Assembly (NCBI GenBank): GCA_001803045.1
Contig: MHAR01000021.1
Coordinates: 1-64,000, forward strand
Length of the DNA stretch: 64,000 bases
Direction: 5' to 3'
From: Ignavibacteria bacterium RIFOXYB12_FULL_35_14
Lineage (GTDB): Bacteria > Bacteroidota > Ignavibacteria > Ignavibacteriales > Ignavibacteriaceae
Both the position numbers and the translations under genes were made by a program. Every line of letters starts with the position of its first letter. The first letter of the stretch is position 1. A model generated the notes under the pieces. That model saw nothing but the letters and a program-made list of their open reading frames with translations, was not told the origin of the DNA and did not search any database. Below are positions 1 through 64,000 of this stretch, one piece after another.

Positions 1-287
1 CTTCGTTCCGCTCCGCTACACTCCGTGCCTCTGAATCAATCCCTTCCCTCTACTATGAACCCCTCTCATTATTTGGGGTAGCAATATAAAACATTCTATT
101 CTCAAACTGTTAAAGAATAAATTTGCTCTCACGCCTTGAGGGAAAATTGTAGTTCCCTATTTCAAGAGTTCATCACACCGTTAATATTATGCAATCTTCC
201 TCTCAAAGTGGAAAAGTTCAAAAAGAACTTATATTAATTTCATCATCGATTTTATTATTGTCAAGAAGAATCAATGTATAACATATC
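1..287. other. gene-free left edge
   Basis: No convincing open frame is seen on either strand in this stretch. The base composition is AT-rich and there is no recognisable RNA. It may be the downstream region of a gene that lies left of the window. Confidence 0.4.
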
Positions 288-539
288 TGTCCAAAATAAA
301 TTGAACTCACTCTAATCTCTCTCTTAAAAAGAGAGAGACTTAATGTCAAAAAAGCGACATATGACTATGTTCTGATCTACCTGGCGGTAGACAGGCAGAA
401 TATTAACATTAAGTCACAGGATTTAATAAGCCCTTCTCTTGCAAAGAGAAGGGTGGGGATGAGTTCTATGATTGTCTAAAAACATTAGAATATTTTAATT
501 ATTCCAAATAACTTTTAATTTGAAAATTTATTTTGGACA
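288..539. mobile_element. 252-bp MITE-like inverted-repeat element
   Basis: A perfect 15-bp terminal inverted repeat (TGTCCAAAATAAATT at 288-302, its complement at 525-539) bounds 252 bp without a gene. Inside are two strong hairpins: a TCTCTCTCTT/AAGAGAGAGA stem near 317-339 and a CCCTTCTCTT stem near 431-453. Small size, terminal repeats and lack of coding capacity suggest a non-autonomous transposable element. I see no clear target duplication, and its ends differ from those of the neighbouring insertion sequence, so that transposase probably does not move it. Confidence 0.55.
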
Positions 540-593
540 CCACTGATGTATAAATAGAATTTTTCACAATTGATGTTCAGAAATATTTGGCAT

Positions 594-701
594 TCAATAA
601 GTAATGAATTTGCCTTCAACTTTAAGATAAACCTCAAGTACACCAATGTTTGAAAACAATTTTGCTTTTAGATATGCATCACGTAACCCGCAGATTTCTA
701 A
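594..701 (-). pseudogene. possible short gene remnant beside the insertion sequence
   Basis: One minus-strand frame here reads without stops for 35 codons (starting LEICGLRDAYLKAK) and ends in TGA. A second protein-like stretch follows further upstream in a different frame (about 702-763), right up to the insertion-sequence target. This would fit the 3' end of a gene broken by a frameshift and the insertion. There is no matching continuation beyond the other end of the insertion sequence, so the call is weak. Confidence 0.2.
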
Positions 702-758
702 TTTTTATTACTTTGGCACAAAGCTGGTTCAAATCTTGAAGACTTTTACAAGTCGAAA

Positions 759-1951
759 TAAGTACTCACGTTACGCAAAAACTTATTATTTAATATTTTG
801 ATTTTAGAAGTTCATAGCAAAGCAAGCCTTCATATTTTTAAGCTCATCGAAAGCAGCACGATTTGCTGAAATATAAATTTTGGACCTCAGAGCAGCATGA
901 TTGACTTTGGCTCTAATACTTAAAAACTCTAACTTGAAAAAAGCATAGATTGATGCAAAGATATGATTGCTTTGTGTCCGAACTCTTTTGGTTGGAGACT
1001 TGCATAATGAAACATGTTGCTTCAGTGACTTGTGATACTCTTCTACTTTCCATCTTTTTTGATAGATTGTTGTTATGTTATCGTATGTTAATGTCAGATC
1101 ACTGCTAACCAAATAAAGGATGCCTTCTGTCCCATCATCGTTTTTGAAGATTTGCTTTACCAACAAAAGCGGAAATTCTACTGCCTCTAAATATACCTTA
1201 TAGATAACACCCTCTTTTAGTTCAAGTTCACTTACTGTAACATACTTACCATTTAGTTTATCTTTCTGGCTTAGAGCTATTTTTCGGTTTGTCTTTACTG
1301 GCATAATAAAATCTTTTTCCATCTCTTTTTTTACATACATCATATTCTCACTGGATGCGTACCAGACGTCGTTTAGTACATATTTGAATTTAATGTTGTT
1401 CTTTATACAAATCTTTAACATTTCCCTGTATTGTTCATTTTGGGTCTTTTCGCTTACTCTTTTCTCTTTACCTGTTTTTCTATCTGTCTCTAGCTTAGTC
1501 TTTCTAACCAAATCATATGCTACTGGTATTCTCGCTCCTTTGCTATAATATAGTGCGCTTATAATATTTATTCCTTTTACCGCTCTGCCCTTGCTATGAT
1601 CATAATGCCAACTGACTATTTCATTCTCATCCGTACTCGGCTTTTCCTCTATTGTGTCATCAAAAATTATTACCCCTTCTTCGTTTTCTATTTCTCTTAT
1701 TGTTGATTTTACTATCTCCCATAACTTTGCTGATGTGAAATCTTCTCCGCTTAGAAAGCGTGTCACTTTATCGTGGCTTATTTCTCCTTCAACCAGCATT
1801 GATAAACCTGTTGCTGTTGTATATGAAAATGAACTTATCAGATAATCAGAATAGGTCTCAAGTAACTCTTTATTCATTACTCAACCTCTTGATTTTTTTA
1901 ACCTAAAATTACAATCTTTTTTAAATTCCTTTTGCGTAACGTGAGTTAAGT
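759..1951 (-). mobile_element. complete insertion sequence with a DDE transposase
   Basis: The element occupies 764-1946 (1183 bp). Its ends are a perfect 17-bp inverted repeat, ACTCACGTTACGCAAAA at 764-780 and its complement at 1930-1946. Directly outside are two copies of TAAGT (759-763 and 1947-1951), a 5-bp target-site duplication. One transposase gene fills the interior. Perfect ends, an intact duplication and an open reading frame suggest recent insertion. The transposase belongs to the IS4-like DDE superfamily; I do not assign a family. Confidence 0.9.
804..1877 (-). CDS. IS4-like DDE transposase
   Basis: This 357-residue protein fits the RNase H-like DDE transposases of the IS4 superfamily. 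The candidate first Asp is in IIFDDTIEEKP (about residue 72), the second in YVLNDVWYAS (about residue 168), and the Glu in KRWKVEEYHKSLKQ, which has the Y-x2-R-W-x-V/I-E-x-x-H/F-K signature typical of this superfamily. The gene lies wholly between the 17-bp terminal repeats and appears intact. It should catalyse cut-and-paste movement of its own element. Confidence 0.92.
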   Translation of the reverse strand: MNKELLETYSDYLISSFSYTTATGLSMLVEGEISHDKVTRFLSGEDFTSAKLWEIVKSTIREIENEEGVIIFDDTIEEKPSTDENEIVSWHYDHSKGRAVKGINIISALYYSKGARIPVAYDLVRKTKLETDRKTGKEKRVSEKTQNEQYREMLKICIKNNIKFKYVLNDVWYASSENMMYVKKEMEKDFIMPVKTNRKIALSQKDKLNGKYVTVSELELKEGVIYKVYLEAVEFPLLLVKQIFKNDDGTEGILYLVSSDLTLTYDNITTIYQKRWKVEEYHKSLKQHVSLCKSPTKRVRTQSNHIFASIYAFFKLEFLSIRAKVNHAALRSKIYISANRAAFDELKNMKACFAMNF

Positions 1952-2361
1952 AATTATTAAAATTATTTCTTTGAATGTGCATAATGTTTTATAGGGTTCA
2001 ATTTCAACATATTATTAATTGACTAGCCAAAAAAATTATGTTAAGTTTGCATAGAAAATTTTTCTATACGCACAGATTATCTTTGGTGGTAAACTCAACC
2101 CTGAAAAATTGGGACTGATTGAATTTTGAGATTTGTTTTTTGAGACTTTATTGCATGCACCCGTAGCCAACCTTTGGTTGGTAAACTCAATCTAGAAAAT
2201 TCCTATCTTTTGGATTTTGTGATTTGTTTTTTGAGAATTCAGTTTATGCACCCGTAGCTCAACCAACCTTCATCACTCTGTGATTTCGGTTGGTAAATTG
2301 GATTTTTATACGCATTGCATGATCAAAAGGTTAAGGTTGTGTTGTTTTTATATTTTTATTT
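1952..2361. other. gene-free stretch with tRNA 5'-end duplications
   Basis: No gene is supported here. The stretch holds imperfect repeats: TGGTAAACTCAA at 2087 and 2179, followed each time by a GATTTGTTTTTTGAG-type segment and then by the first bases of the tRNA-Arg gene. Two truncated tRNA starts (2156-2167 and 2247-2262) precede the full tRNA at 2362. Confidence 0.6.
2087..2262 (+). repeat. degenerate tandem copies of the tRNA-Arg promoter and 5' end
   Basis: Two units of about 85-90 bp share TGGTAAACTCAA, then TTTGTTTTTTGAG, then TGCACCCGTAG(C). The last piece is identical to the first bases of tRNA-Arg(ACG) at 2361 onward. The second copy extends to TGCACCCGTAGCTCAA. They look like abortive duplications of the tRNA upstream region, perhaps scars of earlier integration or excision at this locus. 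Confidence 0.6.
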
Positions 2362-2435
2362 GCACCCGTAGCTCAATTGGATAGAGCATCTGACTACGGA
2401 TCAGAAGGTTGAAGGTTCGAATCCTTCCGGGTGTA
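2362..2435 (+). tRNA. tRNA-Arg (anticodon ACG)
   Basis: The 74-nt sequence folds as a full cloverleaf. The acceptor stem pairs GCACCCG with CGGGTGT with one G-U pair, the D arm is GCTC...GAGC, the anticodon stem is TCTGA/TCAGA with loop CTACGGA (anticodon ACG), and the T arm is GAAGG/CCTTC around TTCGAAT. CCA is not encoded. The first anticodon base should be edited to inosine by TadA, encoded at 55676-56176. The 3' half serves as the attachment site of the islands that follow. Confidence 0.96.
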
Positions 2436-2840
2436 CTAATTTCAATTGAATTCGAAGTTTTCCCCTTCCAAAAACCTGGTTGATCTTTTTAGTTGTTAGG
2501 GAGTTATTAAGGACTTTATTAAGGAGTTGACTTAACAGAAATCCGGTTAATAACAGAAAAGCAAAATCAGAAGCTTCGGGGTGTTCATTCCCTGGAAACT
2601 GATCTTGCTCTCTGTTAAAATTAAAATTGGATTTCATGAACATTCTTTAAGCTTTTCCGCAAACATAATTCATATAAAATTAAACTTCAAATTTAACTAA
2701 GACTATTAGAGAAAATTTTTTACTAATTATTTGAGAGAAAGGCTTTTCTTTACGCCATTTCAATCCAACTAAAAAAATCAAAAAAATTTTATTCTAATAT
2801 GCTTCTTGAAGCAATTGGTATGATTCGACTGTCAGCATTA
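2436..2840. other. gene-free left end of Island A
   Basis: Only a spurious antisense frame running into the tRNA is open here. I see no hairpin with a T tract and no further attachment-like repeat. The stretch lies between the attachment tRNA and the convergent end of the BRCT gene. Confidence 0.4.
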
Positions 2841-3491
2841 CTAATTATTAATTATCGCATTTACAAAATCTTGCTCTTTAATTATTAAGATAGTTGATTT
2901 CATTTCTCTATTGAATTTTATAGCTGTTTCGATTTTTGTCCCAAATCTGCTATACCTATAATCTTTACTCCCTAAAATGCCAACAACGAGATAATCAGTT
3001 GTCATGGTTATACTTTTCATACAATTACCACCGAGTTCAATTACTTTTTCCTGAGCTTTCGACCTCGGGCCATACATCAGATCACCGGTAAAAAGAAAGT
3101 TTTTCCCCATAAATTTAATTGTAGGACTAGCAGAATAGATGCCTTCAATGGTTGGTGATGAATTTGGAGACGCAGCAATATTGTTTAAGAATGTCATTAG
3201 CTTTTGTCTTTCCTCTAGAGAAACTTTACCATCGTTATCGATTTCATTAAATAATAATCTGAGATCAGATAATGGATAATCGTATAAGTATTCATCATTC
3301 TTTTGAAGCCATTCCTTGAGCAATTTTATTTCAGCATCATCGATTTGCCCATCATATATCAATGCGGTCGAAATCCCTTGTAATTCTTGAATCGTTTTTT
3401 TTACTAATTTGGAATAATTAAATCTATGATTTGCTTCAGTGTTATATTTTTGTGATGGAATTTTTTTAAGGAAGAGTTTCTTTATTTTCAC
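2841..3491 (-). CDS. BRCT-domain protein with an acidic EF-hand-like N-terminal domain
   Basis: The last 90 residues form a BRCT domain like that of NAD-dependent DNA ligases: FLFTGDLMYGPRSKAQEKV, then ELGGNCMKSITMTTDYLVVG, then ILIIKEQDF. The N-terminal half has a DGQIDDAEI helix and a loop, DNDGKVSLEE, that resembles a calcium-binding EF hand. BRCT domains bind DNA ends or phosphopeptides. Stand-alone BRCT proteins occur on phages and plasmids with unclear roles. The start is GTG with a CCGGAG ribosome-binding site 7 nt upstream. A 53-codon membrane protein gene ends 13 nt upstream, so the two are probably co-transcribed. Confidence 0.8.
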   Translation of the reverse strand: MKIKKLFLKKIPSQKYNTEANHRFNYSKLVKKTIQELQGISTALIYDGQIDDAEIKLLKEWLQKNDEYLYDYPLSDLRLLFNEIDNDGKVSLEERQKLMTFLNNIAASPNSSPTIEGIYSASPTIKFMGKNFLFTGDLMYGPRSKAQEKVIELGGNCMKSITMTTDYLVVGILGSKDYRYSRFGTKIETAIKFNREMKSTILIIKEQDFVNAIINN

Positions 3492-3504
3492 GTTACACTC
3501 CGGA

Positions 3505-3666
3505 TTACTTAATGAATTTATTCCTTATATCGGTCAACAGCTCTATTATCTTATCTAATTGTTTTTCACGATGCTTAATTTTAAATAGCCAAGAAGTAAG
3601 ATCGCGAGCAATTAAAAATATAAATACAATTACCAGAACAGAAATAATAAGTGCCGTTGTGTTCAT
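3505..3666 (-). CDS. small single-span membrane protein (53 aa)
   Basis: ATG at 3666, TAA at 3505. The product begins MNTTALIISVLVIVFIFLIA, one hydrophobic helix (about residues 4-21), followed by a basic amphipathic tail with coiled-coil character (KHREKQLDKIIELLTDI). It precedes the BRCT gene by 13 nt in the same direction. No family is recognised. The shape, one membrane anchor plus a short cytoplasmic helix, resembles small phage membrane proteins but that is only a resemblance. Confidence 0.55.
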   Translation of the reverse strand: MNTTALIISVLVIVFIFLIARDLTSWLFKIKHREKQLDKIIELLTDIRNKFIK

Positions 3667-3794
3667 TTCACTTTGCTACCTTATTTTTTTAGATAAAAGG
3701 AATAGAATGCACACACAATTTAGCATTTTCTGATTTTAGATGTCAACGAGTCTAAAATCCAATCAGTGACAGTTAAACCTTTTTTACCCTATAC

Positions 3795-4022
3795 CTAGTT
3801 AAATCCTGCGCTCATTCTGTATCCGTATGGGGAAAGTGCCAAAAGGACCCAAGAAATATTTAATACCATTGTTGCAGGATTCAGCAGTAACTTTATAACG
3901 AAACTAAAATCATTTATCCCTTTCATAATCTTCCGGGCCGACTTCTTACATGCATGATCGATAAAGTATTTTGTTGACAACCTTTTACCGTCACACAAAC
4001 TACTGTCACATATTACTGTCAC
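3795..4022 (-). CDS. hypothetical small protein, uncertain
   Basis: A 75-codon frame with one hydrophobic stretch (about residues 43-64) and several Cys near the N-terminus. Its first codons overlap the TACTGTCA repeat cluster, so the real start, if any, may be further in. No family is recognised. It may be a chance frame. Confidence 0.25.
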   Translation of the reverse strand: MTVICDSSLCDGKRLSTKYFIDHACKKSARKIMKGINDFSFVIKLLLNPATMVLNISWVLLALSPYGYRMSAGFN

Positions 4023-4253
4023 TAACCTTATCCCTTTATGTCTTATATACTTATAATAATATGTTGACAGTATGACAGTAATATTTAAGAAGTAATGGGA
4101 GTGGAATCCTTATGAATATATATGAAATAAAAAGCATATTGCAGCACCCATCGTCACGACTGTTATACCGTCAACAACATGGCTTATCTCTTTTTCATGT
4201 TTGTACTTACCGATTTGTTGACAGTAATTATATCTTACTGTCACCATTGTCAC
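3971..4253. repeat. iteron-like cluster of TACTGTCA/TGACAGTA
   Basis: The octamer TACTGTCA or its complement is found at 4001-4008, 4014-4021, 4065-4072, 4073-4080, 4219-4226 and 4236-4243. Degenerate copies (TTGTTGACAA at 3971, TACCGTCA at 3987 and 4167, ATTGTCAC at 4246) lie among them. Copies occur in both orientations. The cluster ends just beyond the stop of the VapE gene. Repeats of this kind beside a primase/helicase are typical of a replication origin of a satellite or plasmid; they could also be operators. Confidence 0.6.
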
Positions 4254-4260
4254 CAAAGTA

Positions 4261-5670
4261 TCAAATAATATCTTCATCTTTATTTTTGAATAAACTTGTT
4301 TCTGGATTTTGAATTGATGGAGAATCTACAAACCTAACAGCCCACAACCGGGCTAACTTACCATTGACCTTCATTCTTTTTTGTAAGAAGCCAAGTTTAG
4401 CTAATATCAAGCCTATTCTTTTTTTAGTAGATTCGTTTACGTTAATCCTTGAATTGCTTTTAGTAACCAATTCAATATTTATGGATGTAGGACTCATCCA
4501 TTTAAAACCGATATCATTCTTTATTTCAACAGCTACCGGCATTTCTATATACTGGTTAATAAGATCTTCCTCAATACTGGTATCATGAAATTCAACATTC
4601 CTTATTTCCGTTTTTTTATTATCTACATAATCAAACCAATACTTAAAACCTTTCTTGTACAGACTCACCGCTTGTGAATAGATCAAATCCAAATCAGAGG
4701 TTTCATCCGGTGTGATATTCTCAATTTCAAAAACAAGGAATCGACGGCTGCCTGTTTCATCTTTCAAAAAGTGTCTGTGGTTAGTTGAACCACAAAATGA
4801 AGCCTTTCTACACATCTTAGTATCAAACTCACCGTAGGGTAAACGGATGGCGGGCCTTGGTTCACTTAGAATTGTTTTAAGTAGACTTTCATCCGTTCGA
4901 TTGGACCTTGCAAGCTCATCCAGATTTATGAGCATTTTCATCCATAGATATTTCAAGTGATCCTTATTTTCAAAATTGAATGGCGCACTAAACAAATAAT
5001 CCATTCTTAATTTTGGAGGAACTAGGCTATTCAGAAAAGTAGTTTTAAATATTCCTTCTTTACCGGTAAAAACTAAACACCATTGATTGACAACCTCATC
5101 ACATATTAAGCTCGCTACCATAGCGACAATCCATTTCTTAAAAGCTTGAATAAAATCTTCTCTATTATCTTGCTCATTTACTAACTGAACTTGCTGCAGA
5201 AATTTTTTAATATGATCCGTTTGATCATCCCACCTTGGAAGATTTAATAGATAAGCCTTGAATGGATCGAAGTCATTACTCATATCTCTACTGTTTAATA
5301 AATCTTTAAGCCCTTCCTTTCCAATAACAATGTTCGTTCGCTTTATTTCTATAAGCAGAGATAAAAAATCTCTATTATCAAAATCTCTGTATTTAAGTTC
5401 TACATTTTTCTTTTCATCTGTAACTAATTGACAATACTCAAGCTGCTTTGTAATTACATTGAACCTGAAACTATACTTTGAATTTAAGTACTTCATCGCT
5501 TTTTCAATTTTGTATTTACCACTTTTTGCCGGTTCGAGATCGACTCCGTACTTCTTTTTAATTTCATTAATAGCTTTTTCAACTTTATCATCACTCTGAT
5601 TTTTTTTCTTATTAGAAAGATTAATCTCTTCTGATGGAATATCGCTGAATGCTTCGCGTGAATCAGTCAT
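4261..5670 (-). CDS. VapE/VirE-family replication protein (primase-helicase)
   Basis: The 469-residue protein has the VirE/VapE P-loop core: Walker A GKEGIFKTT at 203-211, Walker B MLINLDEL at 246-253, a sensor region with SFCGSTNHRHFL at 291-302 and an arginine pair (R309/R310) in GSRRF. The first 130 residues have no recognised domain. Proteins of this family drive replication of phage-inducible islands and some plasmids. It is the last gene of a tight minus-strand operon (RHH regulator, unknown protein, integrase, VapE) with a 3-nt gap after the integrase. The repeat cluster at 3971-4253 lies just downstream and is a plausible origin. Confidence 0.88.
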   Translation of the reverse strand: MTDSREAFSDIPSEEINLSNKKKNQSDDKVEKAINEIKKKYGVDLEPAKSGKYKIEKAMKYLNSKYSFRFNVITKQLEYCQLVTDEKKNVELKYRDFDNRDFLSLLIEIKRTNIVIGKEGLKDLLNSRDMSNDFDPFKAYLLNLPRWDDQTDHIKKFLQQVQLVNEQDNREDFIQAFKKWIVAMVASLICDEVVNQWCLVFTGKEGIFKTTFLNSLVPPKLRMDYLFSAPFNFENKDHLKYLWMKMLINLDELARSNRTDESLLKTILSEPRPAIRLPYGEFDTKMCRKASFCGSTNHRHFLKDETGSRRFLVFEIENITPDETSDLDLIYSQAVSLYKKGFKYWFDYVDNKKTEIRNVEFHDTSIEEDLINQYIEMPVAVEIKNDIGFKWMSPTSINIELVTKSNSRINVNESTKKRIGLILAKLGFLQKRMKVNGKLARLWAVRFVDSPSIQNPETSLFKNKDEDII

Positions 5671-5673
5671 TTT

Positions 5674-6603
5674 TTAACTCACCGCAACCATATCAAATTT
5701 ATTTACTGCCTCTTTCAATGCATCGATACTCAAATGAGAATAGATTTCTGTTACAGCGATCGAACTGTGACCCAACAAATCCTTTAAGTGGTAAATAGGT
5801 ACACCTTTCATAATCAAGTTGCTTGCAAATGAATGACGTAAACTGTGAAAGTGCACTTTATCATCCATCCCGGCAGCCCTAACGGCTTTCTTGAACCTTT
5901 TACTCAAGTAATCCCCGGTGAATGGATAACTATTCGACTTAGTAAAAACAAAATTCTTTTTGTGCTGATGAATTATTTTGGGCACTCTGTTAGATAATAC
6001 CTCATAAGCTTTAAGGCAGAGCGGGATCGTTCTAATTTTTTTCGACTTGGTAATAAAATCATCATCTCCAATTTGGATGATACTTTCCTTTAAATTGACA
6101 TTCTCCCATCTGAGATTGAGCAACTCACTCAAACGCAACCCGGTGTAAAAAGCAAAAATGTAGATATCCTTTATATGAGCCGGTTCAACCTTGTCAATAA
6201 TTTGATTAAGCTGCATTTCATTGATGAATGAGGGCCGTGGCCTTTGAAATTTTGGGAACTTAACCATTAACCATGGATTCGAGGGAATATATCCCCATAG
6301 AAGCGCTTTGTTGAAGGCTGCCTTCAAGTTCCTATAGTAAAGAGCTGCGGAATATTTAGACTTATTGAATTTATGAATGATGAATCTTTCAATAATCCGG
6401 GAATCGATTTTTATTATTGGAATATCATTAACGAAATCAATCAACTTGTTAAATGAAATTTCAACCGACTTAGTATATTTCTCTGAGTGAGTGCCTTTGA
6501 TTGAATCTGAATATTCCTCTTTGAACTTAGTTAAAGTTATTTCCCTATTCTCGGATACGACTTTTCTAATCAATTGTTCTAATATTTCAGAAGTGTAATT
6601 CAA
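5674..6603 (-). CDS. tyrosine recombinase (integrase 1)
   Basis: 309 residues with the full catalytic set: R157 in GLRLSELLNLRW, a beta-hairpin Lys near 187, H253-x-x-R256 in HFHSLRHSF, H279 in LLGHSS and the nucleophile Y288 in EIYSHL. The N-terminal SAM-like core-binding domain is present (KYSAALYYRNLKAAF), but the usual Arm-binding extension is short. It is homologous to integrase 2 at 16091-17182, with many identical blocks. It is not next to an attachment site: it sits within the replication operon, 1 nt from the preceding gene and 3 nt from VapE. It could act in excision, dimer resolution, or be the integrase of a second fused element. Confidence 0.92.
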   Translation of the reverse strand: MNYTSEILEQLIRKVVSENREITLTKFKEEYSDSIKGTHSEKYTKSVEISFNKLIDFVNDIPIIKIDSRIIERFIIHKFNKSKYSAALYYRNLKAAFNKALLWGYIPSNPWLMVKFPKFQRPRPSFINEMQLNQIIDKVEPAHIKDIYIFAFYTGLRLSELLNLRWENVNLKESIIQIGDDDFITKSKKIRTIPLCLKAYEVLSNRVPKIIHQHKKNFVFTKSNSYPFTGDYLSKRFKKAVRAAGMDDKVHFHSLRHSFASNLIMKGVPIYHLKDLLGHSSIAVTEIYSHLSIDALKEAVNKFDMVAVS

Positions 6604-6604
6604 T

Positions 6605-7066
6605 TTATGGATCTGTGCTAATTTGCTTTAATGATTTACTAGTGTCAGACAAAAATGAACATCCCTTTAATAGCTCTGATTTCAATTTATTGAATTGATT
6701 CACTAGGGTTTTTCTTATATCACGTTCAGAACTAGTCAATAATTTCATTTTCTTTAGATAATCTTCTCTATCTTCAATCTTCGAAAGAAATCTGGAAATC
6801 GAAGTTTCAAGGCAACAGCAGAAATCTTTCAAATCAGAAATTGATTCACCTGTAAGAATTGCTTTGATAGGTTGTGATTGCTCTTTCCTTGCTTTATCAT
6901 AATCTATTACCTTAAAAGGATTTTTGTACTTCGCGGTCACAACTATTTCGTTAAAAACATACCATATAAGATTCTCTTGGTCCCGGGTAATTTGACCCTC
7001 TAACCTCAGATCCTCTAGTCTATCCCGGAAACAGTTAATAATTCTATCACTTATTTTGCGATTCAT
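6605..7066 (-). CDS. unknown protein of the replication operon
   Basis: I place the start at ATG 7066 (MNRKISDR), preceded by GAGGG, and not at the in-frame GTG 18 nt earlier, which falls inside the preceding gene's end. The product is about 153 residues, helical and charged, with three consecutive Cys (FCCCLE) in the middle. No domain is recognised. The gene begins 4 nt after the RHH regulator and ends 1 nt before integrase 1, so it belongs to the same operon. Confidence 0.65.
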   Translation of the reverse strand: MNRKISDRIINCFRDRLEDLRLEGQITRDQENLIWYVFNEIVVTAKYKNPFKVIDYDKARKEQSQPIKAILTGESISDLKDFCCCLETSISRFLSKIEDREDYLKKMKLLTSSERDIRKTLVNQFNKLKSELLKGCSFLSDTSKSLKQISTDP

Positions 7067-7070
7067 TTTT

Positions 7071-7247
7071 TTACCCTCTATCACTTTCTGATAAACCGTT
7101 TAGAGGATATATTTTCCGAATGATAAAATGCCGTACAAGCCCGGAAATAGAAATCCTTTCCTTTAAAGCTAGCAGACTAAGAGTATCAAAGTCCCTTTCA
7201 CCAAGACAAATAACTACGCGCTTTGTCTTTTTTTCTTTTGATTCCAT
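7071..7247 (-). CDS. ribbon-helix-helix regulator (58 aa)
   Basis: ATG at 7247, TAA at 7071. The product has a basic N-terminus, a beta strand (KRVVICLGERD) and two helices separated by a turn (LSLLALKERISIS, GLVRHFIIRKI), the layout of CopG/Arc-type ribbon-helix-helix DNA-binding proteins. As first gene of the integrase/VapE operon it is a good candidate for the autoregulator or island repressor. A GTTGCA/TGCAAC dyad lies about 120 bp upstream. Confidence 0.7.
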   Translation of the reverse strand: MESKEKKTKRVVICLGERDFDTLSLLALKERISISGLVRHFIIRKIYPLNGLSESDRG

Positions 7248-7290
7248 AGGTTTTAACCTTTCTAATTTGTTTGGTCTTTACCATATGGAA

Positions 7291-7398
7291 TTTGTTGCAC
7301 ATTAAGTCATAGAACGTGCTCAATAAATGCACCTTTAGTCTTATTTCGTATCATATTTTTATAATGAGTGTTGCAATGATTGAAGTGCAACGCAACAC
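7291..7398. promoter_or_regulatory. candidate operator region with GTTGCA repeats
   Basis: TGTTGCAC occurs at 7293-7300. A dyad follows, GTGTTGC at 7368-7374 against GCAACAC at 7392-7398, with GTTGCA/TGCAAC nested inside. The region separates the replication operon from the gene upstream (7403-8137). It is a likely binding site for the RHH protein; no binding evidence exists. Confidence 0.4.
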
Positions 7399-7402
7399 TA
7401 TT

Positions 7403-8137
7403 TTAATATTGCCTTTTAATTTTTCCTTTAATCTTTGAGCTGCCTTTACGATCTGGAACTGTTAAACCAATTGATTCAATATCATTTGTTAAACAACGTA
7501 AGAAGTGCTGCAAGCGTGATAGTTTTTCATCTCTGTTTTTCGATTCAGATCGCCGTACACTGTCAATTCCATTTCTAACTAAATAAATTAAATGTTCTTT
7601 AAATGTCGATTCATGATTGTAATAAGTAAACGTTTTCTTGAAAAGCCGGGTGAGATAGTATCTCGGCCTATTCATTTTGGCTGCTAACTTGCTCTGAGTA
7701 TAACTTCCCTCAATATTTTCCCATGAGCTGACAATTGTAATAATGTCATGCAGTTCAGTTTCAAAATCCCGCGAAGTGCTATTTTTATTTTTTGGTGTGA
7801 TCTTACTAGCCTCCTCAAATAAAGCTCTCTCTAAAGCACCTTTAAGAAGTATAATTTCAGAGTTTAATTGTTTTACTGATTCATAATTTTTTTCATGCAG
7901 CTTGTCAAGCTCAGCCTTTTTATTTTCAAATTCAGATTTTGAAATTTTTTCATCTCGTAGAAAATATATACGATAGTTGAAATATTTTTCCTTCCCGGTT
8001 AATGCAGATTGTCCGAAGGATTCCTGGTTGTCCTTATATTCTAGTAATCCATCTCTTTCAGCAATAACATTTCTAATTTGTTCAATCTGCTTTTCTTTCA
8101 GATCTATTTGAGATTTTAGCTTATCACTCGCTTTCAT
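7403..8137 (-). CDS. unknown coiled-coil protein with a C-terminal HTH-like region
   Basis: Start chosen at ATG 8137 (MKASDK), which has a strong AGGAGG 4-9 nt upstream; an earlier in-frame GTG at 8167 lies inside the structured element and is less likely. Of about 244 residues, 1-110 form a charged coiled coil (LKEKQIEQI, NYESVKQLNSEIILLKG). Residues near 150-175 (SYTQSKLAAKMNRPRYYLTRLF) resemble a helix-turn-helix, and the C-terminus is very basic (SSKIKGKIKRQ). No family is recognised. A DNA-binding role is possible. Two three-way-junction elements precede it. Confidence 0.6.
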   Translation of the reverse strand: MKASDKLKSQIDLKEKQIEQIRNVIAERDGLLEYKDNQESFGQSALTGKEKYFNYRIYFLRDEKISKSEFENKKAELDKLHEKNYESVKQLNSEIILLKGALERALFEEASKITPKNKNSTSRDFETELHDIITIVSSWENIEGSYTQSKLAAKMNRPRYYLTRLFKKTFTYYNHESTFKEHLIYLVRNGIDSVRRSESKNRDEKLSRLQHFLRCLTNDIESIGLTVPDRKGSSKIKGKIKRQY

Positions 8138-8158
8138 ATTGCCTCCTAAAATAATAAA

Positions 8159-8236
8159 CCCGTTCACTCATGCTGCTAACCTTTTTGGAATAAGGTCGCC
8201 TCCTCTGACGGTGAGAAAAGGCCATAAATGAACGGG
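8159..8236 (-). ncRNA. structured element S1 (three-way junction)
   Basis: A 14-bp closing stem (8159-8172 with 8223-8236, pairing CCCGTTCACTCATG with CATAAATGAACGGG, G-T pairs allowed on the transcript strand) encloses two hairpins, 8198-8206/8214-8222 and 8179-8183/8192-8196. It lies in the presumed 5' leader of the 7403-8137 gene, 12 nt before its ribosome-binding site. It shares sequence and shape with S2 (8341-8413), including compensated differences. Whether it acts as RNA or as DNA is unknown. Confidence 0.6.
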
Positions 8237-8340
8237 AATTATTTGTTAAAATTATTTCCAAAATTTTAGCAGTAAAAGTTTAAGTTATATTTTTTAGAGC
8301 TTATCCAGTAACACCAATATTTTTATAAATATATAAAATC

Positions 8341-8413
8341 CGTTCACCCATACTGTTAACCCACTTGCAATAAGTTACTCTCGACAGTTAAAATTGAGAG
8401 ATATGGATGAACG
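8341..8413 (-). ncRNA. structured element S2 (three-way junction)
   Basis: A 12-bp closing stem (8341-8352 with 8402-8413, CGTTCACCCATA with TATGGATGAACG) surrounds hairpins 8378-8382/8396-8400 and 8363-8366/8372-8375. It is a diverged copy of S1. Differences in the closing stem keep pairing (for example CCC/GGA against CTC/AAA, read with G-U pairs). It includes the last codons and the stop of the 8356-8784 gene. Confidence 0.55.
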
Positions 8414-8784
8414 AAAATTTTAATTATGTATTTCAAAGAATTAAGCAATGATTTTAAAATTTTAATTTGTTGTTTTTGATTAGCATCACTTTTTATTTGG
8501 CTCGATAGTTTCTTCAAATCCTTTAGTTTATTCCTAACAAAAAGTAAATTCAATACATAGTTATCCGGCCAATCTTTGTATGAAAATTCAAGTACCTTTT
8601 TATTCATTCCTCTATCAAGCTTATCCATAAATCTTTTATTTGAAAAACATTTATTAACCTGGTACACTGATACTTTACAAATAGCAGCGACTTCTTTCGG
8701 TTTTTCCAAAAGATATCTCGTCGATTTTTTTACAAAAGTTTCGATGAATTTAATTTCTATATCTGACAATACTTCTTTTTTCAT
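8356..8784 (-). CDS. small HTH protein, possibly terminase-small-subunit-like
   Basis: 142 residues. The N-terminal part (LSDIEIKFIETFVKK...EVAAICKVSVYQVNKCFSN) has the spacing of the helix-turn-helix found in phage small terminase subunits and some regulators. The rest is helical and basic. The final 15 or so residues are encoded by structured element S2 and may be a later extension. A small terminase would suit a satellite that redirects packaging, but there is no large subunit nearby and the resemblance is weak. Confidence 0.5.
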   Translation of the reverse strand: MKKEVLSDIEIKFIETFVKKSTRYLLEKPKEVAAICKVSVYQVNKCFSNKRFMDKLDRGMNKKVLEFSYKDWPDNYVLNLLFVRNKLKDLKKLSSQIKSDANQKQQIKILKSLLNSLKYIIKIFVHPYLSILTVESNLLQVG

Positions 8785-8919
8785 TTTATCCCTTATTAAC
8801 CTTGGTACTGTTTAGAGATTTTTGAATATGAGATAAAAAAGTCTGAGTAGCAGTATCATAGTTTGACCAAATAACATTTTAAACTATTTTTAATTTTCAC
8901 AATAATATCTATTAACATT

Positions 8920-9192
8920 ATGAGCACTATTTCAGAACTTTTAGAAGATCTTGATAGCCTTAAGTTTGACACTGACAAAGCTTTTGTCTTTTTGTTCAGT
9001 AAAGCAGTCGTCAATCAAGCTATATTACAAGGACTTAGAGAATTTACTATAACTAAACTTTCCGGTTTACTTGACATTCCTTATGAAAATCTTCAAAAAG
9101 AATTTCTTGAATTTTCCGAACCTTATTTGAAAACTTCAGTCACTGATTTTCGGACAAAGTTTGGGTTAACTAAGGATTCTCCTAAACCTTAA
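8920..9192 (+). CDS. unknown 90-aa protein, the only plus-strand gene of Island A
   Basis: The helical, acidic product begins MSTISELLEDLDSLKF and ends in a proline-rich KDSPKP tail. It is divergent from the 8356-8784 gene (135-bp gap) and converges on the tape measure gene with a 16-bp gap. The segment REFTITKLSGLLDIPYENLQKEF could be a helix-turn-helix. Being opposed to every other gene of the island, it might be a maintenance regulator. This is inference only. Confidence 0.5.
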   Translation: MSTISELLEDLDSLKFDTDKAFVFLFSKAVVNQAILQGLREFTITKLSGLLDIPYENLQKEFLEFSEPYLKTSVTDFRTKFGLTKDSPKP

Positions 9193-9208
9193 TAGTAAAA
9201 ACATCTTT

Positions 9209-11011
9209 CTATCGCCCGGCTCCATCATCCCACGCCTTTTCAAGATGAGGTATGAGTTCGCGAGCAATAAGGTCCTTATCAACAAAGCCATAAACGTTTA
9301 CAACAATACTTTTTGAGCCATTGTTATTAGTAACGTAAGAATCATTTCTAATTGAAGGAATACTAACTCCCGAAGCTGAAATTCCACCTCCACCGCTAGT
9401 TCCCGGCTGCATTGAAGCAATGCGCGCTATGTTTGATAAACCAAATGCAGTAGCAGCGGCAGCGGCGGCAATTGCGAGCCCGGGTCCTACAATAGGAATA
9501 CCAACCATCGATTTATACGCTGCTATTGCAGCATTATATGTATCTATTCCAGCTTGACCCATAGCAAATGCCTTGTACCATCCAAACATGGTGCGATTGG
9601 TTTCTTTAGAAGTATTCGCAAAATTCAACATAGCACCAGACATATTACCAAACATATTCACTTGAGCAGCTTCACGTATTGCATAATCCGCTAATTCCGC
9701 TCCCGTTAATTCAGCAGATAGTGCAATTTGCTGATCATGCAATCTTTGAGCTTCGGTTAATGCAACTGATGACATCCCGAATTCTCCACTCGGAACGCCG
9801 GGACCTTGCTCTAATCCCTTTGCTTGATTGAGTTGTGTGATTGTAAATAACTGGGTAAGCAGATAATCGTTTATGGTTGATAGTGCACCGGGAATTCTAT
9901 CATACTTGGAGTGGTACTCTTCCACTTGCGCAATAAGCCGCATTAGTTTTTCTTGCTGCGGATCGAGTCCAAAGGTATTGATATCAAGGCGGAGTTTTTG
10001 GCCTATTGAATCCCATTGATCACTTAACCGTTTAGCTTCTTCTACCTGCTTTTTTAACAATGCTAATTGCTCATCAGTCAATGGAGATTCCGGCGGCTTC
10101 ATTAAGTTTTCTAAATACTTGCGCTCTGCTTTTAGTTCATCTACAACTCCCTTAAATTGTGCACCAGCCTGTACATGCATCTTCCTGTAAAAATGTTGAA
10201 CATTACCAATTTGCAGCATCCAACCATCTATTGCCGCGCCTAGTATACCTTGTCCGGTCGTATCCCTTAAAGCTCTATCAACTCCAGTAATTTGTTCAAG
10301 CAGCAGCGTAAGACTGCTCACTCCTTGATCTACAGAAGCAGTTAAGTCTTTCCCTATTTCAGTTTGTAATTCCTCAAATGCCACTTTCAATTGTGCGGTT
10401 TTATCCACAGTTGTAAGCAAGCTTCTATCCATCCCGGAGAGTTCCTTATCAACAATGTTTCCTACTGCAGTCATAAAGTCCCCGGTTTTCTTTACCTCAG
10501 CACTGAGCACCTTAGCACTAATACCAAGGTTATCAAGTATTTTGGGAGATTCCCGGGCAGTTCCGGTAACAAATGAATTAAGCATATAATCAATGCTTTC
10601 ACCGGTTTGCTGTGCGCGTACTTTTGCAAACTCCAATCCCTTTATAAAAATATCCATTGGTATTTTGAAATTGGAAGATTTAATTGCCAACTGCATAAGT
10701 TCTAATTCTGATATTGTTCCTTTAGTAACATCCCTCATTCGTTCGATAAGCAAATTGGATTGAGGTAAAAACTTAAACGTATTATTCACGCCTTGCCAAG
10801 CACCGGCAAGATTAACAGCTTCATGAGTAAAATTAGCAACTGCTGTAACTGAGAATGCACCAATGATGGTATATTTTAAGCTATGGAATAATGGGTTAAC
10901 ATTGGAGGTAATTGTTCTTTGCATATCAATCAATTTTTTATCTACACCGTTGATAGCAGTTACCGCGCCTTTATTATCTCCATCAATTTCAATAGTGACC
11001 TTATTTGCCAT
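9209..11011 (-). CDS. phage tail tape measure protein
   Basis: 600 residues with the features of siphovirus-type tape measure proteins: an N-terminal beta-rich start (VTIEIDGDNKGAVTAINGVDKKL), a membrane-like helix near 45-70, a TP901-like region (RESPKILDNLGISA, MTAVGNIVDKE), long helices, and a C-terminal Ala/Gly-rich segment (AIAAYKSMVGIPIVGPGLA) followed by the GLSNIARIASMQPG motif common at the end of this family. It starts on a TAATG overlap with the preceding gene, which implies translational coupling. At 600 residues it would specify a short tail. Confidence 0.8.
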   Translation of the reverse strand: MANKVTIEIDGDNKGAVTAINGVDKKLIDMQRTITSNVNPLFHSLKYTIIGAFSVTAVANFTHEAVNLAGAWQGVNNTFKFLPQSNLLIERMRDVTKGTISELELMQLAIKSSNFKIPMDIFIKGLEFAKVRAQQTGESIDYMLNSFVTGTARESPKILDNLGISAKVLSAEVKKTGDFMTAVGNIVDKELSGMDRSLLTTVDKTAQLKVAFEELQTEIGKDLTASVDQGVSSLTLLLEQITGVDRALRDTTGQGILGAAIDGWMLQIGNVQHFYRKMHVQAGAQFKGVVDELKAERKYLENLMKPPESPLTDEQLALLKKQVEEAKRLSDQWDSIGQKLRLDINTFGLDPQQEKLMRLIAQVEEYHSKYDRIPGALSTINDYLLTQLFTITQLNQAKGLEQGPGVPSGEFGMSSVALTEAQRLHDQQIALSAELTGAELADYAIREAAQVNMFGNMSGAMLNFANTSKETNRTMFGWYKAFAMGQAGIDTYNAAIAAYKSMVGIPIVGPGLAIAAAAAATAFGLSNIARIASMQPGTSGGGGISASGVSIPSIRNDSYVTNNNGSKSIVVNVYGFVDKDLIARELIPHLEKAWDDGAGR

Positions 11012-11427
11012 TATATTGCTTCTTTCTGCAATGGTTCTTTATCGAAATCCCTTTTTGCTGACATTATCTTTGCTAACAAATCATAGAAATTTGAATTTAC
11101 CTTATCGTTAAATTTTTCTCTCATTTCATCAATGCTTTTTTCTGGATTCTTTTCACATAGATCGACTATGTATAAAAAAGCGATGCTTTGAATCAATGCT
11201 TGATTACGGATGATTGCTTGCAGTAATTTTTGCCCCATAGTAGAATCACTGCTAAGATATCCAAGACTGTCTTTCATTAAATCATTAACCGATTCGAGGC
11301 TAAAGCTTTCTACATTCAGTTTTGGAAAGATCATACTCTCTAGAAATGCTTTGATAGAAAGTGTATTATCAACTATCAAATCTGCAATTTCATTATTATT
11401 AAATTGTCCTAAATCTACTTTTTCCAT
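11011..11427 (-). CDS. unknown protein before the tape measure gene (tail-chaperone position)
   Basis: 138 residues, acidic and helical, with no recognised domain. In siphoviruses the gene directly before the tape measure usually encodes a tail assembly chaperone, and the TAATG overlap with the tape measure gene fits co-translation. No slippery frameshift signal was identified. The function is inferred from position alone. Confidence 0.55.
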   Translation of the reverse strand: MEKVDLGQFNNNEIADLIVDNTLSIKAFLESMIFPKLNVESFSLESVNDLMKDSLGYLSSDSTMGQKLLQAIIRNQALIQSIAFLYIVDLCEKNPEKSIDEMREKFNDKVNSNFYDLLAKIMSAKRDFDKEPLQKEAI

Positions 11428-11449
11428 AATTATAAAAACCTTTCAATTT

Positions 11450-11528
11450 AATTTGTGCCCGGCTGCAGAAAGACCGGAGCAGTCTTTGCAGCTCGAACAC
11501 GCGGAATCTTTCCGCGACTAACAAAATT
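11450..11528 (-). ncRNA. structured element S5 between capsid and tail genes
   Basis: Two strong hairpins lie side by side: 11462-11474 with 11482-11492 (GCTGCAGAAAGAC against GTCTTTGCAGC with two unpaired bases on the long side) and 11500-11506 with 11510-11516 (CGCGGAA/TTCCGCG). A weaker outer pairing TTTGT/ACAAA (11452-11456 with 11521-11525) closes a three-way junction. It sits in the leader of the 11011-11427 gene, 23 nt upstream of its start. The shape resembles S1-S4, but the sequence is different. Confidence 0.45.
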
Positions 11529-11688
11529 ACTTGCATGAACTATTTATGATGGATTTCCAACTAATACCATAAAAACTATTTCCACCTTTCATCTTATATC
11601 TTAAAAAAAGGAGAAGGGAGGAAAAAGCAACAAACATTTATTTCCTTTCCTTCTCCCCAACCAAGGAGTACTCGATGAACAGAAAAAT

Positions 11689-12729
11689 TCAAGTTACACT
11701 AGTTGCTAATGAAATCGTTTTTGGCGTGCGTACAGTAAATCCATAGAAGCCTGTAGCTACGATTGTTACTGCAAAATCATCCTTGTATGGATTGATAAAA
11801 ATTTCAATGCCGGGTCCAAACTGCTCAATCAGTACAGTACTAAATCCACCGTGGAAAATATCACCCTCATCAAACTGATTCGATGAAATCACCGGGTAAT
11901 CGTTCATTGAATTATTTTCAATTAAAAACTTATCTGATGCAGCAATCGGCCTTTTCTTTAACAACTTTTTTGTGTTAGGATGCATAAGATAAAACTTTGG
12001 ATCGTTCGCATTATACAGCTCTATTAGGTTTTCAAGATCTACTGCTTTATCCCTATCGAAATTTGCACCGCTAATTCCTTGTACGTTCACGTTATTTTTT
12101 AATCCGTATGGCTCCGGGTCCACACCAGAACCATAGAAAATCATCCTATCCAGTTTTCTGAATATCGCGTTCTTAATTCTCTGAATAAAAAGATAATCGA
12201 CTATTGGAATAGTAGGTTCTTTGATATTAAAATGATCATAGAATCTCTTACTTACCTTTAGCGCTGCTTTATAAATTATGGGTTTAATATCATATCCTTC
12301 ATCATAAGTGGGCGGCACCGGAGATCCTTCACTACCATCTGCAACTACAACTGCCTGTACCTCAGTATCTTCTCGTGGAATTACACCGGGTCTAACTCCG
12401 ACTTCAATAATTTTTATCCCGACTTTTTCAAAAACCGGAGGATTAGATAAAAATTCCGCTAATTCAAGTAATGTGCGAAAATCCAACAGCTTTGATAATC
12501 CCGCCACGGTTGTTAAAGCTGTTAGGTCACGGACACCAACAAAACCGAGGCTATCTACAATTTCCTTTTCCATGGCGCGTGTTAAAATAAAATTGAGTGG
12601 ATTAGATCTTTCGTTCCTCGGGAATTCTTTGTTTTGATTATCGATATAGAACTTTTCATAATCGGGAATTCCCTTACGGTTTACCATTGAACCGATTAAA
12701 CCCATGGGTGAGAAATGTGGATTCTTCAT
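11689..12729 (-). CDS. HK97-type phage major capsid protein
   Basis: 346 residues that fit the HK97-fold major capsid family. There is a helical N-terminal stretch, then a beta-rich region (KIIEVGVRPGVIPREDTEVQAVVV), the P-domain (DIKPIIYKAALKVSKRFYD), the spine-helix region with IKNAIFRKLDRMIFYGSG, and the C-terminal domain with FYLMHPNTKKLLKK, DYPVISSNQFDEGDIFHGGF and a final FGPGIEIFINPYK...VRTPKTISLAT segment, which matches the usual order in this family. No scaffold or protease gene is recognised beside it. The 120-aa gene lies 9 nt upstream in the same direction. Confidence 0.85.
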   Translation of the reverse strand: MKNPHFSPMGLIGSMVNRKGIPDYEKFYIDNQNKEFPRNERSNPLNFILTRAMEKEIVDSLGFVGVRDLTALTTVAGLSKLLDFRTLLELAEFLSNPPVFEKVGIKIIEVGVRPGVIPREDTEVQAVVVADGSEGSPVPPTYDEGYDIKPIIYKAALKVSKRFYDHFNIKEPTIPIVDYLFIQRIKNAIFRKLDRMIFYGSGVDPEPYGLKNNVNVQGISGANFDRDKAVDLENLIELYNANDPKFYLMHPNTKKLLKKRPIAASDKFLIENNSMNDYPVISSNQFDEGDIFHGGFSTVLIEQFGPGIEIFINPYKDDFAVTIVATGFYGFTVRTPKTISLATSVT

Positions 12730-12738
12730 TTTAAGCTC

Positions 12739-13101
12739 CTAACTTTTATTGATGATGTAATATTTATTTTCAGATTCAAATATTTTTATGATAAAAAGAT
12801 TTAAGGTTTTTACTTGTTGATTCTTTTTATAAAAAACGAGGTGACGAAACCACTCATAAGCAGTATCATCTTTAGCAATCACCCCTCCAACACTTTCAGC
12901 AGCCGGTTCGATACTTATGTGTAAATAATTATCAATTAAATCGTAGCATAAGGTTTCTACGCGTTCAAGTATAAAGGGAAAGCACAATTCCAGTACGCGT
13001 TTTGTTTGTTGCTCAATAAATACATCCTTACCATTTAAATCTTGAAAAGCGGATTTTGATTTTAAAGAAGCAACATCCTGAAGTAAATCTTCGTATTCCA
13101 T
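12739..13101 (-). CDS. unknown 120-aa protein upstream of the capsid gene
   Basis: A mixed alpha/beta protein with a motif-like stretch SIEPAAESVGGVIAKDDTAYEW and a C-terminal beta region. It lies 9 nt before the capsid gene and 8 nt after the next gene upstream, so it belongs to the structural operon. No family is recognised. By position it may be a head-completion or decoration protein. Confidence 0.55.
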   Translation of the reverse strand: MEYEDLLQDVASLKSKSAFQDLNGKDVFIEQQTKRVLELCFPFILERVETLCYDLIDNYLHISIEPAAESVGGVIAKDDTAYEWFRHLVFYKKNQQVKTLNLFIIKIFESENKYYIINKS

Positions 13102-13109
13102 ACTTATAA

Positions 13110-13496
13110 TTATTTTACGTCAAAAGAATTTTCAATAAGGAAATAACTTGGATAAGCCGCATGCTGCATTTTGTATTTTATAAATATTAAGTTTAACGTT
13201 CCATGAATAGGAAACGACAGAAGGTTTTCTTTTGTAAGTAGTGTACCCTTCTCATCCGTTACCGTTATTGTGTGTTCTACTGTGGAATGCGATATACCCA
13301 CATGGACCAAATCCAGAATTTTTTCTTGAGCTATCAGCGCATTTATTTTGTAGATAACCTCCGGAGTTTGATTCAACTTTGATTGAATATCTTTAGTTGT
13401 ATGGAAGTTTTTAACAAGTGAGAAATCTGTTTTTTTCGAAAGTTCATTTATTTCCTCAACTGCTTTTTCGTACAAGCTCTTAGATTCATTTTTCAT
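13110..13496 (-). CDS. structural-operon protein, paralogue 2 of a tandem pair
   Basis: 128 residues. The C-terminal 70 residues align with the protein from 13509-13883: both have ITVTDEKG/VTVTDEND, a LT-K/D-E/D-x-L/I-x-S turn, a hydrophobic strand (LNLIFIKYK against LDILLIRIA) and the ending YFLIENSF/TYLIENKF. The pair is best explained by tandem duplication. The family is not recognised. The 12-nt gap to the upstream copy and the position before the capsid gene suggest a virion protein. Confidence 0.6.
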   Translation of the reverse strand: MKNESKSLYEKAVEEINELSKKTDFSLVKNFHTTKDIQSKLNQTPEVIYKINALIAQEKILDLVHVGISHSTVEHTITVTDEKGTLLTKENLLSFPIHGTLNLIFIKYKMQHAAYPSYFLIENSFDVK

Positions 13497-13508
13497 TTTA
13501 TGTTTCCT

Positions 13509-13883
13509 TTAAAATTTATTTTCGATTAAGTATGTTTTCTGCTGTAGTGTTTTAGAATGAGCAATCCGTATTAAAAGGATATCTAACTTTTCTTGACTGA
13601 GGGAAGGTATATCATCTGTAAATATTGTTTCATCATTCTCATCTGTTACAGTCACGCTGCTTTTAGTTTTATTCACCGGCACTAATTTTATTCTGAGCAT
13701 ACTATTTTCACCAAAAGGCAGATACTTTAAGCCGTTACAAAATGTAGGATATTCAGATAGCTGTTTCTGTAAAGGATTGGTTGTATAAACATCCATGAAT
13801 TTCTCAAAGGATTTTTTCCTCTGTAGTTCAATGATTTGATTTAATCCTTTGCTTAGCAGATATTTGTTGTAAGTAGCACTCAT
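13509..13883 (-). CDS. structural-operon protein, paralogue 1 of a tandem pair
   Basis: 124 residues; see the shared VTVTDE...YLIEN pattern with the gene just downstream (13110-13496). The N-terminal 50 residues are helical and basic. The start codon (13881-13883) lies at the base of a perfect 14-bp hairpin (13881-13894/13902-13915), and no good ribosome-binding site is free, so translation may be controlled. Function unknown. Confidence 0.6.
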   Translation of the reverse strand: MSATYNKYLLSKGLNQIIELQRKKSFEKFMDVYTTNPLQKQLSEYPTFCNGLKYLPFGENSMLRIKLVPVNKTKSSVTVTDENDETIFTDDIPSLSQEKLDILLIRIAHSKTLQQKTYLIENKF

Positions 13884-13915
13884 ATTATTCTCAGTTAATT
13901 TCTGAGAGTAATATG
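13881..13915 (-). promoter_or_regulatory. hairpin covering a start codon
   Basis: CATATTATTCTCAG at 13881-13894 pairs with CTGAGAGTAATATG at 13902-13915 around a 7-nt loop, 14 bp with one G-T pair. On the minus-strand transcript the ATG of the 13509-13883 gene is the last part of the 3' arm. In the mRNA this would hide the initiation codon, so translation could depend on unfolding. Confidence 0.5.
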
Positions 13916-13975
13916 CAATTGAGGAAGGAAGGATTCAAAAGGAGAGCACGTGCCTGCCCCTATTTAATTCTATTT

Positions 13976-15286
13976 TTAATCCTTTTTATCGCTCCTTTCT
14001 GATAATCTATCAAGAATGTTCAAATGAACTGATTTCTTAATGGCAATTTTTAATTTTTCATTTACCTCAATCATCTTAGGTTTATTGTCACCACTAAGTC
14101 TCACAGCCGGAATACTTTTTTCATAATGCTCAATAGCTTCATCATAATATTTAGAATGTTTAAATTTTTCAAATTCATCTGTTAACTTGTAATTATCATC
14201 TTCTTTGCATAAAGAAATATATCTTTTAATTGAACGCTGTCTTTCTATTTCCACTTCGCGATTCCAATTTTCTTCGGATATAGCTTCTTTAAATTCTTTC
14301 AACTTTTTCTGTAAAATGAATATGTTTTTATCTGGGCTTTTACCATATACACTCATGAATGCTGTATTTATACTCTTGTTTATTTCCTTGCTTTTATCAC
14401 CTCCGCCCATCTGTGATGCTCTAACTTCCAATTTTAAATATCGGACCGCTTTGTTAAACAAATCCGTATTTCTCTCGATAATCTTTATTTTAAATAAAGG
14501 CACTAACACCAAATCGAGGTACTTTAATTTATCATTCAAATAAGATTTATACTCATTGGAGTTTTCAAATTCACCATACCCATCATACAATTTAAATTTA
14601 TACTTTTTGTTTTCATCAATATCAATTAAGCTTAATTCATCCTTTATATATCTACGAAAAAGGGGGTCCTCTCTATACTCTCTATCTATTCTTTTCTTAA
14701 AATCATCGCTGAATGGTTTACATGAGGTTCTTTTATCATTCTTTACTTTGTATACCATAATATCTTCAATTTCAAAATAGCAGTCCATATTAAGATTTGG
14801 ATCAAATTCTATACTCATGTTATCCCATACTTCTTCATAATATTCATTCACACCGATATCCTTAAATATTTTGATCAATTCGTCTTTAGATTTTAACCCT
14901 AAACTTTTAGCTGTTTTTTCTGCAAGTGCCTTTTTTGCTTTACCTTTAAGGTTCCGGAACCTTAAAGCAAACTCAATATATTTTTCGTTAAAAGCTTGTT
15001 GTTGTAAAAACGGGAATATCCTTTTGCTCGATTCCCCAAATCGTTTGTTTACAAGTTTCCTTTTTTGTTGTTCGTCTTTAATATTTTCGAACTTACTAGC
15101 GACTTCATAAAATACAGATTCGATCACCTCTATATTTACAGATCTCATTAAATCATGAAGAGCACCCAAATATATATCAGATAAGATATTATGAATCTCA
15201 GCATAGTATTCTTCGACGGAAGAAGGAACTACCGTCACCCTGCCAATTACTTGCCCCAAGTTTATAATTGAAGTTTTCTTTTCCAT
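13976..15286 (-). CDS. unknown 436-aa protein of Island A
   Basis: I start it at ATG 15286 (MEKKTSII) because the longer frame (GTG at 15361) begins inside structured element S3. The product is highly charged, rich in Lys and Glu, and mostly helical, with no signal peptide or membrane segment. Notable stretches are FEIEDIMVYKVKNDKRTSC, LKLEVRASQMGGGDKSKEINKS and a helical C-terminus. No family is recognised. Its place upstream of the structural genes would suit a virion, portal-like or regulatory role, but I see no portal motif. Confidence 0.6.
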   Translation of the reverse strand: MEKKTSIINLGQVIGRVTVVPSSVEEYYAEIHNILSDIYLGALHDLMRSVNIEVIESVFYEVASKFENIKDEQQKRKLVNKRFGESSKRIFPFLQQQAFNEKYIEFALRFRNLKGKAKKALAEKTAKSLGLKSKDELIKIFKDIGVNEYYEEVWDNMSIEFDPNLNMDCYFEIEDIMVYKVKNDKRTSCKPFSDDFKKRIDREYREDPLFRRYIKDELSLIDIDENKKYKFKLYDGYGEFENSNEYKSYLNDKLKYLDLVLVPLFKIKIIERNTDLFNKAVRYLKLEVRASQMGGGDKSKEINKSINTAFMSVYGKSPDKNIFILQKKLKEFKEAISEENWNREVEIERQRSIKRYISLCKEDDNYKLTDEFEKFKHSKYYDEAIEHYEKSIPAVRLSGDNKPKMIEVNEKLKIAIKKSVHLNILDRLSERSDKKD

Positions 15287-15308
15287 AAGTACACTCGAAA
15301 ATAAAAAA

Positions 15309-15373
15309 ATCCGTTTACACGCTTGCGAACCGAGACTAATCGGCTGCCAGTTTCCCGGCACGTATAAACGGAT
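15309..15373 (-). ncRNA. structured element S3 (three-way junction)
   Basis: A 13-bp closing stem (15309-15321 with 15361-15373, ATCCGTTTACACG with CGTATAAACGGAT) encloses hairpins 15330-15333/15340-15343 (CCGA/TCGG) and 15345-15348/15357-15360 (TGCC/GGCA). On the minus strand the stem is followed by ATTTTTTTATTTT, so termination or attenuation is possible. It is 22 nt upstream of the start of the 13976-15286 gene. Confidence 0.6.
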
Positions 15374-15420
15374 TGAAATTGTTCATGGTTTTAGTCTTTA
15401 ATCGCAAATTGATCATTTAA

Positions 15421-15609
15421 TCACTTCTTATCGTTAATTCTTTTTAGCAATAATAAGAGCTTGCAAAGACTCAATTGATCTCTTTCTTCCAGCAATTCTT
15501 TTCTTTTTTTTAGAAGCGCTGCTATTCGTTCCCTCTGATAAATTATTATTTTATCCAGTGATTCGCTTTCCTTCTTCTCGGTACAAGCTTTAGGTGAGTT
15601 ATTAACCAT
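15421..15609 (-). CDS. small coiled-coil protein (62 aa)
   Basis: The product carries one long charged helix with heptad-like leucines (RERIAALLKKRKELLEERDQL, then SLCKLLLLLKRI). A ribosome-binding site AAGGAG lies 7-12 nt before the ATG. No family is recognised. It sits between structured elements S3 and S4. Confidence 0.5.
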   Translation of the reverse strand: MVNNSPKACTEKKESESLDKIIIYQRERIAALLKKRKELLEERDQLSLCKLLLLLKRINDKK

Positions 15610-15639
15610 GATGTGACTCCTTGTATTTGACTCATAGTC

Positions 15640-15708
15640 AAGCTCTGAGATCAGTCACGTCACAAAGTAACGTTCGGGACCTTGCGGTTTTCCGAAATCT
15701 CAGAGCTT
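15640..15708 (-). ncRNA. structured element S4 (three-way junction)
   Basis: A perfect 12-bp stem (15640-15651 with 15697-15708, AAGCTCTGAGAT with ATCTCAGAGCTT) encloses ACGT/ACGT (15657-15660 with 15670-15673) and CGG/CCG (15685-15687 with 15692-15694). A further perfect hairpin, TTGACT/AGTCAA around CAT, follows directly toward the 62-aa gene. It occupies that gene's leader, 31 nt from the start. Confidence 0.55.
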
Positions 15709-15822
15709 AACTATAAATTTTTTTTCTGTTATTTAAAACAAAAACACCTTTGCTTTCGGGAAAGGTTTTAACCGCTCTGTGTTTGACTGTTCAAACTTAT
15801 TAATTATTTCTTAGAAAGTCAA

Positions 15823-16071
15823 TTACTTCCTTTTTACCAGTGAATTTTCAGTAACAAATTCCTTAATGCTTTGATCAGTTACAAACATTCTACCTTCTCT
15901 GAAAGTAACTTTCAATTTACCTGTATCAATAAACTCTTTTTTCAAATCATTTCGTGAAATATTTAATCTGAATGAAGCTTGCGCAACTGTATAGAGTTCC
16001 CTTTCGCAGCTTAACCTCATGAAATGGTTCACTCTTTTTACAAATATTTGCTGTAATTTTATTTCGTTCAT
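15823..16071 (-). CDS. excisionase-like winged HTH protein
   Basis: 82 residues. The middle part (RELYTVAQASFRLNISRNDLKKEFIDTGKLKVTFREGRMFVTDQSIKEFV) has the order of MerR/excisionase-type helix-turn-helix proteins: helix, turn, recognition helix, wing with a basic hairpin, then a short helix. It ends 19 nt before integrase 2 begins in the direction of transcription upstream of it, and probably acts as recombination directionality factor or regulator of integrase 2. Confidence 0.65.
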   Translation of the reverse strand: MNEIKLQQIFVKRVNHFMRLSCERELYTVAQASFRLNISRNDLKKEFIDTGKLKVTFREGRMFVTDQSIKEFVTENSLVKRK

Positions 16072-16090
16072 GGCACCCTCAATTATTTTA

Positions 16091-17182
16091 CTATATTTGA
16101 TTTTGTGGATAAGTTTTAAGGAACCTCAATTTATTGATGTTTGATTTCCTTACTCGCGGTTCTAGCTTTTTCACTGCATCAATAAGATTATCGCTTTTAA
16201 TATGTGCATAGATTTGGGTTGTAGTGATATCCTGATGGCCCAATAGTTCTTTAACAACATATAACGAAACTCCGTTCTGAACTAAGCAAGATGCAAAGGA
16301 ATGACGCAAAGTATGGAAGTGAATACGATCATCAAGCTTTGCCTTCCTAACTGCCTTCTTAAATGATTTTGATACATAGTCCGTATTCAATAAAACACCT
16401 TTCACCCGGGTAAAAATGTAGTCACCGGCATTTAAGATTTTGGATTTAGGATATCTTGAGCTAAGGATTTCATACAAAGATTCATTTATAGGGATGATTC
16501 TTTCCTTTTTATTCTTTGTTGTGAACGTATTTGTGTTTTCAACTTTAATAAATCGATTCTTAAAATCCACCGCATCCCATCTTAAATTTAGCAGCTCTCC
16601 TAGTCTTAACCCGGAAAAATACCCGGTCAAATAAATATCTCTTAATAATTTTATTCTAGTGACCTTAATAATTTTTTTTAAGTGTCTGTACTCAATGAAA
16701 ACCGGGATATGTTTAGGCAATCTAGGAAGTTTGAATTTACGAAACGGATTTTCAGAAATATAATCCCACTGTTTTGCTTTCTCAAATGCTGCTTTCAAGG
16801 TCCGGTAATGCAGAGCTGCAGAGTACTTTGATCTTTCATAGATATCATTGATAAATTTTTCTGCCATTGCCTGATTAAATTGGCACAATGGAATGTTACC
16901 GGAAATATCGATCAATATTTTGAAAGCATAGCTTATCGCGTTTTTATAACTCTTAGATCTGATGGATGAGACAACATTCAAATACTCTATTTCAAATTCC
17001 TTCAATGATTTTGAATGGAGTGCTGTTTCGATGGGATTTTCTATGGAAGATTTGAAGTCAGTAAGAAATATCAATGCTTCAGATTTTAATTTCTTACCAG
17101 TGCTTTTAGTAGTGAATTTTCCTTTAGCATTTTTAAACAAGATTTGCCAAAAGGGAGATTTAGCAGATTTAGTTAGATACAA
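16091..17182 (-). CDS. tyrosine recombinase (integrase 2), likely integrase of Island A
   Basis: 363 residues with an N-terminal Arm-type DNA-binding region (FWQILFKNAKGKFTTKSTGK, 11-30), a core-binding domain (KYSAALHYRTLKAAF) and all catalytic residues: R193 in GLRLGELLNLRW, Lys near 225, H290-x-x-R293, H316 in LLGHQD and Y325. It lies about 100 bp from the distal tRNA 3'-end copy (17279), as expected for the integrase that produced it. Blocks shared with integrase 1 show common ancestry. Confidence 0.93.
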   Translation of the reverse strand: MYLTKSAKSPFWQILFKNAKGKFTTKSTGKKLKSEALIFLTDFKSSIENPIETALHSKSLKEFEIEYLNVVSSIRSKSYKNAISYAFKILIDISGNIPLCQFNQAMAEKFINDIYERSKYSAALHYRTLKAAFEKAKQWDYISENPFRKFKLPRLPKHIPVFIEYRHLKKIIKVTRIKLLRDIYLTGYFSGLRLGELLNLRWDAVDFKNRFIKVENTNTFTTKNKKERIIPINESLYEILSSRYPKSKILNAGDYIFTRVKGVLLNTDYVSKSFKKAVRKAKLDDRIHFHTLRHSFASCLVQNGVSLYVVKELLGHQDITTTQIYAHIKSDNLIDAVKKLEPRVRKSNINKLRFLKTYPQNQI

Positions 17183-17278
17183 AATTTTGAACTCCTTTAC
17201 TGGATTTCTGTTAAGGAGTCCTTAATTATTATTTCCCTTTTGTTTGTATTCAGTAAAAAAATCAAATAGTCCTGAACG

Positions 17279-17321
17279 CTACGGATCAGAAGGTTTGGGG
17301 TTCGAATCCCTACGGGTGTAC
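17279..17321 (+). repeat. tRNA-Arg 3'-end duplication (attachment site)
   Basis: CTACGGATCAGAAGGTT is identical to tRNA positions 2394-2410. The rest is a variant 3' end: T stem TGGGG/CCCTA around TTCGAAT, then CGGGTGTA. No acceptor 5' strand or D arm precedes it, so this is a fragment and not a tRNA gene. It marks the distal end of Island A and the start of Island B. The same variant 3' end occurs at 28336-28405, so it may be the original host sequence. Confidence 0.85.
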
Positions 17322-17341
17322 GATGGGTTATAATTAGAAAT

Positions 17342-18796
17342 TTAATCGATGATAAGGTGTTTACCTTCATCAGGTTCGGAAAATGCGTTGTGAGTTGCTA
17401 AATACTTATACATTTTGTCATAATCCTCATTGTTAAGATATGAACTAAACTCGTGAGCTTTAGAAAGCATTTCAACATAAGGAACTGGGTCTTTATCTCT
17501 TGTAAGTTTTTTTAATGTGCGTAAATAATCTTCACGATACACTGTTGGAATAATTATTTTACATTGATTGCGATTTACTAATTCAGCATTCATCATAACG
17601 CGAGCAATCCTACCATTGCCATCTTCAAATGGATGGACTTCACTTACAAGAAACATCATATAGGCTGTACGTGCAAATGGATCAGTTAATATCTTATAAT
17701 AATCAAATCCACGTATCAGCGTGCCTCGAACAAGTTTTACTTCAACAAAATGAGTATCACCAGCACGATTATTTTTAAGTTTAAATTCACCAGGATGTTT
17801 GTCGGTACGTGCGGATAAAAGAGTTTTATGACGAGACTGCAATATCTTTAGAAATTCATTTTCATCACTTGGAATAATTTTCATTTCATTTCTATTCGAT
17901 ACCAATCTATAAGTTCCAAGAATATCGTGAGAATCTCCGCTGCGAGCCGGTAATGGAATACCAGTGTCAATTATTTCTTTTGCCTCGGATACCTCAAACA
18001 CAGTGCCTTCTATGTAATTAGAAAAGTACGACTCAAAAAAAGCAAAATTCCCGAATGAGTTTGGAGTCAAATTATTCTCAGGGTACTCTTGGAATACTTT
18101 ATTATGTAGATAATTAAAAAGTATCTCAAAGATTTCAATCCTATGTCTATCATACGGAAGACCGACTGAACGAGAAAGTGCAAGATCAGACTTTAGTATT
18201 TTAGATGGTTTAGTTGTAAATAAAGCACCCATGATTTTATTCAACAGCTCATATTCTTTTTGCATATCCAAAATTTTGGATAAATCTCTTGCCTTATCAC
18301 GTAAGCTATTTAAACCTTCTTCTCCTTTGATTCTAAGAATATCATCAAGCTTTTCTTCTATTTGCGGAATGCTTAAAGTTTTAGAATCATGACCAGTCTT
18401 TTTTGTTATTTGTAGATTCTCCAGAAATCTGCGGGGTTCCGAGGCAACATAAAGCTCCCCTATCATTTTATTGTCTCCGGCAACGGGACCTTTCCCTTCA
18501 AGAAAATTTATAGTAATGCCAGGCAATTTTATTTTTTTTGTATATGTATAAGTAACAAATAATTTATTTGTAGCCGTTGGTTTAAATTCAAAAGCAGAGC
18601 GATGACTTAGCACCGCTTCCGGATATAGATTTCCCAATATCTCAAGAATGTTTCTTTTGACTATGGCTGAAGGAGCTTCTTCAAGATTAGTAGAATAAAT
18701 CCTTGGAGCTATCTTCCGAATTTTCTTCTCTTGAAGCATTTTAGAAATTTTGTAATTCTCTTGTCTATCCATCGATGAAAATATTAACTCACTCAT
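17342..18796 (-). CDS. AbiEi-like regulator fused to a Fic AMP-transferase
   Basis: The first 120 residues resemble the AbiEi/AbiEi_4 antitoxin-regulator region: a winged helix (ISKMLQEKKIRKIAPRIYST), then EILGNLYPEAVLSHRSAFEF and a beta-rich part. The C-terminal half is a Fic domain with the canonical HPFEDGNGR at 388-396. An inhibitory-helix motif (S/T)xxxE(G/N) is present before it (S259-N-Y-I-E263-G264), as in self-inhibited class II Fic proteins. Fic enzymes transfer AMP or other groups to target proteins. The architecture suggests a toxin carrying its own regulator. Six direct repeats directly upstream are candidate binding sites. Confidence 0.85.
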   Translation of the reverse strand: MSELIFSSMDRQENYKISKMLQEKKIRKIAPRIYSTNLEEAPSAIVKRNILEILGNLYPEAVLSHRSAFEFKPTATNKLFVTYTYTKKIKLPGITINFLEGKGPVAGDNKMIGELYVASEPRRFLENLQITKKTGHDSKTLSIPQIEEKLDDILRIKGEEGLNSLRDKARDLSKILDMQKEYELLNKIMGALFTTKPSKILKSDLALSRSVGLPYDRHRIEIFEILFNYLHNKVFQEYPENNLTPNSFGNFAFFESYFSNYIEGTVFEVSEAKEIIDTGIPLPARSGDSHDILGTYRLVSNRNEMKIIPSDENEFLKILQSRHKTLLSARTDKHPGEFKLKNNRAGDTHFVEVKLVRGTLIRGFDYYKILTDPFARTAYMMFLVSEVHPFEDGNGRIARVMMNAELVNRNQCKIIIPTVYREDYLRTLKKLTRDKDPVPYVEMLSKAHEFSSYLNNEDYDKMYKYLATHNAFSEPDEGKHLIID

Positions 18797-18988
18797 TGTA
18801 AAAATTTTCCATAATAATGATAATTATGCTTTAAAATTGTAATTATTTTCCAGAATAAGCAAGTATATTTGTATTTTTTTCCAGAAAGGAACGATTTGTA
18901 AGATTTTCCAGAATAACTAGAATAGTAGAGAGAACTTGTAATTATTTTCCAAGATAGACTTATATTTTGTAATTATTTTCCATTATAA
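18796..18988. repeat. six direct repeats upstream of the Fic gene
   Basis: A unit close to TTGTAATTATTTTCCAGAAT begins at 18796, 18837, 18869, 18896, 18936 and 18967 (spacings 41, 32, 27, 40 and 31 bp). The core TTTTCCA is kept in all six. The first abuts the start codon of the fic gene. Irregular spacing and AT-rich units exclude a CRISPR array. The arrangement suits cooperative binding of a repressor, most simply the winged-helix N-terminus of the Fic protein itself. Confidence 0.75.
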
Positions 18989-19483
18989 AAACAACAAGAA
19001 GAATAAAAAATAATCCCTTTACCTAAAGTCGAGATTTTAGGATACACTTGAGGAAATTTTAAGAATAGGTAAACTATTGTTTTATAATGGCTTATTGATG
19101 CTGTTTTACTGAAACTAATCTAAAAGGGTGGATTTTATTTTCTAAATCAGATGTTAACATCCCATTTAAATACAGAATGAGTTCCAGTTTTTATTATCGC
19201 CATTTCCCTTTGGGAGAGTTAAGATAACAAACTTTTTATTTTGTTTAGTTTTTGTGTTTCATTCAAAACGTAATGCAATTTACTTCAATGTATTTTATAA
19301 ATGTCCTCTCTTGAAACCGATTGATTACTTAGATAAATATTCTCTAATCAAACAAGAGATATTAGATTTGAGCAATGGGTAAATATTGAAGCTAGCATTC
19401 AATGAAGTGTGTAAAAATAATTATTCATCAGATCAAATAATTTTATATTTTATGACTACTTTTAATAAACATTTTAGACTGTT
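18989..19483. other. intergenic stretch before mod
   Basis: There is no open frame of note on either strand over almost 500 bp. It is AT-rich and probably holds the promoter of the type III restriction-modification genes. I do not see a clear terminator or RNA. Confidence 0.4.
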
Positions 19484-22078
19484 ATGCTTAAAAACGAACA
19501 AAAATTTTATTCTGCTTTAGAAGATGTTTTTATCGGCGAAGCCGGTAAAAAAATTGAAGGAAAATCCGGCTTTGTGAATCTGATGAAAATTAAAAGCCAG
19601 TACTTCGCAAAGATAAAACCTTACATTCAAAAAGAAGTTGCTAAAAAAATAAAAGATGATAAAGAGAGAGAAGAACTTTATCAGAAACTCTATACTTTCT
19701 TTGAGAGTTATTTGAATGAAACCGGTACTCCCTTCTTTAGTCAAACGCCTTTTTATAAAAATCTTTATGAAAAAGTTTACAGCGAAAGAGAGGATGTTTC
19801 TCTCTTCTGGAAAACACAACGGCTTTATTATGTGAAGTCTGAAGCTACATATAGTACAGTTAATAATTTAGAAGTTGATGAACTGCTGTTTGATTTTGAT
19901 GCAAGTAATATTGAGCATAAGAAAAGCAACGAGAAAAAAGAATTGGAATTTTATTTAACCGATGCCGCTAATGAAAAGCTGACTTTTAAAGTTCTTTACG
20001 CTGATAACTCAAGAGCAAAGTATGATAAGCTAAAAGAATATTTGGGACAGGATTCACCAGATGCCGTAAGAAAATTTATTGCAGAGAATGCTGGAAAAGT
20101 TAAGCATCCAAATGTTAAGGTTGTCAAAAACAATTTGAAGCGTGAAGGATTAAAAACAAAAACGCTGCAGGGTGCACTTCTTTTAATCAGTAATGAAGAT
20201 GCAATTAATACAGTTACAATTGAGTTTGCAATAAGCAAAATTGACGATATTCTTGATTATGCTGAGGCAAATAATTTATACAAAGTTTCTGAAGAAGGTT
20301 TGAAAAAAGCTTTTGCAGTTTACAAAAAGCAAAATGAAGTGGATTACTTTATCCACAAAGATGCAGAAGCATTTCTTAAAGAGCAGTTTGATTTATTTAT
20401 GTACCAGCAGCTTTTCGGAGATAACAATTTATATAATGAGTGGAAAGTAGAAAGAATTGTGTATGTACAAAAAATAAAGCAGTTGGCTTATAACGTAATT
20501 GAATATATTGCAAAGTTTGAGGAGGAGCTGAAAGCAATTTGGAACAAGCCAAAGTTTGTTAGAAACAGTAACTATGTTCTAACACTTGATAAGCTTGCTA
20601 ATAATGTAGAACTGATAAAGAAAATTATTATTCATCCAGGATGGACTGAACAAGTTAAAGAGTGGAGGGAACTAGAAAAAGAATGGATGGATGAAAATGG
20701 TGAAGAATTAAAAAAAGAATGGAAAGAGTTTGAAAAAGCGGCCCAATTAAAAAATAAAAATATAATTATAGATGGGAAACTCAATAAAGAATACAAGTAT
20801 TTACCAATTGATACAAAATATTTTGAAGGGTTGAAGAATGAAATTCTGTTAAATTTCGAAAACATAGAGAATCAGATAGATGGCATTTTAATAAAGTCAG
20901 ATAACTATCAGGCACTACAAACTATATTACCAAAATTTGAAGAAGAAGTTGAGCTAATTTATGTTGACCCACCGTTTAATACTGGAAATGATTTTGCTTA
21001 TAAAGATAAATTTCAAGATAGTACTTGGTTAACTCTTATTGCTAATAGATTAGATATTGGTTATAAATATTTAAAGAAAAATGGAAGCTTCTATCTGCAT
21101 TTAGATCACAACGCGAATTATTTAGGGAGACACATTTTTCAACAAAAATTCTCAAAAAGTAATTTTCAAAGAGAAATAATCTGGTACTTTGACAATGTAT
21201 CTGGATTTAAAAGCATCGCAGACAATTGGATACGGGATCACGAAACGATTATTTGGTTCACAAAAACAAAGGGAGATTATATTTTTAATAAAGTTTATGG
21301 TGATTATCCAGAAGGCTATGAAGATAAATTTACTAATGATGATGGAGATGGTAGACTATATATGAAAAGGGGCGGAAGAAAACAGTATCTCGATGAATTA
21401 AAAGGAAAACCTTTAGGTGATGTATGGAGAATCCCATTCATTAATAATATGTCTCTGGAGAGAGTCGGGTTCGATACACAAAAACCGGAATATTTGCTCT
21501 ATAGAATTGTTAAAGCGAATTCTATTAAAAATAATCTGATATTGGATTTTTTTACCGGTTCCGGTACAACTATAGCTGTAGCACAAAAATTAAATAGAAA
21601 ATGGATTGGCATTGAACAAGGTGCACATTTTTATTCAATAATAATTCCAAGATTAAAAAAAGTCTTAATCGGAGATACAGCGGGAATTTCAAATGATGAA
21701 AATGTTAAATGGCAAGGCGGCGGCTTCTTCAAGTATTATGAATTAGAGCAATATGAAGAAGCATTGTCAAGAGCAAAGTATAATCCAAGGGAAGGTGATC
21801 TTTCTAATATTAATTTTTCTAAAGATGAAAAGCTTTTAGATGCAATGGTAATTGATGAGGAAAAAGAAGAAGTAAAAATTCATTTTGAATTACTGTACCC
21901 GGATGTTGATATAGCAGAAACAATATCCAACGTTACAGGCAAAAAAATAAAAAAGCTGAATAAAGAGAGAGTAATATTTGAAGATGATACGCAAATTGAG
22001 TTTGAAAATATGAATTATTATGACCCGATATTTAAGGATGCTTACAGAAGTTTACTTTGGTGGAAGAGTAAAGAGTAG
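19484..22078 (+). CDS. mod: type III restriction-modification system methyltransferase (Mod)
   Basis: 864 residues. The DNA adenine-N6 methyltransferase core is C-terminal: motif IV DPPFNTGND at 495-503 and the SAM-binding motif FFTGSGTTIA starting near 689, followed by NRKWIGIEQ. This motif order (IV before I) is that of the beta class that includes type III Mod subunits. The long N-terminal region of about 470 residues is helical and Lys/Glu-rich. With res (23698-26667) it should methylate one strand of an asymmetric site; the target recognition region between the motifs cannot be read from sequence. Confidence 0.92.
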   Translation: MLKNEQKFYSALEDVFIGEAGKKIEGKSGFVNLMKIKSQYFAKIKPYIQKEVAKKIKDDKEREELYQKLYTFFESYLNETGTPFFSQTPFYKNLYEKVYSEREDVSLFWKTQRLYYVKSEATYSTVNNLEVDELLFDFDASNIEHKKSNEKKELEFYLTDAANEKLTFKVLYADNSRAKYDKLKEYLGQDSPDAVRKFIAENAGKVKHPNVKVVKNNLKREGLKTKTLQGALLLISNEDAINTVTIEFAISKIDDILDYAEANNLYKVSEEGLKKAFAVYKKQNEVDYFIHKDAEAFLKEQFDLFMYQQLFGDNNLYNEWKVERIVYVQKIKQLAYNVIEYIAKFEEELKAIWNKPKFVRNSNYVLTLDKLANNVELIKKIIIHPGWTEQVKEWRELEKEWMDENGEELKKEWKEFEKAAQLKNKNIIIDGKLNKEYKYLPIDTKYFEGLKNEILLNFENIENQIDGILIKSDNYQALQTILPKFEEEVELIYVDPPFNTGNDFAYKDKFQDSTWLTLIANRLDIGYKYLKKNGSFYLHLDHNANYLGRHIFQQKFSKSNFQREIIWYFDNVSGFKSIADNWIRDHETIIWFTKTKGDYIFNKVYGDYPEGYEDKFTNDDGDGRLYMKRGGRKQYLDELKGKPLGDVWRIPFINNMSLERVGFDTQKPEYLLYRIVKANSIKNNLILDFFTGSGTTIAVAQKLNRKWIGIEQGAHFYSIIIPRLKKVLIGDTAGISNDENVKWQGGGFFKYYELEQYEEALSRAKYNPREGDLSNINFSKDEKLLDAMVIDEEKEEVKIHFELLYPDVDIAETISNVTGKKIKKLNKERVIFEDDTQIEFENMNYYDPIFKDAYRSLLWWKSKE

Positions 22079-22128
22079 AGACAATTAAAAATTATAAATT
22101 CCGCCAAAGGCGGACAGGTAAAAATTTG

Positions 22129-23454
22129 ATGCCCGAAAATCAGAACATAGAATATAAATCAAGCTGGCACGATGACTGGCTGAAATGGATTTGCGGATTT
22201 GCAAATGCAAGCGGCGGTAAGTTATACATCGGGAAAGATGATAAAGGCAACGCTATTGGAATTGATGATTCTAAAAAACTGATGGATGATTTGCCGAATA
22301 AGCTAAGGAACTATCTCGGGATTACTTCAGAAGTAAATCTGTTGGAAGAAAATGATAAATACTTTATAGAGATTATTACTCAACCACAGAGTGTCGCAAT
22401 TTCCTTAAGAGGAAGATATTATAAACGTATAGGAAGTATTAATACCGAACTAACTGGAAATAACCTAAATGAGTTTCTGTTAAAAAAATCAGGCAAAACT
22501 TGGGATGATGTAATAGAAGAAAGAGCAACTCAAAACGATATTGACGAAGAAAGTATAAAAAGATTTATAAACATTGCAGAAAAAACAAATCGTTTACCGG
22601 ATATTACTGGACTTACAAATTTTGAAATCCTTGAAAAATTAAGACTCACCGAAGGTGAAAAATATAAAAGAGCAGCAATAATTCTTTTCGGAAAAGATCC
22701 GGGTAAATTCTATCCAAGCATTTCAGTTAAAATAGGCAAGTTCGGCAAATCTGCTGATGAACTTCTATACGAAGAAGTAGAAGAAGGCAATTTGTTTAAG
22801 ATTCTACAGAATGTTCTCAATCAGTTAAACAGAAAATTTTTTAGGAACCCTATAGACTTTGAAGGAATGCAACGTATTGAAAAGGGCGAGTATCCGATTG
22901 CAGCTGTTCGGGAAATGCTTTTAAATGCTCTCGCACATAAAAGTTATAACGGTGCAGCGATTCAAATTAGAATATATGACGATAAGATAAATATTTGGAA
23001 TGAAGGCACATTACCGCCGGAGCTAACATTAGATTCTTTAACAAAACAGCACCCTTCTATACCAAGAAACCCTATAATTGCAGATGTATGTTACAAAGGT
23101 GGTTTTATTGATACTTGGGGTCGTGGTACACTAAAGATAATAAATGCTTGTAAAGAAGCTGAATTACCATCACCCGAAATAAAAGAAGAATTTGGCGGTT
23201 TTTCAGTAACAATTTTCAAAGATGTTTTAACGGATGAGCTTTTAAGAAAGTTAGGTTTGAATGAACGACAGATAAAAGCAGTGTTATATGTTAAGGAAAG
23301 TGGAAAGATTACAAACAAGGAATACCGTGATTTGAATAATATTTCAGATGAAGGTGCTCGTATCGACTTAAATGATCTTATAGAAAAAAACATATTTATT
23401 GCTGAAGGTAGTGGAAGAAGCTCACACTACTTACTTAATAAACTTGGCGATTAG
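22129..23454 (+). CDS. Schlafen AlbA_2 domain / HATPase_c_4 protein within the type III RM operon
   Basis: Start chosen at ATG 22129 (MPENQNIEYK). The N-terminus has the AlbA_2/Schlafen pattern: NIEYKSSWHDDWLKWICGFANASGGKL is the classic opening, followed by YIGKDDKGNAIGI and RGRYYKRIGSINTEL (split here into blocks of the domain). Residues about 245-350 fit the HATPase_c_4 domain (AVREMLLNALAHKSY, INIWNEGTLP, RGTLKIINACKEA). The C-terminus looks like a winged helix. It lies 50 nt after mod. Such proteins are frequent passengers in type III operons, with a proposed regulatory or defence role that is not settled. Confidence 0.85.
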   Translation: MPENQNIEYKSSWHDDWLKWICGFANASGGKLYIGKDDKGNAIGIDDSKKLMDDLPNKLRNYLGITSEVNLLEENDKYFIEIITQPQSVAISLRGRYYKRIGSINTELTGNNLNEFLLKKSGKTWDDVIEERATQNDIDEESIKRFINIAEKTNRLPDITGLTNFEILEKLRLTEGEKYKRAAIILFGKDPGKFYPSISVKIGKFGKSADELLYEEVEEGNLFKILQNVLNQLNRKFFRNPIDFEGMQRIEKGEYPIAAVREMLLNALAHKSYNGAAIQIRIYDDKINIWNEGTLPPELTLDSLTKQHPSIPRNPIIADVCYKGGFIDTWGRGTLKIINACKEAELPSPEIKEEFGGFSVTIFKDVLTDELLRKLGLNERQIKAVLYVKESGKITNKEYRDLNNISDEGARIDLNDLIEKNIFIAEGSGRSSHYLLNKLGD

Positions 23455-23495
23455 TTGGCGATTTTGGCGATTAGTTGGCGATTTTGGCGATTAGG
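23444..23495 (+). repeat. short tandem repeat at the 3' end of the AlbA_2 gene
   Basis: A 20-bp unit (GGCGATTAGTTGGCGATTTT) is present in about two and a half copies from 23446. The stop codon of the AlbA_2 gene falls in the first copy, so changes in copy number would leave the current protein unchanged. The repeat may have arisen by slippage after a truncation of the C-terminus. Confidence 0.7.
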
Positions 23496-23697
23496 TATTT
23501 ATCTTATTTGCCCGTTAATTGGCTAATAATTGGTTTTTGTTTTGCTTTAAGTTGGAGATAAATAAAAAAGTATAAAGTTTTAAAAAGTAAAAGCCCCTTA
23601 AAGACGAAACCTTAAGAGGTGTTACTGTCGTGATTCTATAAATTGTGTGATAAACTTAAAAAAGTTTCTGAATAAAAGAAAATTATATAAGAGTTGA

Positions 23698-26667
23698 ATG
23701 AAAGAAATAATCCTTGAAAAAATATGTGAAAATGAGTTCACAGAGAACTATAAATTCATAGATTTAAAGAAATTCGGTGAAAAAGAGGGGAAAATAATCG
23801 CGTTATTCGATTACCAACAAGATGCACTAAAGAATGTAATGAACTGTCTCAATCTGTATTATCAGGACAGAGAGGATTTTTATAAAAAATACAGATTTAA
23901 TGGATTAGATGCGGAATTAGAAGAAAAAGTAAGTATTAACAAAGCTGAGGATAATAGTTCATTTGACATATTAGAGAGCCACTATAAAACAAATCAAGAC
24001 AAGTTAGAATTTAAGAGTATCTGCAATAGAGCTTCATTTTGGATGGCTACAGGAAGTGGTAAAACACTTGTGATGATAAAACTGATTGAGATACTATTTG
24101 AACTTTCAAAATTACCGAAAGAAGCGGGAGGAATACCTAAAAATGATATACTTATTCTTGCACCAAGACCTAAAATATTAAATCAGATTAAAGAACATAT
24201 AGAAGATTTTAACAGAAAGAATGATCTTCAAATTGAATTGAGGGATTTGAGAGAATGGGAGTACTGCAAAAGAAATAGCCCAAATTTGTATGCAGAAAAT
24301 ACGGTAACAGTTTTTTATTACCGTTCGGACAATATAAAAGAAAGCGGTTACGATACTGAGAATGAAACTAATTATCAGAATTATCTACACGGAACCGACA
24401 TTGATGGGTATAAGTTTGGAAGCTGGTATGTAATTTTAGATGAAGCACATAAAGGTGTAACCGGGGACAGTAAGAGACAAAATATTTATCAGGTACTTGC
24501 GAAAGAAGGATTTTTGTTTAACTTCTCAGCCACCTTTACAGATGCGATTGATAAAGCGACAACAGTTTTCAATTTCAACTTAGAAAGGTTTGTTAATTCC
24601 GGTTATGGGAAACACATAAAGGTAACAAACCAGGAGTTCAGGAGTTTTAATAAAAAGAGAGAAGATGAGTTTACTAATAAAGAAAAGAGAAAAATTGTAC
24701 TTAAATCTTTGATTACACTTGCTGCAATTAAAAAAGCAAAAAAGAAAATTTGGGAATCCATCCCTTCGGGAAAAGAGATAAAAGCTTACCTATACCACAA
24801 TCCCCTACTGATCACTATAGCTAATACAATCCAAACAACAGAAGCCGACCTAAAATTATTCTTCAGAGAATTAGCAAAGATTGCAAAAGAAGAAATAGAT
24901 ATTGAAGAAGCAAAGGGAGAGCTAATATTAGAATGGAGAGAACACGAAAACAGAATCTTCCAATTTAATTCGGGTAGAATATCTGATAAATTTATTAGTC
25001 TTTTATCAACGATTACATATAATGACATAAAAAATTTTGTTTTTAATACAAGCGGCAACGGAAGTATTGAGATAATTAATATCGAAGGGAACCAAAGAGA
25101 ATTAGCTTTCAAGATGTCAACGGCCAACAGCAAACCTTTCGCTTTGCTTGTTGCATCCGATGCGACTAACTGGATGAAAGATTTAGATAATTATACAGCA
25201 AGTACAGATGTAATAGCAGAAAGCTTCTTTGACAGATTAAATGAACCAGATAATGAGATAAACATACTATTAGGTAAACAGATTTTTGCTGAAGGCTGGG
25301 ATAGCAACAGACCAAATGTAATCAACTTCATAAATATAGGTGTGAGTGATGCACAGAAATTTGTTCTACAGGCAATGGGACGTGGAATAAGGATTGAGCC
25401 TTTTAAAGGAATCAGAAAAAGATTTGATCATATAGTTGATAAGGATAAATATATAAGCATAGAAGAAGTAGAAAAGATTGAACCTCTTACTCAAGGGTTG
25501 GAAACAGTTTTTATCTTTTCAACAAATAAAGAAACTATTGGAGCAATCCTAAAGAACATCGAAACAAATGAAACGAGAGATGAATGGATAAAAGTTGATG
25601 GAATAAATAAAACAGGTATTAAAGAAGATTTGCCAATTCCGGAGTATGAGCTGGATGTTATATTCAATGAGAACAAATTTAAGATTAGTAAGGAAGATTT
25701 TAATTGTGTTAATGAACTTATTTCAACCGCAGGTGAAAGAGTATTAATAGCAGCCAATAGTTTTAATATAAAGACACTTAAGAAATTAAAAGATGAAAAG
25801 AATTTTACTAATAATTTTGAAACGGGGACAACTTATAATTTAGCTGCAGAAAAAGTTATTACACTTGCTGATGTTCATTTTACATTGAGGCCCAAAAGAC
25901 TTAGGGGTTTTAGAAAAGTAATTGAAGGTGATATTACTCATTTTGAAAAAATAAAAGCTAAAGCGTTTAATGAAATTGAAATAAAAGAATTAAGAGATCA
26001 CATAGAGAAAATAATTGAAGAAAAGTATAAGAATAAAGAAGAACTTGTAGCCCTATTGCGAGAAGGCAAAATTGATGATACACAATTTACTTTAGAATTT
26101 GGGTTATTAGTAAAAAGAGATGAAGGCACTTCATCAAATAAAATACCGTTAGTCAACAGAAAGTTTTTGAAGGAGCATTATTATAATCCAGTATTAATAG
26201 CTACTAATGATTCAAAGGAATATTTTAGAAATATAATTAAAGAAGACAGCGAAATAGAATTTTTCAATGATCTTGTTGAATATTTTGGAAAACCAGATAA
26301 CAGGCTCAAAGCTTACGACTGGTGGTATTTTTCAAAGCTGGTAGAAAATGTTGATGAAATAAAAATACCTTACTTTAATAAAGAAAAAGGAAAGTTTGCC
26401 GATTTTAATCCCGATTTTATTTTCTGGCTAAAAAAGGGGGATAAATATTTTATAAAATTTGTAGATCCTAAAGGAAGACTTCTCGCACTTCAAAACTCAT
26501 TATATAAAGTACAAGGATTTGAAAAAATATTTGATAAGAAAGCATACTCTTTTAATAAGAAAAAATTGGAAGTTGAGCTGCATTTATACAACCCTACCGG
26601 TGAAGTGCATTTTGCAGAATTAAAAGATTATTATAAAAGCAGCGTGGAAGACATATTTAAAGATTAA
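23698..26667 (+). CDS. res: type III restriction endonuclease subunit (Res)
   Basis: 989 residues. Helicase motifs of superfamily 2 are in order: Walker A ATGSGKT (K122), DEAH at 248-251, SATF (motif III), a GKQIFAEGWDSNRPNV block, and motif VI QAMGRGIRI. The C-terminal region carries a PD-(D/E)xK-like nuclease site: FNPDFIFWLKKGDKYFIKF followed by VDPKG. Res translocates along DNA and cuts when two unmodified sites are met, in complex with Mod. A 243-bp gap separates it from the AlbA_2 gene, so it may have its own promoter. Confidence 0.92.
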   Translation: MKEIILEKICENEFTENYKFIDLKKFGEKEGKIIALFDYQQDALKNVMNCLNLYYQDREDFYKKYRFNGLDAELEEKVSINKAEDNSSFDILESHYKTNQDKLEFKSICNRASFWMATGSGKTLVMIKLIEILFELSKLPKEAGGIPKNDILILAPRPKILNQIKEHIEDFNRKNDLQIELRDLREWEYCKRNSPNLYAENTVTVFYYRSDNIKESGYDTENETNYQNYLHGTDIDGYKFGSWYVILDEAHKGVTGDSKRQNIYQVLAKEGFLFNFSATFTDAIDKATTVFNFNLERFVNSGYGKHIKVTNQEFRSFNKKREDEFTNKEKRKIVLKSLITLAAIKKAKKKIWESIPSGKEIKAYLYHNPLLITIANTIQTTEADLKLFFRELAKIAKEEIDIEEAKGELILEWREHENRIFQFNSGRISDKFISLLSTITYNDIKNFVFNTSGNGSIEIINIEGNQRELAFKMSTANSKPFALLVASDATNWMKDLDNYTASTDVIAESFFDRLNEPDNEINILLGKQIFAEGWDSNRPNVINFINIGVSDAQKFVLQAMGRGIRIEPFKGIRKRFDHIVDKDKYISIEEVEKIEPLTQGLETVFIFSTNKETIGAILKNIETNETRDEWIKVDGINKTGIKEDLPIPEYELDVIFNENKFKISKEDFNCVNELISTAGERVLIAANSFNIKTLKKLKDEKNFTNNFETGTTYNLAAEKVITLADVHFTLRPKRLRGFRKVIEGDITHFEKIKAKAFNEIEIKELRDHIEKIIEEKYKNKEELVALLREGKIDDTQFTLEFGLLVKRDEGTSSNKIPLVNRKFLKEHYYNPVLIATNDSKEYFRNIIKEDSEIEFFNDLVEYFGKPDNRLKAYDWWYFSKLVENVDEIKIPYFNKEKGKFADFNPDFIFWLKKGDKYFIKFVDPKGRLLALQNSLYKVQGFEKIFDKKAYSFNKKKLEVELHLYNPTGEVHFAELKDYYKSSVEDIFKD

Positions 26668-27019
26668 GTTATAAATTGCAGTTAATTATATGATTTATAA
26701 TAATTAACCATAAAGAGATAAAACCGGAGTAAAAATTATTGGGACACAAACGTTACGGTTATCTTCCAAAATCAAAAATCTGGCGAGAGATTGTAAACAG
26801 GTTAAATTTGGATAAAGTTTAACGATTATGATTCCCTTACTTGCTATTATAATTCCCGATAATTAGTTTTTCAGCAGTGAAATAAATTAGACCAAATTGT
26901 ATGTATAATTAGTTTATTTACCAAATCAAATTCAGCCGGACTTATCCGCCTCATCTGTGTACCCTAAAATAAAACAATGATAGCACAGATTAACCAATAG
27001 AAACAGATAGAATAATATT
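26668..27019. other. intergenic region after res
   Basis: It holds a possible 27-codon frame (26739-26822) and otherwise no gene. No terminator with a T tract is obvious. The part directly before 27020 should contain the promoter of the TPR gene. Confidence 0.4.
26739..26822 (+). pseudogene. 27-codon stub of a longer protein
   Basis: TTG start, 9 nt after CCGGAG, then GHKRYGYLPKSKIWREIVNRL and a stop six codons later. The beginning reads like the N-terminus of a real protein (basic, with a K-x-W-R-x-I-V pattern), not like random sequence. It is probably the remaining start of a gene deleted from the defence island; a functional micropeptide cannot be excluded. Confidence 0.35.
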
Positions 27020-28003
27020 ATGAGCAAATCAAAAAAACGGAAATCACCGCAAGCTTATATGGAAAAGCTGCAGAAACAAATAGCCAAAGACCTTAAAGAA
27101 AAAAACTTTGATTCGTTAAACGAAGCAAACAAGTATATCCAGAATAAATATATTGGTAAAGAAATAAATTTCGATAAAACAAAATCATCTTCAAAAGAAA
27201 AAGCAATGGATTTAATTTATGAGGCGTGGGAGAGTGATGATATAGATGAAATGATTACCTTTGCAGAGAAAGCTATTAAGCTGGACGAGAATTGTGCAGA
27301 TGCTTATAATCTGCTTGCTGAGGTTAAAGCAAAAACTCCTTTGGAATCGCTTGAACTATTTGCCAAAGGAATTGAAGCCGGGAAAAAATCTCTTGGCGAC
27401 GAATTTGAAAATTATAAAGGACATTTCTGGGGATTTCACGAGACACGTCCTTTTATGAGGGCTATGGCAGGCTATTCTAATATTCTATGGCATATTAGAG
27501 AGAGAAGCAAATCAATTGAAGTGATAAAAGAAATGCTGCAGCTTAACCCAAATGATAATCAGGGTATGCGGCATATTCTCATAACACGTCTTTTAATTTT
27601 AAACCGGCTGCTTGAAGCAGGAAAACTTTACAAGGATTACGAAGATGACTTCTCTGCACAGTGGCATTACTCAAAAGCATATTTATACTTTTGTAAACGC
27701 AGCAAGCAGCTTTATGCAGATAAAGCGCTTAAAGAAGCAATGGAGTATAATCCTTACGTCCCTCTTTATCTTTTTGGATTAACCGAAATGCCTGAAGAAA
27801 TGCCGGAATATATTGGTGTTGGCGATGAGAATGAAGCAATCTCTTATGCCGATGATGCTATGGAACTCTGGGCCAATAATAAAAAAGCAGTGAAGTGGTT
27901 TGTCGATATGCACAAAAAAATGAAAGATGAACTTGATCAATTGATTGAAAAACGGGAAAAAGACAGAGAAGAAAGATTTGGGAACACATCTGACAAAGAA
28001 TGA
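27020..28003 (+). CDS. TPR protein (ST7-like)
   Basis: 327 residues with a basic N-terminus (MSKSKKRKSPQAYMEKLQKQ), then tetratricopeptide-type helices: AMDLIYEAWESDDIDEMITFAEKAI, a central GHFWGFHETRPFMRA block and MLQLNPNDNQGMRHILITRLL. The last two are typical of bacterial proteins similar to the ST7 family. The C-terminus is a charged helix. Function unknown; such proteins presumably serve as scaffolds. As the last intact gene of Island B it may be cargo. Confidence 0.7.
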   Translation: MSKSKKRKSPQAYMEKLQKQIAKDLKEKNFDSLNEANKYIQNKYIGKEINFDKTKSSSKEKAMDLIYEAWESDDIDEMITFAEKAIKLDENCADAYNLLAEVKAKTPLESLELFAKGIEAGKKSLGDEFENYKGHFWGFHETRPFMRAMAGYSNILWHIRERSKSIEVIKEMLQLNPNDNQGMRHILITRLLILNRLLEAGKLYKDYEDDFSAQWHYSKAYLYFCKRSKQLYADKALKEAMEYNPYVPLYLFGLTEMPEEMPEYIGVGDENEAISYADDAMELWANNKKAVKWFVDMHKKMKDELDQLIEKREKDREERFGNTSDKE

Positions 28004-28451
28004 CGAAAAAAGAGTATTTTGAATGCGATTATTATTCGTTTAAAACATAAAAGTCTATACCCTTCCTTTGAATCTCCATAGATTATTATAAGCACAAACT
28101 TTTCCATCTCCGGTGTCGATGATTCTACCCTTGACCGGCAGTTTATTTTTATCCACCTTTGGCGGAATTTAGTTCTCTGATTTCTACAATGCTAAATACG
28201 AGCCCATACACGATTTTGGTAAAATGAAGACTTGTTGTTTTTTACTAAGAACATTTTAGAACTCCTTTGCAGTATGGACTGTGTATGGAGTTCCAAACAA
28301 ACTCTGTGTTTTTAGCGAATAATTAGATATTCCCGCTGACTACGGATCAGAAGGTTTGGGGTTCTGGCAGAGCCATTCCTTCGGAAGAATCCCTACGGGT
28401 GTACTAGTAAATAAATAAAACTAAAAAGTCTAAAAGAAGCTGATTAATATT
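28004..28451. other. right end of Island B with tRNA remnant
   Basis: No coding frame. It contains an imperfect hairpin GAACTCC/GGAGTTC (28259-28265 with 28287-28293) of unknown meaning and the degraded tRNA 3' end at 28336-28405. The chromosome backbone resumes with tyrA. Confidence 0.5.
28336..28405 (+). repeat. oldest tRNA-Arg 3'-end copy, split by a 22-bp insertion
   Basis: CTGACTACGGATCAGAAGGTT matches the tRNA from its anticodon stem on (2390-2410) and continues with the same TTGGGG...CCCTACGGGTGTAC ending as the copy at 17279. Inside the T loop 22 bp (28365-28386) are inserted between GGTTC and GAATCCC. It defines the outer edge of the islands and was probably the 3' part of the original tRNA gene before the first integration. 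Confidence 0.75.
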
Positions 28452-29531
28452 CTAATTTGTCTTAAATCCAATACCCTCTAAAATTCTTTTCGCCTTTTCT
28501 GCTTCGGTTTTACTTTCAAAATACAATTTGAAATTTCCGCCTGTTCCCTCTCTTATTTTTAAAAGTTCGATGTCTTTGATATTAATTTTATTTTCGAATA
28601 GAACGGTTGATATTTTACTTATCATTCCCGGTTCATCTTTCATAAAGATATTAATGTCAAACAATGGATCAAGAAATCCTTTATTGTTGATAGGTGTTTC
28701 GTCTCTTAATGCTCTTGCGTTATTAAATAGATTTCCCACTGAATCAGGTTTTTCCTCGGATATTAAATTTTTCAAATTGTTTAAATCTTTTTGAAATGAA
28801 TCGAGTGAACTAAGAATTTCCTTTTTATTATACTTTAGAATCGATTCCCAAATCTTAAAATCGCTGGAAGCAATCCGTGTCATATCACGAAATCCCCCGG
28901 CACCAAAATCCATATATTGTAATCCATCTTTTGAAGGTGATGCTTGATTAACTAATAGTACAGATAACAATTGTGGAAGATGTGAGACTTTTGCAACTAT
29001 TTTATCGTGCAAATACGGATCAAGAAAAGTAATTCTTGCGCCGATACCTTTGATAAGCTCTGTGTATTCAGTTAATGAATTATATTTTTTGCTGTGTTCA
29101 GAAATAATATAAATTGAATTTTCAAAAAGAAGGTTATCGGAATTTTTATATCCTCCCTTTTCTTTTCCGGCCATTGGATGTGCTCCGATGTATGAACCTT
29201 GACTTTTTAGCGCTTTCCACTCGTCAGCAAAGATTCCTTTCACGCTGCATAAATCAGAAATGATTTGACCGTTTTTTAATAGCGGTGATAATTTCTTAAA
29301 AGCTTCTATGCTTCGTTCAATGGGTAAAGCCAGAAAGATGAGATCATATTCAAGAGCGTTTTCATAAGAATTAAGAGCTACATCAATGGTTTTATCTGCG
29401 AGTGCTTCTTCAAGGATTTCAGGATAATCAAAAGCGGTTATTTTAGTTTCGGGAGCAATATGTTTCAGTGCCTTTGCAAGTGAACCACCGATTAATCCTA
29501 AACCAATTATGGCTAATCTTTTTATCTTCAT
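28452..29531 (-). CDS. tyrA: prephenate dehydrogenase with C-terminal ACT domain
   Basis: 359 residues. The N-terminal Rossmann motif is IIGLGLIGGSLAKAL (GxGxxG). The family signature follows: DLCSVKG, GAHPMAGKEKGGY, and a helical dimerisation domain with VSHLPQLLSVLL and GFRDMTRIASSD. Residues about 290-355 form an ACT domain (DINIFMKDEPGMISKISTVL), the usual site of tyrosine feedback. The enzyme turns prephenate into 4-hydroxyphenylpyruvate with NAD. It lies 15 nt downstream of the fused CM-PDT-DAHPS gene, so the operon makes both Phe and Tyr precursors. Confidence 0.93.
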   Translation of the reverse strand: MKIKRLAIIGLGLIGGSLAKALKHIAPETKITAFDYPEILEEALADKTIDVALNSYENALEYDLIFLALPIERSIEAFKKLSPLLKNGQIISDLCSVKGIFADEWKALKSQGSYIGAHPMAGKEKGGYKNSDNLLFENSIYIISEHSKKYNSLTEYTELIKGIGARITFLDPYLHDKIVAKVSHLPQLLSVLLVNQASPSKDGLQYMDFGAGGFRDMTRIASSDFKIWESILKYNKKEILSSLDSFQKDLNNLKNLISEEKPDSVGNLFNNARALRDETPINNKGFLDPLFDINIFMKDEPGMISKISTVLFENKINIKDIELLKIREGTGGNFKLYFESKTEAEKAKRILEGIGFKTN

Positions 29532-29546
29532 GTTTGGCTAGTCAAT

Positions 29547-31562
29547 TCAATCCATTTTATGCAATTCAGAAACGAGATCGCGAAACTGATCAAACCTTAA
29601 AGATTGTTCTCCATCACTTAAAGCTTTTTCAGGATTGGGATGCATTTCAACCATTAGTCCGTCCGCACCAACTGCTTTTGCCGCTTTAGCTAACGGTATA
29701 ACCTTATCTCGGTGTCCAACAGCATGCGAAGGATCAACGATAATTGGGAGATGAGTTAATTCCTTAAGAACAGGTACTGCACTGAGATCGAGTGTATTCC
29801 TGGTTGCTGTTTCAAAAGTACGAATGCCACGTTCGCAAAGCATTACTTGTCTATTCCCTCGTGCTAAAATATATTCTGCTGCATTCAGTAGCTCTTCGAT
29901 AGAAGCCATTAAACCTCGCTTAAGCATAACAGGTCGAAATGATTTACCTACTTCTGATAACAAGGAAAAGTTTTGCATATTTCTAGCGCCAATTTGAAGT
30001 ATATCAGCTTTCTCAGCAACTTTTTCAATTTGATCAATCGATAAGACTTCTGTGATAACAGGTAAATCGTATTCCTCCCCAGCTGATTTTAATAAATTTA
30101 AACCTTCATATCCTAAGCCTTGAAATGCATAAGGTGAAGTGCGTGGTTTAAAACAGCCTCCTCGCAGAATATGACCATAATTTTCTTTTACTTCTCTCGC
30201 ACATTGATTTATCTGTTCAAAGGATTCTACGGAACATGGACCGGCAATTATAACAAAGCCTCCACCACCAATTTGAACATCCTTTACATTTATAATTGTA
30301 TCTTCTTTTTTGTAATCCCGGCTAGCAAGCTTGTAGGAAACTTTGTGAGCGGACTTTACTTCCGTAATAACGGTTTGAGTTTCATCGATTTGGCTAGGGT
30401 TATCCTCTCGTTTTTGATGTGGTTCAACTTTTGTTTTTTCAAATTCTTTAGTAGGATAGCAGCCAAGCACTTTCAAATATCTCGTATGTTTGCCAATTTC
30501 ATCTAAGAGATTTTTTACATTCTGTGTTTGTCTATTACCTTGAAAGTCTAAGTAGAACATCTCTTCCCACGGATTTCCAATAATTGGGCGAGATTCAAGT
30601 TTGGTCATATTAATTCCAAAATCCTTGAAAACGGATAAAGCCTGTACTAATGAACCTGCTTTGTGAGCAGTGGCAAGGATTAATGATGTCTTGGCGGGGA
30701 TTCGTTCATCAACTTTAATCGGTACACGTGAACAGACTAAAAACCTGGTGAAGTTAGTCGGTTGATTTGCAATGTCTTCTCGTAAAACCGATACATTAAA
30801 AATTTCAGCAGTTTCTTTGCTTGCAATTGCAGCGTAATCCTTTACTCCCTCCTCTTTAATTTTTTGGACCGATTTTGCTGTATCTTCAAAGTATACTATT
30901 TCGGCCTGCGGTAATGATTTCAGGAACTTACTGCACTGTCTTGCTGCCTGAAAGTGAACATAAATCTTCTTTATTTTATTGAGAGGAACATCCTCTAAGC
31001 CCAATAAACAATGTTTTACCTGGAATATTTCCTCGCCAACGATATGCAAATTACTGCTTGTGAGAGCGTCGTAAACCTCAGTAATACTTCCGGAAGTAGT
31101 GTTTTCGATTGGAAGTACAGCATAATCTGCGGATGAATCTTCAACTGATTCAACAGCTTCTTCAAAACTTTTCATCTTTCTAAAAACAATATCTTTATCA
31201 GAGCCAAAAAATTGCTTTGAAGCTAAAAAACTGTAAGAACCTTCGATACCTTGTATAGCAACTGTTACTACTTCGGAAAGAGAATCTTTGTTCTCTTCAG
31301 CTTGAACAAACTGGTTTTGAAGCTTTACCGAATCGCTTACAATCTCATAAAATATCTTGGAGACGTAGTGAGAATCTAATCCGATTTCTCGACCTCTTTC
31401 AATAAGTCGAGTTAATAACTCTTTTTCTCTTACTTTATCTCTAATAAATGATTTCTGCTCGTTTTTTAGCTTTACTACTTTTAAACTTAGCTCTCTCCTT
31501 TCAGCAAGAAGCTTTAATATTTGCTCATCTATTTGATTTACCTTTTCACGAACTTCCTTCAT
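29547..31562 (-). CDS. fusion: chorismate mutase - prephenate dehydratase - ACT - DAHP synthase
   Basis: 671 residues, four domains in order. Residues 1-85 are an AroQ chorismate mutase ([22 protein letters not shown]). Residues 99-280 are a prephenate dehydratase with the catalytic TRF (T272-R273-F274). Residues 291-370 are an ACT domain with the Phe-binding ESRP at 323-326. Residues 410-671 are a DAHP synthase of the AroF/KdsA-like type with AGPCSVES at 440-447, [12 protein letters not shown] at 471-482 and [10 protein letters not shown]. One chain thus carries the first step of the shikimate pathway and the two steps of the phenylalanine branch, which would let Phe bound to ACT control all of them. 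Confidence 0.93.
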
Positions 31563-32098
31563 TTTAGACCTTAATTTATTTTATTGACGGATATGAACAG
31601 TGATCTAAAAACAATTTCGATAATTGTTTGTTATAATTTGGAAGTGAATATGATGTAAATTTCACTTTAAATCAAGTTTTTGTATGGAATTCATTGATGC
31701 AAATTTACCATAAAATACAGTTTGCAAATGAATTTGCCTCGGGCAAGATTTTCCATTATACCAAGTGAAGAGAACAAGTCAAAAGAGTATTAAAATACGA
31801 CCTCATCCATACAATTTACTTACCTGAAGTATTTAATACCTAGTTCTTTCTTTTGGACTAGTGATTTTCAATATAAACTTCATTGTTGTCTAAAATAATT
31901 TTGTAGTTAGAAAAATATTTAGAAACAGATGCGTTATTAATATTACTTACGGTTGCTTGAATCCTATCACCTATATCGTCCCATACAATACTTCGATTTT
32001 TAATGTGCTTTATTTTCTAAACTAGAGGCATGGCTGTACCACAAATATTTAATCCTTAATACAACCATAAAAAATAATTCAAAATCAGTTGATTAGAG

Positions 32099-32230
32099 GG
32101 TGACCAAAAAGTAATTATTCAATTAAAAAATCTGCGTAAATCATTCAAAATCAGCGTCATCATTGCCTGCCACCCTGTGGCCTGCCACTCTGTGGTTCCA
32201 TTTACTGATAGATATTACTTTTTGGTCACC
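32099..32230. mobile_element. 132-bp MITE-like element
   Basis: A perfect 17-bp inverted repeat, GGTGACCAAAAAGTAAT at 32099-32115 and its complement at 32214-32230, bounds a non-coding interior with AAAATCTGCGTAAATCA-type direct repeats and a GCCTGCCAC duplication. No target duplication is clear. It is different from the element at 288-539. Confidence 0.6.
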
Positions 32231-32382
32231 TTCAAAATATTTTTTCCAAAATCTATCCAATAGAGTCCCATCAGGACGAAATGTTATAATTTGATTTGGA
32301 CAGATATTAGAACCTTAAATAATCCTAGCTTAATAGAAATGAAAAGGTTGGTTTTTATTACAAAAATCAATAATTAGAAACT

Positions 32383-32454
32383 ATGGAAACTAATACTTGA
32401 CAAATGAGTTTCCATTGATTATATTTGAAACCAGAAATACCAAAATAGTTTCCA
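32383..32454 (+). promoter_or_regulatory. promoter and operator of the tetR-efflux operon
   Basis: TTGACA at 32397-32402 and TATATT at 32420-32425 are spaced by 17 bp, a near-ideal sigma-70-type promoter. ATGGAAACT (32383-32391) and AGTTTCCAT (32407-32415) form a 9-bp inverted repeat around the -35 box. A third half-site AGTTTCCA lies at 32447-32454, before the AGGAG ribosome-binding site. The dyad is a likely operator for the TetR protein encoded next. Confidence 0.7.
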
Positions 32455-32463
32455 GGAGTAATA

Positions 32464-33069
32464 ATGAAAGAAAAAGATAGAATACTAGAGCTGGGGGAGG
32501 AGAAATTTTTTAGTGAAGGATTTTATAAAACGACAATGGATGAGGTGGCTGCAGAACTTCGCATTAGTAAAAAAACTATTTATAAGTTCTTTCCTTCTAA
32601 AGAGGATCTTGTAAAGACGATTGCAAAACATTTTATGAATTCGATGAAAGAAAAAATAGTTCCTGCACTGAGCACTGATAAAAACGCAATTGAGAAACTT
32701 GAAGAGCTAATGAAAATATTGGCAAAGACATCTCAAAAAATCAGTCCTAAAATGTTGGATGAAATGCGCCGTCATTTTCCTTCGCTTTGGATAGAGATTG
32801 ATAAATTCAGAACAGAGATGATGTTTGGCAACATCACTAAGGTGATAGACCAAGGTAAAAAAGAGGGTTTATTTCTTAATTACCCCACACCAATTGTTAT
32901 GAATATGCTTGTTGCTTCCATAAGAACAATCGTAAATCCCGAGTTTATTCTCAACAATAATTTTTCAATAATCGAAGCCGCACGGACAGCGTTTAAGATT
33001 ATTATTGGCGGTATAGTTACTAAAAAAGGCAAACAATTATTAAACTATAAATTTGAGGTAATTAAATGA
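32464..33069 (+). CDS. TetR-family regulator of the efflux operon
   Basis: 201 residues with an N-terminal TetR helix-turn-helix (GFYKTTMDEVAAELRISKKT, then IYKFFPSKEDL at about 33-47 and after). The C-terminal ligand-binding domain is helical and variable. It overlaps the following membrane fusion gene by 4 nt (ATGA). By position it represses this operon and responds to a substrate of the pump, which cannot be predicted. Confidence 0.9.
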   Translation: MKEKDRILELGEEKFFSEGFYKTTMDEVAAELRISKKTIYKFFPSKEDLVKTIAKHFMNSMKEKIVPALSTDKNAIEKLEELMKILAKTSQKISPKMLDEMRRHFPSLWIEIDKFRTEMMFGNITKVIDQGKKEGLFLNYPTPIVMNMLVASIRTIVNPEFILNNNFSIIEAARTAFKIIIGGIVTKKGKQLLNYKFEVIK

Positions 33070-34043
33070 AAATGCTAAAAGTGTTTTTAATTATTTCTGC
33101 ATCTTTACTCATATTCGGATGCAGTAATGGAGATGAAATAAAATTTATCGAAGCATCCGGAACAATTGAATCAACAAACATAATTGTAAGTTCCAGAAAT
33201 GCCGGTAATATCCAAACGACGAATTTCATCGAAGGAGATAAAGTAAAAGTCGGCGATACAATAATTATTATTGATCATGAACTGCTTGACATACAATTGC
33301 AGCAGGCAATTGCCGGTAAAGATGCCGTTGAAGCCCAATTGAAACTTATGCTCGCAGGTGCTCGAATAGAGGATATAAACCAGGCGGTACAAAATCTTAA
33401 ACAGGCAAAAGTTAATTACGAAACAGCTGAGAAAGATAAAATTCGTTTGCAGAATTTGTATGATTCACATTCAATCACTCAAAAGCAATATGAGGATGCT
33501 CTTGCTAGATACGACTTGATGACCGCACAATATAATTCAGCTCAGGAAAATTTTAATAAAGTAAAAATGATTTTCAGGAAGGAAGAGATTGACCAGGCTA
33601 AAGCTAATCTTAACAAAGCCATTGCTGGTGTTGATCTTCTAAAGAAAAATATTCGTGATAGTTATGTAGTCTCGCCAATAAACGGATTTCTTGTAAAAAC
33701 TTATGTGGAAAGAGGCGAAACTGTTACGCCAATGTCCTCTCTATTCAAAGTTGCTGACCTTGATGTTGTGGAGTTGGTCATCTATGTTTCCGAAGAAGAA
33801 CTTGGTTACGTGAAGCTTGGTCAAAAAGCTGAAGTGACTATTGACACATACAAGGATAAAGTTTACGATGGAAAAGTAACCTATATCTCCCCCGAAGCAG
33901 AGTTCACACCTAAGAATATTCAAACAAAGGATGAACGAACGAAATTAGTTTTTGCTGTCAAGATTGCAATTCCCAATAAAGAATATGACCTGAAAACAGG
34001 TATGCCGGCGGATGCGTCTATAATTACAAAATTGCAAGATTAA
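33066..34043 (+). CDS. HlyD-type membrane fusion lipoprotein
   Basis: 325 residues beginning with a lipoprotein signal (lipobox LIFGC, Cys about 19). The order is that of periplasmic adaptors: a first half of the lipoyl domain (VSSRNAGNIQTTNFIEGDKVKVGD), a long coiled-coil hairpin with Ala/Gln repeats (about 85-190), the second lipoyl half (DSYVVSPINGFLVKTYVERGETVTP), then beta-barrel domains. It links the inner-membrane ABC-2 permeases to the TolC-like channel. It resembles YbhG of the YbhGFSR type pumps. Confidence 0.9.
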   Translation: MKMLKVFLIISASLLIFGCSNGDEIKFIEASGTIESTNIIVSSRNAGNIQTTNFIEGDKVKVGDTIIIIDHELLDIQLQQAIAGKDAVEAQLKLMLAGARIEDINQAVQNLKQAKVNYETAEKDKIRLQNLYDSHSITQKQYEDALARYDLMTAQYNSAQENFNKVKMIFRKEEIDQAKANLNKAIAGVDLLKKNIRDSYVVSPINGFLVKTYVERGETVTPMSSLFKVADLDVVELVIYVSEEELGYVKLGQKAEVTIDTYKDKVYDGKVTYISPEAEFTPKNIQTKDERTKLVFAVKIAIPNKEYDLKTGMPADASIITKLQD

Positions 34044-34556
34044 AAGATTACAAGATTCTGAAGTCATTTAAATTTATAAACAATTTTTTAGGAGACAAAA
34101 ATGAAAGTAAAAACATTTGAGGATTTGCAAGTTTGGCAGGATGCAAGAGTATTTGTTAAATAAATTTATGAATTGACTTCTCGAGATAATTTTAAAAGAG
34201 ATTATGGTTTGAAAGAACAGATTAAACGGGCAGCAGTTTCTATAATGAATAATATTTCGGAAGGTTTTGAAAGAGACAATAATAAGGAGTACAATAATTT
34301 TCTGGGATATGCCAAAGGCTCTGCCGGTGAGGTTAGATCGATGCTATATGTTGCACTTGATTTGAATTATATATCAAAGGTTGAATTTGATGATAATTAC
34401 AAAAAGGCTGTAAACATTATTATGCAAATTTCCAATTTCAAAAAATACTTATTCAATTATTCAGTTAAGGAAAAATTTAAAACTGTTAAATCAATCATTC
34501 TTCATATAATAAAAATTAATTGAGAAATATTTTTAGTTCTATCTTGCAATTTTGTA
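34025..34556. repeat. 16-bp inverted repeat flanking the first four-helix-bundle gene
   Basis: TACAAAATTGCAAGAT at 34025-34040 (which includes the last codons of the adaptor gene) is exactly complementary to 34541-34556. The 532-bp segment holds only the broken four-helix-bundle gene. It may be an insertion that copied the end of the adaptor gene, or a large stem formed in the mRNA between two operon genes. Confidence 0.6.
34101..34523 (+). pseudogene. four-helix-bundle (S23-type) gene with an in-frame stop
   Basis: The reading frame of 140 codons plus stop starts at ATG 34101, after TTAGGAGAC, with MKVKTFEDLQVWQDARVFVK. It then meets TAA at 34161-34163 and continues in the same frame with IYELTSRDNFKRDYGLKEQ. 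One base change (AAA to TAA, for example) explains this. The rest has the family features (KRAAVSIMNNISEGFER, AKGSAGEVRSMLYVA). Members are named after the protein encoded in intervening sequences of 23S rRNA genes; their role is unknown. A shortened product from TTG 34173 is possible. Confidence 0.75.
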
Positions 34557-34579
34557 TTCTTTCAATTTTGGAATGAACA

Positions 34580-35494
34580 ATGAACGACGCAATTAAAATA
34601 GAGAACCTTAAAAGATCCTACAACGAAATTATAGCAGTTAAGGGTGTTTCATACTCCGTTGCGAAAGGCGAAATGTTTGGGCTTGTTGGTCCAGATGGTG
34701 CCGGAAAAACCACCACAATACGAATGTTAACGGGATTGTTAAGACCTGATTCCGGAAATGCTGAGGTTCTTAGCTATGATCTGCTGAAACAACAAAACCT
34801 GATTAAGAATGAAATCGGGTATTTATCGCAAAAATTTTCTCTGTATGGTGATTTAACTATTGATGAAAATATTGAATTCTTTGCAGATATCCATGGAGTG
34901 AAAAATTTTAAAGACAGACGAAATGAATTATTAGAATTTACAAGATTAACACCATTTAGAGACAGGCTTGCAGATAAACTTTCCGGCGGTATGAAACAAA
35001 AACTTGCGCTTGCCTGCACACTGATCCATAAACCAAAAATTATTTTTCTTGATGAACCAACAACCGGTGTTGATCCGGTTTCGCGAAGAGATTTCTGGAA
35101 AATTTTATCTGATCTCCAGAAAGATGGAATAACAATTTTTATGACAACCCCATATTTAGATGAAGCAGAACGATGTAATCGAATTGCGTTGATGAATAAT
35201 GGAGAGATAATAAGTTGGGACACTCCTAAAAATGTTAAGGCATCATTAAAAGCACAGATAGTTGAAATTGTATGTTCCCCAATTCGAGAAGCATATAACA
35301 TAATAAAAGCAAAAACAGGCTTCGAGGTTCAAATGTACGACGATAGACTGAATGTAGCGCTTCAAAATTTTAATAACGATTATACAGGATTAGAAAATCT
35401 GTTAGTCGAAAATAAAATTCAAATTGTTGACAAAAGAATAATTACACCATCGCTTGAAAACGTTTTTATTCACTTGATAAGTAAAGCATCATAG
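34580..35494 (+). CDS. ABC transporter ATPase 1 of the efflux operon
   Basis: 304 residues with Walker A GPDGAGKTTT, Q-loop in IGYLSQKFSLYGDL, signature LSGGMKQKLALA, Walker B IIFLDEPTTGVDP and a degenerate H-loop (TTPYLDEAERC, where the usual His is Pro). This is the ABC-2/drug-export class (CcmA/NatA-like). The closest arrangement I know is YbhF, where two ATPase domains are joined; here they are encoded separately (second at 37438-38373). Confidence 0.9.
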   Translation: MNDAIKIENLKRSYNEIIAVKGVSYSVAKGEMFGLVGPDGAGKTTTIRMLTGLLRPDSGNAEVLSYDLLKQQNLIKNEIGYLSQKFSLYGDLTIDENIEFFADIHGVKNFKDRRNELLEFTRLTPFRDRLADKLSGGMKQKLALACTLIHKPKIIFLDEPTTGVDPVSRRDFWKILSDLQKDGITIFMTTPYLDEAERCNRIALMNNGEIISWDTPKNVKASLKAQIVEIVCSPIREAYNIIKAKTGFEVQMYDDRLNVALQNFNNDYTGLENLLVENKIQIVDKRIITPSLENVFIHLISKAS

Positions 35495-35510
35495 AAAAAA
35501 GGAATTAGAA

Positions 35511-36827
35511 ATGAAAAAAATAATTTTATTAAGCTTAATGATGGTCTCAGTTCTTTACTCTCAGTCAAAGAAATTGACTCTGCAGGAAAGTATTGAGCTC
35601 GGACTTGGAAACAGCAAAGATCTAAAGATCTCTCAATCAAAGTTGAATAGCTCGGATGCGAAAGTATCAGAGGTTAACTCAATGTTTCTTCCTCAATTAA
35701 AATTTATGGCAAACTATACAAGATTGAGCGATAATGTTCCTCCGTTTGAAGTAACAACTCCATTTTCACCAATTCCAATAAGAATTTCCGATCCTGTTCT
35801 GGATAATTATAATCTGAAGCTTTCGTTTCAGCAGCCTTTATTTACAGGATTAAAACTGCTTTCTTCTAAAAAAGCTGCCGAGTACAGTTTAAATGCTTCG
35901 GGGTTCGAATACTCAAAGGAGAAAAATGAAGCTGCGCTTAATATTCATTCTACCTTCTGGAACTATTATAAAGCAATGCAAATGAAAGATTTGTTGAACA
36001 ATAGTCTAAAACAAATTAAAACTCATCTTATGAATACTAAAAACTTTGTGGATAACGGACTCGCAACTCAAAACGATTATTTGAAGCTGCAAGTTCAGCA
36101 TTCAAATACTAGACTACAGTTGATTGAAGTTGAAAACAATTTAGATGTAGCTCGTGCAGTATTCAATAAAGCATTGGGACTTCCATTCGATTCCCCGACG
36201 GATATTTCTATCGAAGATATCAAAATCCAGCAGGTTGAATATAATGTTGATGATCTTATCAACGAGGCAAAAGAAAACAGGGATGAAATTGAGTTCTTAG
36301 CTTTCAGATTAAAAGCTGCCAACGAAAATATATCTGCAGCAAGGTCAAGCTGGTTCCCAAGTATTTATTTAAATGGTAATTACAATTACAGCAATCCGAA
36401 CACAAGATTTCAACCGCTTACAGCCAAGTTTAATGATACATGGGATGTTGGTGTAACATTAAGCTGGGATGTCTGGGACTGGGGATTAACTTCCTCCAAA
36501 ACAACTCAGGCAGAGGAATCAGCTGTGCAAACCCAAACATCATTAGAAAAACTTAATGACAATATTGAGGTTGAAGTTTTTCAAAGTTATTTGAATCTGA
36601 TCAAATCAAAAGAAAAAGTTGATGTAAGTAAACTCAGCTTAGAGCAGGCATCTGAGAATTATCGAATAACATCAGAAAAGTATAATGAGCAATTAGCGAC
36701 AAGCGCAGATCTGATTGATGCAGAGGTTTCAGAACTGCAGGCAGCAACCAATCTCACTTCTTCGTTGATTGAATATAATTTAGCAAAGGTAAGACTTGAG
36801 AAAGTAGTTGGAAGAAGAATCTATTGA
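35511..36827 (+). CDS. TolC-family outer membrane efflux protein
   Basis: 438 residues with a signal peptide (MKKIILLSLMMVSVLYSQ). Two OEP repeats follow, rich in Ala/Asn/Leu helices with the usual motifs (LTLQESIELGLGNS, FVDNGLATQNDYLKLQVQ, ARSSWFPSIYLNGNYNY, TSADLIDAEVSELQAATN). It would form the trimeric exit duct for the pump. It lies 16 nt downstream of ATPase 1. Confidence 0.9.
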   Translation: MKKIILLSLMMVSVLYSQSKKLTLQESIELGLGNSKDLKISQSKLNSSDAKVSEVNSMFLPQLKFMANYTRLSDNVPPFEVTTPFSPIPIRISDPVLDNYNLKLSFQQPLFTGLKLLSSKKAAEYSLNASGFEYSKEKNEAALNIHSTFWNYYKAMQMKDLLNNSLKQIKTHLMNTKNFVDNGLATQNDYLKLQVQHSNTRLQLIEVENNLDVARAVFNKALGLPFDSPTDISIEDIKIQQVEYNVDDLINEAKENRDEIEFLAFRLKAANENISAARSSWFPSIYLNGNYNYSNPNTRFQPLTAKFNDTWDVGVTLSWDVWDWGLTSSKTTQAEESAVQTQTSLEKLNDNIEVEVFQSYLNLIKSKEKVDVSKLSLEQASENYRITSEKYNEQLATSADLIDAEVSELQAATNLTSSLIEYNLAKVRLEKVVGRRIY

Positions 36828-37432
36828 GGAGTCAGAAGTTAGGAGACAGAAGTCAGAAGGATCTAAGTTGAGAATTTTATTAACCAATTCATTCAATAAA
36901 TTAAAAAGGAGATAGAAATGAAATCCAAATCTTTTAAAGAACTCATTGTGTGGCAGAAAGCTCATCAATTTGTATTGGCTGTTTATAAAATGACAAAGTC
37001 ATTTCCAAAAGAAGAATTATTTGGTCTCACATCTCAATTCAGAAAAGCAGCCGTTTCTATTCCAGCAAATATCGCAGAGGGATATAGAAAAAGAGGCAAA
37101 GCAGATAAAGCAAGATTTCTGAATATATCAGAAGGCTCACTTGAAGAATGTAAATACTATTTAATACTGTCAAAAGATTTAGGATATGCAAGTACAGATC
37201 AGGAAAATGAATTGACCGAAGAAGTAAGCAAATTATTAAATGCTTATTCAAACAAAATTCTGTCTTCTGATTCTTGAATTATATCCTGGGAAAAAATGAA
37301 AAAATAATTTAACCGAGGTTAAGATAACAAAGTGCAGAACAGGAAAATGAAAAGTAGAATAAATGATAAATTAGAAATACTCATTCGAAAAATATTCTGT
37401 CTTCTGACTCCTGACTTCTGTCTACTGAAAGA
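36828..37432. repeat. repeat-flanked segment around the second four-helix-bundle gene
   Basis: Left of the gene are GGAGTCAGAAG (36828-36838) and AGACAGAAGTCA (36844-36855). Right of it are their complements, CTTCTGACTCC (37401-37411) and TGACTTCTGTCT (37412-37423). The blocks are not in strict mirror order, so this is a cluster of AGTCAGAAG-type repeats on both sides. It supports arrival of the gene as a unit between tolC and the second ATPase gene. Confidence 0.5.
36918..37277 (+). CDS. four-helix-bundle protein (S23-type)
   Basis: 119 residues, intact, with the whole family pattern: FKELIVWQKAHQFVLAVYKMT, then FPKEELFGLTSQFRKAAVSIPANIAEGY, then GSLEECKYYLILSKDLGY. It has AAAGGAGAT before its ATG. 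The family forms a small helical bundle that can pentamerise; biochemical role unknown. It is a relative of the broken copy at 34101-34523. Confidence 0.85.
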   Translation: MKSKSFKELIVWQKAHQFVLAVYKMTKSFPKEELFGLTSQFRKAAVSIPANIAEGYRKRGKADKARFLNISEGSLEECKYYLILSKDLGYASTDQENELTEEVSKLLNAYSNKILSSDS

Positions 37433-37437
37433 AAATT

Positions 37438-38373
37438 ATGAATAGTATAGAAGTAAATAATCTCACAAAAAAATTCGGCAGCTTTACTGCTGTAGATAAA
37501 GTTTCATTCACCGTAAAGCAGGGAGAAATTTTCGGATTCCTGGGTGCAAACGGTGCAGGAAAATCAACAACAATAAGAATGCTCATTGGAATTCTTGAAC
37601 CAACTTCCGGTGATGCATTAGTTGGCGGATATAGTATAAAAAGGCAAGCAGACTTAGTAAAAACACAAATCGGATACATGTCTCAAAAATTTTCTCTGTA
37701 CAACGATCTTACTGTTGAAGAAAATATCAGATTTTTTGCAGGTGTTTATGGTCTAACAGGTAAAAAATATGGGGAACGAAAAAAGTGGGTTTTGAAAGTT
37801 GCAGATCTTGAAGGTAAAGAAAAACTTCTTACAGGTTCTTTACCTGGCGGTATCAAACAAAGATTAGCTCTTGGTACAGCAGTAATACACGAACCCAAAA
37901 TCGTTTTTTTAGATGAGCCAACCAGCGGTGTTGATCCCGTATCTAGAAGAAATTTTTGGGATTTGATAAATGATCTTTCTGCAGGTGGTACAACGGTATT
38001 AGTAACAACTCACTACTTAGATGAAGCTGAATTTTGCAACGATATCATTTTGATCAATGCTGGAAGATTAATTGCTCAAGGAAATGCCAAGGAACTTAAA
38101 ACAAACTATATCAAGAATACAATATTAGAAATAGAATCGGACAGAGTTGTTGATAGCATGGAAATTCTTGAAAAGGAAAATTGGGTTGGTGAAACATCAA
38201 TTTTTGGCAACAACATTCATATAATTTTAAATGATAATTCAAAGGGTGAAAGAGATATCAGGCATATCTTGAGCGAAAAGAATTCAATTGCTGTTCACAG
38301 AGTTAATACGATAGTGCCAACATTGGAAGATGTATTCATTCATCTTTTAGAAAAGGATAAGCCAAATGTTTAA
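37438..38373 (+). CDS. ABC transporter ATPase 2 of the efflux operon
   Basis: 311 residues: Walker A GANGAGKSTT, Q-loop IGYMSQKFSLYNDL, Walker B IVFLDEPTSGVDP and a complete H-loop (TTHYLDEAEFC). The signature is LPGGIKQRLALG, where Pro replaces the usual Ser and Ile the usual Met/Gln. ATPase 1 has a normal signature but an altered H-loop, so the two may form a heterodimer with one good site. It overlaps the first permease gene by 8 nt. Confidence 0.9.
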   Translation: MNSIEVNNLTKKFGSFTAVDKVSFTVKQGEIFGFLGANGAGKSTTIRMLIGILEPTSGDALVGGYSIKRQADLVKTQIGYMSQKFSLYNDLTVEENIRFFAGVYGLTGKKYGERKKWVLKVADLEGKEKLLTGSLPGGIKQRLALGTAVIHEPKIVFLDEPTSGVDPVSRRNFWDLINDLSAGGTTVLVTTHYLDEAEFCNDIILINAGRLIAQGNAKELKTNYIKNTILEIESDRVVDSMEILEKENWVGETSIFGNNIHIILNDNSKGERDIRHILSEKNSIAVHRVNTIVPTLEDVFIHLLEKDKPNV

Positions 38374-39496
38374 TAGAATTTATGCAATAGCTAAAAAGGA
38401 ATTCAGGCAGCTTAAGCGTGATACCCGTATGCTTTTTATTGTTTTCTTTTTCCCGGTCGTGCTTCTGGCAATTTTTGGATACGCTATAAACTTTGATGTT
38501 CATCATATTAAAATTGCTGTTTATGATCAGGATAAATCCGATTATACACGAGATTATTTAAATGGATTACTCAGCTCGGACTACTTCGATCTTGTGCAAT
38601 ACATTGATGATGAAAATGAAATAAAGAAACTGCTCGATGAAAAAATAGTCCAGGTGGTTATAGTTTTTCCAAATGATCTTTCGCGAAAACTTAACAACAA
38701 CCAGGAAGTTAAAGTACAATATTTAGTTGATGGAGTCGACGGCAATACAGCAAATGTTATAGTAAACTATGTAAACGCTGCTACTTTTAGCTACTCATTA
38801 AAGCTGACGAAAGAATATTTGGCAGTAACCGGAAAGAAAATTTATGTGCCGATTAATCTCGAGCCGAGGTTTTGGTTCAATCCTGAACTGGAAAGCACAA
38901 AGTTTTTAATTCCAGGTTTAATGGGAATGATACTTATAATTACTGCTGTTGTCTCGGTTTCATTATCTATCGTAAGAGAAAAAGAAAGAGGAACAATCGA
39001 ACAAATTAATGTTTCCCCGCTTTCATCCTTTGAATTAATTATTGGGAAAACAGTTCCTTATATAGTTATTTCACTTATCAATGCAAGCATCGTACTAATA
39101 GCGGGATATCTGCTGTTTGGTATTGAAATAAAAGGCAGTATCCTGCTGTTATTGATAGGCACATTTGCATTTTTATTTGCAGCGCTAGGGCTAGGAATCT
39201 TTATCTCTAGTGTTGCTGATTCGCAGCAGGTAGCTTTTCAGGCAGCAAATGTTTCATCATTACTACCTTCACTTATACTTTCAGGATTTATTTTCCCGAT
39301 TGAGAGCATGCCAACTGTTATCCAATGGGTTACAAACATTACACCTGCAAAATTTTTTATAGTAATATTAAGAGCAATTTTACTAAGAGGAGTAGGTTTA
39401 TCCGCATTTTGGGATCAATTGCTTTATCTGCTGATCTTCGGAACAATATTTATTGCACTCGCAACATTGGTAAATAAAAAAGCCAAAGCGGCATAG
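38366..39496 (+). CDS. ABC-2 permease 1
   Basis: 376 residues with the ABC-2 layout: one N-terminal membrane helix (LFIVFFFPVVLLAIFGYAI), a large extracytoplasmic domain (about 45-170), and five C-terminal helices with the family signature VREKERGTIEQINVSPLSSFELIIGK (written here in two parts, VREKERGTIEQI and NVSPLSSFEL). Matches YbhS/YbhR-type subunits of drug exporters. Confidence 0.9.
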   Translation: MFNRIYAIAKKEFRQLKRDTRMLFIVFFFPVVLLAIFGYAINFDVHHIKIAVYDQDKSDYTRDYLNGLLSSDYFDLVQYIDDENEIKKLLDEKIVQVVIVFPNDLSRKLNNNQEVKVQYLVDGVDGNTANVIVNYVNAATFSYSLKLTKEYLAVTGKKIYVPINLEPRFWFNPELESTKFLIPGLMGMILIITAVVSVSLSIVREKERGTIEQINVSPLSSFELIIGKTVPYIVISLINASIVLIAGYLLFGIEIKGSILLLLIGTFAFLFAALGLGIFISSVADSQQVAFQAANVSSLLPSLILSGFIFPIESMPTVIQWVTNITPAKFFIVILRAILLRGVGLSAFWDQLLYLLIFGTIFIALATLVNKKAKAA

Positions 39497-39536
39497 CAGA
39501 AGCATCTAATTAAAATTAAAAAGTGAGATTAAATAA

Positions 39537-40667
39537 ATGAAAACCATAATTCAATTTATAATAAAAGAGCTGCTTCAGCTTAAGCGGGATAAGAAAATGC
39601 TCGCGGTAGTTTTTATGGCTCCCATACTACAGCTTATACTTCTTGGATATGCTGCCAACATGGATGTAAACATTGTTCATACCACTATACTTGATCAGGA
39701 TAAAACAGCAACAAGTAGAGAGTTCATTAAAAATTTTGAAGAGTCCGGTTACTTCTCAATAGATTATTATGCTTCCAATTATGAGGAATTAACCAAACTT
39801 ATTGATGATGGAAAAACACTGGTTGGTATTGTAATACCAAATGATTTTGAAAAAAAATTGAACAGGCGTGAAAGTGTTTCACTTCAGACCTTATTCGAAG
39901 GATCTGACGGAAATAAATCTTCAATATCACTTGGGTATATACAAGGAATTACCAACCGTTTTTCTCAAAAAATTGTAATGGATACAAAAGATAAATATGG
40001 TATCAAAATTCCTATTGTAGGCTCCCTCATCCCGGAAGTTAGAGTTTGGTACAACCCAGAGATGAAAACAAGAAATTACATGGTACCGGGCATTATGGGT
40101 TTAATATTGATGATAACCACTTTGTCGCTGATGTCAATGGCAGTTGTAAGAGAAAAAGAAATAGGAACTCTCGAACAATTAATCGTTACACCACTAAAGC
40201 CATATCAGTTACTGCTTGGCAAGCTGATTCCTTACACACTTGTTGGATTTGTTGTTTTAGTCATAGTAATGATTTTAATGACTCAATGGTTTGGAATAGT
40301 TGTACGGGGTAACAGGCTTTTTCTTTTATTCACAGCACTTTTATTTGTCCTTTCAAATTTGGGATTAGGACTTTTTATATCTACTGTTTCAAAAACTCAG
40401 CAGCAGGCAATGATGGCTTCGGTGTTTGCTGTTATGATGCCAATGATTTACTTGTCTGGATTTGCTTTTCCAATTGAGAATATGCCGGAAATAGTACAAT
40501 ATATTACTTACCTTATTCCACTTAGATACTTCATAACAATACTTCGCGGTATAGTACTTAAAGGAGTTGGATTTTCATCTTTATGGGTAGAAACACTTAT
40601 TCTCTTTGGAATGGGTGCAGGTATTTTAATAATAAGTTCCTTACGGTTCAGTAAAAAAATTGAATAA
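39537..40667 (+). CDS. ABC-2 permease 2
   Basis: 376 residues, homologous to permease 1 and of equal length: LAVVFMAPILQLILLGYAA, the periplasmic domain, then VREKEIGTLEQLIVTPLKPY and five helices. The two permeases would form the heterodimeric channel. The gap to permease 1 is 40 nt and the cupin gene follows 23 nt later, possibly in the same transcript. Confidence 0.9.
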   Translation: MKTIIQFIIKELLQLKRDKKMLAVVFMAPILQLILLGYAANMDVNIVHTTILDQDKTATSREFIKNFEESGYFSIDYYASNYEELTKLIDDGKTLVGIVIPNDFEKKLNRRESVSLQTLFEGSDGNKSSISLGYIQGITNRFSQKIVMDTKDKYGIKIPIVGSLIPEVRVWYNPEMKTRNYMVPGIMGLILMITTLSLMSMAVVREKEIGTLEQLIVTPLKPYQLLLGKLIPYTLVGFVVLVIVMILMTQWFGIVVRGNRLFLLFTALLFVLSNLGLGLFISTVSKTQQQAMMASVFAVMMPMIYLSGFAFPIENMPEIVQYITYLIPLRYFITILRGIVLKGVGFSSLWVETLILFGMGAGILIISSLRFSKKIE

Positions 40668-40690
40668 AAAAGATTGAAAGGATATTTGAA

Positions 40691-41119
40691 ATGAAAAAAG
40701 TTAAAATAAAATTACATACAATATTTTCAATTGCAGCAATGGGTTTGTTGATTTCTTTAAGCTTTGGTTCAATGATAATAAAGGCCCAAACACAAGAAAC
40801 ATACAAAATCCTTTCAGTTAAAAGTGAGATTGGTGAAGGTAAAGACAAAGAGGTAAATGTTTTATTTGAATCTGGCCAAATGAAAATCGCACAATTAACC
40901 TTACGAAACGGTACAACATTAAATGTCCACAAAGTCGATGTTCCAATCCTGATTCAATGCTTAGCAGGTGAAGTAGAATTAATTATAAATGATAATGAGA
41001 AATCCGAGTCAATAAAATTAATCTCAGGAATTACAGTTAGTATTGAGGCAAATATATTTCATGATGTTGTGGCAAGCCCTGCAGTCTCAATTTTACTGAT
41101 AAAGTTTCCTAAAGAATAA
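40691..41119 (+). CDS. secreted cupin-fold protein
   Basis: 142 residues with a signal peptide (about 1-31, ending SMIIKAQT) and one cupin barrel: MKIAQLTLRNGTTLNVHKVD, ILIQCLAGEVELIIND and IEANIFHDVVASP. Some of the usual metal ligands are present (His in NVHKVD and in IFHDV). No substrate can be predicted. It may be co-transcribed with the efflux genes. Confidence 0.7.
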   Translation: MKKVKIKLHTIFSIAAMGLLISLSFGSMIIKAQTQETYKILSVKSEIGEGKDKEVNVLFESGQMKIAQLTLRNGTTLNVHKVDVPILIQCLAGEVELIINDNEKSESIKLISGITVSIEANIFHDVVASPAVSILLIKFPKE

Positions 41120-41188
41120 TTGTATAAAATTATAATAATTAAAACTATTAAGACCAAAACTCACACTAATTTTAAGCAGGTAAAGTGA

Positions 41189-42613
41189 ATGAAAAAAAAT
41201 ATAAACATCGCAGAACTAAACATATTGCAAACCACGCTTTTTCTTTTTCTATTCGCAATCCATTCAGAGGCACAGACATTTTCACATGATAATTTACCAT
41301 CCGGTTTAGCAGATTCAAATTTTAATTTTGTCAATGATTCACTGTATGAAAATCAGCAATTTGAAAAAAATTATTGGCTGCCGGCGGTGGAAGTTATCGG
41401 ATTGAACTTTGGTGTTTGGGCTTATCACCGATACCTAAGCAAGGAAGGCTGGTCGGCAATAAGCTGGAATTCTGTAAAAAACAATTTTAACACCGGGTTT
41501 GTTTGGGATGTTGATGGTTATTTAATCAATCAATTTTGGCATCCATATCATGGATCAAATTATTACAATACCGCACGGTCAAATGGTCTTGGATTCTGGG
41601 AATCAGCGCCCTATGCTTTTGGAGGCAGCTTAATGTGGGAATATTTCATGGAGAACGAACCCCCATCCTACAATGATATCGTTAATACACCGGTTACCGG
41701 AATTATCCTTGGTGAAATTTCATTTCGTGTTTCCGATCTAATTATTGATGAAAGTACTACTGGTTTTGAAAGATTTTTACGGGAATTTTCTTCGACGCTT
41801 ATCGATCCAATGAAAGGATTCAATAGGTTAATAAGAGGTGATATGTGGAAGGATGGTTTTAAAAAAGAAAAGCAAAGTTTCAATGCAGTCATTTCTTTCG
41901 GTGCTCACAATGTCTTTTTCAGCAAAAAAATAAACAACAGCAGAACATATGCCTCTTTTAGAACCGATTTAAATTACGGTAATCAATTCGATATTAATAA
42001 TCATAAAAAACCTTTTGATTATTTCTCTCTGCACACGGAAATTAATCTAACACCGGATGATAACATTGTAGGAATATTCGCTAGCGGTGTTATCTGGGAT
42101 AATAATATTAAACTCTTCAACACTTCAAAAAATATAATCGGGATTTACAAAGAAGTTGATATTCATATTAATACCGTTTATAAACTTTCCGCAACAAGCG
42201 TATCAGGACAAATAATCAATACAGTACCTATTACCTCAGCAATTTCCATGCAAAATTATTTGGGGGTATCTGCTATTCTAATGGGCGGAACAAATTCCCT
42301 CTATGCTAAAGAGTACGGGAAAGATTATAATATCGGTCCCGGTGCAAGTGGTAAATTCGGATTAAAATTTTCTTTCAAAGAGCTTGGTGATTTTTATGCT
42401 AACTATAAAAGATATTGGATACATACTCTTAGCGGTGCAGATAGCGAAGAATTTGTCGGATTACTTAATGTGGGAATCACCTACAATATATTTTCAAAGA
42501 CATCGCTGGGTTTGGATTTTTTACTTTATGAAAGATACGGAGATTATGAAAATTTTCCGGATACTCAAGATGCAAACTCGGCATTAAGGATTTATCTTAA
42601 ACAGAATATTTAA
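41189..42613 (+). CDS. DUF3943 outer-membrane protein
   Basis: 474 residues with an N-terminal hydrophobic signal (LFLFLFAIHSEAQ). The DUF3943 core is clear: DGYLINQFWHPYHGSNYYNTAR, then GFWESAPYAFGGSLMWEYF and NTPVTGIILGEISFRVSD (quoted in parts of the domain). The C-terminal half has alternating aromatic beta strands like an outer-membrane barrel, ending NSALRIYLKQNI. Function unknown. Confidence 0.8.
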   Translation: MKKNINIAELNILQTTLFLFLFAIHSEAQTFSHDNLPSGLADSNFNFVNDSLYENQQFEKNYWLPAVEVIGLNFGVWAYHRYLSKEGWSAISWNSVKNNFNTGFVWDVDGYLINQFWHPYHGSNYYNTARSNGLGFWESAPYAFGGSLMWEYFMENEPPSYNDIVNTPVTGIILGEISFRVSDLIIDESTTGFERFLREFSSTLIDPMKGFNRLIRGDMWKDGFKKEKQSFNAVISFGAHNVFFSKKINNSRTYASFRTDLNYGNQFDINNHKKPFDYFSLHTEINLTPDDNIVGIFASGVIWDNNIKLFNTSKNIIGIYKEVDIHINTVYKLSATSVSGQIINTVPITSAISMQNYLGVSAILMGGTNSLYAKEYGKDYNIGPGASGKFGLKFSFKELGDFYANYKRYWIHTLSGADSEEFVGLLNVGITYNIFSKTSLGLDFLLYERYGDYENFPDTQDANSALRIYLKQNI

Positions 42614-42660
42614 TTCATAACAGAATTCATAATCGTATTTACATTTATAAAAGGACGGAA

Positions 42661-43071
42661 ATGAAAAAGAGCATCTATAAAAAAATTGCAGCAATCATAG
42701 CCATAATTTTTAGTCTGCTTACAATTGTTGAAGGTTCACAAGTTTTGTTGGGCATTACACAGCCGGAATTTATTGTACTTACACCTTTACTAATTTACAA
42801 TGTAATTATGGGAATAATTGGTTTGTTGGTCAGCGGTACAATTTGGCTTAATCATAAAAAAGTAATGACTTATATAAAAATTGTTTTAATCGCGCACTTA
42901 TCTGTTTTAATCATAGTTGGCGGGATTTATATGTTAAGTAATGCGGTAGCTCTGCATAGCGTGCAAGCAATGGCAACACGGGTTATAGTTTGGCTTGTGA
43001 TAGTATTAATTGTCCGGTTTACAAATCGATTAGAAAAACAAATAAAGGAAAGCAATCCATATGAAAAGTAA
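42661..43071 (+). CDS. small inner-membrane protein (four helices)
   Basis: 136 residues with four hydrophobic segments (about 8-27, 40-59, 70-92 and 104-122) and a charged C-terminus. No family is recognised. It overlaps the following gene by 11 nt, which suggests coupled translation with that periplasmic protein. Confidence 0.65.
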   Translation: MKKSIYKKIAAIIAIIFSLLTIVEGSQVLLGITQPEFIVLTPLLIYNVIMGIIGLLVSGTIWLNHKKVMTYIKIVLIAHLSVLIIVGGIYMLSNAVALHSVQAMATRVIVWLVIVLIVRFTNRLEKQIKESNPYEK

Positions 43072-43471
43072 AATCATCGCAGTCATTATTGGACTAATTA
43101 TAATAATACCCATTTCTGCACAAAATAAAATATCACTTCTTGAAACTAAACAAGTGAATGAGTATCTAATACTTAGAGCGGAACAATCTAAAATTATAAA
43201 TCCAATGATCGAGCAGATTAATAAAATTCTAGAAGAAGATAAAAACATAATAACAGAATTAAAGAAACGATTTGACAACGGCGACGAACCGGGCATCTTC
43301 GAAAAAATAAGCGTCAAGAGAGGGCGCGATAAAAGAGCAGGCGATATCGAAGATTTGATAGAAGAGATTGAAGATCAACTAAGCGATGAACAAAAAATTA
43401 AATATAAGGAAATCGAAAAATCCAAATTAAAAAGTTTAAGTAAAGAAGAACTTCTTGGAAAAAAGAATTGA
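43061..43471 (+). CDS. periplasmic helical protein, Spy/LTXXQ-like
   Basis: 136 residues with a signal peptide (IIAVIIGLIIIIPISAQ) and a mature part of charged helices. LSDEQKIKYKEIEKSKL resembles the L-T/S-x-x-Q motif of Spy/CpxP-like periplasmic proteins. The fold is a guess from helix pattern and that motif. Confidence 0.55.
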   Translation: MKSKIIAVIIGLIIIIPISAQNKISLLETKQVNEYLILRAEQSKIINPMIEQINKILEEDKNIITELKKRFDNGDEPGIFEKISVKRGRDKRAGDIEDLIEEIEDQLSDEQKIKYKEIEKSKLKSLSKEELLGKKN

Positions 43472-43654
43472 AAAATATCACTGATTATAATGCCCCATTA
43501 CAAGAACAAATATGTTAAGTATTCAATAATTATGATCTGAACAACTAAGTGTTCAGCGTGTAATGCGGCTAGAAGAGTTGAGAACAACAAATAGGATGAT
43601 TTTATTTTTTAAAGTTTAAATATTTATTAGTTAAAATTAATTTAAAGGCTGACA

Positions 43655-44353
43655 ATGAGTTTAATTCGTTTAGAGAATGTAAGAAAGATATATCAAACAG
43701 GAGAAGTTACCGTTCAAGCATTAAAAGGGATAAATCTCGATATTCAAAAAAAATCATTTGTCTCTTTTATTGGCCCATCAGGCAGCGGTAAATCAACATT
43801 GTTAAATCTAATCGGCTGCTTGGATAAACCAACAGAAGGAAAAGTGTTTGTAAACAATGTCGAAGTTGGGTTGTTTAATAGAGCCGAGAGTGCAGCATTT
43901 AGAGGTAAAAATTTGGGATTCGTATTTCAGAATTTCAACCTTATTCCAGTATTGACTGTATATGAAAATGTAGAGTATCCATTACTAATGCTTGACCATC
44001 TTCCTTTAAAGGAACGAAATGATCGTGTGCTTCGATTGTTGGAAAAGGTTGGAATGACAGATCAAAAGAAAAAATATCCGAATCAAATTTCCGGTGGACA
44101 AAAACAACGCGTAGCTGTTGCCCGTGCTTTAGTTACAAACCCGCAGCTTGTTTTAGCAGATGAACCAACTGCAAATCTCGATCACGCAACTGCATTTAAG
44201 GTAATCAACATAATGCAGGAAATGACCAATGAATTTGGAACGACGTTCATCTTTTCTACTCACGATCCAAAAATTGTAGGCGAAGCAGAAATTATTTACA
44301 CATTAGAAGACGGTGCTATTGTAAATTCGGAAATCAAGAAGGAGAAGAAGTAA
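43655..44353 (+). CDS. ABC transporter ATPase (LolD/MacB type)
   Basis: 232 residues: Walker A GPSGSGKSTL, Q-loop FVFQNFNLIPVL, signature ISGGQKQRVAVARAL, Walker B LVLADEPTANLD and H-loop FIFSTHDP. These are the features of the MacB/LolD class that works with FtsX-like permeases. It shares TAATG with the permease gene, so the two are coupled. Confidence 0.92.
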   Translation: MSLIRLENVRKIYQTGEVTVQALKGINLDIQKKSFVSFIGPSGSGKSTLLNLIGCLDKPTEGKVFVNNVEVGLFNRAESAAFRGKNLGFVFQNFNLIPVLTVYENVEYPLLMLDHLPLKERNDRVLRLLEKVGMTDQKKKYPNQISGGQKQRVAVARALVTNPQLVLADEPTANLDHATAFKVINIMQEMTNEFGTTFIFSTHDPKIVGEAEIIYTLEDGAIVNSEIKKEKK

Positions 44354-45585
44354 TGAAAAATCTAATCAAAATTGCTTTCCGAAATTTGTTCAGAAACAAA
44401 AGACGAACAATACTTACATCTTCATTAATAACATTCGGGGTTGTTCTCGTTATCGTCTTTGGTGGCTTGGCAATTTCTTTCAAATCTCAAATGGTTGGGA
44501 TTTTAACAAACACCGCAATGGGCGATCTGCAAATTCATCACAACGGATATGTTGAATCGATTGATAATCTGCCGTTAAATCTTACTCTTTCCGGAACAGA
44601 GCTTGAAAAAGTTGAGAAGATATTAAGCGATATTCCTGAAGTTGCATCTTACAGTCCTCGTATAAAAATTGGTGCGATGATAAGCAACTATGCGCAAACC
44701 TCAAACATTCGTATGAGTGCAGTTTATCCTAAAATGGAAAACCGTACAGTACCCGAATTTGCAAAGCGTATTAAAGGAAATATTCCTAATCCCGATGAAT
44801 TTCTTAAACAGGGAGAAATATTAGTTCCTGAGAATCTGATGAAAGGACTTTCATTAAAGATTGGTGATGAAATTGTTCTTGTTGCAACGAATAAAGATGG
44901 CTCAGTAAATGCAATAACATTGCGTATTGCAGCAATGACAGAAAATGTTTTCGGTCCCTCCGGTAAAGATGGCTATATGCATATTGAAGATGCACAGTTT
45001 CTTCTTCGTCAGGACCAACCGGAAATTGTTGAAATTGCTATACATCTCCAGCGATATGATCAACTAAATAAAGTATATTCACAATTAAAGCAATCATCAA
45101 TAAGTAAAGATTCAAAATTTGAGGTTCACACCTGGGAACAGCTCTCACCTTTCGCAAGTATCGCCCGCATCGTTGACCTTTTGATTATAGTAGTGAAATT
45201 TATTTTGATCTCAATTGTGTTAGTTAGTATTCTTAACATAATGACGATGTCTGTTTATGAAAGAATTAGCGAAATAGGAACCATTGCGGCAATAGGCACA
45301 TCACCCCGTCGTATTCTTTCCCTTTTTCTTATCGAAGGTTCTGCAATGGGTTTATTAAGTACGGTTGCAGGAATAATAATTGGTCTTGGAATACTTTGGA
45401 TTATGAATATTTCAAAAATTGATTTTACCTTTGGCTCAATGGATTTATCGCTTGCACCAAGCATACCCGCAAGTGAAGTTTTAGTGGTTGCAGTTATTGT
45501 TATGATCGTTTCCCTTTTTGCCGGTTTACAACCTGCATACAAAGCATCAAAGATGGAACCAGTGGATGCATTAGGACATAATTAG
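44353..45585 (+). CDS. FtsX-like ABC permease (LolC/E or MacB type)
   Basis: 410 residues: an N-terminal basic segment (IAFRNLFRNKRRTILTSSLI) and first helix, a large MacB_PCD periplasmic domain (about 45-250), and a C-terminal FtsX region with three helices (VSILNIMTMSVYERISEIGT, IAAIGTSPRRILSLFLIEG and AGLQPAYKASKMEPVDALGHN, the usual end). Together with the LolA-like protein that follows, it may release lipoproteins or lipids from the inner membrane. Confidence 0.92.
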   Translation: MKNLIKIAFRNLFRNKRRTILTSSLITFGVVLVIVFGGLAISFKSQMVGILTNTAMGDLQIHHNGYVESIDNLPLNLTLSGTELEKVEKILSDIPEVASYSPRIKIGAMISNYAQTSNIRMSAVYPKMENRTVPEFAKRIKGNIPNPDEFLKQGEILVPENLMKGLSLKIGDEIVLVATNKDGSVNAITLRIAAMTENVFGPSGKDGYMHIEDAQFLLRQDQPEIVEIAIHLQRYDQLNKVYSQLKQSSISKDSKFEVHTWEQLSPFASIARIVDLLIIVVKFILISIVLVSILNIMTMSVYERISEIGTIAAIGTSPRRILSLFLIEGSAMGLLSTVAGIIIGLGILWIMNISKIDFTFGSMDLSLAPSIPASEVLVVAVIVMIVSLFAGLQPAYKASKMEPVDALGHN

Positions 45586-45658
45586 ATGAGGAAGTTAGAA
45601 TAGAGAAATAAATTATTAATTAAGAGATGTTTTCTCAAATATAAAAACAGAGTAGGTT

Positions 45659-46390
45659 ATGAAATTCTTATCAATATTTATTATTACAATTTTGTTCGCT
45701 GGAAATATTGCTGCACAAGATGCCAACAAGCTTTTAAAGGAAGTTGATGATAATCTTATGCCGGAATCTTACGAATCAATCCGTAAACTAATTAACGAAG
45801 AACCGGATGGTTCTAAAAAAGAGTTTACATTCTACACCGTAAAAAAAGGCAAAGATAAAATTGCGATGCTTTATCTTGCACCAGCAAGTGAAAAAGGCCG
45901 TTCAACTTTGCGACTTGGCGAAAATATGTGGCTTTATATCCCGAGCGCTAACAAACCTATACGTATAACAAGCCTGCAGTCTGTGGTAGGCGGCGTTTTC
46001 AATAATGCTGATATCATGCAGTTGGATTATTCAACTGAGTATGATGCAACATATTCCACAAGAACCGATACAGAATATATACTTGACCTGAAAGCCAAAA
46101 ATAAAACAGTTGCCTACGACAAGCTAAAAATGTGGATTACTAAAAACAAGAAAATACTTCGCAAAGTTGAAGCTTACTCTGCAAGTGGTATGCTGATCAA
46201 AACGCTTGAGTTTAAGGATGATAAGAATTTTGGCGGTGGTTTAACTCGTCCTTCTGTCATTGAAACATACAGCCCGTTGTATAAAGGTTATCGTTCATTA
46301 ATGATCTATCAAACGATTAAAAAACGTGAATTTCCCGATGAAGTTTTTACTCAAAATTATATGGGACGTTTAGGGGATTTAAGAAAATGA
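45659..46390 (+). CDS. outer membrane lipoprotein-sorting (LolA-like) protein
   Basis: 243 residues with a signal peptide (FLSIFIITILFAGNIAAQ). The mature part follows the 'outer membrane lipoprotein-sorting protein' family: MLYLAPASEKGRSTLRLGENMWLYIP, SLQSVVGGVFNNADIMQLDY, and KTLEFKDDKNFGGGLTRPSVIE (each a block of the family). The fold is LolA-like, an open barrel with a hydrophobic cavity. It overlaps the next gene by 4 nt (ATGA). Confidence 0.85.
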   Translation: MKFLSIFIITILFAGNIAAQDANKLLKEVDDNLMPESYESIRKLINEEPDGSKKEFTFYTVKKGKDKIAMLYLAPASEKGRSTLRLGENMWLYIPSANKPIRITSLQSVVGGVFNNADIMQLDYSTEYDATYSTRTDTEYILDLKAKNKTVAYDKLKMWITKNKKILRKVEAYSASGMLIKTLEFKDDKNFGGGLTRPSVIETYSPLYKGYRSLMIYQTIKKREFPDEVFTQNYMGRLGDLRK

Positions 46391-47667
46391 TTTTTCCCAG
46401 ATGGTCTTTATTCTTTCTAATTATTGCAGCATCAGCAATTGTGTTTGCACAAGAAGAATATGATTTTGAAGTTCCGATAGAAGAGGAAAGGAAGCTTGAA
46501 TGGGACGGCAACCTCGATGTGAAATATACGCTATTCAATATGGATAGAAACTCATCGCAATATAAACTTCAATTCTTTAAAGATACTCCTTCGTCTTCTT
46601 TGCTTTCTCAATATAGATTAGAACCTTATCTTAACGCAGAGTACCGAACAAGTGACTTGGGATTTATACTAAAAACACATGGTTCTTATCACAGTGATGA
46701 AGATGCAAGGTTTGATCTTTTTGAAGCTTATGCAACTTATAATCCTTCATTTAATACCGCACTTCAGGCCGGAAAACGGGTTTATAGCTGGGGAAAAGGT
46801 TATGCATTTAATCCGGTTGGATTTATAAATTCAATAAAAGATCCTGAGAATCCTGAACTTGCACAGGCTGGTTTACTTTCTGCTAACTTTGAGTACATAA
46901 AAAGTTTTTCATCCGAAGCGTTGCAGAGTTTTTCATTTCTTGCAGTTATAATTCCAAGTACAGATGTTATAGGTACTTTGTTCGCTGAAGCTAAAAATAC
47001 AGACATTGCCATTAAGACATCCTTCCTTCTTTTCGATACAGACATTGATTTGCTTGCTTACCAAAGTGAAAATAAACCAAAAAGATTTGGTTTCGATTTT
47101 GCAAGAAACATTCAAGAAAATATTGAAGTTCACGGCGAAATCAGTCTTAATCAAAATGTTGAAAGGCACACAATTAGTAATGATGCACTTGTTAGTAATC
47201 GTGTTGATAAATATTCATATCTGTTTGGGCTGCGTTATCTTGATGCATCCAACACAACAATAATTGCAGAATATTATCATAATGGTGCCGGGCTTAGTAA
47301 AGATGAGTATTCTCGATACACTAATTTTATTGATAATGGCGCTAACAATATTGATCTAGTCTTAAAACAGCAAACACTCGGTGTCAGTCAAACATATTTT
47401 AAAGGCACAACGCAAATGCAAGATTATTTGTACTTAAAAGTATCGCATCCGGAGCCCTTTGACTGGCTCTACTTTACTCCCTCGCTTTTTACAATTTACA
47501 ATTTGGCAGACAATGGTTTTCTCCTCTCACTTCAGATGAGTTATAAACCGGTTACAAATATTGATTTTATTTTTTGGGCAACAACCTTTGTCGGAGATGA
47601 AATTACCGAATATGGCAGCAAGCAAGTTCAGCAACGTATGGAACTTTGGATGAGAGTGTTTTTTTAA
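46387..47667 (+). CDS. outer-membrane beta-barrel protein
   Basis: 426 residues with a signal peptide (LFFLIIAASAIVFAQ) and a series of amphipathic beta strands, ending QQRMELWMRVFF (terminal aromatic, typical for barrel insertion). Parts such as QAGKRVYSWGKGYAFNPVGF resemble alginate-export/DUF1302-like porins that accompany LolA-like proteins and transporters. It probably forms the outer-membrane partner of the ABC/LolA system encoded just before. Confidence 0.75.
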   Translation: MIFPRWSLFFLIIAASAIVFAQEEYDFEVPIEEERKLEWDGNLDVKYTLFNMDRNSSQYKLQFFKDTPSSSLLSQYRLEPYLNAEYRTSDLGFILKTHGSYHSDEDARFDLFEAYATYNPSFNTALQAGKRVYSWGKGYAFNPVGFINSIKDPENPELAQAGLLSANFEYIKSFSSEALQSFSFLAVIIPSTDVIGTLFAEAKNTDIAIKTSFLLFDTDIDLLAYQSENKPKRFGFDFARNIQENIEVHGEISLNQNVERHTISNDALVSNRVDKYSYLFGLRYLDASNTTIIAEYYHNGAGLSKDEYSRYTNFIDNGANNIDLVLKQQTLGVSQTYFKGTTQMQDYLYLKVSHPEPFDWLYFTPSLFTIYNLADNGFLLSLQMSYKPVTNIDFIFWATTFVGDEITEYGSKQVQQRMELWMRVFF

Positions 47668-47876
47668 ATTTTTGATTTACCTTTTTAATAAAGCGCAGAA
47701 TGTATAGTGAAGAAAACTAAATAATCTGCTGCAATTCGAAATTTGATTATCAGGGCTTTGTCTGTGAACTCGTTTTATAAGATTTCGTGGTACTTACGGA
47801 AATAAAAGAATGAGTTAAGAATAAAAAGTTAAATATACATCTTCTGATTTAATAATTATAAGACGGAATTTTACTA

Positions 47877-50153
47877 TTGTCTAATAACCCATCAACTCGC
47901 ACCAATTGTTTGTTTGCCACCATTTTATTGCTTCTTTTATTTCTATCGGGCGAAATAATTGCCCAGAGTAAAACCGGCACAATTTCCGGTGAAGTTAGAG
48001 ATGCTGTCACAAAGCAGCCGCTTCCAGGGGCAAATATCATGATCGAGGGAACAAAGATTGGTTCAGCATGCGATGAGAGCGGTTATTTCGCAATTAAGAA
48101 TGTTGCTCCCGGTAGATATACTATTAGAGCATCAATGATAGGTTACTTGTCTTCAGTAATAACTGAGTTAAACATTAACCCAAATAGAAATCATTCGATT
48201 AATTTTGAACTTAATTCCGCTGCTATGGAAATCGAAGAAGTTAATGTTACGGCAGATTATTTTGCTAAACCGGAGGATAATCCGGTAAGTTTTAGGACAA
48301 TTTCTCCTGATGAAATTAGAAGATCTCCCGGTTCGGCAGAGGATATTTTTAGAGTGATGCAGTCATTGCCGGGAGTTGCAACAGCGGGAGCAAAAAGTGC
48401 ACAGCTTATTGTTAGAGGAGGAAGCTCGGATGAAAATCTTACTCTGCTTGATGGTATTGAGGTATATAATCCAATTCATTTTGCTCGTACCGGTGAATCA
48501 ATGGGTGTAATAAGTATAGTCAATCCCGCACTTCTTCAAAAAGTTGATTTCCTAACTGGCGGTTTTCCGGTAAAGTATGGCGATAAAATGTCATCTGTTT
48601 TTGATATGAGTTTACGCGATGGCAATAAGGAAGTCTTTAATACAGACGCCAATTTAAACATTGCCGGATTTGGAGTGATGTTAGATGGACCACTATTTGA
48701 AAATAGTAACATGATTCTTTCATTGCGACGAGGTTTTTTTGATTTGATCACATCAACTCTTAAGCGTCCGGTTGCTCCGAGTTATTATGATGCAGTTGGA
48801 AAAATTACTTATGATTTAGACAATAAAAATAAAATCAGTCTTGTAGGATTTTATTATATCGATCAGATTGAAAGAACCGGAACAGAAAAAGAAGAGACTT
48901 CCAATTGGAACAGATATGATTATTTGACGCGTGATGATTACGGCGCCGCATTTGGTATCAATTGGCGGTCACTCATTTCCGATAATGCTTTTACATTAAC
49001 AACACTTTCATATACAAGCAATGGCTGGAATACTCTTCAAGGCACTGAAACGGAACCGTCTTTAATGGGAGAAGATATACGCGAGAATGAATTGAGTTTG
49101 AAATCTGAATTAAATTATAAATTATCTACAAAATTTAATTTGAAGATAGGCGGACAACTCAAATCCATTAACTCAGATAACGAATCATGGACTCCGGCAG
49201 ATACAACGCGAAAGGGCACGATTATTCCAGCCAATACAATTTTATATCAACCAGATGCTACAACAAAAGCAGCTTTATTTATGCAATCTTCATTTCGCAT
49301 TTTTGATCCATTGATTGTTACTGCCGGTCTGCGTTATGATTATTTTGCACTTACATCAGAAAATAATTTCAGTCCCCGCATTTCCCTTTCATATAATATT
49401 ACTGACAAAACAATTTTTAATCTTGCCTATGGAAAATATTATCAATCGCCGGCAAGTTATCAAATAGCGCCGGATGAACGTAATCTATTTTTAAAAAGCA
49501 GTTATGCAATTCATTATATAGCTGGAATTGAACAACGTTTGAATCATGATACCAAAGCAAGCATTGAAATCTATCATAAAGAACTTTCAAATCTGTTTGT
49601 TGATCCGGATAGTTCAAATCTTCTTCTGAATACCGGCAGCGGTTATGCGCAAGGAATTGAATTTGCAATACAGAAGAAATTTACTGAAGGCTTTGTAGGC
49701 AGCGCTTCATATTCGTATTCAATATCTAAAAGAAGGGATTATGAATCGTTAGCGCTTTACGATTTTGAGCATGACCGACCACATATTCTAAATTTACTAT
49801 TTGGACTCGAAGTAGGCGCCGGCTGGCAGATTGGAGCCAAGTTTCAATATGCTTCAGGGAATCCTTACACGCCGGTAACCGGTGTTACTGAAATAGATAA
49901 TATTTTTTATGTAATTGACGGCGAAAAAAATTCTGCACGTTATCCCGATTATCACAAATTAGACATTCGTATTGACAAACAATTCATTTTTGAATCGTGG
50001 TCGTTTTCGCTTTATCTAGATTTATGGAATGTGTATAACAGAGATAACGTAAGTTCCTACTCTTTCAAAGCTGACACGAATGGCGAATTGACTTCCACGC
50101 CAAGATATGATTTGGGAATTACGCCTATTCTGGGTTTTACCGCTAAATTTTAA
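47877..50153 (+). CDS. TonB-dependent receptor with N-terminal carboxypeptidase-like domain
   Basis: 758 residues. I accept the TTG start at 47877 because it gives a signal peptide (FATILLLLLFLSGEIIAQ). Residues about 33-115 are a CarboxypepD_reg-like domain (GTISGEVRDAVTKQPLPGAN). The plug domain follows (SPGSAEDIFRVMQSLPGVATAG, then LIVRGGSSDENLTLLDGIEVYN, given in blocks) and then the barrel, ending LGITPILGFTAKF. There is no STN domain. The substrate is unknown. It is 209 bp after the porin gene, so a separate promoter is likely. Confidence 0.92.
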   Translation: MSNNPSTRTNCLFATILLLLLFLSGEIIAQSKTGTISGEVRDAVTKQPLPGANIMIEGTKIGSACDESGYFAIKNVAPGRYTIRASMIGYLSSVITELNINPNRNHSINFELNSAAMEIEEVNVTADYFAKPEDNPVSFRTISPDEIRRSPGSAEDIFRVMQSLPGVATAGAKSAQLIVRGGSSDENLTLLDGIEVYNPIHFARTGESMGVISIVNPALLQKVDFLTGGFPVKYGDKMSSVFDMSLRDGNKEVFNTDANLNIAGFGVMLDGPLFENSNMILSLRRGFFDLITSTLKRPVAPSYYDAVGKITYDLDNKNKISLVGFYYIDQIERTGTEKEETSNWNRYDYLTRDDYGAAFGINWRSLISDNAFTLTTLSYTSNGWNTLQGTETEPSLMGEDIRENELSLKSELNYKLSTKFNLKIGGQLKSINSDNESWTPADTTRKGTIIPANTILYQPDATTKAALFMQSSFRIFDPLIVTAGLRYDYFALTSENNFSPRISLSYNITDKTIFNLAYGKYYQSPASYQIAPDERNLFLKSSYAIHYIAGIEQRLNHDTKASIEIYHKELSNLFVDPDSSNLLLNTGSGYAQGIEFAIQKKFTEGFVGSASYSYSISKRRDYESLALYDFEHDRPHILNLLFGLEVGAGWQIGAKFQYASGNPYTPVTGVTEIDNIFYVIDGEKNSARYPDYHKLDIRIDKQFIFESWSFSLYLDLWNVYNRDNVSSYSFKADTNGELTSTPRYDLGITPILGFTAKF

Positions 50154-50178
50154 AATTGGGAATTAGGACAAGTAATTA

Positions 50179-50212
50179 AAACAAAGCCCGATGGAAACAC
50201 CAGGCTTTGTTT
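50179..50212. terminator. bidirectional intrinsic terminator
   Basis: AAACAAAGCC (50179-50188) pairs with GGCTTTGTTT (50203-50212), with TGG/CCA pairing inside the loop. The stem ends in A and T runs on its two sides and lies between the convergent TonB receptor and haem-copper subunit I genes, so it can serve both. Confidence 0.75.
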
Positions 50213-50237
50213 CTTAATTCTCTAATTTTGTATCTCA

Positions 50238-51869
50238 TTATTCAGATGGCAACAAATTTTTTGTCCTTAATTTTGACGGCATAAAGATGCCAATCACACC
50301 TTTCAAACCAACACTCATAACAATATTGTAGAAGAAAGCTAAAAATGCGAGAAGAAGGAGTGAGCCGGAAATTGCTGCCAATATCATATATATATTGAAT
50401 TCGCCGTTAAGGTAGATTGAACGGCGCAACATACCTCTTAAGCCGGCCATTCCCATAAAAGCACCCATTCCGATACCGCCGAGAAGATGTGCCCAGAAAT
50501 GGAAGCTCGCTAATCTTTCGCTATAGAGTTTTGCTCCGTTAGTTAGAATTGGAAAGAGAAAATATATTGCCGAATATAATGTCATTGTCAATCCTATTAA
50601 TATTGCGACATGAACGTGAGGACCAACAATCCATTGAGTGTTATGTAGAATTCTATTCAATCCTAAATCTGCCTGCATAATACCGGCAGGAACAGCTAAA
50701 GCAAATCCGAGTAATCCTCCAAGTAAAAATTTTAGCGGATGACTCATTTTTAACGGTCGTGCACTCCAAAGCGTTGCAAGAGTAATAAAGAAAGCTAGAC
50801 CTTGAGTAATAAGCTCAAATGCTGTAACCATTTCTCCGGATAAAATTTTTAAGATACCAGGTTGAGCTTGATCCGACATTAAATGATGCGACCAAACTGT
50901 CCAGCTTACAACCATTTCAACAAATAAAGCTGCACGAGCCCAGTTTTCCATAAATAACTTTTTACCCGTGATTAATGTGGCAAGTAAATACCATGTGCCG
51001 GCAACAAATATTAAAACGAGCCCATCTGCAATTAAATCAAGTCCCCACCAGAAAATATTTTTATATAATAAAGCATCAATAGCCGAATGTTTAAGACTTA
51101 CTCCAAACAATTCCGCAACCATATAAATTAAGATCAGAACGCCGGCGAATAAAATAACAACAGCATTAAAGGCTGTGTCAACCGTTCCTCTTGCAATTGC
51201 AGCAACCGGAAGAGAAACCAAATGTTCTTTTTTCTTTTTTGAAAATAGATTTGTTAAGCCGGTTAGACCAAGTGCGGATTTTATTAATGCGCCGCCCGGT
51301 TGTTTTTCCCAACCATCGGGTGTGTATATAATTGTTTTAAAAATATTGATAACGAAAAATGCTGTCCCTACCATCACTAGTGCAATTCCAACTATAAAGA
51401 ATGTTCCACCTAAAACACTAAACTGTGAAAAATCTGCCGGCAAAGGCCAATAAAGTGTGTAGAGCGGAGAATAGTGAGATACAAAACCCGCAAACCAAAA
51501 TACGAACGTACCAATTGTAATTAACCATAAAGTCCAATTTCCTAATTTGATACTCCACAATGGTTTTTTCATTAAGAACGGAACAAGGAAAAGAAAGGCC
51601 CCAAAGACAATGGAATATGTAGAACCAAAAATTCCAACAAGCGGATGCGCTGTCATTATAGCAAAAAACTGTTTCGGTTCTACACCCAAAGCAAGATTAG
51701 GATTAACTTCAAATAATCTCATCAACATTCCTTCAATAACAACAACGCCATAATAGATCAAGCCAACTACAACAAACCGCAATGTTAGTTTTTGCATTGG
51801 CGTTAGGGAATTCGGTTTGAACAAACCTTTTTCGCCATTTGTTAATATTTGTATAAAGCTCATTTTCAA
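50238..51869 (-). CDS. haem-copper-superfamily subunit I, likely a nitric oxide reductase
   Basis: 543 residues and about 14 membrane helices. Haem ligands are present: H75 (TAHP, helix II) and H418/H420 (PHVH, helix X). The metal-site pair H328-H329 (WSHHL) is present. In helix VI, oxidases have H-P-x-V-Y; here the region reads WWGLDLIAD, with D278 at the His position and D282 at the place of the cross-linked Tyr. Loss of the Tyr excludes normal O2 reduction, and acidic metal ligands suggest a non-haem Fe site as in NO reductases. With a CuA-less subunit II and NO-linked neighbours, NO reduction is the best reading. Exact NOR clade not assigned. Confidence 0.85.
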   Translation of the reverse strand: MKMSFIQILTNGEKGLFKPNSLTPMQKLTLRFVVVGLIYYGVVVIEGMLMRLFEVNPNLALGVEPKQFFAIMTAHPLVGIFGSTYSIVFGAFLFLVPFLMKKPLWSIKLGNWTLWLITIGTFVFWFAGFVSHYSPLYTLYWPLPADFSQFSVLGGTFFIVGIALVMVGTAFFVINIFKTIIYTPDGWEKQPGGALIKSALGLTGLTNLFSKKKKEHLVSLPVAAIARGTVDTAFNAVVILFAGVLILIYMVAELFGVSLKHSAIDALLYKNIFWWGLDLIADGLVLIFVAGTWYLLATLITGKKLFMENWARAALFVEMVVSWTVWSHHLMSDQAQPGILKILSGEMVTAFELITQGLAFFITLATLWSARPLKMSHPLKFLLGGLLGFALAVPAGIMQADLGLNRILHNTQWIVGPHVHVAILIGLTMTLYSAIYFLFPILTNGAKLYSERLASFHFWAHLLGGIGMGAFMGMAGLRGMLRRSIYLNGEFNIYMILAAISGSLLLLAFLAFFYNIVMSVGLKGVIGIFMPSKLRTKNLLPSE

Positions 51870-51893
51870 ATTCCTTATAAGTTGTAAAATTTT

Positions 51894-52442
51894 TTATTCA
51901 ACTACTTCGACAGCATCTCTCAAGATCATATTTATTCCTTTAGGTCCCGAATATTCAGTTGATCGAATGGAATAAACAGCCAGACGATCAAACTGCCAAA
52001 GAATATCATTAATATGACCGGGAATTACTTGCATCTGGAATACCATTGAGTTGTCGCTTCTAAATATTCCAAAGCCGTACGTTAAATCTTTTGATTCCAC
52101 ATTAAATCGAACTATCTCATTTTTTCTTATTATGAGCTTAGAGGTAGGGAGTCGAAATTCGTGGTTCTTCATAGTTATATGAAATTCTTTATCGGCTTTG
52201 ATCTCTGCACGATTTAAGTCCATCGGCTTCCATGGAATAGTTTCATGGGTTACAATATGAAGAGAGACCCCAATAACAACAAGTAAACCGACAAATGAAT
52301 AAAATATTGCCGGTTTAACTACCTTGCCGGAACCGTTTCTTGTTACCTTGTAAGAAAACCAACCCATCAAAGCCATTATCGCAAGGACATAAAAGGTGTA
52401 GGCAACTGTTTGTCCAGTTAATACAATGTTTGAATCGATCAT
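51894..52442 (-). CDS. haem-copper subunit II without a CuA site
   Basis: 182 residues: two N-terminal membrane helices (about 11-31 and 44-64) and a cupredoxin domain. The CuA motif C-A-E-Y-C-G-x-x-H-x-x-M reads S161-T-E-Y-S165-G-P-K-G169-I-N-M172: both Cys are Ser, the His is Gly, only Met remains. The first CuA His (normally D-V-x-H-x-F) is Tyr122 in DLTYGF. It therefore cannot take electrons through CuA from cytochrome c; quinol or another donor is implied. It ends 24 nt before subunit I. Confidence 0.88.
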   Translation of the reverse strand: MIDSNIVLTGQTVAYTFYVLAIMALMGWFSYKVTRNGSGKVVKPAIFYSFVGLLVVIGVSLHIVTHETIPWKPMDLNRAEIKADKEFHITMKNHEFRLPTSKLIIRKNEIVRFNVESKDLTYGFGIFRSDNSMVFQMQVIPGHINDILWQFDRLAVYSIRSTEYSGPKGINMILRDAVEVVE

Positions 52443-52529
52443 AACTCCGCCTTTTTGTTATTGAATTTATTTGATTAATACCCTTGAGTATTTTTAGTGT
52501 TCAAATTTTTTTATTAATCATTCTAAGAA

Positions 52530-52994
52530 TTAAAATTTTTCTCCCTTTGATTCTCTAATATGACTTCCAACAGATCTGATTCTTCCCCACATAGAAATGA
52601 AGAAAATAATTATGCCTATTACTTGTCCGAATGCAGATATTGGAAGTAAGAATTTTAGAAGCTCATTAGGCAAAACAAAAGCAGAAATAACTTGAGAAAA
52701 AAAACGGATAAGCGTTGAAACAGTAATTATAAAATATGTAACAAGAATAAGATCGGGTTTATAAAGTTTGTCGTCTTTTTCGGGGCGTGGAAAAAACCAT
52801 AACGCAACACCCATAATCATCATCATAATAGAACCTACAAGAATTATATGTTTATGAGCGGAAACCATATCGGGGTGAGGCCATAAATAAAAATAATTAC
52901 GTGCAATTAATAGATATAGACCGGTAATAATTCCTATTAGGAGAAATATTATACTGGTTTTCACGAAATATCTCACGGTTGAAAACATAAGCAA
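52530..52994 (-). CDS. small His-containing membrane protein of the NOR operon
   Basis: 154 residues with four membrane helices. WPHPDMVSAHKHIILVGSIM places three His at the end of one helix and the start of the next, similar to haem-ligand patterns in the N-terminal part of haem-copper subunits and related proteins. It precedes subunit II in the operon (87-nt gap). It may be an extra haem-b subunit or an assembly factor. Confidence 0.7.
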   Translation of the reverse strand: MLMFSTVRYFVKTSIIFLLIGIITGLYLLIARNYFYLWPHPDMVSAHKHIILVGSIMMMIMGVALWFFPRPEKDDKLYKPDLILVTYFIITVSTLIRFFSQVISAFVLPNELLKFLLPISAFGQVIGIIIFFISMWGRIRSVGSHIRESKGEKF

Positions 52995-53029
52995 TCCTTT
53001 TTATGGTTTACTTACATACATTTTCCCTC

Positions 53030-53329
53030 TCATTCCGTATCAATAACTACTTCATAGAATTTAGGAGAGAGTGGTCCTTCCAACAGAGTTTTTAATCTGT
53101 TAAAAGCTTCTTGACGTTCTTTACTGGTATGCATGGTCATAAAAGTTTTTTCACTTTCATGTTCAACTAAAGTTACAAATCCGCCTTTTCCTTTGGTACC
53201 TTTTAGAAGTCGCCTTGAGATAAATCCGTTAAAATTTTTGTAAATGCTATTTGACCATTTGAACCACTCAAGAAATTCGGCTTCTTTGCCGGTTTTTATC
53301 GGAGGAAATTCGATTGTGTTGATAAACAT
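53030..53329 (-). CDS. ABM-fold (antibiotic biosynthesis monooxygenase-like) protein
   Basis: I use ATG 53329 (MFINTIEFPPIK), which has GAGGAG 9-14 nt upstream; the frame is open further but without such a signal. About 99 residues with the ferredoxin-like ABM fold: IKTGKEAEFLEWFKWSNSIYK, FNGFISRRLLKGTKG and FVTLVEHESEKTFMTMHTS. Relatives include haem-degrading and quinol monooxygenases. Its location between the hemerythrin and NOR genes suggests a role with haem or NO stress. Confidence 0.7.
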   Translation of the reverse strand: MFINTIEFPPIKTGKEAEFLEWFKWSNSIYKNFNGFISRRLLKGTKGKGGFVTLVEHESEKTFMTMHTSKERQEAFNRLKTLLEGPLSPKFYEVVIDTE

Positions 53330-53412
53330 TAATTCATCTCCTCTTTTTTGTATAAATAAACGCAAACTCTCTTAGCAAGAAGTTCAACAGTTTGCGTGAA
53401 CCTAAAAAGTAA

Positions 53413-54474
53413 TTAATGCAATTTTAGCTTTAAGTATTCACCCACTAAAATTGCAGCAGGATACATAACTTCTTCTTCTGTCTTCGCATGAAGTTTTAGA
53501 TTCTCGGCAAAATCAACATATTCCATTCTTTTAAGCTTCTTAGCAATATCTGCAAATTTATCAAGAGCTTGAACAATTTGTTTGTGCTCTTCCAGCATGT
53601 GAGGTAAATCTGCTTTTAATTTATCAGTCATAGATAGAACTGATTTCATATCTTCAATTATATGACCTTTCGCCAAATCAGTTAATAATCCGAGCGGAGG
53701 GAGTGCGATCTCTTCCTCTTTAACAAAGTGACCATGCAAAATCTTTGCAACCTGCTTTGCTGCTACACTAATTTCGCCTTCTTCTTTAGTGGCTTTAGCA
53801 AGAACCGCATGAAGTGCTTCATGCTCAATTTTTAATGACCTTGGGATTGATATTTCCATGCTAATTACTCCTATTTCATGTTTTTCTTCTTGGTGTTTTA
53901 TTGCAGATTCATAATTTTCTTCTGCGAAATGAAGAAAAGTTACATACGCTTTTACATATTTTCTGCCAGCTTCAACATTATTTGGTTCATAATTTTTTGT
54001 TTCGATTACTTCACTAAATAATTTCTTGATCTCTTGCGTTGAAAGATTAGCTTTGGTAAACACGTTATTGATTGGATCGAAAGAATTTTTTTCGATCGAA
54101 AGATCAGCCGCCGGTATAACGGGACCTAGATCTCTTCCGGCGGGTTTCAAACCGTTGTATGGTTCACCTTCACCGGCTCTATGAAGCCGAACTAAAGTTT
54201 CGAAGAAATACATATCTGCCATCTCTTGAACTTCTTTGCTGATATTTCTTACAGCCAGCGTTTTTTGAAAAGCTTCTTTGATTGCATTTTCATCATTCTT
54301 ACCAACCCAGATAAGAACGAGGTTTACATTTTTTGTTTCAAGCGCTTGCCTTGCTGCTTTAACGACCGGACCATCAAGTCCATCGCAGTGGGCAAACGAT
54401 TCTGTAGAAGCGAGTAAAAAGAAAACTACTGTAACAGCAAGCAGTTTTAGCGGTTTTGAAATTGTGTGTGTCAT
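53413..54474 (-). CDS. secreted DUF6448-hemerythrin fusion protein
   Basis: 353 residues with a signal peptide (LLAVTVVFFLLASTESFAHC). Residues about 29-200 match DUF6448: AHCDGLDGPVVKAARQAL, YFFETLVRLHRAGEGEPYNG and GLKPAGRDLGP. Residues about 210-350 form a hemerythrin-like HHE bundle with His/Glu ligands in KIEHEALHAVL, LHGHFVKEEE, LEEHKQIV and LKLHAKTEEEVMYP. Hemerythrin domains bind O2 or NO at a diiron site. Export to the periplasm beside an NO reductase suggests NO binding, sensing or scavenging outside the cytoplasm. It is the first gene after the FNR-like box. Confidence 0.82.
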   Translation of the reverse strand: MTHTISKPLKLLAVTVVFFLLASTESFAHCDGLDGPVVKAARQALETKNVNLVLIWVGKNDENAIKEAFQKTLAVRNISKEVQEMADMYFFETLVRLHRAGEGEPYNGLKPAGRDLGPVIPAADLSIEKNSFDPINNVFTKANLSTQEIKKLFSEVIETKNYEPNNVEAGRKYVKAYVTFLHFAEENYESAIKHQEEKHEIGVISMEISIPRSLKIEHEALHAVLAKATKEEGEISVAAKQVAKILHGHFVKEEEIALPPLGLLTDLAKGHIIEDMKSVLSMTDKLKADLPHMLEEHKQIVQALDKFADIAKKLKRMEYVDFAENLKLHAKTEEEVMYPAAILVGEYLKLKLH

Positions 54475-54534
54475 AAAATTTTTCCTTTAATGTTTTACCT
54501 TGCAAATATAACAACGGAAGAGAAAACATCCTTT

Positions 54535-54544
54535 GACTTAAGTC
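54535..54544. promoter_or_regulatory. Crp/Fnr-type palindrome before the NOR operon
   Basis: GACTTAAGTC is a perfect 10-bp palindrome inside TTTGACTTAAGTCGGA. It resembles the FNR/DNR consensus TTGAT-N4-ATCAA (here TTGAC-N4-GTCGG). It lies 60-70 bp upstream of the hemerythrin start and just downstream of the crp/fnr-like gene, fitting activation of the operon by that protein. Confidence 0.5.
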
Positions 54545-54592
54545 GGATTTGTCATTATTTAAAGAGCAGAAAATGAATTAATAGATCAAAAA

Positions 54593-55300
54593 TTACCTGG
54601 CTAAAGCTTTTAATTTTTTGAGATCAAGAATAAAAATTGATTTACCGGAAACGCGAATTATTTTTTCATCTTGTAGTTTCTTGAGAAGTCTAGAAAGTGT
54701 ATCCGTAATTGTCCCGATATAAGCTGCAATATTTTTTTTAGATATAGTGATTCTTAGAAAAGGTTCCGGAAGTTTGTCTGTGCCGGCTTTATTTATTTCG
54801 TCAAGGAGATATCCGGCAAATCGATTCATCACTTCTTTGGAGGAAAGTTCTTCAACTTTTTGAGTGAGGTGTCGCATTTTTTTAGCAAAACCAACAAGCA
54901 TATTAAAGCAAATTGTGGAATTACTTTTAATTAAAGTTATGAATTCTTCTTTAGGAATAAATATTAGACTGGCATCGTTAAGAGCTTGGGCATTCACAGG
55001 ATATTTTGCACCTTCAAATAGAGGAACATCTCCGAAGGATTCATAAGGTTTTAGCAAATGCAGAATTGATTCTTTCCCATCAACTGATATTTTAAAAATT
55101 TTTATAGAACCTTCAATAATTATAAAGAATCCTTTATAATAGTCCCCTTCTAAAAATATTGTGTCGTTCTTTTGGAAATCTTGAATCTTGCAGATTGCTG
55201 ATATTTTATTTAATTGTTCATCAAATAAATCTGAAAATATTGGAAGACATTTAAGTATGTCGTGAATGATTTGTCGATTGTTTTTACTAATTGTAATCAT
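54593..55300 (-). CDS. Crp/Fnr-family regulator (DNR-like)
   Basis: 235 residues: cyclic-nucleotide-binding-like beta barrel (about 15-130, LFDEQLNKISAICKIQDFQK, GDYYKGFFIIIEGSIKIFK), a dimer helix, and a C-terminal winged helix (ISKKNIAAYIGTITDTLSRLLKKL). The N-terminal Cys cluster of FNR is absent (only scattered Cys), so it is not an Fe-S O2 sensor of that type; DNR-type proteins that sense NO through haem fit better. It is the first gene upstream of the NOR cluster in the same direction. Confidence 0.85.
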   Translation of the reverse strand: MITISKNNRQIIHDILKCLPIFSDLFDEQLNKISAICKIQDFQKNDTIFLEGDYYKGFFIIIEGSIKIFKISVDGKESILHLLKPYESFGDVPLFEGAKYPVNAQALNDASLIFIPKEEFITLIKSNSTICFNMLVGFAKKMRHLTQKVEELSSKEVMNRFAGYLLDEINKAGTDKLPEPFLRITISKKNIAAYIGTITDTLSRLLKKLQDEKIIRVSGKSIFILDLKKLKALAR

Positions 55301-55541
55301 AATTTATGTAAAAACTCTCAAAAGGTTATTTCTAACATAAAGATAGTTTCCTACACAAGCAAATATTTACTGTTTTGATTATTCACTTACTTAAGGCACA
55401 GATTCAGTATGTAAAGACTCACTGAGCTATATATTAAATAAGACCAAAATATTCATCTATACATAATTTATTTACCAAGAATCTTTGAATTTTGGATTCA
55501 TAACAGTATTTTCGAGCAAACAATTCGGCGTTAACTTATTT

Positions 55542-55615
55542 GCGCCCATAGCTCAACTGGATAGAGCATCAGACTTCGGATCTGAGGGTTGAGGGTTCAA
55601 ATCCTTCTGGGCGTA
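55542..55615 (+). tRNA. tRNA-Arg (anticodon TCG)
   Basis: 74-nt cloverleaf: acceptor GCGCCCA/TGGGCGT with one G-T pair, anticodon stem TCAGA/TCTGA with loop CTTCGGA (anticodon TCG, reads CGA), T arm GAGGG/CCTTC-type around TTCAAAT. CCA is not encoded. No island is inserted here. A terminator follows. Confidence 0.95.
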
Positions 55616-55631
55616 CGAGAATAATTAAAAA

Positions 55632-55663
55632 AATCAAAAGTCACAACGACTTTTGATTTTTTG
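55632..55663 (+). terminator. intrinsic terminator after tRNA-Arg(TCG)
   Basis: AATCAAAAGTC (55632-55642) pairs with GACTTTTGATT (55648-55658) around ACAAC, followed by a T run. It ends tRNA transcription, and the start codon of tadA is 18 nt past the stem. Confidence 0.85.
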
Positions 55664-55675
55664 TTTTATAGAATT

Positions 55676-56176
55676 ATGAATTTCAACGAGAATAAATATC
55701 GTTTTATGTCCGCTGCCTTGAAAGAAGCAGAAAGGGCATTTGAACAAAATGAAGTTCCGATTGGAGCTGTCGTAGTATTTAAAAATAAAATAATAGGGAG
55801 AGGTTTTAATCGGGTAGAAAGCCTAAAGGATGCAACTGCACATGCAGAAATGCTGGCAATTACCGCCGCAGCTAATCATCAGGAAAACTGGAGACTCTTA
55901 GATTGCGATCTGTACGTTAATGTTGAACCTTGTTTAATGTGTGCCGGGGCAATATTATCTTCTCGAATAAAAAGAATCTTCTTCGGCGCTTTTGACCCTA
56001 AATTTGGTGCTTGCGGATCACTCTACAACGTTGCACAGGAAGGAAAAATGAATCATAAAACTGAGGTTTATTCCGGTTTATTGGAGCGAGAAAGCAGCGC
56101 ATTGCTACAAAAATTCTTTAAAAAGAAAAGAGTTGTGGGTGATAAATTAAAATCAAATCAATCAAACCATCCTTGA
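55676..56176 (+). CDS. tadA: tRNA-specific adenosine deaminase
   Basis: Start at ATG 55676 (MNFNENKYRF); the open frame begins earlier but inside the terminator. 166 residues with the deaminase zinc site: HAEMLAI (His and catalytic Glu) and PCLMCAGAIL (two Cys). TadA converts A34 of tRNA-Arg(ACG) to inosine; its substrate tRNA is present at 2362-2435. Confidence 0.93.
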   Translation: MNFNENKYRFMSAALKEAERAFEQNEVPIGAVVVFKNKIIGRGFNRVESLKDATAHAEMLAITAAANHQENWRLLDCDLYVNVEPCLMCAGAILSSRIKRIFFGAFDPKFGACGSLYNVAQEGKMNHKTEVYSGLLERESSALLQKFFKKKRVVGDKLKSNQSNHP

Positions 56177-56227
56177 TAAAGAACTTTATTACCGATATTT
56201 TTGAGCAACTGAAATAGCGGATTCTAA

Positions 56228-56881
56228 ATGCGTCTCATATTGTTTGGTGCTCCCGGAGTTGGAAAAGGAACTCAGGCAAAAATATTAGCTTCAAGGTTGA
56301 ACATACCTCACATTTCTACTGGCGATATTCTGCGCGAAGCCGTCAAAGAAAAAACTCCTTTAGGAATTAAAGCATTTGAAATAATGAGCCGCGGCGAATT
56401 AGTTTCAGACGATATCATGATAGGAATTATTCATGATGCTCTAAATCAAACCCGATGTAAAGATGGATTCATTCTTGATGGATTTCCAAGAACTCTTCCT
56501 CAAGCAAAAGAAATTGAAAAATTGTTTACCGAACTTAAACTTGAGAACATTTTTTATGTCAATTTAACTGCTAACAGTGACGAGATAATAAGAAGATTAA
56601 CGAATCGAAGAGCCTGTAAAGTTTGCCAAAGCATCTTTACTTTAAGTGAAATACAAGATAAGGAAAAGTGCCCGGTTTGTAACTCCGCATGTAGTTTCTA
56701 TCAGCGTGATGATGATAAAGAAGAGGTTATAAGAAATAGAATGGAAATTTTTAACACCACAACTCAACCCGTTTTAGATTATTATGAAAGAAGAGGTAAT
56801 TTAGTTACGGTAGATGGATTAGGAGCAATTGACGATATTACGGCTAGTATTCTTACTTCAATAGAGGCGAAACTTGAATAA
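56228..56881 (+). CDS. adk: adenylate kinase (zinc-lid type)
   Basis: 217 residues with P-loop GAPGVGKGTQ, NMP-binding part (STGDILREAV), DGFPRTLPQA and a long LID with four Cys (CKVCQ and CPVCNSAC) that should bind zinc. It interconverts ATP + AMP and 2 ADP. It converges on ftsE with a 2-nt gap. Confidence 0.95.
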   Translation: MRLILFGAPGVGKGTQAKILASRLNIPHISTGDILREAVKEKTPLGIKAFEIMSRGELVSDDIMIGIIHDALNQTRCKDGFILDGFPRTLPQAKEIEKLFTELKLENIFYVNLTANSDEIIRRLTNRRACKVCQSIFTLSEIQDKEKCPVCNSACSFYQRDDDKEEVIRNRMEIFNTTTQPVLDYYERRGNLVTVDGLGAIDDITASILTSIEAKLE

Positions 56882-56883
56882 AT

Positions 56884-57555
56884 TCAATTTTTCTGTTTCA
56901 GAACTGCTTTAATAGCCCTCCCCCTTTCTATCTTAATTATTTTCTGTTGATATTTTTTTACGATCTCATAATTGTGAGTTGCAAAAATAACTGCAGTACC
57001 TCTCGCATTAATTTTAAATAACAAATCAACAATTTCACTCGAAGTTTCCGGGTCTAAATTTCCGGTGGGTTCATCTGCAAGAATCAAGTATGGTTCATTA
57101 ATTATGCTTCTTGCAATTGCGATTCTCTGTTTCTCCCCGCCTGAAAGTTCATTCGGAAAACTAAATCTGCGGTGGAATAAGCCGACATCAGTCAATGCCG
57201 ATGCAACTTTTCTTTTTATTTCTTTGCGTGATGTACCAATTGCTTCAAGTACGAAGGAAAGATTTTCATAAATGTTTCTGTCATTTAATAATTTAAAGTC
57301 TTGAAAAATTATTCCTAACTTCCTTCTAAGATATGGCAGTTGATTGGTTTTTATGGTTTTTGAGTTAAATTTATCAAACTGAACTTCTCCTGAGAAAGGT
57401 AAAATATTAAAATATATGAGCTGTAGCAGAGTGCTTTTACCTGAACCGCTCTTACCTATCAAAAAAACAAATTCACCTTTTTTCATTATAAGATTCAAAT
57501 CGCTGAAAACAGTTTGCCTGGGGTAATTAAAATCAATATTACTTAGTGCAAGCAT
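56884..57555 (-). CDS. ftsE: cell division ATPase FtsE
   Basis: 223 residues: Walker A GKSGSGKSTL, Q-loop IIFQDFKLLNDRN, signature LSGGEKQRIAIARSI, Walker B LILADEPTGNLDP, H-loop FATHNYE. FQDFKLL and the size are characteristic of FtsE, which with FtsX controls septal peptidoglycan hydrolases. No ftsX gene is beside it in this window; the partner must lie elsewhere. Confidence 0.88.
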   Translation of the reverse strand: MLALSNIDFNYPRQTVFSDLNLIMKKGEFVFLIGKSGSGKSTLLQLIYFNILPFSGEVQFDKFNSKTIKTNQLPYLRRKLGIIFQDFKLLNDRNIYENLSFVLEAIGTSRKEIKRKVASALTDVGLFHRRFSFPNELSGGEKQRIAIARSIINEPYLILADEPTGNLDPETSSEIVDLLFKINARGTAVIFATHNYEIVKKYQQKIIKIERGRAIKAVLKQKN

Positions 57556-57557
57556 AT

Positions 57558-58292
57558 CTATTTCTTCGCTGCAATAAATTGAACACGTGAGGAGTTAGAA
57601 CTTCCATTCTTGAAAGTGAACGCATTGTAGCACTCTTTTATTGCAAGGCCGGCGGAATCCATTAAATCAAAGTATGTTTCGAACTGGTAAATTTTCTGAA
57701 TATGAACTTCCTCAAACACACTACCATTAGGATAAGTAATGTAAAATACATTTTGGTGAATATTTTTTATGGGATCGTAATTGGTTACCTGCTTGTATTT
57801 AAAGCCCTTGTAAGAACCATTTCTTATTGGATACTTAATGTGCCTAAAACTATTTTTTTCCAAACTTACATCAAACGTAAATATTCCATTATCACTAATT
57901 GTGCGACAGACCTCACTAAACAACGCTGCTAGCTTTATTTTTGAAACGAGGTAATTAACGCTATCAAATGCCGAGACTATTAAATCAAATTTTGTATTGA
58001 AAGGAATCATAGTCATATCGCAACAAACTTTTTGCAGATGAGCTTTTGAATTTTTATCCAGCATCTTATGAGAAATATCAGAAGCAATGAAGTTTGGATA
58101 ATATTCCGAAAGAAAGCGAGCTAGGTTACAATTACCTGAAGCTAGTTCCAGAACTATTGGTTTATCGGAAACATAATCACTTGATATAGCATAAATATAA
58201 TCAGCCCAATAATCATAACGCACCTTGTGCATGATATGGTCATAAATGTGAGAAACATCTGTATAAATCTTACTCTTAGGAATTTTTTCCAT
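57558..58292 (-). CDS. class I SAM-dependent methyltransferase
   Basis: 244 residues with the SAM-binding core: LELASGNCNLARFLSEY (motif I), IASDISHKML (acidic end of strand 2), CCDMTMIPF and FDLIVSAFDSVNYL (motif IV). The C-terminal part is the extra beta domain seen in many small-molecule methyltransferases. Substrate unknown. It overlaps pdxA by 17 nt and is 2 nt from ftsE. Confidence 0.8.
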   Translation of the reverse strand: MEKIPKSKIYTDVSHIYDHIMHKVRYDYWADYIYAISSDYVSDKPIVLELASGNCNLARFLSEYYPNFIASDISHKMLDKNSKAHLQKVCCDMTMIPFNTKFDLIVSAFDSVNYLVSKIKLAALFSEVCRTISDNGIFTFDVSLEKNSFRHIKYPIRNGSYKGFKYKQVTNYDPIKNIHQNVFYITYPNGSVFEEVHIQKIYQFETYFDLMDSAGLAIKECYNAFTFKNGSSNSSRVQFIAAKK

Positions 58293-59268
58293 AGGAACTT
58301 CGATTGACTAAAATCATTTCAGCATAGTTGAATGCTTCGATCATGCTTGATTCATCGGCTATTCCTTTCCCAGCTATATCGAAAGCTGTACCATGATCAG
58401 GTGAAGTCCTAACAATTGGCAGCCCCGCTGTGAAGTTAACTCCACTATTAAAATTCATCAGCTTAAATGCATTAAGAATTTGATCGTGATACATACCGAT
58501 AACCATATCAAATTCTAAATATTTTTTCATTCCGAAAAATGCATCGGAAGAATATGGACCAAAAAAATATTTCCGTTTTGAAAATTTCTTCATGAATGGT
58601 ACAATTATTTTCTTTTCCTCATCACCGATAAGTCCATTTTCACCTGCATGAGGATTTAAGCCTAATACAGCAATCTTTGGCAATTCAACTTTGAAGTCCT
58701 TTCTTAGAGAATCTAGAATCAAGTTAAATTTAGTCGCAAGTAAATCTTTACGTATTAACCTAGGTACTTTTTTAATTGGCTGGTGAATAGTTAACAATGC
58801 GGCTTTCATACTTTTCGACAGGAACATCATTGCAAAGTTTTTTACTTCAGACCAATCGGCAAACATTTCGGTTTGACCATGATAATTTATTTTTGCGTAA
58901 GCCAATGCTGTTTTTGAAATAGGAGCGGTTATTACTGCTTTATTAATGGATTTAACCGGTATATCATAAGCTATTTTTAATGCTTTATAAGATGCTTGAC
59001 CTGAAGCCGTAGTAGGTAAACCTAATTCCTGCTTGTAATTTCCTATGTTTACTATTGTAACGGGAAAATCCGAAGAATAACTCGTTGAATTTACAATATC
59101 ATAACCAAAATTTGGTTTATGCATTTTAATTTCGCTAAAGAAAACATTTTCCGGCAGGATAAAAATAAATTTGTCTTTAGACTTCATTGTAACTCTATTC
59201 AGAGTTTTAATAACTAATTCGGGTCCTACGCCGTTAATATCCCCGCATGTAAAAATAAAAGTATTCAT
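58276..59268 (-). CDS. pdxA: 4-hydroxythreonine-4-phosphate dehydrogenase
   Basis: 330 residues with family blocks CGDINGVGPEL, NYHGQTEMFADW, LGLNPHAGENGLIGDEE, MYHDQILNAFK and TSPDHGTAFDIAGKG. The metal-binding His residues are in HGQTE, YHDQ and the DHG block. It makes the PNP precursor in vitamin B6 synthesis. The start overlaps the upstream gene by 4 nt. Confidence 0.94.
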   Translation of the reverse strand: MNTFIFTCGDINGVGPELVIKTLNRVTMKSKDKFIFILPENVFFSEIKMHKPNFGYDIVNSTSYSSDFPVTIVNIGNYKQELGLPTTASGQASYKALKIAYDIPVKSINKAVITAPISKTALAYAKINYHGQTEMFADWSEVKNFAMMFLSKSMKAALLTIHQPIKKVPRLIRKDLLATKFNLILDSLRKDFKVELPKIAVLGLNPHAGENGLIGDEEKKIIVPFMKKFSKRKYFFGPYSSDAFFGMKKYLEFDMVIGMYHDQILNAFKLMNFNSGVNFTAGLPIVRTSPDHGTAFDIAGKGIADESSMIEAFNYAEMILVNRSSYGKNS

Positions 59269-60524
59269 AAAGTATTTTTTAAGATAAATTCTCCTGTTCC
59301 CTTTTCATCAACAAAAATAAATATTTTATGAAGCTTTGCATAAGTCCACGTTTCCGAAATTTTACCATCACCATTTGTACCGCGTTCAATTAAACTTGGT
59401 GTACCATAAAGGATATAAATTTTCGCACGATTTGTTTCTAACCCGCTCAAACCGGTTATAGTTGAGAAATTTTTCATCGAATAGTCAATTCGTTCATAAT
59501 ATTCTGCCATCAGTTCGTTATACTCTGTGGCTGGCGAAGGATCAATATTTTTCCAAAATCGATGTAATAAAGTGTCATAATTATCACCGCTCTTTAAAAT
59601 TTGTTTTATGGAATCATTCTTAATAATAAATCGTAACAACTTAATTGCAGATTCGGAACCAGCCAAAGCTCTCGGTTTGTTTATCCATTTAACTATTGGT
59701 CTATACGATTTTCTATTTAAAAAACTTTCAGAGTTCGATACAATAATCTCTATTTGTCCTTCTTTTAATTTTTTAGTTAATTGAGTTAAATAAAAATTAC
59801 TTGTCAAAGTTGAAATAGAATCGTACGAAATAATTATTCTATCGTTACATTCTGCGAAGTTTATTCTCTCTAATTCGGTTCGCTCAATTGGTCCGTTAAA
59901 AACAGTATCCATACCGCTGATTACCTTAATAAATAATTTCTCTAAAGTTGTATCAGTGCATGGAATTAGTATGTCGTACATTTTATCATCAAAAGGAATA
60001 AATCCGCCCCAGTTTGTTAAAACTCTAACATTGTTTTCATAGCATTTAAAAATATCATCACTTAGAACTATTGGAGTTAGGAATTCCCCGCCCTCACTTG
60101 TTATTTTTTGAACTCTTTGCTCCTTAAAGGATAATTCTTTTTTTGAATTAACGTCAAAAAATCTAGAAGTAACGTTGATGGTTTTATTTTTATTAGGGAA
60201 TGCGACTACACCTTCGATATAGTAGCTGGGATCTGTAGTTAATGAAAAATCATTGAAGGATATTGATCGATCTTTGAACTGCCGCTGAATGAAATTAGAG
60301 TTTGAATCGCTTACTTCAATTGTTAGCTGGATTGCAGCTGAGTATGTGTTATCAGTTTTTGAAAAGATTAGCTCATGAACCGGTATTTTGTAAAAATAAA
60401 AAAGTTGGAGTGTTGAATCGGAGGAAGGAATTGAATAAATATCGGTGAAAAAATTTGGATTGAGCTTTTGGCTGTAGACGCCTGGGTAAAAAAATAATAC
60501 AAGTAATAAAAATATTTTTCTCAA
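59265..60524 (-). CDS. secreted GWxTD-domain protein
   Basis: 419 residues with a signal peptide (MRKIFLLLVLFFYPGVYSQ). The C-terminal 110 residues match the GWxTD domain: LLHRFWKNIDPSPATEYNELMAEYYERIDY, GLETNRAKIYILYGTPS (in place of the canonical GWxTDRG) and ETWTYAKLHKIFIFVD (quoted in blocks). The domain is common in Acidobacteria and Ignavibacteria and of unknown function. Confidence 0.85.
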   Translation of the reverse strand: MRKIFLLLVLFFYPGVYSQKLNPNFFTDIYSIPSSDSTLQLFYFYKIPVHELIFSKTDNTYSAAIQLTIEVSDSNSNFIQRQFKDRSISFNDFSLTTDPSYYIEGVVAFPNKNKTINVTSRFFDVNSKKELSFKEQRVQKITSEGGEFLTPIVLSDDIFKCYENNVRVLTNWGGFIPFDDKMYDILIPCTDTTLEKLFIKVISGMDTVFNGPIERTELERINFAECNDRIIISYDSISTLTSNFYLTQLTKKLKEGQIEIIVSNSESFLNRKSYRPIVKWINKPRALAGSESAIKLLRFIIKNDSIKQILKSGDNYDTLLHRFWKNIDPSPATEYNELMAEYYERIDYSMKNFSTITGLSGLETNRAKIYILYGTPSLIERGTNGDGKISETWTYAKLHKIFIFVDEKGTGEFILKNTL

Positions 60525-60562
60525 ATTAATTTTCTGTTATTTGCTCAAACATTGTATGTCTG

Positions 60563-62854
60563 TTACTTGATCACAATCATTTTCTTAGTAGAAATAAATC
60601 TTCCAGTCGTAAGTCTGTATATATAAACACCGCTTGCTATTGATGATGCATTAAAATTAACTTCGTAGTATCCCGGTTCTTTCTGTTCATTTACCAATGT
60701 TGCTACTTCATTACCTAAAATGTCATACACTTTCAAAGTTTGCCAGCTTCTTTCCGGCGACTGCCAACTGATCTTGGTACTCGGGTTAAACGGATTTGGA
60801 TAATTCTGATTGAGTGAGAAAGTGATTGGAGAATAATCATTATTAATAACCTCGGAAGGTTGAATCAATCCAAAATATTTTAATGCCGCTGTCATAACTT
60901 GAGTTCGTGCATCAGCAAGATTGATAGTTTCAAATGGAAAAGCAAGATAAATTAATTGCCCAACATTTGGTGAGTTATTAAAACTTCCTGTGTATGCAAT
61001 GCCAGCAGTTGATACAGCATTATACTTTAAAACAGGAATACTTCCACCTGTTGTATCAATGATGTCGGGCCAATCTTCATTGTATGGTGAACCGTTGCTT
61101 TGAACACCATAACCAAAACCTAATCCGGCAAACTGAGTTGAATCGACTCCATAAACTCCATAAATATTGGCATCATCAGAAATATATTTTACTTTCAGAT
61201 AATCTCTAAGAAATTGTATCTCTTGTGATGTTGCTGAAGAAGATCCAAGATCATATGCGATTTCAGAGCCGGATACAAATAATTTACCGCCGTTTTCTAA
61301 GTAGGCGGCTACTTTTGTTCTTTCGATACTTGAGAATGTTTCATTGGCAGTTGATTCATCGCCAAGAATCCAAATAACCAATTCGAAATTATTTAAATTA
61401 ACCGACCCGTTTATCACTTCTTCATTTGCACAAGATTCAAAACTTAAATTAAAAGCTTTTGCATGGTGAATAACGAAATCATGATAGGAATATTGCCAGC
61501 TGCCTGATCCTCCGTAACGATCAAAACCGTCAACTATTAATATCTTTTTGTTATCTGTAAGCATTCTTAAACCATAAACATCAGATGATAGACTTACATT
61601 AGTTACAGCTGCGGAATCAACAGCATTTAATTTTAAGAATAATGGTGTAGCCTGATTGAAATAATATTTGTAGCTGCTCAGTGCAGAAGTTAATACATTC
61701 TCGTTATCCCTAATATTGTAATTAATGCCATCAATGCTGTAGTAAAGTCTGTAACCCTTTAGATCCAATTCAGAAGGTGGGATCCAAGCAATGCTAAAAT
61801 AATTTGTAGAATCTTTCTTTACATACCTTAAATTAGGAGCTGAAGGGGCAATTAAATCAATATCGGTAGTTGTAACTGGAATATAAACAGTATCGGTATT
61901 TCCTCGAGTGTCTTCTGTGAAAACCATTACGACATAATTACCATAAGGAAAGTCATTCACGTTCCAAAAATTATTACTTACAACTTGAGTAGATGCGACA
62001 TTGGAGGAGCCGCTTCCGTTTGTCACGATGTAAACATGCTGACTGGTGCTAGATTCAGGTTGATAATAATTCACATTGACATAATTATCACCCGGCTTGT
62101 TGTAATAAGTATATCTTAATCCATCATCGAGAGGTGAATATATTATTTGCTGAGTATCTGCTGAAAGGATTTTATATCCGAGTTTATATGTTCCATTATT
62201 TGAACCTGCAGAACTACCCGTACTGCTTACTTCTTGCACATGCGCAATAATATCTACTTTACTGCCAAGAGCAGTTGGTGATAGTTGTGTATTTGAGTTG
62301 TCTAAAAAGAATTTGACGTATCGGATATTTGGTTTCCAACTATCTTCATAAATCGTTAATCCGCCATCGGGCCTTAGAGCATTTAGATGCGAATTTGAAA
62401 TTGATCCGCCTAAACGATAATCAATCAGATGAACATGATCAATCGCGACAGTTGAAACTTGCTGCCCCTCGAAAACTTGCTGACCAACAGAAACAATGGG
62501 TCTGGTATGATAATAAGTTATATTTTTTGAAAGTCCGCCAAATTGTGATGTTACACGTACATAAGAATCATAACCTGTTCCACCATCATCATAAGCAACT
62601 GCTACAGTTCCCGGAAGAACAGCCAAAACTGGTGTGCCTGCAGAACCAGATATATCAGTAGCGTTGTGATAATGACCTGCAGCACTTGTGCTTCTGTACT
62701 CTGCGAAAGTACCACCAACCGTTCTTTGAGAGGTCATAGGTGAAAAGGGCCATTTGTATTTAATGGTATCTGTTTGTGCTAGGCAAAAACCATTCAATAC
62801 AAATAATAAATAAAGTATAAGTTGAGAATTTATCTTTGAAGAGAAGAACAACAT
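60563..62854 (-). CDS. secreted M23-like protein with type IX sorting domain
   Basis: 763 residues. After a signal peptide (LILYLLFVLNGFCLAQ) comes an M23-peptidase-like barrel with GHYHNATDISGSAGTPVLAV (H-x3-D) and DHVHLIDYRL (H-x-H), the usual zinc ligands. A fibronectin-like segment follows, then a region with the GKLFVSGSEIAYDL pattern. The end is a Por/T9SS sorting domain: FSLNQNYPNPFNPSTKISW, VYDILGNEVATLVNEQKEPG and GVYIYRL. It should be exported and attached to or released from the cell surface. Confidence 0.85.
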   Translation of the reverse strand: MLFFSSKINSQLILYLLFVLNGFCLAQTDTIKYKWPFSPMTSQRTVGGTFAEYRSTSAAGHYHNATDISGSAGTPVLAVLPGTVAVAYDDGGTGYDSYVRVTSQFGGLSKNITYYHTRPIVSVGQQVFEGQQVSTVAIDHVHLIDYRLGGSISNSHLNALRPDGGLTIYEDSWKPNIRYVKFFLDNSNTQLSPTALGSKVDIIAHVQEVSSTGSSAGSNNGTYKLGYKILSADTQQIIYSPLDDGLRYTYYNKPGDNYVNVNYYQPESSTSQHVYIVTNGSGSSNVASTQVVSNNFWNVNDFPYGNYVVMVFTEDTRGNTDTVYIPVTTTDIDLIAPSAPNLRYVKKDSTNYFSIAWIPPSELDLKGYRLYYSIDGINYNIRDNENVLTSALSSYKYYFNQATPLFLKLNAVDSAAVTNVSLSSDVYGLRMLTDNKKILIVDGFDRYGGSGSWQYSYHDFVIHHAKAFNLSFESCANEEVINGSVNLNNFELVIWILGDESTANETFSSIERTKVAAYLENGGKLFVSGSEIAYDLGSSSATSQEIQFLRDYLKVKYISDDANIYGVYGVDSTQFAGLGFGYGVQSNGSPYNEDWPDIIDTTGGSIPVLKYNAVSTAGIAYTGSFNNSPNVGQLIYLAFPFETINLADARTQVMTAALKYFGLIQPSEVINNDYSPITFSLNQNYPNPFNPSTKISWQSPERSWQTLKVYDILGNEVATLVNEQKEPGYYEVNFNASSIASGVYIYRLTTGRFISTKKMIVIK

Positions 62855-62860
62855 TATAGA

Positions 62861-64000
62861 TTAACTATTCATGTTCGTCAAGAAGTCCTTATTGGTCTTG
62901 GTTCCTCTCATCTTATCTAAAAGAAATTCCATTGCATCTACAGGAGAGAAATCGCTAAGTATTTTCCTGAGTATCCAAATCTTTGCGAGATCATCTTCCT
63001 TAATAAGTAATTCTTCTCTTCTTGTTCCTGTACGATTAACATCAATAGCGGGGAATATTCTTCTATCACTAAGATCACGATTAAGAAGAAGTTCCATGTT
63101 GCCCGTGCCCTTGAACTCCTCAAAAATAACATCATCCATACGGCTGCCTGTATCGATTAAAGCAGTTGCAATAATAGTTAAGCTGCCGCCATCTTCAGTG
63201 TTTCTGGCAGCACCGAAAAATCTTTTTGGTTTATGAAGAGCATTTGAATCCACACCGCCAGAAAGAATTCTACCACTGTGTGGAACGACAATGTTATGAG
63301 CACGAGCAAGCCGTGTAATACTATCAAGTAAAATTACCACGTCCTCTTGCGCTTCAACCATTCGTTTTGCTTTTTCAATAACCATATCTGCAACTTGGAC
63401 GTGTCTATCAGCAGGTTCATCAAAAGTTGAACTAATAACTTCTGCTTTTACGGAGCGCTCCATATCCGTAACTTCTTCAGGGCGTTCATCAATCAGTAAA
63501 ATAATCATTTTAATTTCAGGATGATTTCTAGTAATGGAGTTTGCAATCTTCTGAAGTAAAATTGTTTTTCCGCTTTTTGGTGGTGATACAATCAAACCTC
63601 TTTGTCCTTTTCCAATTGGAGAGAGCAAGTCCATTATTCTCACTGAGTACTCACCGGGAGCAGACTCAAGAATTAATTTCTTTGTTGGATAAACCGGAGT
63701 AAGGTTATCGAATAGAGTTCTTTCCCGAATTGCTTCAGGATCTAAGTTATTAACCGCTTCAACACGCAGCAAAGCAAAGAATCTTTCACCTTCCTTAGGA
63801 GGCCGAACTTGACCGCTGACAAAATCACCAGTTCTTAAACTGAACTTTTTAATTTGTGATGGTGACACATAAATATCATCGGGCGATGGCAGATAATTAT
63901 AATCCGAAGAGCGAAGGAAGCCATAGCCATCAGGTAAGACTTCAAGCACACCTTTGGAAAAGGTTAATCCATCCTTAGCAGTTTGTGCTTCAAGAATTTT
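62861..64000 (-). CDS. rho: transcription termination factor Rho (C-terminal part, cut by window end)
   Basis: The frame is open to the window edge, so the N-terminus is missing; the first visible residues are [17 protein letters not shown]. The cold-shock-like RNA-binding domain ([22 protein letters not shown]) and the ATPase with Walker A PPKSGKT, Walker [15 protein letters not shown], the Q-loop region ([20 protein letters not shown]) and the R-loop ([12 protein letters not shown]) are present. The helicase is a homohexamer that ends transcription. The sequence appears normal. Confidence 0.96.

Follow-up and report, generated by a model that had tools for sequence, protein, structure and literature searches.

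A class II Fic protein with an AbiEi-like N-terminus probably represses its own gene from a phased array of repeats

The window analyzed here is a 64,000-nucleotide stretch of contig MHAR01000021.1 from Ignavibacteria bacterium RIFOXYB12_FULL_35_14. On its minus strand, positions 17342..18796 encode a protein of 484 amino acids with an ATG start, called the Fic protein below. It comprises an AbiEi-like N-terminal part (residues ≈1–130), a helical linker (≈143–235) and a class II Fic domain (≈245–451). The Pfam Fic model PF02661 matched residues 319–405 (E = 3.9e-10; 40.9 bits against a cut-off of 24), and the Fic motif HPFEDGNGR, at residues 388–396 (17609..17635, minus strand), fits the class II Fic/Fido pattern HPFx[D/E]GN[G/K]R. 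N-terminal of it in the same chain lies the inhibitory motif S259NYIEG264 (18005..18022, minus strand), which agrees with (S/T)xxxE(G/N), the definition of the class II inhibitory motif in the available text of PMC9755527. Except for Y261, its residues (S259, N260, I262, E263 and G264) did not vary in either alignment of homologues (13 of 13 and 53 of 53). Both motifs had been named in the initial annotation, and both are present, with the inhibitory glutamate E263 among the invariant positions.

The AlphaFold model of the full-length protein (pLDDT 89.5) matched FICD and other Fic structures. The full-length SoFic model of NCBIfam gave a local match only, at 24.2 bits against a cut-off of 550, and the PADLOC candidate-defence profiles PDC-S04 matched 53 of 53 homologues, by way of the common Fic domain. 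Profiles, motifs and fold agree with the earlier description of a single protein with an AbiEi-like N-terminus and a Fic motif, and place its Fic domain in class II.

We assigned residues 1–130 (18407..18796, minus strand) to AbiEi by PADLOC profiles and fold comparison; Pfam gave no match at the N-terminus of the window protein (at E 1) or of 13 homologues (at E 5), and NCBIfam likewise gave none there. The PADLOC AbiEi profiles matched residues 11–87 of the window protein with E = 2.6e-4, aligning only from profile position 26, and profile PDLC02269 reached E 0.01 or better in 51 of 53 homologues (best E 6.3e-7). The AlphaFold model of residues 1–130 (pLDDT 90.4) has a strand at 4–6, one helix at 11–22 and a hairpin at 27–35, and from about residue 42 to 130 a nucleotidyltransferase-like alpha/beta part. 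The AbiEi structure 6y8q was the first match both by Foldseek (E = 0.034) and by VIA-align (Z = 6.6, rmsd 3.7, 110 residues); next in the ranking came nucleotidyltransferase folds, covering residues ≈44 onward. A Z-score below 8 may reflect a common arrangement only, so the fold evidence for AbiEi is supportive and not decisive. Most of the weak PDB-chain profile matches to this region were Hsp70 fragments (best E 0.027), which we took as chance, and Rv2827c (1zel) was set aside as a fold relative at a Z of only 4.1. The region had been described initially as an AbiEi-like winged helix. The AbiEi likeness stood, but the full winged helix did not: with one helix and a hairpin, it looks truncated in the model, lacking its first helices.

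When searched alone, residues 1–130 were found in 30 of 296 genomes. Twenty-five of the 30 matches sit in open frames of 491–556 codons, which is the length of the fusion, and the remaining five in shorter frames of 453, 462, 400, 272 and 227. At this search sensitivity, and judging from the 25 frames of fusion length, we saw no N-terminal part with another partner in the 296 genomes.

The gene is preceded by a repeat array. TTTTCCA occurs on the plus strand at positions 18805, 18846, 18877, 18904, 18945 and 18976, and when this 194-bp stretch was resampled 20,000 times under a first-order Markov model, no sequence reached six copies (mean 0.09, maximum 3). This bears out the initial report of six upstream repeats, the first touching the start codon. 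On the gene strand, the repeat can be written as a 22-nt unit of about TTATTCTGGAAAATAATTACAA, and the last base of the first unit is the A of the ATG. All units lie on the minus strand. Unit 1, which shares this one base with the start codon, is at 18796..18817; unit 2 (18837..18858) follows at 41 bp and unit 3 (18868..18889), which has diverged, at a further 31 bp. Unit 4 (18895..18916) lies 27 bp from unit 3, unit 5 (18936..18957) 41 bp from unit 4, and unit 6 (18967..18988) 31 bp from unit 5. The spacings along the gene strand are thus 31, 41, 27, 31 and 41, from which we read the array as two triplets, a proximal one of units 1–3 and a distal one of units 4–6. The exact sequence TGGAAAATAATTACAA occurs three times in the window's genome, all within the array, and the paired TGGAAAA pattern in 24 places, five of them in the array and the others scattered, against nine for the reversed control pattern.

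The search for the same domain fusion that the initial annotation had proposed found the full architecture to be common among relatives. At least 565 relatives were found among at least 591 candidate stretches of GTDB genome contigs, of which the best 80 of the 565 were retained. Within the phylum, 42 of 395 genomes matched at E 1e-50, and in the kinship sample 7 of 97 genomes, counting the window's own, matched at E 1e-10. Twenty-one plasmid records from Bacteroidota and Proteobacteria matched, with 80% or more of the protein covered in 19, and no homologue was found in viral contigs and phages. Partial homologues (L004 and L007–L012) were excluded from the statistics; L010 and L011 nevertheless carry repeats. 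The L009/L012 copy in genome G064 is a decayed Fic gene with several stop codons.

For the upstream regions, we kept 120 of 124 matching loci (those whose match began by residue 40 and that had 250 bp or more of upstream sequence), which gave 114 distinct upstreams after removal of duplicates, and 108 for each of two control regions, one 500–760 bp upstream and the other just beyond the gene's end. The offsets at which the 114 upstreams match themselves peak at 31, 41 and 72, and both control regions were flat; a self-match score of at least 17 was reached by 72 of 114 upstreams compared with 7 of 108 and 6 of 108 control regions. A triplet of sites spaced 31 and then 41 bp scored 44.5 on average over the 114 upstreams, against 29.2 for five wrong geometries, and 96 of 114 exceeded the 95th percentile of the wrong-geometry null. 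In a grid of 784 geometries, 31-then-41 ending at the start codon ranked first (44.5 against a mean of 30.2, sd 1.66; z = 8.6). After clustering at 80% protein identity, 52 of 60 clusters had a median triplet score above 35. Thus, the main test proposed in the initial annotation, that the repeats should precede homologues, was passed as regards their geometry. Other Fic genes of the phylum gave a different result: only 2 of 31 passed the triplet threshold, with the start taken from the longest ORF and so possibly upstream of the real one (31 of 32 loci were analyzed, one having no Fic ORF). The repeats are kept in place and in spacing upstream of homologues, in a phased array.

Among 112 of the 114 upstreams, the proximal triplet was present in 83 and a second triplet further upstream in 38, with both in 32. 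The distance between the two triplet starts varies from 78 to 135 bp, which suggests that the array is built of triplets. Eighteen of the 114 upstreams fell below the triplet threshold, including the proteobacterial loci L042, L044, L046 and L047, where the spacing is looser, and part of family f26.

Other Fic genes that carry a C-terminal helix-turn-helix lacked the 31/41 array. A different arrangement was observed at some of these loci (L204, L205, L210, L192, L199 and L200), where a pair of sites resembling each other, in many cases palindromes, lies ahead of the start codon at a distance of ≈40 bp from one another, possibly a second kind of Fic self-operator. DUF6088 genes, which adjoin two homologues, were considered as the source of the array and rejected: the Hymenobacter gene has no 31/41 sites, and the Bacteroides fragilis gene has palindromic sites of its own, 50 bp apart. 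The latter gene, on a plasmid (L038, 1392–1994), has a long palindrome upstream of its start that recurs after 50 bp. DUF6088 had no match in the window's genome.

The core TTTTCCA had been described as constant. This is so in the window array, but across the family it is the spacing that is conserved, and the repeat sequence differs by protein clade. Most Bacteroidota homologues, the window's included, have TGGAAA units; CCCGA/CTCGA units are found in a clade of plasmids from sphingomonads together with one Bacteroidota family; and a clade uniting Variovorax plasmids with another Bacteroidota family has CGACA units. All 19 members of its clade have two or more copies of CGACA, and none of the 46 others does, on a tree of 65 hand-picked rows with long branches at L044, L045, L046, L047 and others, the operator classes having been defined after the sequences were inspected. 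The Variovorax protein L045 has a mean identity of 57% to 17 proteins of family f26 and ≈36% to the two other groups compared, and the sphingomonad proteins L041 and L042 are ≈55% identical to family f32. From the clade-wise repeats and these identities across phyla, we conclude that the operator type tracks the protein and not the host phylum.

These observations bear on whether the array is instead bound by a different, host-encoded regulator, with the Fic protein merely the regulated gene. We infer binding by the Fic protein, and its winged helix looks truncated, both of which leave room for such a regulator. Nor did a partial Mantel test of motif similarity point to a single domain, with r = 0.20 for the N-terminus given the Fic domain, 0.14 for the Fic domain given the N-terminus and 0.28 for the middle given the N-terminus (84 loci), values to be read against domain identities that intercorrelate at 0.92–0.95. 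However, one would expect a regulator of the host to have further sites and to track host taxonomy. Instead, the repeat sequences sort by protein clade even where host phyla differ, nearly all of the other Fic genes tested lack the array, and the exact unit is found nowhere else in the window's genome. We therefore regard a host regulator as unlikely.

A likely promoter position emerged in the TGGAAA class, which comprises 72 of the 114 loci (score at least 14 of 18). Their consensus has A.TTTTg at a constant position in the spacer that separates the middle from the proximal unit. We take TAnnTTTG to be the -7 box of Bacteroidota promoters. The spacer holds a perfect copy of this box in 26 of 72 loci, compared with 6 of 214 control windows, and 45 of 72 loci have at least five of its six letters at one fixed position. 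The promoter of this class is therefore likely to lie between the middle and the proximal unit, as judged from these consensus letters. In the window's array, the corresponding spacer contains no perfect TAnnTTTG. The units of this class are near-palindromic, with a distal consensus of TGGAAAATATTTtcca; out of eight possible pairs, the distal, middle and proximal units have on average 5.15, 4.99 and 3.76, compared with 2.58, 2.87 and 2.10 for shifted centers.

In 55 of the 72 TGGAAA-class loci there is an in-frame, open ATG inside the proximal unit, so the operator reaches into the coding region. In genes of the CGACA class, the first residues appear to be encoded by the last unit, and in the window's own clade the coding sequence begins just after the proximal unit. 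With the start codon in the last unit, the repeats might act through RNA and translation, controlling access of the ribosome and not of RNA polymerase, and the ATG inside the proximal unit speaks for this. Yet if the TAnnTTTG box is the promoter, the proximal unit alone would be transcribed, and all three units are kept at fixed spacing. Moreover, 31 and 41 bp correspond to approximately three and four turns of DNA and differ by about one turn, which also argues against control at the RNA level. We consider this reading very improbable.

The gene usually stands alone, as the earlier reading of a one-gene module had it: a close co-directional downstream gene was found at only 6 of the 69 homologue loci with a downstream ORF. 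Among the neighbor families listed (the first 25 of 134 and the first 25 of 64), there was no dominant partner, and the neighbors are a mixture of housekeeping, mobile-element and defense genes. We did not find a gene for an AbiEii nucleotidyltransferase toxin next to the Fic gene in the window; the neighboring genes there encode an integrase and a type III methyltransferase.

At 20 bp beyond the Fic stop codon lies a partial copy of a tRNA-Arg 3′ end (17279..17321, plus strand) with 88% identity to the tRNA-Arg at 2362–2436. It is probably an attachment-site remnant and belongs to the context of the gene, outside the mechanism. Another copy of the tRNA-Arg 3′ end, split by ≈22 extra bases, is found at 28336–28406. 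The three tRNA-Arg 3′ ends suggest two neighboring integrated segments. The first putative segment contains phage capsid, VapE-like and two integrase genes; the second carries, besides the Fic gene, a set of type III restriction-modification genes (19484–26667). Between the type III methyltransferase and the restriction gene there is a gene with Schlafen/AlbA_2 and HATPase_c_4 (22126–23454), across whose end runs a 20-bp tandem repeat of 2.5 perfect copies (23444–23494).

In such surroundings, the array might serve mobility or maintenance, as recombinase, transposase or partition sites, and have no part in regulation. The tRNA-Arg fragments and the integrase gene beside the window's gene, and the plasmid-borne copies elsewhere, fit this suggestion. 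Against it, the position of the array relative to the start codon is kept across chromosomal and plasmid settings, and no recombinase is constantly linked, Phage_integrase being found in 2 of 131 neighbors. A role in mobility is thus highly improbable.

From the type III restriction-modification neighbors in the window and the Sofic precedent described below, a role in defense appears plausible; the diversity of the homologues' neighbors leaves it plausible at most. The protein could also be an ordinary self-regulated modifier, neither toxin nor defense factor, which is compatible with autorepression and which we hold to be quite possible, though somewhat short of probable. The neighbors of the homologues are mixed, many of them metabolic, and patchy presence is by itself no proof of defense. 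Speaking against an ordinary modifier are that same patchy distribution, both in the kinship sample and in the phylum, the carriage on plasmids, and the PDC-S04 matches, even though these come through the common Fic domain.

Our observations comprise the combination of domains, an intact Fic motif and an intact inhibitory motif, the array, the conservation of its geometry, and the finding that array and protein are inherited together. The retention of the 31/41 layout in distant relatives despite a changed repeat sequence points to an enzyme that turns off the gene encoding it, and we propose that a stand-alone, autoinhibited Fic enzyme of the AMPylase type probably represses its own promoter from the phased operator array. 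Binding of the array by the Fic protein itself, the repression that would follow and AMPylation by the enzyme are inferred from these observations. In this proposal, the protein would bind near-palindromic units of ≈16–22 bp, probably as dimers. Binding would be cooperative, on an operator of one or two triplets with units 31 and 41 bp apart, and because these distances are close to three and four turns, the bound proteins would align on one face of the DNA. They would surround the RNA polymerase site and the start codon and so repress the promoter, while E263 would hold the enzyme off until some trigger acts. Autorepression is supported by the geometry, its specificity for this family, the way the operator follows the protein, the fit to the promoter, the unit found only in the array, and the precedent of CccR. 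The upstreams below threshold, the truncated winged helix, the imperfect TAnnTTTG of the window's own spacer and a Mantel test that singles out no N-terminal role count against it.

A further reading, which we regard as unlikely, is that the array serves as an antitoxin made of DNA, with an ordered protein multimer on the triplet holding the Fic sites closed. If this were true, stripping the protein off the DNA would both lift repression and free active enzyme, in one switch.

Fic enzymes are widespread, and how bacteria silence the dangerous ones is only partly known. Under the proposed autorepression, one gene seems to hold both an enzymatic lock, the inhibitory helix, and a transcriptional one whose spacing is more conserved than its sequence. 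Since the operator changes by clade at a fixed 31/41 geometry, the family offers natural matched pairs of protein and operator, and specificity and cooperative assembly could be tested by swapping them.

In the literature searched, we found no description of an AbiEi–Fic fusion or of such a phased array. Four known systems each share one part with the present one and, as far as the available text of the sources goes, none has this architecture or array. Sofic, reported to protect against phage (PMC12249575), is likewise a class II Fic protein with a second domain (SoFic, PDB 3eqx), but that domain is C-terminal and the one described here N-terminal. RptR is a defense-island autorepressor that acts on three direct repeats, each palindromic, over its own promoter (PMC12255303). 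Unlike the Fic protein, it is described as a small helical protein with 9-bp repeats containing a 6-bp palindrome, and with no fused enzyme. AbiEi of the type IV AbiE systems represses its own promoter through repeats (PMC3985639), and the N-terminal part described here resembles it by HMM and by fold. However, AbiEi is encoded by a gene of its own, with the toxin AbiEii as its partner, whereas here the enzyme is fused and AbiEii is not adjacent; its operators are a pair of inverted repeats (PMC3985639), in contrast to a direct, phased array. The remaining system is CccR of Yersinia pseudotuberculosis, which AMPylates FtsZ, arrests growth of E. coli and is secreted by a type VI system (PMC9755527). 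Its DNA-binding domain is a C-terminal HTH, whereas the AbiEi-like part here is N-terminal, and its operator consists of a single pair of inverted repeats, each of 10 bp and separated by 26 bp, as opposed to a putative phased 31/41 array. Like the protein described here, CccR combines in a single chain a class II Fic domain, with its N-terminal inhibitory helix, and a DNA-binding domain, and it is through this separate domain that CccR represses its own promoter (PMC9755527).

What the first reader, a model, noticed from the sequence alone, without database searches (positions are those of the whole stretch)
50238..55300. Non-canonical nitric oxide reductase operon with a CuA-less subunit II and an Asp-substituted active site
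Seen: subunit I keeps His for haems (H75, H418, H420) and the H328-H329 pair, but the H-x-x-x-Y of helix VI is D278-x-x-x-D282. Subunit II has S161, S165 and G169 where CuA needs Cys, Cys and His, and Tyr122 for the other His. Known: O2-reducing haem-copper enzymes need the cross-linked Tyr; NO reductases lack it and have acidic residues near a non-haem metal. Inference: with a DNR-like regulator, a periplasmic hemerythrin, an ABM protein and a small His-rich membrane protein, this is a separate NO reductase lineage with an uncommon two-His/one-Asp metal site and a donor other than CuA.
Basis: partly seen in the sequence, partly recalled or inferred. Interest (0 to 1): 0.9.

Follow-up and report, generated by a model that had tools for sequence, protein, structure and literature searches.

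The report
gNOR-type nitric oxide reductase gene cluster
This is a two-subunit membrane enzyme of the oxidase family that most likely turns nitric oxide into nitrous oxide with quinol as electron donor; it matches an already proposed but never purified family (gNOR), here shown to be spread among Bacteroidota-group bacteria and to sit beside an unstudied secreted protein with a possible metal-binding tip.

Summary
Subunit I (50238-51869, -) is a haem-copper subunit I with every haem His and the His-His pair kept. An ungapped helix-VI match puts Asp278 and Asp282 exactly where oxidases have His and Tyr. Subunit II is a cupredoxin with Tyr/Ser/Ser/Gly in place of the four cysteine and histidine ligands of CuA. 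All these residues are invariant in 86-87 relatives. The published key assigns Asp at the Tyr position to gNOR (Hemp & Gennis 2008, as tabulated in PMC8756737), a quinol-oxidising NOR ('norGH', PMC8906906). So the 'separate lineage' has most likely been named already; I could not fetch a canonical Sulfurimonas or Persephonella gNOR to prove it. NO chemistry is supported by context: a three-Cys Rrf2 (NsrR/IscR-class) regulator lies upstream in 49 of 86 loci, the genome has NarG and NosZ but no other NOR, and the accessory genes recur in the NosZ-NarG island and in other NosZ loci. Some details differ: the hemerythrin is a leaderless separate gene in most relatives, the ABM match is below cut-off, and the small protein is COX1/NnrS-like rather than His-rich. 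Most novel lead: DUF6448, whose mature N-terminus is always His-Cys-Asp, like the NiSOD nickel hook, without detectable homology.

The parts
50238..51869 (-). Subunit I (catalytic subunit; likely true start at Met3, 51863)
   Evidence: PF00115 1.6e-56; fold matches haem-copper subunit I, best Z 30, 456-463 residues aligned at about 3.5 A
51024..51077 (-). Helix VI motif D265-ALLYKNIFWWGLDLIAD-282: Asp278 at the His-ligand position, Asp282 at the Tyr position
   Evidence: invariant 87/87
50883..50888 (-). His328-His329 metal ligands
51894..52442 (-). Subunit II, cupredoxin domain without CuA ligands
   Evidence: TIGR02866 CoxB 1.7e-6; alignment to CuA domains
51927..51962 (-). Former CuA loop S161-T-E-Y-S165-G-P-K-G169-I-N-M172
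52530..52994 (-). Small 4-TM COX1/NnrS-like protein, accessory
   Evidence: PF00115 1.3e-7; its paralogue L129:3702-4178 also hits NnrS 5.7e-5
53030..53329 (-). ABM-like protein, accessory (conserved start MF[IV]NTIEFP)
   Evidence: PF03992 2.2e-4, below cut-off
53889..54474 (-). Signal peptide + DUF6448 domain; mature N-terminus His-Cys-Asp at 54390
   Evidence: PF20046 2.8e-56
53413..53888 (-). Hemerythrin HHE domain fused behind DUF6448
   Evidence: PF01814 1e-5; separate gene in L052, L034, L158, L170
54593..55300 (-). Crp/Fnr-family regulator (paralogue beside the NosZ island)
   Evidence: PF00027 5e-23, PF13545 9e-14; L129:206-922

Best explanation
A gNOR-type nitric oxide reductase. Subunit II keeps the fold but not the copper of a CuA domain, so electrons probably enter from membrane quinol. 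They pass to a low-spin haem held by His75 and His420, then to a high-spin haem (His418) facing a non-haem metal, probably iron, held by His328, His329 and Asp278, with Asp282 near by. There two NO become N2O and water. In this Ignavibacteria-group genome it is the only recognisable NOR and would feed N2O to NosZ or remove NO. The DUF6448-hemerythrin, small COX1-like and Crp/Fnr genes are a regulated NO-stress module that joined it. Shown: residues, fold, conservation, neighbourhood, patchy spread. Inferred: NO as substrate, quinol donor, metal identity.
For: Asp at the HxxxY Tyr position = gNOR in the published key (PMC8756737 Table A4). CuA ligands absent and replaced by invariant residues, consistent with 'quinone-oxidizing' gNOR norGH. 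Separate from A-type, B-type and eNOR clades with 100/100 support. Rrf2 regulator with three invariant Cys directly upstream in 49/86 loci, 2-129 bp, same strand; an Rrf2 gene also follows the eNOR genes of Thermus. The own genome has NosZ and NarG and no other NOR among its PF00115 matches. DUF6448 and gNOR co-occur: 5 of 8 gNOR genomes against 19 of 288 others, Fisher 1.1e-4 (not corrected for kinship); DUF6448 lies beside nosZ in L129, L161 and L165.
Against: No canonical gNOR sequence could be reached, so membership rests on diagnostic features. Whether canonical gNORs also have Asp for the helix-VI His is not verified here. No nirK or nirS in the genome, so its own NO source is unclear. 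gNOR genomes are not enriched in NosZ (3 of 8 over cut-off, against 98 of 296). No activity data exist.
Confidence: 0.74

Rival explanations
1. A separate, still unnamed NOR family: same reaction, but distinct from canonical gNOR because the helix-VI His ligand is also replaced by Asp.
For: The published key names only the Tyr-position residue; the clade is tight (75-96% identical) and isolated, with no intermediate matches in four group-wide profile searches.
Against: Both published diagnostic features of gNOR that could be tested are met; nothing tested sets it apart.
Confidence: 0.15
2. An oxygen reductase with an unusual active site.
For: Same fold and ligand set apart from helix VI; members live in groups with aerobes.
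Against: The Tyr that O2 reductases need is absent in 87/87; the genome already has aa3-like and cbb3-like oxidases; context is N-oxide metabolism.
Confidence: 0.05
3. A haem-copper enzyme of NO chemistry other than reduction to N2O (dismutation, or an NO-binding sensor or sink).
For: Asp-rich metal site; hemerythrin and NnrS-like neighbours point to NO handling in general.
Against: All redox haem ligands conserved; NosZ in the same genome suits an N2O product.
Confidence: 0.06

Closest known systems
gNOR (norGH; Hemp & Gennis 2008, Sievert et al. 2008, Murali et al. 2024 PNAS)
   Same: Asp in place of the active-site Tyr, two subunits, cupredoxin subunit II, described as quinone-oxidising
   Different: Published hosts are Sulfurimonas, Sulfurovum, Persephonella and Methylomirabilis; here Ignavibacteria, Bacteroidia, Acidobacteriota and others. 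The helix-VI His-to-Asp change could not be compared.
eNOR (Rhodothermus, Thermus, Chloroflexi)
   Same: haem-copper subunit I with cupredoxin subunit II; Rrf2 gene beside it in Thermus
   Different: HxxxQ, CuA ligands kept in the Thermus subunit II, separate clade
cNOR / qNOR
   Same: acidic residues at the non-haem metal (general knowledge)
   Different: they have HxxxE, and NorC or a fused quinol domain; here DxxxD and a cupredoxin subunit
cytochrome bo3 quinol oxidase
   Same: cupredoxin subunit II without CuA, quinol donor (general knowledge)
   Different: bo3 keeps His and Tyr in helix VI and reduces O2

Membership tests
gNOR | Asp at the active-site Tyr position of helix VI | tested here: met
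   D282, 87/87; register fixed by ungapped match
gNOR | two subunits, subunit II with cupredoxin fold | tested here: met
   CoxB model hit, CuA-domain alignment, pair in 82-86 of 86 loci
gNOR | CuA lost, quinol donor | tested here: inconclusive
   CuA ligands absent in 86/86; quinol binding not testable
gNOR | clusters with Sulfurimonas/Persephonella/Methylomirabilis gNOR | not tested
gNOR | NO reduction to N2O | not testable with these tools
   needs assay
O2-reducing haem-copper oxidases | His and cross-linkable Tyr in helix VI | tested here: not met
   Asp and Asp in 87/87
eNOR | Gln at the Tyr position | tested here: not met
   Asp; eNOR references from Thermus, Defluviimonas, Thermomicrobium have HxxxQ and form another clade
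cNOR/qNOR | HxxxE in helix VI and NorC or fused cytochrome/quinol domain | tested here: not met
   DxxxD; partner is a cupredoxin
sNOR | Asn at the Tyr position | tested here: not met
   Asp; key in PMC8756737
NiSOD (for DUF6448) | nickel hook HCxxPCGxY at the mature N-terminus and NiSOD fold | tested here: inconclusive
   HCD at the mature N-terminus in 35/35 but no second Cys; no Pfam or PDB sequence match; NiSOD appears only at Z 4.2, over another part

The most novel reading that the evidence does not exclude
The cluster shows that gNOR-type NO reductases in the Bacteroidota group work with a new kind of secreted metalloprotein, DUF6448, whose mature N-terminal His-Cys-Asp binds a metal by an amino-terminal hook (as in NiSOD, but from an unrelated fold) and handles NO, superoxide or metal delivery for NOR and NosZ.
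Probability: 0.25. Interest if true: 0.7.

Novelty: new member of a known kind. Interest (0 to 1): 0.42.

Why it matters
gNOR has been proposed from sequence only. A tight family found here in 394 candidate stretches of sequenced genomes, all checked members with the same DxxxD site and a dead CuA site, is good material to test whether two His and an Asp can hold the non-haem metal of an NO reductase. Such genes are easily annotated as cytochrome c oxidase and missed in N2O budgets, notably in genomes that otherwise look like NosZ-only. The linked DUF6448 family gives an unexplored metalloprotein candidate of denitrification.

Tried and rejected
Fetching canonical gNOR: plasmid tblastn gave oxidases only; the viral scan gave nothing; plasmid loci of Persephonella and Sulfuricurvum were not accepted as centres for a genome search. 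The Murali 2024 paper is not held. Joining the family to B-type by tree was left open: the long cbb3 outgroup branch meets it and the fork has 83/72 support. Homology of DUF6448 to NiSOD was not supported by sequence or fold; no solved structure stood out for it (best Z 6, over 66 residues). nirK and nirS were looked for in the genome and not found.

Full report
Observation. The six genes lie as described on the minus strand. Subunit I is a member of PF00115. The nearest solved relatives by single-sequence search are B-type ba3 oxidases, while the AlphaFold2 model (mean pLDDT 75, pTM 0.80) matches haem-copper subunits I of several kinds. The helix-VI register was tested in several ways. Pairwise HMMER with Thermus ba3 puts D278 on His233 and D282 on Tyr237. 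Profile alignment with an A-type set and with a B-type/eNOR set also puts D278 on the His. An 18-residue ungapped comparison of DALLYKNIFWWGLDLIAD with the helix-VI motifs of 16 A-type, B-type and eNOR sequences (for example DPVMFQHIFWFFGHPEVY) is best of all offsets at residue 265 and collapses one residue either side. A multiple alignment that shifted the motif by one is therefore judged wrong.

Conservation. Across 87 subunit I sequences (86 loci plus the window, a few of them duplicates of one genome) H75, D278, D282, H328, H329, H418 and H420 never vary. Across 86 subunit II sequences Y122, S161, E163, S165 and G169 never vary. The CuA site is thus not decaying; its residues are fixed, which suggests a new role for that surface (inference).

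Spread. A survey of the phylum found the gene in 8 of 296 genomes, each in another genus. A scan of GTDB genomes gave 394 relatives, of which the best 80 lie in Bacteroidota, Ignavibacteriota, Acidobacteriota, Chlorobiota and a bin labelled Spirochaetes. The members looked at are about 75-96% identical to the window protein, and group-wide profile searches found either close members or nothing in between. This is a tight, patchy family, best explained by recent horizontal spread (inference).

What it is. The key of active-site residues in PMC8756737 (after Hemp and Gennis 2008) gives Tyr for oxygen reductases, Glu for cNOR and qNOR, Asn for sNOR, Gln for eNOR and Asp for gNOR. PMC8906906 and PMC6094997 list gNOR in Methylomirabilis; the former names it norGH and describes it as quinone-oxidising and non-electrogenic. 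PMC11388526 says gNOR is proposed, not biochemically characterised. The present enzyme has the Asp, the cupredoxin subunit II and no CuA. I file it as gNOR with the reservation that no canonical gNOR sequence was available; my recollection that gNORs also carry Asp instead of one His ligand could not be checked. In a tree with A-type, B-type and eNOR references (eNOR recognised by HxxxQ in Thermus, Defluviimonas and Thermomicrobium) it forms its own clade, with uncertain attachment.

Context. In 49 of 86 loci the gene directly upstream of subunit II, on the same strand and 2-129 bp away, encodes an Rrf2-family protein with three invariant cysteines, the pattern of iron-sulphur Rrf2 sensors such as NsrR and IscR (general knowledge; the NCBIfam NsrR model hits below cut-off). 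In Ignavibacteria-like members the regulator is instead a Crp/Fnr protein followed by DUF6448, hemerythrin, ABM and small COX1-like genes. The genome holds a second island with Crp/Fnr, a DUF2249/DUF1858 protein, a 421-aa haem-copper-like membrane protein, a small COX1/NnrS-like protein, DUF6448, Sec-dependent NosZ with nosD and ABC genes, and NarG. The accessory module thus occurs twice, and elsewhere without gNOR (L158, L162, L174) or next to nosZ (L161, L165). In 296 genomes DUF6448 and gNOR co-occur more than expected (5/8 against 19/288, p 1.1e-4 without correction for kinship). nirK and nirS were not found, so NO may come from other cells or from side reactions of nitrite reduction (inference).

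DUF6448. All 35 sequences have a signal peptide whose cleavage motif (Ala 32, Ser 3 at position -1) is followed at once by His-Cys-Asp, then G7-P8; H1, C2, D3, R68, H70, R71 and E74 are invariant in the 31-row alignment. The model is very confident (pLDDT 97, pTM 0.89), helical, and without a clear solved match. The N-terminus recalls the nickel hook of NiSOD (HCDLPCGVY; from memory), but the second cysteine is missing and no homology was found, so this is a lead, not a claim.

Verdict. Observation confirmed; interpretation partly supported: an NO reductase of the proposed gNOR family rather than a new lineage.

Noticed in passing
window 53911-54390 (-); L129:4506-5018; L157-L176: DUF6448 proteins all begin, right after the signal peptide, with His-Cys-Asp (35/35), resembling the NiSOD nickel hook without its second Cys; confident helical model with no clear PDB match.
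   Followed up: partly
L129 (G000:C77) 206-16711: The same genome has a NosZ-NarG island with paralogues of the window's Crp/Fnr, DUF6448 and small COX1-like genes, plus a 421-aa haem-copper-like membrane protein of unknown role.
   Followed up: partly
L162:8008-11979, L174:7477-11319: Conserved module Crp/Fnr - DUF2249/DUF1858 - 421-aa HCO-like - DUF59 - small COX1/NnrS-like - ferredoxin - DUF6448 present without gNOR.
   Followed up: no
G152:C54 and C59 (L015, L016): Subunit I is split over two contig ends in one genome; probably an assembly break.
   Followed up: no
G300:C48 and C65 (L108, L112): One acidobacterial genome carries two gNOR-type copies.
   Followed up: no
window 55542-55615 (+): A tRNA gene lies just upstream of the cluster, with a TonB-type receptor gene on the other side (47877-50153); a possible insertion site.
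   Followed up: no
L137:3368-5525 (Thermus thermophilus plasmid pTF28b): A plasmid eNOR (HxxxQ), annotated as b(o/a)3 oxidase, is followed by an Rrf2 regulator.
   Followed up: partly
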